From a bacterium (GTDB taxonomy: Bacteria > Patescibacteriota > Patescibacteriia > UBA9934), in NCBI GenBank assembly GCA_027592325.1, contig JAQCKO010000011.1:1-38839 (forward strand): a DNA stretch of 38,839 nucleotides. Reading direction: 5' to 3'. The notes below the pieces were generated by a model. That model was not told the origin of the DNA. It was given only the letters and a program-made list of their open reading frames with translations, and searched no databases. The translations under genes and the position numbers were made by a program. This document shows positions 1 to 38,839 of this stretch, in pieces. Numbering within the stretch: position 1 is the stretch's first letter; each line of letters begins with the position of its first letter.

Positions 1-33
1 AGAGCCGCTGTTGAAGAGGAGCTGAAAAAGTAG
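1..33 (+). CDS. C-terminal end of an upstream CDS (…RAAVEEELKK*), product unknown
   Basis: Open frame from base 1 to TAG at 31-33; charged C-terminal tail; a repeat element starts right after it. Confidence 0.5.
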   Translation, partial: RAAVEEELKK

Positions 34-35
34 GG

Positions 36-190
36 CTGCACCAATCTGACCACATTTAGTGGACCAATTCCCGATCCTTGCTTAACGTACTAGAAAATAC
101 GCCTCCCGACTTCGCTCTTTCAGAGCTTCGAGGAGCAAAAGCACTTTGGTTCTTGATTGTTTCCACGATATAAGATGATCTGAAATCTTG
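36..190 (+). repeat. Diverged copy (D) of the ~122-nt dispersed GTAC-hairpin element
   Basis: Shares order and wording with copies at 16324, 33856 and 37166: cgatccttgcttaACGTActagaaaaTACGcctc … ttcttgattgtttccacgatataagatgatctga. Confidence 0.5.
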
Positions 191-470
191 TTGTTGCGTG
201 TATGAGTACATACCGTCCTCTAGTCTTCACTTGGAGAAAAAACACAAATACGGATAGATCTCTCACGTGCATTCGAAAATTTACGATGGACAAAGCAATC
301 TTCTCACGATGTAACGAAGTTGAATAACGAACGAGACCAACGTTCTCATGAACCCTCCAACTCAACGCCTGGAGCAGTTTCAGCGCGTAGCAATTTAGCC
401 TCAAGCCCCGCCACCCACAGCCCACCACCGACAACCTGTCCTGTGTGCTAAAATAGAAGCAAAGAATCTC

Positions 471-2237
471 ATGCTTGTCAGTTTACGGAAGTGGCTAACT
501 ATTTCTCTTTCGCTCAGCCTATTTGTATTGGCAGTCGTTTTGATTCCTGCGTTCGCTCTCGCGCAAGAAGCAAATCTTGCGTCGGTGGGTGGTGCAGCGG
601 GGTTTGATACAGGTACGGACCTCTTTACCATTATAGGATCGATAATTAATGTCCTTCTTGGATTGTTAGGAATCTTTTTCCTCATTCTCGTCATCTACTC
701 GGGGTATCTTTGGGGAACGGCTGGTGGAAGTGATGATCAAATTAAAAAAGCGAAAAAGACACTTATTAATGGAGTCGTTGGCCTCATTATCATTCTGGCG
801 TCGTATGCCATTGCAACATTTGTCATTAACGCACTCACAAATTCTGGTCTTGGATCGCGCGGGGCTGTCGGGTCAAATGGATTCGTTGGTATAGAGCCTC
901 TCTCCGGTTCCCTTGGCTCAGGAGCGATTCATGACCACTATCCGCGGCGAGGGCAAAGTGATGTGCCGCGTAATGTGAATATTACCGTTACCTTCCGTTC
1001 ACCAATGGACCTTGCTTCTTTTATTGATGGGTATGACACTAATGGAACGGCTCTCGACTTGACGGACGATATTGCCGCGACGAATTTGAAGACGGACAAT
1101 GTACGTATTTATCCAACAGCTGAGGGAGATGACGCAGCGTTTTCTTCTGAGGATGTGACGGTTAATTTCACGGAAGATTTACAAACCTTTGTATTCGACG
1201 TGCCGATTCTTGGTTCGCCATCTGAAACCACCAATTACAGCGTATTTTTAGATGATTCCATTCTCACGGCAGATGGGGTTGCGAGCTTAAATGTTGGTGG
1301 ATATGAATGGACATTTGAAACAGGGACAACCATCGATGTCACCCCGCCAACGGTGCGGAGCGTCATTCCATCAGCAGGAGGAGTTTTTGATCGAAATATT
1401 GCTGTACAAATCAATTTCGATGAACCTATTGACCCTACGTCGGCAACGGGTTCGACCGCACTTGGGTTTGAAAATATTCAGGCATTTAGTCCGCTACTGG
1501 TAAGCGGAAATTATGTTATTAGCAATGGCTATCAAACGATTACGTTTGTGACTGATGAGCGATGCGGGGTGAATTCCTGCGGAGCAGACATGTTCTGTCT
1601 TCCAGGGGCATCTGATATCGATGTGACCGTGTATGCACCTGCACCGGGCATCGATCCTCCACAAGTTGATATTTTCCCGTATCAAGGTGTTGTTGATATG
1701 GCCGCGAACGCACTTGACGGTGATGGTGATGGCATTGCTGGAGATAATTATGCATGGAGCTTTTCTACAACCGGCGAAATCAATCAGTCAACGCCTGAGC
1801 TTTTCACTATTACGCCGAACATTTTGGAAGGTAATGTACTCCTTGATCAGCCGATTGAGCTTGTCTTTAGCTGTGCAGAATCAACACGCGCACCGGGTGC
1901 GTGTAATGCGATTTTGATGAGTTCAGAAGTGAATAGTACGAATATCACCGTGAATCCAAGCCCAGAACATGAGCTTTGGTATCGATTCAATGTTGATTAT
2001 TTACCAGAAGAGAGTGATAGCCCTTCCGAAACACGAATTACGATTCCGCATGGGGTATTCCTAGAATCAACCGATGTACAGAATTATTCCTACGATATTG
2101 CTGCTTTTGAGGGGCTCAAAAACCAGTATCAGAATTGTTTTGCTCCAGCAGTTGGTCCTTCAGCCGATGGTCTTCGCTGTGAAGGATCACCTCATTGCTG
2201 TAATGGAATTCCATCATTAACTGCCTGCGATTTGTGA
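471..2237 (+). CDS. Secreted/membrane protein: TrbC/VirB2 (T4SS pilin)-like two-TM N-terminus fused to Big_5/SbsA-like Ig domains
   Basis: Signal peptide, two TM helices with KKAKKTLINGVVGLIIILASYAIA linker typical of the pilin-like family in CPR, then VPRNVNITVTFRSPMD Ig-like repeats. Confidence 0.8.
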   Translation: MLVSLRKWLTISLSLSLFVLAVVLIPAFALAQEANLASVGGAAGFDTGTDLFTIIGSIINVLLGLLGIFFLILVIYSGYLWGTAGGSDDQIKKAKKTLINGVVGLIIILASYAIATFVINALTNSGLGSRGAVGSNGFVGIEPLSGSLGSGAIHDHYPRRGQSDVPRNVNITVTFRSPMDLASFIDGYDTNGTALDLTDDIAATNLKTDNVRIYPTAEGDDAAFSSEDVTVNFTEDLQTFVFDVPILGSPSETTNYSVFLDDSILTADGVASLNVGGYEWTFETGTTIDVTPPTVRSVIPSAGGVFDRNIAVQINFDEPIDPTSATGSTALGFENIQAFSPLLVSGNYVISNGYQTITFVTDERCGVNSCGADMFCLPGASDIDVTVYAPAPGIDPPQVDIFPYQGVVDMAANALDGDGDGIAGDNYAWSFSTTGEINQSTPELFTITPNILEGNVLLDQPIELVFSCAESTRAPGACNAILMSSEVNSTNITVNPSPEHELWYRFNVDYLPEESDSPSETRITIPHGVFLESTDVQNYSYDIAAFEGLKNQYQNCFAPAVGPSADGLRCEGSPHCCNGIPSLTACDL

Positions 2238-5200
2238 TGAAAAAAATCTTCCTCACGTTTATCATTGCCTTTGCGCTTTTCGGTGTCGCAAGTGTTTTTG
2301 TTCCCGCTGACGTGCTCGCACAGACCGATGGGCTTGAGGCGGTTAATGATGCAGCAGGACTTGCTGAACAAGACATTCGTATCACGGTCGCGCGATTGAT
2401 TCGTGTATTCCTTGGAGTGCTTGGCATTGTTGCCGTCGGATTGGTCCTTTACGGTGGTTTTACATGGATGACAGCAGGTGGAGACCCCAAAAAGGTTGAG
2501 GCGGCGAAGCGTATTCTCATTAATGGCCTGATTGGGTTTGTTATCATTTTTGCCTCGTTTTCTATTGCCTCATTCGTACTGAGCTCGCTTCTACGAGCAA
2601 CAGGAGCAGATGGAGGTGCATTAGGCGGAGACGATTTTATTCCAGGTGGTGGGCTTGGCGGAAGCGGCACGTCATCATTTATTGTCGCGGACATCCTTCC
2701 AGAAGGCGAGGTTCCGATTCGCAATGTAGAAGTACAGGTGGTCTTTTCTCGTACGCTGGATCGCACTCTCGACGATAGTACTATTGGGGAATATGTGACG
2801 ATTTCACGTGCAGATAGTGGGGCGATTATTGATGGAACATTTAATATCGGATCAAATCGTGTCAGTTTCACACCGGGAACCGTATGCCCAGATTTAGAGG
2901 ATGTTTTCTGTTTTGATAGCTTTACAACGTATCGTGTTACGGTAGACGATCGGCTGCGTGATGCTGACGGCCGTGCACTTGATTGTCGATCTGGTTGTTC
3001 AGCGAGTTTCACAACGGGCGATATTATTGACCTTGAGAATCCGAGCGTGAACTTCACCTATCCGGAAGATCGGGTACAAATGTTCCACGATCAGGAAGTG
3101 CAGGCGCTTGCGACGGATGATTATGGCGTTTCAACAGGAACCTTTGCTATTCAAGGGGAAGAGCCGTTCGATAGCGTGCCTGCTCCCGATCCATTCGCTG
3201 ACGAAGTTTACCTCGACGCGATTTGGCGCACGGACGGCTTAGAAGAAAATGTCTATTACACTCTTGAAGTTACCGCACGTGATCTTGCCGGGAATACCGA
3301 TGTAGATATTTTAAGAGTAAAAGCTATTCCGGTGCATTGTTTTGATGGTCTTCTGACCGAAGGAGAGGAAGAAGGAATTGACTGTGGAATTGATTGTCCA
3401 TCTTGTGATGGTATTGCTTGTGTTTCTGATGATGATTGTGCTGGAATCTGCCGCGATGGATTTTGTGCGTCACCACCACTGATCACCAATATCGCTCCAC
3501 TTTTTGGATCGCCAGGAACGTATGTCACCATTCAAGGAAATTCGTTCGGTCGGACGCTCGGTTCCGTAGAATTCACTGGTTCTGAGGGCCCAATAGACGT
3601 GCTTCCGGTAGCGTGTTCAGAAGGGTGGACAAATGATCAGCTGATTGTTCAGGTTCCAGAAGGAGCCATTCAAGGACCGATTACCGTTATTGATAGTGAT
3701 GGCCTTCGTGATACTTCTTCTGACGCCTACGGCCCGATTTTTGCCGATTTTGCTCCTATTGGTGGAATTGGGATAAATGTTTGTGGTATTTCCCCAGAGA
3801 ACGGTCTTTCAGGTTCCGTGGTTGTGCTTGAGGGTGATGGGTTCGGTGACCGTCAGGAAGATGGCTTAGTGACATTTGGTATTGAAGATGCGCGTACCTA
3901 CCCACTTTGGTCGAATGAGGCGGTGAATAGTACGGTCCCACCTCTTCCACAAGGAACTGTGAACGTGTTTGTATCTCGCGAAGCACGCGCTTCAAATCCG
4001 GTTCGCTACACGGTTCGCGCGAACGAAGCAGCCGATCCATTTATTGCTGCAGTGAATCCCGACGCCACCGCATCTGGTGAATACGTTACTCTTACGGGGG
4101 AGCGTTTTGGTGCGCTTCAAGGAACCGTTTGGTTTTCTGGGGAAGGAGGAGAATTAACGCTTGCAAGCATCGATTTTCCGGAAGCATGTTCTGATGATAT
4201 TTGGAGCGACGATGAAATTGTGATTATCGTTCCTGAGCTTGCGGCAGGTTCATATGAGCTTTATTTGAATACACAGAATGGTGATATTTCTAATCGTATC
4301 GCAATTGATATTGAAGCCCGTGACCCTTCTCCGGGTATTTGTAAGATTGAGCCTTCTTCTTCTGAAATTGGCGGAACGGTGACGATCCTCGGGGACAATT
4401 TCGGGGCTGTTGTAGGGGCGATAGCGTATTTTCCAGAAACGTTTGGAGAAATTGATTCATGGACGAATCGTGAGGTGGTCGCAGTGGTTCCAAATGGAGC
4501 ACAGACCGGGCCTGTTTCGCTCATTTCTGCGGAGGGGATCTCGAGTAATACTCGTCAGCTTGAAATTTTGTCTGAAGACGGAGAGAGTGTAGACGCAGGT
4601 CCACAACCCGCCATGTATGCTTGGCGATTTTCTACGGGTGAAGTCCCGCAAGTCCCGCAGCTTATTCGTGCCTGTAGTGACGAAATAATTAGTGCGGTCC
4701 CGAATGATCGATTTACTCCTGGTGGTGCATGTTCTAATGCCGTCATTCGGGCTGGATTCACCATGGTTATGGATGTATCAACACTCAACCGAGATACGAT
4801 TATCCTTGAGCGATGTGCAGACGAAAGCTGTACAGATATTGAAGCATTTACAGAAGGGAATATCACCACTTCAAGCACGCCTACGCAGACATTTTTTACA
4901 CTCTATCCAAATGACGGCGATTCACGATTGCGGCCCAATGCGAATTATCGGGTGCGCATTACAACAGAGGCGACCGCATTTGATGGTACGCCGCTCGCAC
5001 AAGATGCCATCTGGGAATTTGCGACCCGAGATGATGCTGCGGACTGCTCTGTTGAATCGGTACGCGTATCTCCAACGGCACAAACGCTGACAGAAGACGG
5101 ACAAACAACGGAATTTGAAGCGCTTCCAATGTTTGGTGCGTGTCAAATTTTACGATCAGACAGTTTTGATTGGTCATGGGATGCGGATCCCTCTATTGCG

Positions 5201-8200
5201 ACACTTGAAGAAGCATGTGCAGATGTTGATGCAAGTGCCTGTATTTTAGCAACGGCAGAAGCAGAAGGACTCACAGAAGTCACAGCAGTGCCACGTGATC
5301 GTAGTGAATCGCCAGGGACGCCTCCTCCGGCAGGCTCAGCACAGCTGACGGTGAATTTTGCCGATCCATACATTTCTGCTCGCTGGCCAGACTGTTCCAT
5401 TGCCTGCACTAATGGAGCCGTTGGTATGCGATTCAATACCGCTATAAACCTTGATCGTGGGCTTCCATCGCTTGAAGATGAAGGCATGATCGACCTATTC
5501 CGCTGCGATTCTGAATTCTGTACGAATTTAACGCCGATTGCGACATCAATTCGTTGTACAGAAGAAGTTGAAACAGCTGGAGGACGTCGCGGATGTTTGG
5601 AGACGGAATTTGATTTAAGCGATCGCGCGCTCGATACGCTCACGTATTATCGTGTGATTGCTTCTGGTCGCATGGTGTCAACGAGCGGAAATCCACTTAC
5701 GCGTCTCAATTATGGTACCGATTATAGTTGGACATTCTTAACACGTGAAGACAGTGCCGCTTGTGCAGTTTCGCGCATTGAATTGTCCCCAGACGATATG
5801 CTCTTGCATAGCATTGGTGACAGTCAGGTCTATTCCGTCACGCCGTATGGTGAGGCAGATAGTTGTTCGGTTGCAGGTCAGCGGCTTAGCGGGTATGACT
5901 ATGAATGGTCATATGAAGACCCGATTGTCGATGATGCGGGTGTTGCCGAATGGGGCAAGATTTCCGCAAGTTTGATTGATAGTGATCCGTCACGTATTTC
6001 CGCCGGATGTACCGAACGCTGTACGCCAATGGGAAGTGAAAATTACGGAGCCATTTGTGGAAATGGGCGCATTGAGTATGGAGAAGAATGTGATGGAGGA
6101 CCGAATTGTTCGGCGAATTGTTTGAATGAAGGGGCACTTAGTTGTTCATTCCTCTGCTCTGAAACGCGCGCTGCATGTTCGGTGAGTGGTGACTGCTCTG
6201 GTGGTGAATTTGATCTTTGTGAAGTCGCTGGTGGTGGATGTTGCGGAGATGGCGTCGTTGATGCAGCAGAAGAATGTGACGATGGAAATATCTTCAATGG
6301 TGATGGATGTTCAGCAATTTGTTTGAATGAAGGGGCTGATGCAGCAGGATTGACATGTGGAGATGGCATTGTAAGTCATTCAAATGAAGCAGGTGGAGAA
6401 GAATGTGATGACGGAAATCGGGCAAATGGGGACGGATGTTCATCGATTTGTCTTTTTGAAGGCTCACCTTCATTGGGCGGTATTGGGGCAATTTGCGGAA
6501 ATGGTGTCATAGAATCTCCATTTGAAAGCTGTGATGACGGGAATGAGGTTGACGGTGATGGGTGTTCTACACGTTGTTTGCGAGAAGGATCCCTTGGGAG
6601 CATCGGACTTTGCGGGAATGCCATCGTGGAAACAAATCCTTTGACGGATGCGGGAGAGGATTGTGATGGAGGGGAGGGATGTTCCGAATTTTGTTTGTAC
6701 AGTGGTTCATCTCTCCAATATGCATCCCTGTCTGTGTGCGGCGATGGTGTGCTAGGGCTTGGAGAGTATCCTTCTTGTGAAATTGGGGGTGCAGGCGATG
6801 GTCGAGTTGATCCGGAGCAAGTAGCTATTATTTCATCTGGCGCTCAGTCATTTGTTGATCCAGAAACACAACTTGCACGTGCAACCATACGTGTAGAAGG
6901 CGAAGGATTGGTTGCCGAGGCGACGTTTTCTCTTAGCTGCACGGCAACATCAGATGATGATTGTCCGCTCGGCCATGGTGTTGATTCAGCAGGTTGTTGT
7001 TCTCTTCGACCATCCGTCGAATTATATCCAAATGGTGACGCTGTTTGTAGGAATACGGCTTTGTATGCAGATTTTTCTGAGCGGATGGATTTAGAAAGTT
7101 TACAGTCTCAGGTAGCGATTCTTTATACGGGACCAGGATGTCCAGCGGGACATGGAGAGCGACTGGCAAGAACTGGCGGACGTCGCGGTATGCGTTTTGG
7201 TGTCCTCGGTGCTTTGCTCTTCGATATCGCAAGGGCACAAGACGAAAGTTGCCATTTGCCCATTACGTCACTCTCGCAAACAGAAGTAAATGGTGACTAC
7301 CGTGTGTATTTTGGACATACCGTCCTGCTTGATTCACTTGGTACCTATGAACTTGTTTTACGAAATGATGGTGAAGGTATTCGAACAGCAAGCGGGGTAC
7401 GACTTGATAGCGAAATTCGTTCATCGTTTACTGCTTCATCAGAAATTTGTTCGCTTGACGGAATTGCAATTATTGATCGTAGCGCAGCGCAGGAATTTTT
7501 CTTCACATCGATTGATGAAGTTCATGGTTTTAGTGCAGAGCCGTATTCTATCGTCAGCGGCATTGAATCTGCAATCGAACCAATTCCGGGTGTATATGAA
7601 TGGACATGGGGACCTTGGCTAAGTGATGATGTCTCGGTTGTTACCGTTACATCAGAAGAAAATTCCCCTGATAGTGAAGTGTCATCATCAAATAACAATG
7701 GCCGAGCATCTGTTGCAATTTCAGCGAATGTGATTGATCTTCGTGCTGCTGATCCGGTTGAACGGTCAGTTGTTGCGTCGCAAGATGTCACTGTACTTCT
7801 TTGTGAGAATCCTTGGCCACTTGAAGCACCGTATAGTTTTATTGATAGTGAAGAGGGTGTTTCGCTTGGTGCAGAAGAATTCCCTGGAGGGTGGATGCAT
7901 TTCAGCACACACTATTGTCGCGATCTTCCTGGAGAAGAGAATACCCTTCCAGCGGCGACCGTCATTGTGCCACCAGATGCAGGAACTGATACCGTATTAA
8001 AGGAGTATTTCTTTACATTCCCTGAAAGTGGAGATGCCATTGGGATTCGTATTGCCCAAAATCCTGAATTCCTTTCACCAGCTGAATGGTATGCCTCGCA
8101 AGGATTTAGCGGCTCGCCATCGGTAGAGAATATTGGCCTGTATGAAGCAGTACGTGATGGACGAACGCTGTATTTGGCTGCACCAAATCGTACTGACGCA

Positions 8201-11200
8201 GGGGCCATTTATTCGAATATTTACCTCATCTCGTATAACGAAGGGGCGCTTCCGGAGACCATCGATATTTACAATCAACTCAAAGATAATCTTGCCTTCA
8301 ATGTGAATGTTGAGAATCTTCGGCTTTGTTCGTCACCGGCTGGGCTGACAGATACCATTTGCGCGAGCGACCTTGACTGTAGTGGCGCGCTTGGAGAGAA
8401 TTGCGGCGCGAATCGAGATGCATTAGCGCGTGATATTGATCGCCTTACCGATCTTCGTGATATTGAAACTCAGCTGCAATCATTTGGTCAACTGAACGGG
8501 CTTTGTAGCGCAACAACCACGCAAAGTTGTTCAAATAATGGTGATTGCCCTGGCGGGGAAAGTTGTCTTAGTAGCTATCCATCGCTTCCTGCTGGAACTT
8601 TTGTTCGCGCCATCGATGCAAGTCTGTGGAATTCATGGGATGAGGTTCTTTCAACAGCATTAGGAGAAGATATACCAGTCGATCCAATCAATCGCTACGG
8701 AGTTTGTGAAGAAAAGAATCCAGAGACATGTGTTTCTGAATCAACGGGTGAGTATAGCTGTCCTGAAGGGTCACTTGCCTATCATTACCGAAGCACCGGG
8801 CCATTTAGCTATGACCTTTCTGCGGAGCTTGAATATAGCGAAGCCGGAACATATTGGATGAATGATATTGATCGCGATGCTGGTGATAATCTTCAAATTC
8901 GTGCTGGTCGTGTAGGAGATATTGCGGCAGGAATTGGCTTTGAAACAGCCTCGGCGTTCTGCTCAGGCATCAGCTACGGCGCGGTAAGTAGTTGTGGAGA
9001 TGGGGTGGTTGGTCCTGATGAAGTATGTGAACCTGGTCAACGTGGGGAATCGATTGCCTGCGACATTACCCCTGATGATGGAGTAGAAGGTGATGGTCTT
9101 CGCGCGACCATTTGCCGCGCAGATTGTTCCGGATTTGATGTCAGTGAAGCAGCTGCTTGTGTCCCAACCATTTGTGGAAATGGCGTCATTGATATCGGCG
9201 AAGCCTGTGATGACGGGGCGCTTAATGGTCGCTATGGATTCTGCGATGCAAGCTGCTCTGGTCTCAGCTTCCACTGTGGGGACGGCATGCTTGCGGGTGG
9301 TGAAGTTTGTGACTGTGGCATTGATGCAGATGGACGCACCATCGGTGGCCTCGATTGTGTCGTGGCAAATGGGGCGTATAACAGCAACCCTGCACTTACA
9401 TGCTCGGCGAGTTGCACAGGACCTGGTCCTTATTGTGGAGACGGTATTGTGCAATTTGGTGAGGTTTGTGACGGCAATGTGGATACATGGTCAGGTGAAC
9501 TCTGCGTTGGTGGCGATCATGAAGGATTCCCATGTACTTCTGATGATGCATGCGGTGATGGGGGAGTGTGTGGAACCGGTGGCGGTGGCCCAGCCTCGGC
9601 AGCGAGCTGTCCGGTGACGAATGTCTGTCTTGGCGGCGACCCTGAACTCATTGGATACGCCTGCACACCAGGATTTGATGAACGAGATTGTGGTCCAGGT
9701 GGCATTTGTTCTGCTACTCCTGCACCGACGCTTCGAACACGCACGTGTCATGACGACGGAGCAGGCGGCCAGCTTTGCAAGTGGACACAGCGTAATTGGG
9801 CTTCTATTGATTGTGTTGCGCTATCAAGTTGTGGAAACGGCGTTGTCGATGCGGGGGAAGAATGTGATGACGGAAACGATAATCCGAATGATAGTTGCAC
9901 GACGTCATGCCGGGCGAATGTTTGCGGAGATGGCTTTGTTTATGATGGTGTCGAAATTTGCGACAGCGGAGCATCGAATGGACTGACTTGCGAAGCGCCA
10001 TACGGAGCAAGTTGTGCATATTGTTCTGCCGAATGTCGTTTACTCTTCAATTCTGGTGCTTTTTGCGGCGATAATGTCATTAGCGGTGGTGAATTCTGTG
10101 ATGGTCTCGCCATTGCCGAGGGCGGTGCAGCAGGGATCTGTAATGGTGGCCCGAATGCAAGCGAGTCATGTACCGTAAATGGAGACTGTGGCGCTGGCTT
10201 CATTTGCGAACTTCCTGTTTGTGGTGCGAGCTGCGATGCAACGTGTCCTGCGAATTATGTTCTGGCAGATGTTCAATTAAAAGACAATCAAGTTGGTTCT
10301 ATTCGTGCAAATAGTGTTGAGCTTCTTTCCTACGATCCAGATAGCGAACGTGAACGCCTTGGAGCGCCTGATGCTGCCACGTTGTATATGCCAGCTTGTC
10401 GGGTTATGAGTCATTTAACGGCTGACGTGAGTTTTAATTACGAGTCGGTGGACTCTCGTATTGTCTTTGTCACGGATGTTTCTGGGTCTATGCGTCTTCC
10501 GGCGTCTGACGACGGACCTTCACGTATCGATGTGACAAAAGGTGCGCTTAATACGGCAATCGATCGTATTTTTGACGCAATTGGTGACTTCGCAGAAATC
10601 GCGTTAGTGAGTTATGACGACGATGCGCTTGTTGAGGATTTCCACGGGTACGACGAGCACTATGTGTTAACATCAGAAATCGCTTCGTATTCTTCTGAAG
10701 AAGGCGGTGGGACAAATACGTATGAGGGACTTGGAGAAGCGTATAGATTGCTGAAGGACGTAGAAGCGCCAGAGGGAACAAGCAAAATCGCTGTATTGAT
10801 GACAGATGGAGATTGGACGGGAACGCTGCCAGGTTACAATCCAGCATTTTGGGCCTGTCAAATGAAAGATGCAGGGATGCAAATTTATACCGTAAAAATT
10901 GGTTCAGGAGATATTATTCTCAAAAATGAGGTTGGTGATGTTCTTTCTGCAGAGGGCATTTGGTCTGATGGAGAGGAATGCGATAGCTATAAGAATCGCG
11001 TGACGGATGAGTACTATGAGACATATGAAGCGTATTTGGATAGTTTGGAAGTTGATCGCGATTTGGGACGTCCTGATGTGCCGCAGACGATGGCGCGAGC
11101 AGGTGCAACCATTCCGGCTTCAATCAAAATGCAATCGAAACCATTTTCATTGCCGCGTTTCAGTGTAGCTGCCTTCCTCAGTATTGATGCCGCTCTTGCA

Positions 11201-11623
11201 ACTGAAATTTGTCATCCAGAAGAGGAGCCCGTATTTGTTGATGATCCATTTCGAGGGTTTATTCCGAGGGTTATTCACGGATCAACCATTGAACTTGCGT
11301 GTCTTTCTAGCGGGAATATAAATCGTGATAACGGCATTGACTATGCGCATCAAGGAGAAAGTGAAGAAGAGATTGAAGCGATGTACGATGAAATTGTGAA
11401 TGCGATTATTGGAGCAACAGCGATTATTGTCGATGATCCAAGCTCCCCAAGTGTTGGGGCGATAGTGGAAGGAAATGACGTAGAATTCCCGCTTCCAGAT
11501 AATTTCGTCTGTGATCCGTTCTCTGAGCAGCCTCTTCCACTTCAGCTGACATTCGATGCCATCGATCCATTATCTGCTACCGTTGAAATCAGTGATGTGA
11601 CTATTCACTATTGTTCCCCATAA
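2237..11623 (+). CDS. Giant surface protein: pilin-like two-TM N-terminus, IPT/TIG and Big_5-like domains, two Cys-rich DUF4215-type repeat clusters, C-terminal vWA domain
   Basis: 3,129-aa ORF (ATG at 2237 overlaps upstream TGA); CGDGVVDAAEECDDGNxxNGDGCSxxC repeats; DVSGS…T…TDGD MIDAS near 10,450-10,850. Confidence 0.9.
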   Translation: MKKIFLTFIIAFALFGVASVFVPADVLAQTDGLEAVNDAAGLAEQDIRITVARLIRVFLGVLGIVAVGLVLYGGFTWMTAGGDPKKVEAAKRILINGLIGFVIIFASFSIASFVLSSLLRATGADGGALGGDDFIPGGGLGGSGTSSFIVADILPEGEVPIRNVEVQVVFSRTLDRTLDDSTIGEYVTISRADSGAIIDGTFNIGSNRVSFTPGTVCPDLEDVFCFDSFTTYRVTVDDRLRDADGRALDCRSGCSASFTTGDIIDLENPSVNFTYPEDRVQMFHDQEVQALATDDYGVSTGTFAIQGEEPFDSVPAPDPFADEVYLDAIWRTDGLEENVYYTLEVTARDLAGNTDVDILRVKAIPVHCFDGLLTEGEEEGIDCGIDCPSCDGIACVSDDDCAGICRDGFCASPPLITNIAPLFGSPGTYVTIQGNSFGRTLGSVEFTGSEGPIDVLPVACSEGWTNDQLIVQVPEGAIQGPITVIDSDGLRDTSSDAYGPIFADFAPIGGIGINVCGISPENGLSGSVVVLEGDGFGDRQEDGLVTFGIEDARTYPLWSNEAVNSTVPPLPQGTVNVFVSREARASNPVRYTVRANEAADPFIAAVNPDATASGEYVTLTGERFGALQGTVWFSGEGGELTLASIDFPEACSDDIWSDDEIVIIVPELAAGSYELYLNTQNGDISNRIAIDIEARDPSPGICKIEPSSSEIGGTVTILGDNFGAVVGAIAYFPETFGEIDSWTNREVVAVVPNGAQTGPVSLISAEGISSNTRQLEILSEDGESVDAGPQPAMYAWRFSTGEVPQVPQLIRACSDEIISAVPNDRFTPGGACSNAVIRAGFTMVMDVSTLNRDTIILERCADESCTDIEAFTEGNITTSSTPTQTFFTLYPNDGDSRLRPNANYRVRITTEATAFDGTPLAQDAIWEFATRDDAADCSVESVRVSPTAQTLTEDGQTTEFEALPMFGACQILRSDSFDWSWDADPSIATLEEACADVDASACILATAEAEGLTEVTAVPRDRSESPGTPPPAGSAQLTVNFADPYISARWPDCSIACTNGAVGMRFNTAINLDRGLPSLEDEGMIDLFRCDSEFCTNLTPIATSIRCTEEVETAGGRRGCLETEFDLSDRALDTLTYYRVIASGRMVSTSGNPLTRLNYGTDYSWTFLTREDSAACAVSRIELSPDDMLLHSIGDSQVYSVTPYGEADSCSVAGQRLSGYDYEWSYEDPIVDDAGVAEWGKISASLIDSDPSRISAGCTERCTPMGSENYGAICGNGRIEYGEECDGGPNCSANCLNEGALSCSFLCSETRAACSVSGDCSGGEFDLCEVAGGGCCGDGVVDAAEECDDGNIFNGDGCSAICLNEGADAAGLTCGDGIVSHSNEAGGEECDDGNRANGDGCSSICLFEGSPSLGGIGAICGNGVIESPFESCDDGNEVDGDGCSTRCLREGSLGSIGLCGNAIVETNPLTDAGEDCDGGEGCSEFCLYSGSSLQYASLSVCGDGVLGLGEYPSCEIGGAGDGRVDPEQVAIISSGAQSFVDPETQLARATIRVEGEGLVAEATFSLSCTATSDDDCPLGHGVDSAGCCSLRPSVELYPNGDAVCRNTALYADFSERMDLESLQSQVAILYTGPGCPAGHGERLARTGGRRGMRFGVLGALLFDIARAQDESCHLPITSLSQTEVNGDYRVYFGHTVLLDSLGTYELVLRNDGEGIRTASGVRLDSEIRSSFTASSEICSLDGIAIIDRSAAQEFFFTSIDEVHGFSAEPYSIVSGIESAIEPIPGVYEWTWGPWLSDDVSVVTVTSEENSPDSEVSSSNNNGRASVAISANVIDLRAADPVERSVVASQDVTVLLCENPWPLEAPYSFIDSEEGVSLGAEEFPGGWMHFSTHYCRDLPGEENTLPAATVIVPPDAGTDTVLKEYFFTFPESGDAIGIRIAQNPEFLSPAEWYASQGFSGSPSVENIGLYEAVRDGRTLYLAAPNRTDAGAIYSNIYLISYNEGALPETIDIYNQLKDNLAFNVNVENLRLCSSPAGLTDTICASDLDCSGALGENCGANRDALARDIDRLTDLRDIETQLQSFGQLNGLCSATTTQSCSNNGDCPGGESCLSSYPSLPAGTFVRAIDASLWNSWDEVLSTALGEDIPVDPINRYGVCEEKNPETCVSESTGEYSCPEGSLAYHYRSTGPFSYDLSAELEYSEAGTYWMNDIDRDAGDNLQIRAGRVGDIAAGIGFETASAFCSGISYGAVSSCGDGVVGPDEVCEPGQRGESIACDITPDDGVEGDGLRATICRADCSGFDVSEAAACVPTICGNGVIDIGEACDDGALNGRYGFCDASCSGLSFHCGDGMLAGGEVCDCGIDADGRTIGGLDCVVANGAYNSNPALTCSASCTGPGPYCGDGIVQFGEVCDGNVDTWSGELCVGGDHEGFPCTSDDACGDGGVCGTGGGGPASAASCPVTNVCLGGDPELIGYACTPGFDERDCGPGGICSATPAPTLRTRTCHDDGAGGQLCKWTQRNWASIDCVALSSCGNGVVDAGEECDDGNDNPNDSCTTSCRANVCGDGFVYDGVEICDSGASNGLTCEAPYGASCAYCSAECRLLFNSGAFCGDNVISGGEFCDGLAIAEGGAAGICNGGPNASESCTVNGDCGAGFICELPVCGASCDATCPANYVLADVQLKDNQVGSIRANSVELLSYDPDSERERLGAPDAATLYMPACRVMSHLTADVSFNYESVDSRIVFVTDVSGSMRLPASDDGPSRIDVTKGALNTAIDRIFDAIGDFAEIALVSYDDDALVEDFHGYDEHYVLTSEIASYSSEEGGGTNTYEGLGEAYRLLKDVEAPEGTSKIAVLMTDGDWTGTLPGYNPAFWACQMKDAGMQIYTVKIGSGDIILKNEVGDVLSAEGIWSDGEECDSYKNRVTDEYYETYEAYLDSLEVDRDLGRPDVPQTMARAGATIPASIKMQSKPFSLPRFSVAAFLSIDAALATEICHPEEEPVFVDDPFRGFIPRVIHGSTIELACLSSGNINRDNGIDYAHQGESEEEIEAMYDEIVNAIIGATAIIVDDPSSPSVGAIVEGNDVEFPLPDNFVCDPFSEQPLPLQLTFDAIDPLSATVEISDVTIHYCSP

Positions 11624-11624
11624 T

Positions 11625-12461
11625 ATGGTTGATCGTAATCAAATCGATTTCTACGATCCTGAAGAGACGGCAAATACGTCGAATCAGGTGAAACTCTCTC
11701 CGACTATGCGGCGGTATCTTGTCATTGGGGGAGGGATTATTATTGCGATTTTGCTTGTGCTATTTATTGTGAATCGTGTGCAGCAAGGAAAACTGACGCG
11801 CATGCAATTAGAGACGCGTATGCAAGCCGGTGAAGTAGAAATTCAACTTTCTAGCAATGAATGTGAGGGCGATGAAGCATGTCTTAGTCGTATTCGAACC
11901 GCGATAGCGCGTGATGAAGGATTGCCAGAGCTTTGTGATGGACTTCGTGAGGTTGCCCTTGATAATTGTCTTTCGCTCATAGCCATCGATCTTGGCGATC
12001 GAGACATTTGTAAAGGTGTATCAGAGGAGGCAAAAACGATTTGTGAAGATACTGCGTCACTCGAGTTTGCGATTTCTACGCTAAATATAGGCGCGTGCAA
12101 TACGATTACGACGCCTGAACTGCTTCGTTCGTGTACGGGACAAGTGGAAAATCGCATTGTTGCCCTTGGTGCATGCGGTACATATGGAATCGATACCAGG
12201 CTTTGCGATGCTGACCGTATGGCGAATGAGGCCTATGAACGTGTGCTTCAACTTAGAAACGCAGCGGCATGTGACGAATTAAGCGAGCTAAGCCCGTCTG
12301 CATGTTACGACTTGCTTTCATCGAATGATTTTGACGGAGATGGTTTAGTAGATTCTGCAGAACTGGAGATCTACGGAACCGATCCTAGAAATAGAGATAC
12401 GGACGGAGATGGGTACAGCGATCATATAGAAATTGAAAGTGGATTTGATCCCTTAAGCTAG
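11625..12461 (+). CDS. Single-TM protein with C-terminal thrombospondin type 3 Ca-binding repeats
   Basis: TM helix VIGGGIIIAILLVLFIV; DFDGDGLVDSAELEIYGTDPRNRDTDGDGYSDHIEIESGFDP. Confidence 0.85.
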   Translation: MVDRNQIDFYDPEETANTSNQVKLSPTMRRYLVIGGGIIIAILLVLFIVNRVQQGKLTRMQLETRMQAGEVEIQLSSNECEGDEACLSRIRTAIARDEGLPELCDGLREVALDNCLSLIAIDLGDRDICKGVSEEAKTICEDTASLEFAISTLNIGACNTITTPELLRSCTGQVENRIVALGACGTYGIDTRLCDADRMANEAYERVLQLRNAAACDELSELSPSACYDLLSSNDFDGDGLVDSAELEIYGTDPRNRDTDGDGYSDHIEIESGFDPLS

Positions 12462-12480
12462 AGTGATAAAATACATACAT

Positions 12481-13257
12481 ATGTTTGATGACCAACACAC
12501 CCCCAATAATCTTCCAGGAGCAGGAGACTCTGAAGAACTCTCAGGAGCACCCGCACCAGAGCCGCGTGATGCGCTTCCGAATGCCCCTGCACCAACGACA
12601 CAGGTGGATGCTCCTTTCGCCGAGGTTCCGCTTCCTGAACCCCTAACTACCGACAGTCCCATGCCTGATCAAGTGTCGGCAGATAGTTCGCCTCCGGAGC
12701 CGTTAAAAACGACACCTGCTGTTCCGCCTACGTTTGTTGAATCTCCGCCCCCGCCAACGTTGCCGCCACCTGATTACCGTGCAAGCGGACGCTCTTCGCA
12801 TAGATTCACGTTTGTCGTCCTTGGCATGGTCTTATTTCTGGTCGTCGTTCTTATTTTATTGTTTTTCTTCGTTTTTCGAGGAGGTGATCGGAATCGTATG
12901 ACGCCATCTGAATCGAATCAAGCCGCACAGGAATTAAATGATTTAAGCGATAATTTTGGGGACTCTCTTCCAACGAATACGAAGGAAGAGCCTCCCGCGA
13001 AGACACTTGTTGACACCGATGGGGATGGCCTTACTGATGATGAAGAGGCATTACATGGTACCGATCCATTGCTTCCTGATTCTGACAGTGATGGACTTGG
13101 GGATCGTGAAGAAGTGCGTATTTTTGGTACAGATCCACTTGATAGCGATACCGACGAAGATGGATTCTCTGATGGGACTGAGGTTGAAGCAGGCTATGAT
13201 CCGAAGGGAGATGGCCGTTTGCGTGAAGTTCCTGCATCGGTAAATGATAATGACTAA
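12481..13257 (+). CDS. Pro-rich single-TM protein with TSP3 Ca-binding repeats
   Basis: TM helix, DTDGDGLTDDEEALHGTDPLLPDSDSDGLGDREE…; ATG at 12481 preferred over the upstream GTG. Confidence 0.85.
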   Translation: MFDDQHTPNNLPGAGDSEELSGAPAPEPRDALPNAPAPTTQVDAPFAEVPLPEPLTTDSPMPDQVSADSSPPEPLKTTPAVPPTFVESPPPPTLPPPDYRASGRSSHRFTFVVLGMVLFLVVVLILLFFFVFRGGDRNRMTPSESNQAAQELNDLSDNFGDSLPTNTKEEPPAKTLVDTDGDGLTDDEEALHGTDPLLPDSDSDGLGDREEVRIFGTDPLDSDTDEDGFSDGTEVEAGYDPKGDGRLREVPASVNDND

Positions 13258-14234
13258 TGGTGAAGAAGCCCAAAAAACAATCCAGAAAAGAGACGGCCAT
13301 GAAGCCGACAGCTCTTAAAGGCGTGGCGATTCATGTAATGCCAAAGGAGTTTTACGGTTCTCCTGGTGCAATGACCCCCGTAGAGAAAAAACCGGAACAA
13401 AAACCGGTGTTCATACCTCCCAAGTTGGCTGAACAGGCACCTCTGCCTAAACCAACGCCTCAAAAGGCGCCTATTCCACCTGTAAAACCGGCGCGTCGCA
13501 AATATGGCTTACTGGCTGTGTTCGTTCTATTCGCTGTTATCGCTATTACGGCGTCGCTTTTTCTCCTCTTTTTCGAACCTGCAGAAGCGCCTGAGAACTC
13601 GGTCATCGTCGCTGATCCACAAGCTGATATTCCGATACCTCCTCCGCCTATTGTTCCCGTCGACCCAGTAGTCACTCGCGGAATTGATACAGATTCCGAT
13701 GGACTCAGTGACCGCGAAGAGGTGCTTTATGGCACGGATTTTCGCAATCCAGACACAGATGCAGATACCTTTTTAGATGGAAATGAGGTGTTTCATGGGT
13801 ATGATCCATTAGGATTCCGTCCCCGTACGCTCATGGATACAGGAACTGTGGCTGAATTTGTTAACGATGAACAAGGTTACAGCATTCTCTATCCGAATCG
13901 TTGGACATTAGAGGTTCGCGAAAATGGGATGTTTGTCGAGACAACAACGTCGGCTACCATGGAGGTAGTTACGATTGAAAAAGCAGAGGAAGAGCGATTC
14001 GATGAATGGTATCTGGCGCAAAATACGGAAGAGATATTTACACAATTGAGTGTATTTCCAACCCGGATGGGGTATCAGGCATATATGTCAGAAGATGGAA
14101 CCTCGGCGTATCTTGATTTTATGGGAAGTGTGATGGTCTTCGATTATGACCTGCAAGATGAGCTCACTATTGATTTCATTCAGACATTTCACATGATGCT
14201 GAATAGCGTCAAAAGATTTGAAGAACAATTATGA
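13257..14234 (+). CDS. Single-TM protein with TSP3 repeat and C-terminal PsbP-like domain
   Basis: TM helix, DTDSDGLSDREEVLYGTDFRNPDTDADTFLDGNEV, then FVNDEQGYSILYPNRWTLEV…. Confidence 0.8.
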   Translation: MVKKPKKQSRKETAMKPTALKGVAIHVMPKEFYGSPGAMTPVEKKPEQKPVFIPPKLAEQAPLPKPTPQKAPIPPVKPARRKYGLLAVFVLFAVIAITASLFLLFFEPAEAPENSVIVADPQADIPIPPPPIVPVDPVVTRGIDTDSDGLSDREEVLYGTDFRNPDTDADTFLDGNEVFHGYDPLGFRPRTLMDTGTVAEFVNDEQGYSILYPNRWTLEVRENGMFVETTTSATMEVVTIEKAEEERFDEWYLAQNTEEIFTQLSVFPTRMGYQAYMSEDGTSAYLDFMGSVMVFDYDLQDELTIDFIQTFHMMLNSVKRFEEQL

Positions 14235-14650
14235 TTGGTATTCAGTTTGAACAAGAATGTATTCCAAAAGAATACCGAATGAGCGAGCAACAGTTGCATG
14301 CTATTGAAGGGTATCTATCGAAGCTTTCGAGTAGCAAAGAAGGGCTGCTTGTGATTGAAGCCATCGAGAAAGAACGTATGCAAACATTAAATCGTCTGCA
14401 CCGAGGAAAGGATTACGTGACCGATGTTCTGACCTTTCCGTATAGTCACGAAGATGCCGACGGACAAATCGCCGACATTGTGATTTCTTTCGATAAGGTT
14501 CAAGAGCAAGCTGAACATGGCGTGAAGCGTGAGCTTGTTACAATGGTTGTGCACGGGTGTCTACATGCGCTTGGATACGATCATGAAGAAGAGCACGATG
14601 CACAAATTATGTTCCCTCTACAAGAGACACTCGTCAATCAACTTCTATGA
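14231..14650 (+). CDS. ybeY: rRNA maturation endoribonuclease YbeY
   Basis: Conserved metal site HGCLHALGYDHEEEHD. Confidence 0.93.
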   Translation: MIGIQFEQECIPKEYRMSEQQLHAIEGYLSKLSSSKEGLLVIEAIEKERMQTLNRLHRGKDYVTDVLTFPYSHEDADGQIADIVISFDKVQEQAEHGVKRELVTMVVHGCLHALGYDHEEEHDAQIMFPLQETLVNQLL

Positions 14651-15024
14651 ATCCTTTTCGTTTATTTTTTCGAAGCGTTTCGCATGCGTTGCAAGGATTA
14701 CTATCGGTCTTTCGCAGTGAGAGAAATTTTCAATTGCAGATTATTGCGGCAATCATCGTCATAACGCTTGCCTTTTTTTTCAATCTTGAGCATTGGGAGC
14801 GTATTTTAGTAATTTTGCTTTCTGGGGCGGTTTTGGTATTAGAAATTGTGAACACTATTTTTGAACGAATTTCTGACGCGCTCAAACCACGATTACATCC
14901 TCTCGTCAAGGACGTCAAAGATATGATGGCAGGAGCGAGTTTACTTGTGGCTATCATGGCGGCAACTATCGGAATTCTCATTTTTTACCCACATATTTTC
15001 GTGCTTCTGACATTACAAGCCTGA
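14647..15024 (+). CDS. dgkA: Diacylglycerol/undecaprenol kinase family protein
   Basis: SERNFQLQIIAAI…VLEIVNTIFERISDAL…VKDVKDMMAGASLL, three TM helices. Confidence 0.88.
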   Translation: MNPFRLFFRSVSHALQGLLSVFRSERNFQLQIIAAIIVITLAFFFNLEHWERILVILLSGAVLVLEIVNTIFERISDALKPRLHPLVKDVKDMMAGASLLVAIMAATIGILIFYPHIFVLLTLQA

Positions 15025-15067
15025 TAAGGTATAATGATCAACGAGCAATACGCTTTTCTTTATTTCT

Positions 15068-16318
15068 ATGGCTGACGCGTTCATCACAGGACTAGACATT
15101 GGATCATCAACCATCCGTCTTGCTATTGGGCAAGTAATGGAAGCAGAGAAAGGGAGAACATCTCTTCACTTTATTGGGGCAATCGAAGAACGTTCAAGCG
15201 GTGTACATAAAGGCAGTATTTCAAGTCTTGATGATGCCGTTTCTGCGATTTCTAAAGCGCTTGAAAAGGCAGAGCGTATGACGGGAGCGCCCGTAAACAG
15301 TGCATGGGTGTCCATTGCGGGGCATAATATTTTAGTACAGGAAAGTCGAGGTGTTATTGGTGTCGGCAAGCAAGATGGGGACATTCAAGAAGAAGATGTA
15401 GAACGTGCGATAGAGGCTGCGAGAACGGTTGCAACACCATCGAATTACGATATTTTGCATGTTATTCCAAAGAGTTTTACGGTAGATGGACAGCATGGCA
15501 TTAAAGATCCTGTTGGGATGAGTGGTATTCGTCTTGAAGTTGATGCCGTGATTGTACAAACACTCTCGTCTCAAATTAATAATCTTACCAAAAGCATCTA
15601 CCGTACCGGTCTACAAATTGATGATTTGGTTTTTTCGCCACTTGCAACAGCGGAAGCGGTGCTTACCTATCGTCAAAAAGAGCTCGGCGTTGTTGTTATT
15701 GATATTGGGGCAACATCGACGACGATGGCAGTATTTGAAGAAGGGGATATGCTCCACGTTTCGGTACTGCCGATTGGAGGTGATCATATTACAAATGATA
15801 TTGCGATTGGGCTACGGACCTCACTTGATGTTGCCGAAGAAGTGAAAAAACGCATTGCGAGCGGAAGCCCAAATATGGTAGATCCGAAAGAGCAATATAC
15901 ACTTCAAGATTTTGGTTCAGAAGAACGTGATATTGTGAAAAGAAGATTTGTTGCCGAGATCACGCGGGCGCGTCTTGAGGAGATTTTCGAGACTGTCGAT
16001 GCGGAACTCCAGAAAGTCGACCGTTCAGGGATGCTCCCAGCTGGCGCCGTCATTAGCGGAAAGTCGGTTGTCCTTGAAGGGCTTTTCGATGTTGCAAAAG
16101 ATGTCTTGCGGCTCCCGGTGAGCGCTGGGAAACCGCAGGGAGTGACAAGTGTTGTTGACGAAATTTTTGATCCGGGTTTTGCAACCGCAATCGGGCTTGC
16201 AAAATGGGGGCATAGTGTAAGAAGCACGGCAAAACGTGGATTTGGCTTTCATATTGGGGGCGGGGCACAGCAGGTGGCCGATCAACTTCGTAAGTGGTTT
16301 AAGTCACTCATTCCATAG
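15068..16318 (+). CDS. ftsA: Cell division protein FtsA
   Basis: ITGLDIGSSTIRLAIGQ…, VVIDIGATSTTMAVFEEG, amphipathic C-terminal tail; near ftsZ. Confidence 0.95.
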   Translation: MADAFITGLDIGSSTIRLAIGQVMEAEKGRTSLHFIGAIEERSSGVHKGSISSLDDAVSAISKALEKAERMTGAPVNSAWVSIAGHNILVQESRGVIGVGKQDGDIQEEDVERAIEAARTVATPSNYDILHVIPKSFTVDGQHGIKDPVGMSGIRLEVDAVIVQTLSSQINNLTKSIYRTGLQIDDLVFSPLATAEAVLTYRQKELGVVVIDIGATSTTMAVFEEGDMLHVSVLPIGGDHITNDIAIGLRTSLDVAEEVKKRIASGSPNMVDPKEQYTLQDFGSEERDIVKRRFVAEITRARLEEIFETVDAELQKVDRSGMLPAGAVISGKSVVLEGLFDVAKDVLRLPVSAGKPQGVTSVVDEIFDPGFATAIGLAKWGHSVRSTAKRGFGFHIGGGAQQVADQLRKWFKSLIP

Positions 16319-16323
16319 GGGAG

Positions 16324-16444
16324 GGTCTTCACAGCTCACCTCATCTAGCGGTTCCAATTTCCGGTCCTCGCTCAATGTACATTTTTAGTACGCTTCACTT
16401 CGGTCCTCGATTGTCACCACTATCTAAGGTAATCTGAGCAGACC
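16324..16444 (+). repeat. Dispersed ~122-nt hairpin element, copy A
   Basis: GGTCTTCACAG…CTGAGCAGACC outer stem (9/11); core shared with copies B and C. Confidence 0.85.
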
Positions 16445-16546
16445 GTCAGGAAGGCTGTTTTTTTTGTTTGGTAAATCTATGAGCAGTTTGAGCGTTCGTT
16501 CTGCATACCGAAGCTGTCTTTTCTAAAGTAGCGAATCTCGTTGTTC

Positions 16547-16579
16547 CGGATAGATCTCTCGCTCTGCTCGAAAATTTAT
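16547..16579 (+). repeat. Short dispersed motif CGGATAGATCTCTC…TCGAAAATTTA (also at 251-283)
   Basis: Near-identical core at 251 and 16547, each downstream of a copy of the ~122-nt element. Confidence 0.65.
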
Positions 16580-16736
16580 TAATTCCCGAACGAATGTGGG
16601 GGATCTATTCGTCATCCTGCCTGCCAGGCTCTGTGGTGTGCGGGCTCCTGGCGAGTCGAAGGAACCGTTCGCAGACGTAGATTTGTAATTTGCATATTGA
16701 GAAAATTGAGGATTGGTCACCCTCCTAAAATAAAAT

Positions 16737-16769
16737 AGGCCCCGCACTGCCAGCTGGCATGCGAGGCCT
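16737..16769 (-). terminator. Intrinsic terminator of the minus-strand small gene
   Basis: Long GC-rich inverted repeat AGGCCTCGCATGCC…GGCAGTGCGGGGCCT followed on the minus strand by ATTTTATTTTA. Confidence 0.75.
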
Positions 16770-16782
16770 GAGAACCAGAGGG

Positions 16783-17076
16783 CTATTCGACCGTTAGGTG
16801 CGGAGCCTGGTCCGAGTCGGACACCCTCGCCTCGCGCACGCGCGTGAGGGGGATGTGTGTGGTCTCATCGCTCGACGACTTCAGACTGAAAGTGTTCCCA
16901 AACCACTGAACGACCACGTGGCCGCTTTTCCCCCGCAGGAACACTTGGTCGTTCTGATATACGACGAACAGCGTAATCAGCTTTCCGTTCACTCGAACGT
17001 CAACCTGAATCGATCCTCCGTACATGGATGCTGCTTCCGCAGCGTACTCTAACGTTTCAAAAAAATGCTCCTTCAT
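16783..17076 (-). CDS. Small hypothetical protein (MKEHFFETLEYAAEAASMYGG…)
   Basis: Good SD (GGGAGGGATC-ATG), own terminator. Confidence 0.7.
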   Translation of the reverse strand: MKEHFFETLEYAAEAASMYGGSIQVDVRVNGKLITLFVVYQNDQVFLRGKSGHVVVQWFGNTFSLKSSSDETTHIPLTRVREARVSDSDQAPHLTVE

Positions 17077-17299
17077 GATCCCTCCCGTCACTTGTGTGAC
17101 GATGCATTAAACCATAAATGGCTTTTTCGGTCAAACTCTCATTTTGTCCTTTGTTCCCGTTTTTGACCTCGCCGGATGGACCGACGGTCACCATGACAGA
17201 CAGCCCGGCGAGCCCGATGATGAAGACACCACTCGGTGGCCCATCGTAGAGCTTCGCTTTCTGTTCCAGATCTTCTAACAGATCAGCAAACTGGATGAT
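17057..17299 (-). CDS. Possible small ORF without canonical start, overlapping the next minus-strand gene (…ADLLEDLEQKAKLYDGPPSGVFIIGLAGLSVMVTVGPSGEVKNGNKGQNESLTEK…)
   Basis: Manual translation is open for ~80 codons with coding-like composition and an internal TM-like segment; only ATC/ATT/CTG starts before an internal ATG. Confidence 0.35.
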   Translation of the reverse strand: MIQFADLLEDLEQKAKLYDGPPSGVFIIGLAGLSVMVTVGPSGEVKNGNKGQNESLTEKAIYGLMHRHTSDGRDHEGAFF

Positions 17300-17401
17300 A
17301 CCCCCTATCTCAGTAGCATTCGAATAATGAAATGTGAAAATTTGTCAAAGTCAATAGCCCTGTGCACACTTCCATTTGCGAGTCGGGCAGGGTATGATAA
17401 G

Positions 17402-17413
17402 TTTGTATACAAA
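17402..17413. promoter_or_regulatory. Perfect palindrome TTTGTATACAAA just after a TATGAT -10-like hexamer, upstream of ftsZ
   Basis: 12-bp palindrome at 17402-17413; TATGAT at 17393-17398. Confidence 0.4.
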
Positions 17414-17460
17414 TTGTCCCCAAGGAGGTAACTAAGTGAACACAAACCGTATTCGACCCT

Positions 17461-18723
17461 ATGGCACAGGTGAAACCCGATATCGAAACATTCGCAAAAA
17501 TCAAAGTTCTTGGTGTTGGCGGAGGTGGAGGATCGGCGCTAAATCGCATGATTAAAGAGAAAGTTCGAGGGGTTGAATTTATCGCTGTGAACACTGATGT
17601 GCAGGCGCTTCATACGAATGAGGCAAAAGAAAAGGTCCCAATTGGAAAGACCGTCACACGCGGTCTTGGTGCGGGGATGAATCCAGACATAGGGAAGCGT
17701 GCAGCGGAAGAGAATGCGAATGAGGTTCGTAATGCTATCGCCGGTGCAGATATGGTGTTTTTAACGGGGGGACTAGGAGGGGGAACGGGAAGCGGAGCGC
17801 TGCCTGAAATCGCAAAAATTGCAAAAGAGTCAGGCTGTCTTACAGTTGCCGTCGTAACAAAACCATTTCTTTTTGAAGGAGCGCAGCGACGACGTATCGC
17901 AGATGATGCCCATTCTGAACTTGCGCAGCATGTCGATACCATCATTACTATCCCGAATGATCGGGTTCTTCAGATCATCGACAAAAAGACATCGCTTCTT
18001 GAAGCTTTTCAAATTGTGGACGATGTCCTTCGACAGGGAGTTCAAGGTATTTCAGAAATTATCACGCTTCCAGGACTCATCAACGTCGACTTTGCCGATG
18101 TCAAAGCCATTATGCAAAGTGCAGGATCGGCACTCATGGGTATAGGGACGGCGAGCGGAGAAAATCGTGCTGTAGAAGCGGCCAAATTGGCGATCGCAAG
18201 TCCTCTTCTTGAATTATCTATTGATGGAGCAAAGGGAATTCTCTTCACAGTGACAGGTGGTGCTGATCTTGCGATGTATGAGGTAGCAGAAGCGGCCAAG
18301 GTTATTACTGGGTCTGCAGACGATGACGCTCGTGTCATTTTTGGTGCGAACATTGACGATACACTGCAAGATGAAATTCGTATAACGGTTGTAGCTACCG
18401 GATTTGATGGTGTTCAAAAACGCTCCGCTCCAAGTCGAGCTGGTGATATTGATATTGCTCCACAAGCGAGCTGGTCTCCAAGCGCAAGGTTCGAATCAGC
18501 TCCTGCTCAGCAGGTACGAACACAAGTGCACGTTTCTGTGCCGGAGCCAGAGCCAGTCCAACGAACCACTTCTGTTTTTGAAACACGACATAGCGATGAC
18601 ATCCGTGAGCCAGCCTCTGATCCTGAGCCCGTGAGACCGTTCCCGCAAGCAGAGGAAACTGTGCAGAAGCAAGACGAAGACGATTTAGGCATCCCTGCCT
18701 TCATACGCCGCAAAATGATGTAA
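17461..18723 (+). CDS. ftsZ: Cell division GTPase FtsZ
   Basis: [13 protein letters not shown], tubulin signature [18 protein letters not shown]-terminal conserved peptide [14 protein letters not shown]. Confidence 0.98.
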
Positions 18724-18732
18724 TATGAATCC

Positions 18733-19215
18733 ATGCATTGTCCGGTTTGTAATAACAAAAGTACTCGGGTTGTAGATTCGCGTGCGCTAGGCGAAGGCGA
18801 TGGCGTGAGAAGACGAAGAGAATGTGAGCGGGCCAGGTGTGGGTACCGTTTTTCTACGATCGAGGAGCCAGAAATGCTCGATGTCACTGTTGTGAAACGA
18901 GATGGGATGCCTCAAGCGTATTCTCGTGAAAAATTAATAGGAGGACTCAAACGCGCGCTTGAAAAACGGCCTCATACGGCAGATCAGATGAAAAAACTGG
19001 TTCAACGCATAGAACGTGATATCCGCAAGGTGCGAACAGGCGAGATTACAAGCGAAGATATTGGTGAGATTATCATGAAACAACTTAAGCGTATCGATAA
19101 AGTTGCATATTTTCGCTTTGCTTCGGTTTACTACTCATTTGAAGATTTGGAAACATTTGATCAAGAACTTCAAAAACTTGTTCGTAAACAAAAAGAGCGC
19201 AGCAAGAAAGGGTAG
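18733..19215 (+). CDS. nrdR: Transcriptional repressor NrdR
   Basis: MHCPVCNNKSTRVVDSR zinc ribbon plus ATP-cone VVKRDG…. Confidence 0.96.
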   Translation: MHCPVCNNKSTRVVDSRALGEGDGVRRRRECERARCGYRFSTIEEPEMLDVTVVKRDGMPQAYSREKLIGGLKRALEKRPHTADQMKKLVQRIERDIRKVRTGEITSEDIGEIIMKQLKRIDKVAYFRFASVYYSFEDLETFDQELQKLVRKQKERSKKG

Positions 19216-19239
19216 TGTATAATTTGGAGGAACCTGCGC

Positions 19240-20634
19240 ATGAAAACACGAATTGTTGCAACTATCGGCCCTGCATCTGCCTCTATTTCTGAACTCATCA
19301 AAATGATCCGCGCCGGTATGCGTGTGGCGCGTCTTAATTTTTCGCATGGGACGCACGAAGAGCATGTTCGCCATATTTCCATGATACGGCGGGCTGAGAA
19401 GCGATCAAGAGAAGACGTCCTCATCATTCAGGATTTACAGGGTCCACGGGTACGACTCGGGATGCTTCCAGATGAAGGGATAGAAGTCTTTGAGAAAGAG
19501 CGTGTCACGTTTGCTTACGAGCATGCCCGCTCAACGTCAAAAGAAGCCATACCGGTGACGTATAAACGTATTGCTGATGATGTCAAAAAAGGGCACCGTA
19601 TTTTGATTGATGATGGGGAAATCGTCTGTGAGGTAACCAAGGTTTCTCGTGGTCTTGTGCATGCCAATGTCGTCACGGGCGGTATACTTTACGCCCATAA
19701 AGGTATTAATCTTCCAGATTCAACGTTGTCGGTAGCGAGTTGTACAAAAAAAGATGTAGAAGATTTGCGTATAGGGGTAAAAGCAGAGGTTGATTATATT
19801 GCTCTTTCATTTATCCGTGAGGTAGATACAATTCACAAGATTCGTGAGGAGATTATGCAACTGTCGAAGAAGTGCAAAACACGCCCTCCTCATATTATTG
19901 TAAAAATCGAAACACGTGAGGCCCTTGAACATCTTGAAGCTATCATTGAAGCTGCAGATGCCATCATGATTGCAAGAGGAGATCTTGGTCTTGAATTGCC
20001 GCCGGAAGAAGTTCCAATCATACAGAAAGATATCACAGAGTTTTGCCGAGCTATGGGCCGGCCGGTCATTGTAGCGACGCATATGCTGCATTCAATGACG
20101 CATCACCTTCGTGCGACTCGTGCTGAGACAAGTGACGTTGCAAATGCTGTATTTGATGGGGTAGATGCTGTTATGCTTTCGAACGAAACGGCGGTTGGGG
20201 ACCGTCCTGCGTTTGTCGTAGAAACGATGGCTAAAATCATTCAAGAAGCAGAACGTTCACATCTTCACAATCTGCACCCCCTCCGTCCGGCATCACATCC
20301 GCACGATACAACCGATGCATTTGCACAAAGTATTCACTTGCTCGCACAAACCGATGATATAGGTGCAATTGGACTTCTTCATGCAGATAACGGACTGCTC
20401 ATGCACCTTTGCATGTATCAACCAGATGTACCGGTTTATGTAGGTGTGCAAGCATCGCATTTAGAGCGAAAGATGATTTTGCATCGTGGACTTTCTGTTG
20501 TATCCATCCCAAACACCACAAAAGCAGGCCAATTTGCTCTTATCGGTGCAATAAAAAAGCATCTTCCACGTGGGAAGAAGCTTCTTTTGGCAGAAGTTGG
20601 ATCAAAACAGGAGTCAATCACGATTCTCAGCTGA
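19240..20634 (+). CDS. pyk: Pyruvate kinase
   Basis: MKTRIVATIGPAS, MRVARLNFSHGTHEEH, DAIMIARGDLGLELPPEEVP. Confidence 0.95.
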   Translation: MKTRIVATIGPASASISELIKMIRAGMRVARLNFSHGTHEEHVRHISMIRRAEKRSREDVLIIQDLQGPRVRLGMLPDEGIEVFEKERVTFAYEHARSTSKEAIPVTYKRIADDVKKGHRILIDDGEIVCEVTKVSRGLVHANVVTGGILYAHKGINLPDSTLSVASCTKKDVEDLRIGVKAEVDYIALSFIREVDTIHKIREEIMQLSKKCKTRPPHIIVKIETREALEHLEAIIEAADAIMIARGDLGLELPPEEVPIIQKDITEFCRAMGRPVIVATHMLHSMTHHLRATRAETSDVANAVFDGVDAVMLSNETAVGDRPAFVVETMAKIIQEAERSHLHNLHPLRPASHPHDTTDAFAQSIHLLAQTDDIGAIGLLHADNGLLMHLCMYQPDVPVYVGVQASHLERKMILHRGLSVVSIPNTTKAGQFALIGAIKKHLPRGKKLLLAEVGSKQESITILS

Positions 20635-20910
20635 TTGTTCTTGAATAAGTTCAATGATCTGTGATTCAAATGCTTCTTTCACCACTTTTGACACGGCGCC
20701 AGAGGTAAGAATGCTCCGCATAATGACGATCACGATCGTAAGAACGACTGTACTTCCGAGAGCAAAGCCAAGTCCTCGTAATATTCCAACAAGAAAATGA
20801 TCGAAAAATTTTGCGAATCCTTTTTTCGGTTCAAGATTCTGGATACTGTCACGAATGTCGTAAAGCGCTTGTATGTGCGAGCGCGGTTTTTTTCCTCCTG
20901 TTTTCTTCAT
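20614..20910 (-). CDS. DUF5665-like small membrane protein
   Basis: MKKTGGKKPRSHIQALYDIRDSIQN…FFDHFLVGILRGLGFALGSTVVLTIVI; convergently overlaps the pyk 3' end by 21 bp. Confidence 0.75.
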   Translation of the reverse strand: MKKTGGKKPRSHIQALYDIRDSIQNLEPKKGFAKFFDHFLVGILRGLGFALGSTVVLTIVIVIMRSILTSGAVSKVVKEAFESQIIELIQEQSAENRD

Positions 20911-20924
20911 AGTCACATAGTACG

Positions 20925-21371
20925 CTACACGGCGATTTGCAGCAAAAAAAGGATAAGTGATCCCCACCAACCAAGGAACGAGATAAAAAAACTGATTGTT
21001 GTTGCAACTTGTATCGAGCGTGGAAGTAGCATGGTACTTTTTCCAGCTTTCTCCTGTTTCAGTAAATACGGGCTGATGTAACACGAAAGAAATGAGCCAT
21101 TAATAACAAGAATAATGCCGACGATCAGGTGGATGTTGCGATAACCAGTCTCATCGAGATCTGTATAGAAGAGGATGCCGCCGAGGACGGCTAGAGTCAT
21201 TCCAAGCCATATGAGCGGTTTGGTCACTTTATGCGCCCTGGTAGTTGCTTCCGTCCAATAGCTAGAAGTTCTTCCTAAAAAACCAAGGCAATCAATGACA
21301 GTAAGGGCGCCAAGGCCAATGATGAAGCCGGCAAAAAGTACAAATAACGTCAGAAAGGACATGTCAGGCAT
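20925..21371 (-). CDS. Four-TM hypothetical membrane protein
   Basis: Hydrophobic ORF with helices at regular spacing; overlaps the tspO 3' end. Confidence 0.75.
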   Translation of the reverse strand: MPDMSFLTLFVLFAGFIIGLGALTVIDCLGFLGRTSSYWTEATTRAHKVTKPLIWLGMTLAVLGGILFYTDLDETGYRNIHLIVGIILVINGSFLSCYISPYLLKQEKAGKSTMLLPRSIQVATTISFFISFLGWWGSLILFLLQIAV

Positions 21372-21837
21372 TTAGTAGCCAGATTCCGGCATTCAAATAG
21401 GTTGCAAATGAAACCCAGAGTAAATATGGCACAAGCAAATAGGCGGCTGATTTTGAAAGTGGGTAGAAGCTACGGATGAGAGCTATAATAAAGGCGGTAA
21501 GAGCCAAAATAATGAGAAGACTCAGCCAAAGTTCGTTTGTGCCAAAAAAAACAATCGACCAGACCGCATTTAAGACAAGATGCGCCGCAAAGAGTTGCAC
21601 GGCAGCTTTCCGGGCTTTTTTCTTCTTTTTGCCGGTATAAATCAGGTACACCGAAATACCCATGAGGGTGTAGAGGAGTATCCAAACGGGCCCAAAGAGC
21701 CAATTCGGTGGACGGAGTGGGGGGAATGTGAGGGTTTCGTACCAGGCGTCAATACTTGGACTAGTAAAAATCGATCCGACAATTCCGGCCATCTGACAAA
21801 TCAAAATGGCGGTAATAAGTTGAAGTGCTTTTTTCAT
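21364..21837 (-). CDS. tspO: TspO/MBR family protein
   Basis: WYETLTFPPLRPPNWLFGPVWILLYTLMGISVYLI, five TM helices. Confidence 0.93.
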   Translation of the reverse strand: MKKALQLITAILICQMAGIVGSIFTSPSIDAWYETLTFPPLRPPNWLFGPVWILLYTLMGISVYLIYTGKKKKKARKAAVQLFAAHLVLNAVWSIVFFGTNELWLSLLIILALTAFIIALIRSFYPLSKSAAYLLVPYLLWVSFATYLNAGIWLLNA

Positions 21838-21874
21838 ACTATGCTAAGTATAGCAAAGCTCCCATGAGATTTAA

Positions 21875-22636
21875 CTAAGGCCTAAGTTTCCACCCAATAC
21901 GGAAGAGGTTGACAACGAGGATAAAAAGAATGAGAACCGATGCTCCAAGGAAAATCGTTCCGAACACCAAATTACTTTCAGAATATCCAATCATTGAATA
22001 GCGAAGTCCGTCTACCATATAAAAGAATGGATTGAGCTTCACCAGCCAGTGAATATTCTCTGGCAGCATGTCGATACTATTGAATACACCTCCAACGTAA
22101 ATGAGCGGCGTTATGATGAATGTCTGCAGCATATTGAGCTGCTCCATTTTTTCTGCCCAAAGCCCAACCAGCAATCCAATCAAGGCAAATAGCATGCTTA
22201 CCACCAGTACATAGAAGAAAAAGAGGGGCCAATGTGCAAGGGTTGCTTCAGTGAATAGAATCGCAATGACGTAAACACCCGCACCGACGGCAAGAGCGCG
22301 TGCAACAGCACCAAAAATGTATCCAAGAATAATCTCCGCATAAGAGAGCGGCGAAGCAAGCATTTCGGTAATTGTTTTTGTCCAGCGATGGAAAAAGAGG
22401 GAAAACGTACTTTGCCCATAGGCGCCGCCAATCAGTTGCATCATGAGGATACCGGGGAAAACAAAATCGATATAATCGATTTGTTCAAGAAAATCAATGC
22501 GGCTCCCAATAATGACCCCGAAGACAAGAATATAAAGCGTTGCAGAAATCCAGGGAGAAATGAGGGTTTGAACCGGAATGCGTAAGAAGCGTTGCACCTC
22601 ACGCGTTGTAACGGCTCGGAGTCGGACAAGAGTCAT
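21875..22636 (-). CDS. ABC-2 type transporter permease
   Basis: ABC-2 membrane topology, adjacent to ATPase gene. Confidence 0.9.
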   Translation of the reverse strand: MTLVRLRAVTTREVQRFLRIPVQTLISPWISATLYILVFGVIIGSRIDFLEQIDYIDFVFPGILMMQLIGGAYGQSTFSLFFHRWTKTITEMLASPLSYAEIILGYIFGAVARALAVGAGVYVIAILFTEATLAHWPLFFFYVLVVSMLFALIGLLVGLWAEKMEQLNMLQTFIITPLIYVGGVFNSIDMLPENIHWLVKLNPFFYMVDGLRYSMIGYSESNLVFGTIFLGASVLILFILVVNLFRIGWKLRP

Positions 22637-22637
22637 A

Positions 22638-23357
22638 CTAGAGGGCTTTTGTAAGATTTAGGTAGGTCTCTTCAAGGTTCTTCCCATGTTTTGTAAATGC
22701 ATTTTTTGTGAGTTCAGTAAGAATTTCACCGTTCTGCATGATTGCTACTCGAGAACACAATTGTTCTACCTCTTCTAAATAGTGGGATGTAAGAATAATT
22801 GTTTTTCCATTTTTATGCAGTTCTTGCAGATACTTCCACAGCGCTTGGCGTTGTTCGACGTCAATTCCCGCCGTCGGTTCATCGAGAATCAGCACATCAG
22901 GGTTATGCATGAGGGCTCGAGCGAGGACGTACCGGCGCTTGTATCCACCTGAAAGCTCACCGAAAGATTTTCCACGGAATTGTTCAAGATCAAGGAGTGA
23001 AAACAGTTCATCAATTTTTGTCTTGCGCACTGGGGCAGGAATGCCGAAATAGCCTCCAACATAATCGAGGCTTTTTTCGATTTTTGCGAAAATATCAACA
23101 TTAAATTCTTGCGGTGATAGTCCGATCGCATCACGCGCTTGTTGATAATCCTTAATGACATCGTGGCCCATGACGGTAATTGATCCTTCCGTGTACTTCG
23201 CAATCCCTGTGATACAGTTAATGGTTGTCGATTTTCCTGCACCATTATTTCCAAGTAGACCAAAAAACTCACCTTTGTCGACACTCAGACTCAGATTATT
23301 TACAGCAAGTTTGTTTTTGTATCGTTTTGTGAGGTTCTTAATCTTCAGCGCTTTCAT
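22638..23357 (-). CDS. ABC transporter ATP-binding protein
   Basis: Walker A GNNGAGKST, signature LSGGYKRR, Walker B VLILDEPTAG. Confidence 0.95.
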   Translation of the reverse strand: MKALKIKNLTKRYKNKLAVNNLSLSVDKGEFFGLLGNNGAGKSTTINCITGIAKYTEGSITVMGHDVIKDYQQARDAIGLSPQEFNVDIFAKIEKSLDYVGGYFGIPAPVRKTKIDELFSLLDLEQFRGKSFGELSGGYKRRYVLARALMHNPDVLILDEPTAGIDVEQRQALWKYLQELHKNGKTIILTSHYLEEVEQLCSRVAIMQNGEILTELTKNAFTKHGKNLEETYLNLTKAL

Positions 23358-23378
23358 AGTGTGCGCAGCATAACAGCA

Positions 23379-24191
23379 TTAGTGTATTTCGAGAAGCATC
23401 GGAAGGTGATCGGAAAGGGGGAGGTCAGGGACAGAAAATGCGGTGACGTTTGCGTCCGCACCCACAAAGGTGTAGTCCGCGAATTCTTGGAACCCATAGT
23501 CACCCGACTCAAACTCTGGATGGAGTGTTCGATTCATGGTTCCCCGGGTTGTGGTGATTTGGAATTCTGTAATGAGATTACGGTATCCATTGTCAGAAAA
23601 TAGTTGAACACTTTTTGTGTCTGGGTAGAGATTGAAATCCCCTGTAATGATATGAAGCCCTGTTCTGCCCTTCATTTTTGAGAGGATTTTCTTACTTTGA
23701 AGCAAACGTTCATTTGTATCGCGTTTATGCGCAGGAAAGGCCGTTCCATGAGTATTACAAATGGCAAATCGTCCTGTTGTTGTTTCGATTTCAGTAATAA
23801 AGGCATTGGTGCCAAGTGTATTATTACTCTTTCCATCGTAAGATTCGCTATCGCGAAACACATGAAATTCTTCCTTTGTATGCAATTTGTGTTCAGACTT
23901 CCAAAACGTTGCAACACCTTCTGAGAATCCAAACAGTTCCTTGCCTGAAATGGGATCAAAGCGATTTGTTGATTCGGCAAAATGGCTGTCGAATTGTGGG
24001 AGGGCATTTTTGAGGTTGTCGTAGAATCGTCGATCGATACCGCGTTCAGAAATCACCGGAAGATTCGGATCATTCAACTGTGTGACTTCTTGTAAGCAAA
24101 AGACGTCGGTAGAATCTGCCTGTTCGCGAAGAAATGCGTTGATGGCAGGCCAGAGAAAACCTCCGTAGGCATTGAGAGAGATGAGTTTCAT
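23379..24191 (-). CDS. Endonuclease/exonuclease/phosphatase family protein
   Basis: MKLISLNAYGG, FCLQEV, ITGDFNLYP, LSDHLPMLLEI motifs. Confidence 0.88.
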   Translation of the reverse strand: MKLISLNAYGGFLWPAINAFLREQADSTDVFCLQEVTQLNDPNLPVISERGIDRRFYDNLKNALPQFDSHFAESTNRFDPISGKELFGFSEGVATFWKSEHKLHTKEEFHVFRDSESYDGKSNNTLGTNAFITEIETTTGRFAICNTHGTAFPAHKRDTNERLLQSKKILSKMKGRTGLHIITGDFNLYPDTKSVQLFSDNGYRNLITEFQITTTRGTMNRTLHPEFESGDYGFQEFADYTFVGADANVTAFSVPDLPLSDHLPMLLEIH

Positions 24192-24264
24192 GATGCGTCA
24201 TTAGTTATGTAGGATCGTATCATATGGATACACGATAAAATGGTATACTCCCTTCAACAGATTT

Positions 24265-26337
24265 ATGGTAACCATTCAGCGTAAAAGTAAGCTCTTTCGC
24301 GTATTCACTCTCGTTTGCTGTTCGCTCATTCTAGCAACACCTGTTTTCGCAGCCGTCGATATTGAAACGCTCTCATATGATTCTGTTTTTTTTGATGTAG
24401 GTTCTCAAGATGGAACTCCGTTTGAAGTACAATTTAACGATGATGGAACAAAAATGTATGTTCTTGGATACGATAACGATATCGTGTATCAGTACACGCT
24501 TTCTTCTGCCTGGAATCCATCCTCTGCGAGCTATGATAGTGTCAGTTTCTCTGTAGCAACACAAGAATCTGTTCCAGAAGGAATGGTGTTCAAACCAGAT
24601 GGGTCAGAAATGTACATCGTGGGTATTGTCGGCGACGATGTCAACCAATACACACTTTCTACCCCTTGGGATCTATCTTCCGCGTCCTATACAGGAGTTT
24701 CAATTTCGAACAGCAGTCGTGATGCGACGACAGTGAAGGTACAGTTTAATGATGATGGATCAAAAATGTTCATGCTCGGATTTATTACCGGTGATATTTT
24801 TCAGCACACACTTTCTACCCCTTGGGATGTGACATCAGCGACATATGATAGCGTGAGTTTTTCTACGTCTGAACAAACGTCAAATCCTTATGCAATGGCG
24901 TTTAGTCCAAATGGGGATAGAATTTTAGCTGTGGGAGGGTCAGATATTGGATATCAATATAATCTTACGACGCCATGGGATATAACGACGGCGTCATATG
25001 CAAGTAAGTTCTACGATTTTACGGAAGATACAAACGTTTATGGTTTGACGTTTAAACCTGATGAAACAAAGCTTTTTATGGCGGGTGCATCTGGTAACGA
25101 TATTTTCCGTTATAGTTTTGCTGACGAGGTAAATCCAACTCTATCAAGCTCGAGTCCTGCAGATGATGAAATCGGGGTTGCGATTGATGCAAATATTGTC
25201 CTCACATTCAGTGAAGAAGTGAATGTAGAAAGCGGAAATGTCACCATTAAACGTGCTTCAGATGATGGAACATTTGAGCAAATCGATATTACAAGCGAAC
25301 AAGTCACAGGGGACGGGACAACGCAGATAACAATCAACCCATCTTCAAGCTTTGTGTCGGCAACAGGTTACTATATTGAAATTGATGCGACAGCGATTGA
25401 TGATACCTCAAGTAATAGCTATGCCGGAATTAGCGACAGCACGGTGTTGAATTTCACAACGGTCGCAAGTCAGGGGAGCAACTATCAATATGTCCAGAAG
25501 CCACAAGCTGTTCCGGTGATTGAAGAGCGGTTTACCTGCGAAGCGCCAAATCGTATTCAGCTTTCATTCTCAAATGTCATAAATGCGGATTATTACCGGT
25601 ACACAACGGTAAATGATGCGGCAACGTATGGGGACTGGCGAGCATTTACGGAAGAGGGGATACATGTCGATATGCCGGGACAAGCTGGAGATTCGGTTAC
25701 ATTCTATTTTCAACTGAAGGGAAGTATCGGGCCTATTACGAGTGCACAACCTATTTCCATCGTGATTCCAGAACTCTCCTGTGACACATCGGAAGTCGAA
25801 GCAGATGGAGACGAATTCATTGATGACATTGGCGGGGAAGAGATCCGCACGGGTCTGTCTCCATATACCGGTGAGATAGAGGTTATTGATGACGTAGAGC
25901 CAGGAATGCTGATCCGCGGGGCTTCCTATAGCGCAGTCTATCTTATCACAGATCAAATGGAACGTCGGCCATTTACCCGTCATACAATCTTTTTCACCTA
26001 TTTTGATGATTTTGATGACGTTGTGGTGGTGACCGATGCAACGCTTCCGACGCTTCATTTAGGTTTGGCTATGCTACCAAATCCTGGCAGGGTACTTGTT
26101 AAAACACAGTTCAATGATGAAGCATATGAAATTTCCGATGATTATTCGCTGCGCCGGCTTGCTTCTGAAGAAGACGCACAGGAACGATACGGAGATGACT
26201 GGGCAGATTACGTGATTGACATGAATGAGGTACTGTTGCTTCGTATGATGCAAAATGGCCTCGATTCTGCAAGTGGAAACTGGCATAGCGACATGCGGAC
26301 ACGATTAGATATCGAGCGGTTAGCGGCAGAGATGTAA
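24265..26337 (+). CDS. Secreted beta-propeller-like repeat protein with Big_5-like Ig domain and C-terminal CPR-type module
   Basis: Signal peptide; repeated QFNDDGTKMYVLGYDNDIVYQYTLSTPWDxxSASYDS; LSSSSPADDEIGVAIDANIVLTFSEEV; GMLIRGASYSAVYLITDQMERRPF…. Confidence 0.82.
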   Translation: MVTIQRKSKLFRVFTLVCCSLILATPVFAAVDIETLSYDSVFFDVGSQDGTPFEVQFNDDGTKMYVLGYDNDIVYQYTLSSAWNPSSASYDSVSFSVATQESVPEGMVFKPDGSEMYIVGIVGDDVNQYTLSTPWDLSSASYTGVSISNSSRDATTVKVQFNDDGSKMFMLGFITGDIFQHTLSTPWDVTSATYDSVSFSTSEQTSNPYAMAFSPNGDRILAVGGSDIGYQYNLTTPWDITTASYASKFYDFTEDTNVYGLTFKPDETKLFMAGASGNDIFRYSFADEVNPTLSSSSPADDEIGVAIDANIVLTFSEEVNVESGNVTIKRASDDGTFEQIDITSEQVTGDGTTQITINPSSSFVSATGYYIEIDATAIDDTSSNSYAGISDSTVLNFTTVASQGSNYQYVQKPQAVPVIEERFTCEAPNRIQLSFSNVINADYYRYTTVNDAATYGDWRAFTEEGIHVDMPGQAGDSVTFYFQLKGSIGPITSAQPISIVIPELSCDTSEVEADGDEFIDDIGGEEIRTGLSPYTGEIEVIDDVEPGMLIRGASYSAVYLITDQMERRPFTRHTIFFTYFDDFDDVVVVTDATLPTLHLGLAMLPNPGRVLVKTQFNDEAYEISDDYSLRRLASEEDAQERYGDDWADYVIDMNEVLLLRMMQNGLDSASGNWHSDMRTRLDIERLAAEM

Positions 26338-26361
26338 ATGCGATCTGCAAGAGACAGTAAA

Positions 26362-26400
26362 GAAAACACGCCCCTACTACAGGTGGCGTGTTTTCTTTTA
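26362..26400 (+). terminator. Intrinsic terminator after the beta-propeller gene (bidirectional-looking)
   Basis: GAAAACACGCC…GGCGTGTTTTC perfect 11-bp stem followed by TTTTA. Confidence 0.9.
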
Positions 26401-26448
26401 TCTCCAAATGCATATAATCACAAAACCACGATCGAAATCGTGGCATTG

Positions 26449-26525
26449 TGGCGGACCGGACGAGACTCGAACTCGCAACTTCCGCCGTGACAGGGCGGTG
26501 CTCTAACCAATTGAACTACCGGTCC
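26449..26525 (-). tRNA. tRNA-Asp (GTC)
   Basis: Cloverleaf GGACCGG…CCGGTCC, anticodon loop CTGTCAC in CCGCC/GGCGG stem, encoded CCA. Confidence 0.95.
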
Positions 26526-26606
26526 AAAGTATTTCTGTGGCGAGATTGTAGCAAATCATGAAAAGATTGGCAAGTGGATTGGACGGGAGTGTCTATAAAA
26601 GTAAAG

Positions 26607-26641
26607 ACGCCCCGGCCGACACAATGTGTCAGTCGGGGCGT
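26607..26641 (-). terminator. Intrinsic terminator of the GC-rich gene at 26662-27333
   Basis: ACGCCCCGaCTGACACA-TTG-TGTcGGcCGGGGCGT then CTTTACTTTTATAG on the minus strand. Confidence 0.85.
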
Positions 26642-26661
26642 ACGTGGCGAGGGCCTGCGGG

Positions 26662-27333
26662 TCAGAGACCCAGCATGGCCTGCTGCGCCTGGAAGTCGGT
26701 GGCGCTTAGCGCCACCTTGCCGAAGAACGTTGGGCAGCTTGGCTGCCCTTCGTTCTTTTCCCACCCCAGGCCCGGGTGGGCCTTCGCGCCGTCGAGGCAC
26801 GAGGTCCACACCGGGCGGGGCTTGTCGCGCCCGGCGATGTGGACCGTCAGGCGGCCGTCACGGTGGACGGCGAGCGACGCCTTCTCCCCGTCCACCTTGG
26901 TGGTGAGCGGGAAGGCGTAGCGGTGCACCGCGCCGCTCGGGAGCGGCTGGGTCACCACCACGTGCACCGCGTCGCCCCCGGCGAGGTTGTGCACTACGCG
27001 CACCTCGCACCAGGGGCCGGTGCAGACAATTGAGGTCATGTCGACCTCGTCGTCGCCGCCCTCCTCGGCCTTCTCGTCCGCGTCGTCACTGGCGGGCGGC
27101 TCCTTCGTCTCCACCGGAATCTGCCCGAGGGCATCTTCCGGCTCGATTGGGCCTAGCAGCCACATCATCACCGCGATAGCGGTGATGATGCCCGCGATGA
27201 GCGCCGCGAGGGCACCCATCGCGGGCATCCAGCCCCGCCATGCGGCGGGCGGCGGCGTCTGCGTCGGGGTCGTCTCGACCTCGGCCTCCTCGGTATCGTC
27301 GGCGGGCGGCGTCGTCAGGGTCGGTTCGGCCAT
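26662..27333 (-). CDS. GC-rich single-TM hypothetical protein (MAEPTLTTPPADDTEEAEVETTPTQ…)
   Basis: SD AAAGGAGG before ATG at 27333, one TM helix, own promoter and terminator; composition far more GC-rich than neighbours. Confidence 0.85.
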   Translation of the reverse strand: MAEPTLTTPPADDTEEAEVETTPTQTPPPAAWRGWMPAMGALAALIAGIITAIAVMMWLLGPIEPEDALGQIPVETKEPPASDDADEKAEEGGDDEVDMTSIVCTGPWCEVRVVHNLAGGDAVHVVVTQPLPSGAVHRYAFPLTTKVDGEKASLAVHRDGRLTVHIAGRDKPRPVWTSCLDGAKAHPGLGWEKNEGQPSCPTFFGKVALSATDFQAQQAMLGL

Positions 27334-27441
27334 GATGGCCTCCTTTAGCCCTTGCGGGCTGTTTGCCACCCACGGGTGGCCGGGTTTCAGAATGCGTCTC
27401 GCGGTGCTTTGCATGAAAGCTCTGCACCGTTGCGACGTAAA

Positions 27442-27470
27442 TGTATACCATAATACGTCCATTCTGTCAA
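27442..27470 (-). promoter_or_regulatory. Sigma70-type promoter for the GC-rich gene
   Basis: TTGACA-17 nt-TATACA on the minus strand. Confidence 0.8.
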
Positions 27471-27481
27471 CCCAAACAACC

Positions 27482-27502
27482 AAAAAACAGCCGAATTGGC
27501 TG
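27482..27502 (-). terminator. Intrinsic terminator after rplT
   Basis: CAGCC-AATTC-GGCTG followed by TTTTTT on the minus strand. Confidence 0.85.
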
Positions 27503-27520
27503 CTTCTTAGGTTGTTCAGG

Positions 27521-27865
27521 CTATTTTGCTGAATCAACGACTTTTTTGAAGATATTAGGGAACTTTTCCGCGAGTCCTGCAAGCACTTTGCGATCAAGGT
27601 CGATATTCGCCTTCTTAAGCCCATTAATGAGCTTTGAATACGTTGTTCCATTCGCGCGTGCTCCGGCATTAATCTTAATATTCCAGAGTCCGCGGAAGGT
27701 GCGCTTTTTTGCGCGGCGATCACGGAAAGCACTTACTCCAGCACGTAGAACCGCCGTACGAGCGAGGCTTTTTTTGCTCTTTCGTCCATGACGATACCCT
27801 TTTACCTGTGAAAGCAGGTTTTTTCGGCGCTTATTTTTTTGTACTCCTCGTTTTACGCGTGGCAT
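27521..27865 (-). CDS. rplT: 50S ribosomal protein L20
   Basis: MPRVKRGV…GYRHGRKSKKSLARTAVLRAGVSAFRDRRAKKR. Confidence 0.97.
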   Translation of the reverse strand: MPRVKRGVQKNKRRKNLLSQVKGYRHGRKSKKSLARTAVLRAGVSAFRDRRAKKRTFRGLWNIKINAGARANGTTYSKLINGLKKANIDLDRKVLAGLAEKFPNIFKKVVDSAK

Positions 27866-27866
27866 A

Positions 27867-28070
27867 CTATTTCACCTTATGATACGGCATAAGGCTCTTT
27901 ACAGCCTTTTTTACCGTTGCAGAAAGGGTAATATCGCGGCGCTTATTGCGGCGCACTTTTCCACTTTCGCGTGAATTAAAGTGATCTTGGCCTGCCTTAC
28001 GCTTTGTAATCTTCCCGCTTCCTTTGACGGAAAAGCGCTTCGACATTGCCTTATGAGTCTTCTGTTTCAT
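27867..28070 (-). CDS. rpmI: 50S ribosomal protein L35
   Basis: MKQKTHKAMSKRFSVKGSGKITKRKAGQDHFNS; between infC and rplT. Confidence 0.93.
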   Translation of the reverse strand: MKQKTHKAMSKRFSVKGSGKITKRKAGQDHFNSRESGKVRRNKRRDITLSATVKKAVKSLMPYHKVK

Positions 28071-28124
28071 ATACAGGTTAACGGGCGGAATTGTACCGAA
28101 AAAGTCGTTTTTCGTCAAGCGCTC

Positions 28125-28679
28125 TTACTTTGTTCGCGCCACAATCATGTGTAGCTTGCTATGCATACGCTTGAGCGGTGTCTCGACTTTCACTTCAAAA
28201 TCTTCTGAAACGGCTTCAATAAAGCGGTCAAAAACCTCTTGTGCGCGGTCTGAATATGCTTTTTCACGCCCGCGGAGAATCATCTCAATACGAATTTTAT
28301 TTCCTTTTTCAAGGAACTTTTTTGCTTGATTAAGACGAACATTAAAGTCATTTGTTCCAATTTTGAGGGAAAGGCGAATACCTTTTGTTTCTACGGCCTT
28401 TGATGCCGCACGCTTCTTTTTCGCTTCTTTTTCCTTCTGGTATTTAAATGTCCCAAATTCCATCAGCTTACACACAGGAGGATTTGCCTTCGGAGAAACT
28501 TCAATAAGATCAAACCCCTTTTCGCTAGCAAGAGCGAGTGCTTGATCGACAGTCATGACACCCAGCATGTTTTTATCGTTGTCGATAACACGAATTTCAT
28601 CGGCTTTAATTTGCCGATTTACTTTAAATTCTGGAATTTCGGGCTTTCGATTGCGGTGTCTGTGTCGATGTATGCGCAT
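28125..28679 (-). CDS. infC: Translation initiation factor IF-3
   Basis: VNRQIKADEIRVIDNDKNMLGVM, DLIEVSPKANPPVCKLMEFGTFKYQKEKE. Confidence 0.97.
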   Translation of the reverse strand: MRIHRHRHRNRKPEIPEFKVNRQIKADEIRVIDNDKNMLGVMTVDQALALASEKGFDLIEVSPKANPPVCKLMEFGTFKYQKEKEAKKKRAASKAVETKGIRLSLKIGTNDFNVRLNQAKKFLEKGNKIRIEMILRGREKAYSDRAQEVFDRFIEAVSEDFEVKVETPLKRMHSKLHMIVARTK

Positions 28680-28689
28680 TGCTATTTGG

Positions 28690-29028
28690 TTAGATAATTT
28701 TATTTGTCAATTGAGAAAATAATCGTTCTTTCTTAATACGCGACCATGATTTGATCTGCTTTTCTCGGCGCATTGCGGAGGTTCTATCTAAATGCTCCTC
28801 TAGGTACATCAGACGGACTGGTAGCCTATTACGTGTCCAGATTGCAGAAGTACCCGTAGCATGAGCTTTTAAACGAGTATTACTGTCAGTCGTTTGACCA
28901 ACGTAATATGAAGAATCACTGCATTTTAGAATGTAAACCTGATATACAAGTAGAACGGGTTGTGCATTAAGTGTTATGGTCGAAGACCATGAGCGGCTAG
29001 AAACAGGGTGTCCCGTCGCTCGGGACAT
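28690..29028 (-). CDS. GIY-YIG nuclease family protein (start uncertain)
   Basis: VYILKCSDSSYYVGQTTDSNTRLKAHATG…RLMYLEEHLDRTSAMRREKQIKSW. Confidence 0.85.
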   Translation of the reverse strand: MSRATGHPVSSRSWSSTITLNAQPVLLVYQVYILKCSDSSYYVGQTTDSNTRLKAHATGTSAIWTRNRLPVRLMYLEEHLDRTSAMRREKQIKSWSRIKKERLFSQLTNKII

Positions 29029-29063
29029 TCGACTGCCGTCATGCTGGCATAGCGTCAGTCGAA
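29024..29063 (-). other. Perfect 10-bp-stem hairpin directly after the tmRNA CCA, followed by a second 7-bp hairpin
   Basis: CATTCGACTG…CAGTCGAATG and TGTCCCG-AGCGA-CGGGACA. Confidence 0.6.
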
Positions 29064-29448
29064 TGGTGGACCTGGGGAGAATTGAACTCCCGTCTGGTTA
29101 GGGGCCCCAAAGCAACGTTCTACAAGCTTTGCCTTATCTGAATACACTTCCTGCCCTCAAGATAAGGCAAAATAGACAGAACGTGGGTCCGGATAACATT
29201 CTCTCAGCCACTCCGGAATGGAAGAGAAGAGCCTATAATGACGTCCTTCTTAACCTATAGGCATCAGCCAAGGGACGAGCGCTGCGACTAGGCAGCTGCG
29301 TAAGCGAGAGAAGGCATGCTAAAAGCATTCTTCACTGCAGATACGAATTTGTTTGCATTTCGTGGTGTACGACGTGATAACGAAGAGCGTACATCTCCGG
29401 CTTGATTGCAATGAGCACCGATTCCTACCATCGATTCCTGGCAGGCCC
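29064..29448 (-). ncRNA. ssrA: tmRNA (transfer-messenger RNA)
   Basis: Acceptor GGGCCTG/CAGGTCC-ACCA, T-arm GGGAGTTCAATTCTCCC, tag frame ANKFVSAVKNAFSMPSLAYAAA* at 29288-29356; adjacent to smpB. Confidence 0.93.
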
Positions 29449-29489
29449 CAAATAGAGATGATGTCTCACCTGCATTTGGGACGTGCGAG

Positions 29490-29948
29490 TTAATTCCTTT
29501 TGATGATTTTTTTGACCTCCTCACGCATGCGGCGATCAATATCGCGTTTTTTTATGCTGTCGCGCTTTTCATGTTGCGCTTTTCCACGTGCGAGAGCAAA
29601 GCTTATTTTCACCAAATCGCGCTTAGTATAAACCGAAATAGGCACTAATGTCAATCCTTGCGCCTGTTTTTTATGCGCGATTTTTCTGAGTTCAGAACGA
29701 TGCATGAGCACTTTTCGTGTACGTGTTGGATTGTAATGAGTTTGTTCTCCTGCTGGCAAATACTTCCCTATATGCATATTCCGTACCCAAAGCTCTCCTG
29801 CATCAAGAGTGACATAGGAACCTTTCAGTTGAATATGTCCTTTTTTTGCCGCTTTCACTTCAGCGCCTGTCAGCACTAACCCTCCTTCATATTCCTCAAT
29901 GAAGTCAAAACTATGGTGAGCGTATTTATTACGGGCAAGAGAAGGCAT
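29490..29948 (-). CDS. smpB: SsrA-binding protein SmpB
   Basis: NKYAHHSFDFIEEYEGGLVLTGAEVKAAKKGHIQLKGSYV…; KRDSIKKRDIDRRMREE. Confidence 0.96.
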   Translation of the reverse strand: MPSLARNKYAHHSFDFIEEYEGGLVLTGAEVKAAKKGHIQLKGSYVTLDAGELWVRNMHIGKYLPAGEQTHYNPTRTRKVLMHRSELRKIAHKKQAQGLTLVPISVYTKRDLVKISFALARGKAQHEKRDSIKKRDIDRRMREEVKKIIKRN

Positions 29949-30039
29949 AGGGTGAGTGTACAATTTCTTGTGCCGGGTGGCTAGTCTTATAAGAGAATGG
30001 TCGTGAACTGCATGATATTGAGTGGTATACTATTTCCGT

Positions 30040-31062
30040 ATGTCAGTAAAGCCAATGTCCATAGAAATAACGACCGGCACGGTATGGCGGGTGATTGGAG
30101 TATTACTTTTCGTTGCAGCACTATGGTTTTTAAGGGACATTGTGCTCGTGACACTAGCAGGGTTGTTGCTCGCAGCGCTTATTGATCCAATCGCGGATCG
30201 GTTTGAGCAAAGGGGGGTAAAACGAGGACTCACCGTGCTTGGCGTTTATGCGATTATTGCCCTTTTTGTTGCGCTTATTTCTTGGCTTGTGGTTCCAGTG
30301 CTTATTCAGGAATCAGAAGACCTTGTCACTCGATACGGACCGGTTTTGCAAACAGTCATTGGTGAGAGCAAGTTTATTGAACGCATCACAAGCGGAGAAT
30401 TTTTCGCGCAAGATCCAATTGATATCTTCCGTTCGATTCAAAATGCCGGTATTGCGCGTGCCATTCCAGACATTGTGAATTTCTTTGTGTCTGCATTCGC
30501 TGGTATTCTTGCCGTTATCTATGCTGTCGTACTTGCGTATTACATTGTGGTTGAAGACAAAGCAATGCGGCATGGCATTGCTTGGCTTGCACCTAAGCAG
30601 CATCGTGAACGGGTAAAACAGATCATTCCGCAAGTACGTCGCAAGTTAGGAGAGTGGCTTCAGGGTCAATTACTGATCATGTTTTTCATTTTTCTCATTT
30701 CGCTTATTGGGTTCAGTCTCATTGGTCTGCCGTTTTCGCTCATACTCGCGATCATGGCAGGACTACTTGAAGTCGTTCCGTTTCTTGGGCCTCTTGCTGC
30801 CGGGATTCCCGCGATTATCATTGGGCTTTCTGTTTCGCCACTTCACGGACTTCTTGCGGCAGTTGTTGCCTTGCTTATTCAGCAAATCGAAGGGCAAATT
30901 CTTTCTCCAAAAATCATGCATCGCGTGACGGGACTGAACCCTGTTGTCACACTCCTTGTAGTTGTCGTTGGATTTGAGCTTGTTGGACTCATGGGGGCAT
31001 TGCTTGCAATCCCCGTGACAGTTGCAGTTTGGGTGATCATGAAAGAAACACGTGCTCTATGA
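30040..31062 (+). CDS. AI-2E family transporter/permease
   Basis: Multi-TM; PFLGPLAAGIPAIIIGL…EGQILSPKIMHRVTGLNPVVTLL. Confidence 0.9.
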   Translation: MSVKPMSIEITTGTVWRVIGVLLFVAALWFLRDIVLVTLAGLLLAALIDPIADRFEQRGVKRGLTVLGVYAIIALFVALISWLVVPVLIQESEDLVTRYGPVLQTVIGESKFIERITSGEFFAQDPIDIFRSIQNAGIARAIPDIVNFFVSAFAGILAVIYAVVLAYYIVVEDKAMRHGIAWLAPKQHRERVKQIIPQVRRKLGEWLQGQLLIMFFIFLISLIGFSLIGLPFSLILAIMAGLLEVVPFLGPLAAGIPAIIIGLSVSPLHGLLAAVVALLIQQIEGQILSPKIMHRVTGLNPVVTLLVVVVGFELVGLMGALLAIPVTVAVWVIMKETRAL

Positions 31063-31418
31063 ATAAACGAGAAAAAGAGTGGATTCACGTTATTCTCATT
31101 TCCTTCGTTTTGATCTCAGTCCTTTTTGTTATGGCAACAAGAACAGTGCAGGTAACGGCAAATGAAGCAGGTCGAGTGATAGAGCAGATCCAAAATACAC
31201 GTTTTGTACCCGCTGATGCATATGAGCGCGAAGTGAATCGATACGTGAAGGCATTTCTTTCGTCGGAAGAAAAAGGTGCAGATATTGCTGTCCGAATGCT
31301 TGACATGCGTATTCCTCCTCAGTACAAAGCAATACATCTTGCCATCATCGTTGCCTTGCAAAATGAGGATGCAGCAGCAGTAGAGGCGCTCCAGACATCA
31401 CATTCATGGCTCAACTAG
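31059..31418 (+). CDS. Hypothetical single-TM protein
   Basis: ATGA overlap with upstream stop; N-terminal TM helix. Confidence 0.75.
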   Translation: MNKREKEWIHVILISFVLISVLFVMATRTVQVTANEAGRVIEQIQNTRFVPADAYEREVNRYVKAFLSSEEKGADIAVRMLDMRIPPQYKAIHLAIIVALQNEDAAAVEALQTSHSWLN

Positions 31419-31419
31419 C

Positions 31420-32184
31420 ATGTTTTCTCCGTATAGACTGACATCATTTTTTCACTTTTTTATCCTCGTATTTGGGTTTGTATTACTCATTGCGCGTATA
31501 GGACCAACACTACCTACCGCCGTAGCGATGCTTTTCCTTTCCATTGTTCTTTTTGCGCGCCTTACGCAATACGAATTTCGACGCTTCGCTTTTTGGGTGT
31601 TTCTTATCATTCCAATGTCATTTCTTTTTGGATCAATTTTCTACTTTTTGTATCTCGAACAAATCTGGCTCATGTGGATGGTCACAATTGTGACCACGGT
31701 TGGTATATGGCTCTATGCAGAAAATTTGTATGCGTTTTATCATGCGCCAAAAAAATATCAGCCGTATTCCCTTGAATATCTTTCATTAGCGCTTGGGGTA
31801 TTTGCCATATTTTTCTTCTCCGCTGCAGCTTTTGGTTCACAACTCTTTTTACAGGTTGAGGTTTACATACCCGCAATTGCAATATTTCTTTTTGGGTGTG
31901 CGCTGATCATTAGCATTTTTTGGGTCAGCAAAATCGACCATTCTCTGAGTATTCGATACGGTATTATGGGCGCGCTTATTCTTACCGAGCTCTATGTGGT
32001 GCTGTCGTTCTTACCAGTCAGCTATCAGGTGAATGCGGTCACACTTTCCGTGATGTTGTATAGTTTTATTGGAATCGCGCGCGCCGAATTACTCGATAAG
32101 CTTACAAAGCCCGTGTTACGCCGTTATATCTTGCTTGGAAGCATTTCGCTTCTCGTTATCTTTCTTACGGCAAATTGGACATAA
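31420..32184 (+). CDS. Multi-TM hypothetical membrane protein
   Basis: Highly hydrophobic ORF in tight operon. Confidence 0.8.
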   Translation: MFSPYRLTSFFHFFILVFGFVLLIARIGPTLPTAVAMLFLSIVLFARLTQYEFRRFAFWVFLIIPMSFLFGSIFYFLYLEQIWLMWMVTIVTTVGIWLYAENLYAFYHAPKKYQPYSLEYLSLALGVFAIFFFSAAAFGSQLFLQVEVYIPAIAIFLFGCALIISIFWVSKIDHSLSIRYGIMGALILTELYVVLSFLPVSYQVNAVTLSVMLYSFIGIARAELLDKLTKPVLRRYILLGSISLLVIFLTANWT

Positions 32185-32185
32185 T

Positions 32186-33211
32186 ATGAAACAATCCTTC
32201 TTTTCCCCGCTCGCATTTATGCTGCTTGTTATCGTCATCGCGGTACTGGCAGCCGTCACCACATCTGTGGCAACAAATCAGTCGCTCCAGCAATATGCCG
32301 ACGATTTTGAATATCGATTTTCTGCATTGCAGCGCGCTAGTGCAGGACCGATTACCTTACCTGGAACATATGAAGAAGCGTTAGAAGCACTTTCGTTAAA
32401 TACAATGCCTTCTCTTGCATATGTCACTGGTCCTGGTGTGGAAACATTTTTACCGGGTGAACAGCTCGCAACCGCCGTTGCGGTTACCGCAGATGGGTGG
32501 ATGCTCCTTATGGATGCGGAGGGAATTGATATAAATCGACATCGTCTGTGGATTGGGGAGGGGGTATATGTCATCGAAGATATACGCCGTGATGTTTACT
32601 CAACGGCCGCACTTCTAAAGGTCAACGCTTCAAATCTGCGTGCAATTGCCTTTGGTCGTAGTGAACTTGCGCCTTCAGGCTCACTTCTTTTCTCGGTTTC
32701 AGCAGCACGCGATATTTACCCGGGAAGTTTAGAATCGGCGCGGCAATACGGGGGAGAAATAACCGAAGCGGAAGAATTACCTTATACATGGGGCGTTTCT
32801 GAGTACTTGCCAGAAGGATTTTTATTCGATGCTTCCGGGGCATTAATCGGCTGGAAAGGCGCGCGAACCGCTCATCCAGTTCATTCCATGCTGCCATTTG
32901 TGGACGCGACACTTCGCGGGCGAGAAGAGGTATACGCTGGGCTTGGAGCAATGGTTCGTGGCGGATACACCGTCGGCGACGACATTGAAACGACGCAGGT
33001 AGAGGTGCTTTTAACCACAGATGCATCCTCGGTGCTGCAAGAAGGAGACGTCTTATTGCGTTTTGATGATATGCCATTTGGTGCTATGACCCTTGGAGAT
33101 TTTCTCTTGCTACGTCGCCCGGGAGAAACAGTGATTATCGATTTTCAACGAAATGGGGAAGAGTTGCGAGAAATTGTGGGGCTACGCGCTCGTAGTAGTT
33201 TGATATACTAA
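32186..33211 (+). CDS. HtrA/DegP-like pseudoprotease with PDZ-like C-terminus
   Basis: N-terminal TM; AVAVTADGWMLL…STAALLKV…LPEGFLFDASGALIGWKG follows the S1C layout without catalytic residues; EGDVLLRFDDMPFGAMTLGDFLLLRRPGETVIIDFQRNGEE PDZ-like. Confidence 0.65.
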   Translation: MKQSFFSPLAFMLLVIVIAVLAAVTTSVATNQSLQQYADDFEYRFSALQRASAGPITLPGTYEEALEALSLNTMPSLAYVTGPGVETFLPGEQLATAVAVTADGWMLLMDAEGIDINRHRLWIGEGVYVIEDIRRDVYSTAALLKVNASNLRAIAFGRSELAPSGSLLFSVSAARDIYPGSLESARQYGGEITEAEELPYTWGVSEYLPEGFLFDASGALIGWKGARTAHPVHSMLPFVDATLRGREEVYAGLGAMVRGGYTVGDDIETTQVEVLLTTDASSVLQEGDVLLRFDDMPFGAMTLGDFLLLRRPGETVIIDFQRNGEELREIVGLRARSSLIY

Positions 33212-33215
33212 GTAC

Positions 33216-33857
33216 ATGGCAAGCTCGTATAATCGTCTTATTCCACTCATTTCTGGGTGGCCAACTATTCTGCTTTTTGCTGGGATTGGATTGCTTTTAG
33301 GGGTAGTTTTGTCGTTCACGCAGCAACTTGAATATAGTTCGACAACAAGATTACTTATTACCCAGCAATTAGGGGCAGTAGATGCGTATACGGCGGGGCG
33401 ATCCGCTGAACGTATTGCCGAAGATTTAGGAAATGCGGTGCAAACGTCCACGTTTTACCAGGCATTTTTAGGGGCATCTGATGGATTTGACACCAATTTT
33501 TTCTCTTCTGATGAGCTAAAACGCCGGAAACAATGGCAAAAGGCGGTTACGACGTCGGTCTCCCGTTCTTCTGGACTATTGACCATTCGGGCCTTTCATC
33601 CAGATGCAAATCAGGCAAATATCCTTGCTGCAACGGTCGCAGATGTGCTGTCAGAAACAGGTTGGGTGTACTCTTCGGGCGGAAATATTGCGATTCAGCT
33701 TGTCGATACAGCCGTAAATTCGCGGTATCCGGTCCGTCCGAATGTCTTTGTAAATGGATTTTCCGGCTTTATGCTCGGGATTTTAGCCGGAATTGGCTAT
33801 ATTTTACTGCAAGTGGAGCAGCTACGCCGCCGGCATCAGCTCATGCACGAGGGGTAG
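33216..33857 (+). CDS. Wzz/YveK-like chain-length determinant family protein
   Basis: Two TM helices bracketing extracytoplasmic domain; VDTAVNSRYPVRPNVFVNGFSGFMLGILAGIGYILL. Confidence 0.75.
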   Translation: MASSYNRLIPLISGWPTILLFAGIGLLLGVVLSFTQQLEYSSTTRLLITQQLGAVDAYTAGRSAERIAEDLGNAVQTSTFYQAFLGASDGFDTNFFSSDELKRRKQWQKAVTTSVSRSSGLLTIRAFHPDANQANILAATVADVLSETGWVYSSGGNIAIQLVDTAVNSRYPVRPNVFVNGFSGFMLGILAGIGYILLQVEQLRRRHQLMHEG

Positions 33858-33977
33858 AAATGCTCAGCTTACCTCATCTAGCGGCTCTAATCTCCGGTCC
33901 TCGTTCAACGTACTAGGAAGTACGCCTCACTTCGGTCCTCGATTATCACCACTATCTAAGGCAATCTGAGCATTTCT
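33856..33977 (+). repeat. Dispersed ~122-nt hairpin element, copy B
   Basis: AGAAATGCTCAG…CTGAGCATTTCT perfect 12-bp outer stem starting inside the TAG stop; core as in copies A and C. Confidence 0.9.
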
Positions 33978-34046
33978 GTGTTTTCTGCCTCGGATTTCAT
34001 CGATTCTAACGCGTTTTTGTGCTGGAGCGATGCTGCCTTTTTGGCT

Positions 34047-34074
34047 GAATGACACCACTATCTGAGGCAATCTG
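34047..34074 (+). repeat. Partial 3' copy of the dispersed element
   Basis: TGACACCACTATCTGAGGCAATCTGAGC matches the 3' end of copies A-C. Confidence 0.7.
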
Positions 34075-34101
34075 AGCTTTTCTAGATAATGTGATTCGAT
34101 C

Positions 34102-34122
34102 CTCCCCCTTTTCAAGGGGGAG
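34102..34122. repeat. REP-like palindrome CTCCCCCTTttcAAGGGGGAG
   Basis: Perfect 9-bp inverted repeat. Confidence 0.7.
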
Positions 34123-34151
34123 TTAGAGGGGGTCTTTCGTGTCATTCCGTC

Positions 34152-34171
34152 ATTCCTGCGAAAGCAGGAAT
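34152..34171 (+). repeat. REP-like palindrome ATTCCTGC-GAAA-GCAGGAAT in CGTCA…TCCAGCGTA context
   Basis: Perfect 8-bp stem; related to 37310-37384. Confidence 0.8.
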
Positions 34172-34241
34172 CCAGCGTAAAATAGACAAAACGATTTTAT
34201 TTAGGCCTCTTTCTACATTCTACCGTCTACTTTCTCCCCAG

Positions 34242-34270
34242 TTGACAAAAAAACACGCTTGATTTAAGGT
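34242..34270 (+). promoter_or_regulatory. Promoter P1, upstream of a long hairpin
   Basis: TTGACA-17 nt-TAAGGT. Confidence 0.55.
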
Positions 34271-34277
34271 CAGCGCA

Positions 34278-34355
34278 GAAAACCCCATTTGATCCCGGAC
34301 GTGTCGCTTCGTCTCCTCCTCGAAGTGATGCTCCGGGTTCAAGTGGGGCTTTTCT
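34278..34355 (+). terminator. Long imperfect hairpin ending in GGGGCTTTTCT: attenuator, terminator or self-terminating small RNA
   Basis: AGAAAACCCCATTTGATCCCGGA / TCCGGGTTCAAGTGGGGCTTTTCT with inner CTTCG…CGAAG hairpin. Confidence 0.65.
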
Positions 34356-34356
34356 A

Positions 34357-34385
34357 TTGACAAAAAATGCAAAAAATGATACATT
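34357..34385 (+). promoter_or_regulatory. Promoter P2 of the GC-rich gene at 34599
   Basis: TTGACA-17 nt-TACATT. Confidence 0.7.
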
Positions 34386-34419
34386 TGCTAGTCCTTCAAA
34401 AGCTGCGAAAAGTTGCTGC

Positions 34420-34523
34420 GAGGGGTGAACCTTACAAAAACCGTATTTCCTTCGGTCTGGCGTCCAGTGAATAACCCCTCCTTCGTTCACTGTTGATGTC
34501 GGACCTAAGGAGATACGGTTCAC
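34420..34523 (+). promoter_or_regulatory. Structured 5' leader candidate with SD sequestration
   Basis: ACCGTATTTCCTTCGGTC pairs GACCTAAGGAGATACGGT; inner CAGTGAA/TTCACTG; loop ACCCCTC complementary to upstream GAGGGGT; GTGAACC complementary to GGTTCAC. Confidence 0.6.
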
Positions 34524-34598
34524 AATGGATCGCTCCACAACGCCCTGTTGTGGGGCAAAACAAATCAGCTGCCGGCAGAGACCGGCATGGGAGATCGC

Positions 34599-35768
34599 AT
34601 GCGCAGCATGTTCGCGGCCTTCGTGGCCCTCTTCGCCGTCCTCGTGGCGGCGACTCCTGCCTTCGGGCAGGCCCCTGCGGGCGACCCCCGCGTTGACGCC
34701 CTCGAGCTGTCCACCGGTGAAAGCCGGAAGGACATCGAGACGCTCGATGAGCGCCTCCGCCGCGCGCGTGCCGCCATTGCGGCCGCGCGGAAGCAGAGCG
34801 AGGCGAACGCAAAGCGCATGCAGGAGGGCCTCGGCACTTGCATGGCGCAAGATGTCGACGTGGGCATCTGGTTCTACGGGATGCTGACGTCCGAGGACCC
34901 GTCGTTCGACTTCACTTCGGCGAAGACGGACGAGGGGATCAACATGGAGACGGCCATGAGCCTGATCCAGACATACCTCGAGTGCGAGCTTGGCCACGAG
35001 GACTTCCGCGGCATCAATGTTGCGTTGGTCCAGTACATGGCCTGGCGTGCCGATCAGCACGCGGCGAACGAGCGGGCACGCATCGAGCTCGACTCGATGG
35101 CCCGTGACGTCGTCGCGGCGCAGGACATCGATCTCATCGTCGGCGAACATAACCGAGTCCGGGAGGCGATGAACGGCTCCTCGCTGCTCGTAGGCTTCGG
35201 CCTCGGTGGCGGCGTGCTGTCGGCGCCCAAGATGGACGGGTTCCTGCCCCCCGGCGTGACCGGGAATGGCGGGTTCTCGCTCTTCATGGGCGGGGCCGCT
35301 GGTGGTTCGCGCGCTGACGTGTCGCTCACCGCCCTCGTTGGCGGAACGAGCGACATCGACGCCTCGGCCACCGGGACGGTAGGCTGGCGCATTGGCGCTG
35401 GCTACGTCGGTCCCCTGCTGCGCGTCGCGCGCACCAGCTACGGCGCCCTTGATGGCGTGGCGGGTTCGGTGGGCGGCATGACGTCGCTGCAGGGCGGAGC
35501 GGCTGTCTCGATCCCGTTCGCGGGTTCGGGCAAGTCGTTCGGCACCTTCGAGTTCCGGGCTTCCGTCTTCGGCGGGGCTGGGTTCTCGGGCGTGAACGGC
35601 GATGCCCACCTGATCCCCGAGGCCGAGATGGCCGACGGGTCGGTGATCTCCCGCAGCCGCACCGTCGGCTCGGGGGGAGGGCTCGCGCAGCTGGTGGTCT
35701 GGTTCGGGGGTCGCACGGCCCTCGACCCGATCACCCTGCCGGGCTCGGTCGGCCTCGGCGTCGAGTGA
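34599..35768 (+). CDS. GC-rich secreted protein: coiled-coil N-terminal half, Gly-rich beta-structured C-terminal half
   Basis: Signal peptide MRSMFAAFVALFAVLVAATPAFGQAPA; ORF open to TGA at 35766; ATG 34599 preferred for its SD and signal peptide. Confidence 0.8.
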   Translation: MRSMFAAFVALFAVLVAATPAFGQAPAGDPRVDALELSTGESRKDIETLDERLRRARAAIAAARKQSEANAKRMQEGLGTCMAQDVDVGIWFYGMLTSEDPSFDFTSAKTDEGINMETAMSLIQTYLECELGHEDFRGINVALVQYMAWRADQHAANERARIELDSMARDVVAAQDIDLIVGEHNRVREAMNGSSLLVGFGLGGGVLSAPKMDGFLPPGVTGNGGFSLFMGGAAGGSRADVSLTALVGGTSDIDASATGTVGWRIGAGYVGPLLRVARTSYGALDGVAGSVGGMTSLQGGAAVSIPFAGSGKSFGTFEFRASVFGGAGFSGVNGDAHLIPEAEMADGSVISRSRTVGSGGGLAQLVVWFGGRTALDPITLPGSVGLGVE

Positions 35769-35781
35769 GCGATCCGTTCGT

Positions 35782-35815
35782 GACGGGAGAGTGTGCATCT
35801 GTGCACTCTCCCGTC
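35782..35815 (+). terminator. Intrinsic terminator-like hairpin after the GC-rich gene
   Basis: GACGGGAGAGTG…CACTCTCCCGTC perfect 12-bp stem. Confidence 0.75.
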
Positions 35816-35891
35816 GACTACTACATTTTGAGAGGTGATATGTGCTTATAAACAGTCATTATTACCTCTGAAGAGGTTGTCCTTTTTACCC

Positions 35892-35977
35892 TGATTCCGT
35901 GCGATTTTAGCGGCTTTATTGGCCATTGAAACCGCACGGAATCAACCGGGCGGAAATCCAATTCTGGGCTTCCGCCC
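35892..35977 (+). promoter_or_regulatory. Two consecutive strong hairpins in the leader of the next GC-rich gene
   Basis: TGATTCCGTGCG…CGCACGGAATCA (12 bp perfect) and GGGCGGAA…TTCCGCCC (8 bp perfect), ending just before AGGAGG. Confidence 0.7.
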
Positions 35978-35994
35978 AAACCTTAGGAGGACCC

Positions 35995-37074
35995 ATGCGG
36001 TTCATCAGCGCGACCTTCCTCACCGCCGCCCTCACGGGCTGCGGGCACATCCCCTACGGGGGAGCGTGCGACACCCTCTACCTGACCGAGGCGAACGCCT
36101 ACGGGCAGGCCGAGGAGAGCGAGTACCTCGACTGCGACGGCGACGGGGCGGCGGACCACCTGTCCGACGCCATGATCAACCCCTACACCATGGGGGCGGA
36201 CGGGAGCACTTTCCCGGCGCTCCTGGTGAAGGCGACCTTCTTCGCCGGCACGGCGGCCATCGAGGCCACGTGCGATGGCGACTGGGCCGAGGTCGTGGGG
36301 GTGACCCACGACACCGCCGAGTGGATGGGGGTGACCAACATGCCCCTGCCGGCGAGCGGCACGGCGGCCTGCCTGGTCCGGTTCACGAACCAGGACGGCA
36401 ACCGCATCGACATGTCGATGGTCGACAGCCCGTTCACGTTCGGGAGCGACCTCTGCATCGTTCGCGACGCGGAGGGGAGCCTCTCCGAGCCCACGCTCAC
36501 GCACAACTGCGGGGAGTTGGGCGCGGCGGGCGACGACCCCGATCCGACCGAGCCCGACCCGGGTCACGGCGGGGGTGGTGGTCCGACCGACGAGACCTAC
36601 GGTGTGGGCGACTACGAGACGGTGAACGTCACGGTCGACATCCGCCTCGACGCCGTCTACCCCATGACGGACGTGGCCATCATCGTGTGGGGCGAGCCCA
36701 CCAGCTACGAGGACCACGCGGTCCTGCGCAACTGGTGGGGCGACGGAGGGATCTTCGGCTCGTACGGCGAGACCGACCGGATCACCTTCGACATCCCCGT
36801 GATGGCGAGCGGCGAGACCTTCGTCCAGCTCCAGGTGGACCTCGGCGGGAACGACTACCTGGTGTTCAACACCGGGGTCGAGGGTCAGCTCGACTGGCGC
36901 GTCGACGACATCACGGTCGACGGCCTGTCCGTCGATACCACGCTGCTCCGCAACGACGGAAAGCACCTCGAGTACGCGGGGCAGCCGGACAGCGTCATCC
37001 CCGTCGACTGCGAGAAGCGGTTCGACGAGGGGACATGTGGTGGGGACCTCTGGTTCGTTGTCGAGATGCCCTGA
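35995..37074 (+). CDS. GC-rich predicted lipoprotein, Asp/Gly-rich
   Basis: SD AGGAGG, lipobox-like MRFISATFLTAALTG-C; internal Gly-rich linker separating two domains. Confidence 0.82.
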   Translation: MRFISATFLTAALTGCGHIPYGGACDTLYLTEANAYGQAEESEYLDCDGDGAADHLSDAMINPYTMGADGSTFPALLVKATFFAGTAAIEATCDGDWAEVVGVTHDTAEWMGVTNMPLPASGTAACLVRFTNQDGNRIDMSMVDSPFTFGSDLCIVRDAEGSLSEPTLTHNCGELGAAGDDPDPTEPDPGHGGGGGPTDETYGVGDYETVNVTVDIRLDAVYPMTDVAIIVWGEPTSYEDHAVLRNWWGDGGIFGSYGETDRITFDIPVMASGETFVQLQVDLGGNDYLVFNTGVEGQLDWRVDDITVDGLSVDTTLLRNDGKHLEYAGQPDSVIPVDCEKRFDEGTCGGDLWFVVEMP

Positions 37075-37113
37075 CGGGTATCTCGGTCGACGGACCAACG
37101 CACGGCTCAGGCC

Positions 37114-37142
37114 GGCGACTTACACGACTCAGTGTAAGCGCC
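37114..37142 (+). terminator. Terminator-like hairpin after the lipoprotein gene
   Basis: GGCGaCTTACAC…GTGTAAGCGCC. Confidence 0.6.
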
Positions 37143-37165
37143 GCGCCTGGGCCGTTCTTCTATTT

Positions 37166-37287
37166 ACAAGGCTTCAGCTTACCTCATCTAGCGGCTCCAA
37201 TCTCCGGTCCTCGTTTAACGTACGTTTCAGTACGTCTCACTTCGGTCCTCGATTGTCACCACTATCTAAGGCAATCTGATGCCTTGT
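37166..37287 (+). repeat. Dispersed ~122-nt hairpin element, copy C
   Basis: ACAAGGCTTCAG…CTGATGCCTTGT outer stem (11/12); core as in copies A and B. Confidence 0.9.
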
Positions 37288-37309
37288 TGAGTTTGTCTAC
37301 TAAGCAATT

Positions 37310-37384
37310 CGTCACCCCTGGCACCGACCAGGGGTCCAGCGTATTCTGACAAGCGATGGATTCCTGCTTTCGCAGGAATGACGA
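37310..37384. repeat. REPIN-like pair of inverted REP palindromes
   Basis: CGTCA-CCCCTGGcaccgaCCAGGGG-TCCAGCGTA…CGATGGA-TTCCTGCtttcGCAGGAA-TGACG. Confidence 0.75.
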
Positions 37385-37414
37385 GTAACAAACGTTTCAA
37401 CGTTTTTAACGCAA

Positions 37415-37434
37415 GGTCGAGGCATGCCTCGACC
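37415..37434. repeat. Perfect 20-bp palindrome GGTCGAGGCATGCCTCGACC
   Basis: Direct reading. Confidence 0.8.
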
Positions 37435-37488
37435 CTACACATCTCCAACCTGCTACTTGTCACCTAAAACCTGATTTCCCTTAAATAC

Positions 37489-37517
37489 TTGACGTTTTTG
37501 CCAATTTGTGGTATATT
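37489..37517 (+). promoter_or_regulatory. Sigma70-type promoter for the MopE-like lipoprotein gene
   Basis: TTGACG-17 nt-TATATT. Confidence 0.75.
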
Positions 37518-37612
37518 TACCTGTCGAATTGACCTCGATTTTATGAGCCGCAAGGCCACAAATCAGGCAAAATCGATGCGTTCAATACAACCTCAACGGT
37601 CCTGGAGGACCC

Positions 37613-38839
37613 ATGCGACAGATGTTTTTCTTCTTCGTCTTCGTGGCCGCGTTCTCGTTCGGCTGCCGCGGCGGCCGGGCAATCGATTACGGTGTCGAGG
37701 CAGGGACCTCCCCGGTGGCTTCGGCCGCCGGGGAGTCTGACACGGACGCCGACGCAGATGCCGATGCCGATGCGGACTCGGATGCAGACAGCGACACCGA
37801 TTCCGACACGGACACCGACACGGACACCGAGACTGGCACCGATGGCGAGACCGTCGAGTGCTGGTCCGATGCGGACGGCGACGGCTACGGCTTCGGCCAG
37901 GCCGTCGAGATCGTTGCGGGCGAGTGCCCCGACGGCTTCGTCGAGAACGGCGGCGACTGCGATGACACCGACGACGACGTCCACCCGGACATCGAGGAGG
38001 TCGACGACCTCTGCGACAACGAAATCGACGACGATTGCGACGGCGACGTGGACGGCGACGACAGCGAGTGCCCCGAGGACGACGACATGGTCGTGTGCTT
38101 CTGGGACGCTGACGGCGACGACTTCGGTGACCCGGACGACTCGTCCGAGCGCGAGAGCTGCTCCGGCAGCTGGGTGCGCAATGACGACGACTGCGATGAC
38201 ACCGACGACGACGTCAGCCCCGACGAGATCGAGGACTGCGACAACGGCATCGACGACGACTGTGACGGCGACGTCGACGAGGCCGACTCGGAGTGCCCGG
38301 AGGACCCCGACATGGTGGTCTGCTACTGGGACGCCGACGGCGATGGCTACGGCGACCCCGAGGACTCGTCCGAGCGCGACAGCTGCTCCGGCAGCTGGGT
38401 GCTGAACGACGAGGACTGCGACGACACCGACGACGACGTCAGCCCCGACGAGATCGAGGACTGCGACAACGGCATCGACGACGACTGTGACGGCGAGGAA
38501 GACCTCGACGACGCGGACTGCGACGACGCGCCGGAGGACGACGACGGGTTCTGCCCCGACCGCCCCGGTGACTACCACGAGCTCTGCATCGTGGGCATCG
38601 CCGATGGCATCGAGGAGTGGGACCTCGCAATCTTGGTCGACTGGGCCTGCGACGAGCACTGGGTCGACTACGATGGTCGAGCCTTCGTCGACAGCCCGGT
38701 ACTGTCCGAGGACGGCGATTCGATGTGCATCGGCTTCTACGGCGACAACATCGAGATCAACGGCGCGAGCCCCGACAGCCCCGTGTGGGGTGGGTACGCG
38801 ACCGGTGACTGCGGCGACCTCGACGGCTTGTACGAGATC
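37613..38839 (+). CDS. GC-rich predicted lipoprotein with Asp-rich tract and three MopE-type (PF11617-like) metal-binding motif repeats; runs off the window
   Basis: Manual translation MRQMFFFFVFVAAFSFGCRGGRAIDYGVEAG…DTDADADADADADSDADSDTDSDTDTDTDTE…WSDADGDGYGFG…DCDDTDDDVHPDIEE…CDNEIDDDCDGDVD…, open to base 38839; absent from the supplied ORF track. Confidence 0.88.
   Translation, partial: MRQMFFFFVFVAAFSFGCRGGRAIDYGVEAGTSPVASAAGESDTDADADADADADSDADSDTDSDTDTDTDTETGTDGETVECWSDADGDGYGFGQAVEIVAGECPDGFVENGGDCDDTDDDVHPDIEEVDDLCDNEIDDDCDGDVDGDDSECPEDDDMVVCFWDADGDDFGDPDDSSERESCSGSWVRNDDDCDDTDDDVSPDEIEDCDNGIDDDCDGDVDEADSECPEDPDMVVCYWDADGDGYGDPEDSSERDSCSGSWVLNDEDCDDTDDDVSPDEIEDCDNGIDDDCDGEEDLDDADCDDAPEDDDGFCPDRPGDYHELCIVGIADGIEEWDLAILVDWACDEHWVDYDGRAFVDSPVLSEDGDSMCIGFYGDNIEINGASPDSPVWGGYATGDCGDLDGLYEI

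Follow-up and report, generated by a model that had tools for sequence, protein, structure and literature searches.

A mobile hairpin element folding from one defined strand in Candidatus Uhrbacteria and distant bacteria

A non-coding element of about 122 nt is present in 33 copies, as counted with covariance model R1, in an 826-kb freshwater genome of Candidatus Uhrbacteria (G000), to which the 38,839-nt stretch of contig analysed here (the window) belongs. One defined strand of this element, designated F, is under selection for a near-continuous hairpin fold, in which GA/GA loops recur, the GTAC apex is conserved and the basal arms vary freely yet mostly pair. The element is mobile: it is dispersed, has lately been active in at least one relative, and is present or absent at orthologous sites. 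Moreover, its copies are placed with a definite polarity, resident copies are constrained in place, and the family extends across phyla. In our best reading, these are members of a new family of REP- and attC-like mobile hairpins, acting more likely as DNA than as RNA.

Copies in the window and the strand that folds

Three copies had been proposed from the sequence of the window, and all three were recovered by the covariance model, which was built on the minus strand from 16 of the 28 BLAST matches in the genome itself. The copies and their neighbours are as follows.

15068..16318, plus strand: ftsA (Pfam PF14450, 8e-35), with its TAG stop just ahead of copy A
16323..16445, minus strand: copy A, in the ftsA-ftsZ interval, 4 nt past the ftsA stop codon
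33216..33857, plus strand: Wzz/GNVR-like membrane protein of 213 aa (match below Pfam cut-offs)
33856..33977, minus strand: copy B (141.8 bits; RNA z -12.8)
34053..34083, minus strand: fragment in the orientation of copy B and 75 nt past it, corresponding to one basal part of another copy (31 nt at 94% identity)
37166..37287, minus strand: copy C, within the GC-rich stretch at the window's right end (132.1 bits; RNA z -12.4)

Copy B shares its first two bases with the TAG stop of the 213-aa gene. The 3' motif CACCACTATCTRAGGYAATCTGA occurs four times, in the three copies and in the fragment at 34053-34083, versus 0.00 occurrences expected in shuffles. Read on F (here the minus strand), copy B runs AGAAATGCTCAG-A-TTGCCTTA-GA-TAGTGGT-GA-TAATC-GA-GG-A-CC-GAA-GT-GA-GGCGTACT-loop, and then back.

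The GC content amounts to 60-67% at 34001-38839 of the window versus mostly 43-51% elsewhere, and the open reading frames there have no Pfam match; this part, which holds copy C, could be of foreign origin or the chimeric end of a contig. A GC-rich hairpin stretch at 37100-37165, upstream of copy C, was also found at about 450-540 of locus L017, upstream of a shortened copy on contig C4 of the same genome, and this recurrence of stretch and element together suggests a duplicated module that includes the element. A second dispersed palindrome, CCTGCTTTCGCAGGAATGAC / GTCATTCCTGCGAAGGCAGG, often adjoins element copies (37357-37380 of the window and elsewhere in the genome). It should be added that positions 2234-11623 hold an open frame of 3129 aa with TIG, DUF4215 and VWA domains and a T4SS-pilin-like N-terminus, a putative giant surface protein.

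Every copy folds better as the reverse complement of the strand drawn in the original prediction, which consequently depicted the complementary strand. The mean minimum free energy over 19 copies was -48.6 kcal/mol for F versus -32.4 kcal/mol for its complement, and the RNA fold of copy B reached -65.6 versus -37.7 kcal/mol. Against dinucleotide shuffles, the z-scores of the minus strand taken as RNA were -12.8 (B), -12.4 (C) and -8.0 (A), versus -5.3, -6.1 and -3.1, respectively, for the strand drawn earlier. The large advantage of F lies in its G-U pairs and in GA/GA internal loops at periodic intervals: several symmetric loops of GA opposite GA lie between short helices, below a GTAC apical stem. 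The loop sequences would be compatible with tandem sheared G-A pairing. With DNA parameters F was favoured too (-26.3 versus -16.5 kcal/mol for copy B), so the preference in folding does not separate RNA from single-stranded DNA. As to the basal arms, which had been described as differing between copies while still pairing, this holds for copies B and C, while copy A pairs with internal mismatches.

The bias towards one strand was also evident in the kinds of mismatch. In the first alignment G-U and A-C cells stood at 94:23, and in 126 copies from three genomes at 426 versus 108, or about 4:1, with the same direction in each genome. The ratio remained at 2.6-3.9 in sense, antisense, convergent, divergent and tRNA 3'-foot contexts; being independent of the direction of the neighbours, this bias argues against a neighbour's transcript as the folded form.

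Spread of the family and selection on its structure

Within the GTDB family, model R1 found copies in 21 of 23 genomes (range 0-93 per genome), the richest being G019, G016, G013 and G022 with 93, 70, 48 and 38 copies. Beyond the family, the apical pattern TGAGNCGTACN{3,8}GTACGNTGANCGA matched 113 stretches in the genome_contigs set, versus about 3 expected by an estimate from base counts, in records that include Uhrbacteria, Gracilibacteria, Saccharibacteria, Parcubacteria/Paceibacterota, Desulfobacterales, Smithella, Syntrophomonas, Lachnospiraceae and Clostridia. A comparable long hairpin was formed in nearly all of the 34 such loci that were folded. A second model, R2, trained on 24 apical-pattern loci, none of them from the family of the window, found the window's copies again at E of about 2e-10. 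It matched 31 of 287 Patescibacteria genomes, patchily over many families, and all 16 genomes holding seed loci, the richest of which had at least 146, 83, 74 and 62 copies. These records derive mostly from metagenome bins, so that single taxon assignments may be wrong; contamination explains multicopy presence in distant taxa less easily.

Several structural variants were observed. In the Loclat bin (G346), copies also stand head to tail in tandem, repeating about every 128 bases (C150, 15867-16223; C161, 8244-8472). Two shortened copies without the apical part (L017, 537-621; L021, 1466-1553) apparently arose by deletion between two direct internal GGTCCTCG repeats. Some G019 copies carry an extra hairpin, CCCCGCCGTTCGCGAACAGCGGGG, inserted in their 3' half (L213:8333-8448 and 17328-17504).

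That the structure is under selection, one of the two explanations in the original prediction, is strongly supported by covariation in the larger set of copies and by the changes at orthologous sites. Across 126 copies, double-sided changes were seen at 41 of 44 pairs, 91.7% of cells were paired versus 65.3% after shuffling, and the covariation score was 0.643, versus 0.185 for shuffled and at most 0.108 for slid partners. The arms in G000 follow the patterns AGAA-N5-CAG and CTG-N5-TTCT, where N5 is free and yet mostly paired.

Most of the sites shared by G019 and G016 are too diverged for vertical orthologs, and constraint in place was therefore tested only on copies with homologous flanks. 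In 11 such ortholog pairs, mostly at tRNA genes, 67 compensatory changes were counted versus 12 expected, and 26 broken pairs versus 157 expected, under a random model that keeps substitution types, not phylogeny, and with pairs counted in both directions. Single changes on F gave G-U 48 times and A-C 11 times. The compensatory excess was present with F in either orientation, sense or antisense, relative to the tRNA. It should also be mentioned that three species of one genus have a vertically inherited copy that directly adjoins a T-box-like motif, GTACGGTGGCACCGCG (L217:1909-2030, L246:1318-1443 and L088).

Mobility, polarity of placement and the search for a mobiliser

The other explanation offered at the outset, a mobile element, was likewise supported, and since selection on structure and mobility both find support, the two are not exclusive. 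Seven copies in G019 are at least 96.6% identical, arms included. Between G019 and G016, 18 non-tRNA sites with syntenic orthologous flanking genes were empty and 9 occupied, and all three testable tRNA sites held the element. Between G000 and G016, four of five testable sites were empty, the ftsA-ftsZ interval of copy A among them, and one tRNA-Ile site was occupied in both. Many shared sites hold dissimilar copies, which suggests repeated insertion or fast turnover at favoured places.

The original prediction had further proposed insertion into the loop of existing terminator hairpins, with arms that predate the core. Clean empty sites aligned between congeneric species revealed insertions with no pre-existing arms or inverted repeat of this kind, and some insertions lie just past the T-tract of a terminator, not within its loop. 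The arms thus travel with the element, as the same arms in the seven G019 copies and the conserved outer ends also indicate, and insertion into terminator loops was rejected.

Placement is polar. A stop codon, often a TAG that overlaps the element, lies no more than a few bases from the start of most copies in G000. Ends of non-tRNA genes lie within 10 nt of the 3' foot of F in 42 of 78 cases and of the 5' foot in 11 of 48; adjacency to gene borders is partly due to short intergenic spacers, and only this polarity is taken as informative. At loci outside Uhrbacteria, in other phyla, the 3' foot abuts gene ends by 15 versus 4 in our own count. A copy was found within 30 nt of about 40% of tRNA genes (20/47 in G019 and 20/46 in G016), so the family may shape tRNA expression or mark a targeting rule. 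With G000 included, 43 of 48 tRNA adjacencies are at the 3' foot, 34 of them at the start and 9 at the end of the tRNA; copies at tRNA starts are in sense orientation, mostly 0-9 nt ahead of the gene. Of 86 co-directional settings, 58 have F antisense to the genes on both sides. Flanks showed no fixed promoter or target motif beyond weak A/T at the feet.

The position of many copies directly past a stop codon, and of some beside terminators, might recall bidirectional terminators or stabilisers of 3' ends that recombination has duplicated into a family. We consider this very improbable, as neither foot has a T-tract, copies also stand a few nucleotides before tRNA genes and start codons, and many are missing in congeneric species.

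A more serious rival is a structured RNA made from F (a tRNA leader, a processing RNA or an antisense RNA); its genes would have spread into a dispersed family, and selection would act on RNA pairing and sheared tandem G-A. The very low RNA folding energy (z -12.8), the preference for G-U on F, the compensation in place at tRNA and T-box loci and the 34 sense copies directly before tRNAs, nearly all within 9 nt, speak in its favour; for the sense copies 0-9 nt before a tRNA an RNA leader is a natural reading. Against it, F is mostly antisense to both neighbours in the co-directional settings with the G-U bias undiminished, the 5' flank carries no conserved sequence or promoter-like signal, and copies turn over between congeneric species. 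This rival appears unlikely. The selected structure of the original prediction stands; its RNA form is less certain, the strand bias being independent of the direction of neighbouring transcription.

Candidate drivers of mobility were searched for by domain. Y1_Tnp (RAYT) was found in none of G000, G019 (93 copies), G007 and the Loclat bin (at least 146 copies), and RAYT was rejected as driver, being missing where copies are most numerous. DDE_3 (IS630) was found in none of the 23 family genomes, Transposase_20 (IS110) in neither G000 nor G019, and RVT_1 (reverse transcriptase) in none of G000, G019 and G007. IS630, IS110 and reverse transcriptase as drivers were discarded on their absence from G000 and G019, and a group II intron or retro-element on that of RVT_1 from G000, G019 and G007. 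The IS30/IS3-type genes of G019 were dismissed by inspection, their ends not matching. The lack of Y1_Tnp, DDE_3, Transposase_20 and RVT_1 in G000 and G019 is counted against the mobile-DNA reading; it is possible that a general host enzyme acts as the mobiliser.

One might also take the element for an ordinary MITE, derived from a DDE transposon such as an IS630/Tc1-like one with a TA target, and ascribe its palindromic look to long terminal repeats only. This would account for a dispersed, short, non-coding, intergenic element and for TA at both feet of young G019 copies. TA was found beside both feet in 12 of 94 copies in G019 and in 0 of 92 in G000 and G016, the empty sites being too diverged for a base count. 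However, none of the 23 family genomes has a DDE_3 transposase, the IS30/IS3 genes of G019 showed no matching ends on inspection, and terminal repeats predict neither compensatory change nor conserved internal loops nor a one-strand G-U bias. An ordinary MITE is therefore improbable.

Proposed mode of action and comparison with known systems

We judge it probable that this is a small non-coding mobile hairpin element of REP/attC-like character, which acts through its folded F strand. Action at the level of DNA is what we would rather expect, presumably in single-stranded form, and an RNA made from F is possible but doubtful. Under the preferred reading of a mobile DNA hairpin, F would be extruded, or exposed as single-stranded DNA in replication, and would then fold; the folded strand could be the substrate of a structure-reading enzyme, as for REP elements and integron attC sites. 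Integration would be polar and bring the 3' foot of F next to a gene end or a tRNA gene. Resident copies, especially those beside tRNA genes, would retain a function where they are, as the continuing compensatory change at these sites suggests. A host function would explain this compensation, and the persistence of copies at tRNA genes, no less well than selfish behaviour would. Up to 93 copies in small, streamlined bacteria, with strict selection for folding on one strand and occurrence in very distant bacteria, point to a machinery of wide distribution that recognises folded DNA or RNA, and the covariance models and empty sites make the questions of this machinery and of the tRNA genes testable.

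None of the 4227 Rfam families matched the window's copies, nor seven loci at E up to 1, and phage, plasmid and viral contig sets gave no match to the element. A literature search returned no description of this hairpin family, which does not prove that none exists. Likeness to group II domain V or a hammerhead core was rejected, as sequence and loops do not fit.

REP sequences of the GTAG and CGTC superfamilies are high-copy, strand-specific extragenic hairpins near the 3' end of the upstream gene, at varying downstream distance (PMC3733652), and in vitro TnpA-REP takes REP in single-stranded form as its substrate (PMC8266576). The element shares this placement and single-strand logic. It differs in size (about 122 nt and about 44 pairs, versus REP of 20-40 nt with stems of 5-13 bp), in its GA/GA loops and conserved apex, and in having no cognate RAYT in G000, G019 or the Loclat bin with its 146 copies. 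In three sets of 26, 66 and 94 copies, GTAG was near the 3' foot in 2, 1 and 2 copies and near the 5' foot in 1, 3 and 22, with no conserved tag, and a CGTC tag was near a foot in 0-5 copies.

The attC sites lie just after a stop codon. They are imperfect palindromes whose bottom strand folds and is antisense to the upstream gene (PMC6393395). The element resembles them in its varied sequence with a kept one-strand fold and in an F strand antisense to the upstream gene beside the stop codon; this likeness in placement is not exclusive, as the element also uses tRNA starts. Unlike attC, in which the arrangement is the reverse, its conserved part is apical and its basal arms vary, and it is mostly dispersed singly and also found beside tRNA genes. 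The attC boxes RYYYAAC/GTTRRRY were near the feet in 0 of 186 copies; an identity with REP or attC on the basis of their tags was thus rejected.

Bacterial MITEs (Correia/NEMIS, RUP, ERIC and enterobacterial RU) are also short, non-coding, dispersed, intergenic and mobile in trans, whereas the element shows compensatory evolution along the whole helix and a one-strand bias, in a family without an IS630-kind transposase. Furthermore, two accounts report unexplained multicopy intergenic palindromes in Geobacter genomes, some said to occur in many other genomes (PMC2700814, PMC2996986). Compared by description, alignments aside, these are similarly multicopy, intergenic and of Desulfobacterota type, and they could be relatives of the element. 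It is conceivable, if short of probable, that all this represents a cross-phylum class distinct from both REP and attC, made up of single-strand mobile sites guided by structure (or of resident structured RNAs). Its GA/GA-punctuated hairpins would be read by a widespread, not yet linked enzyme, targeting to gene ends and tRNA genes would be polar, and selection on the residents would continue.
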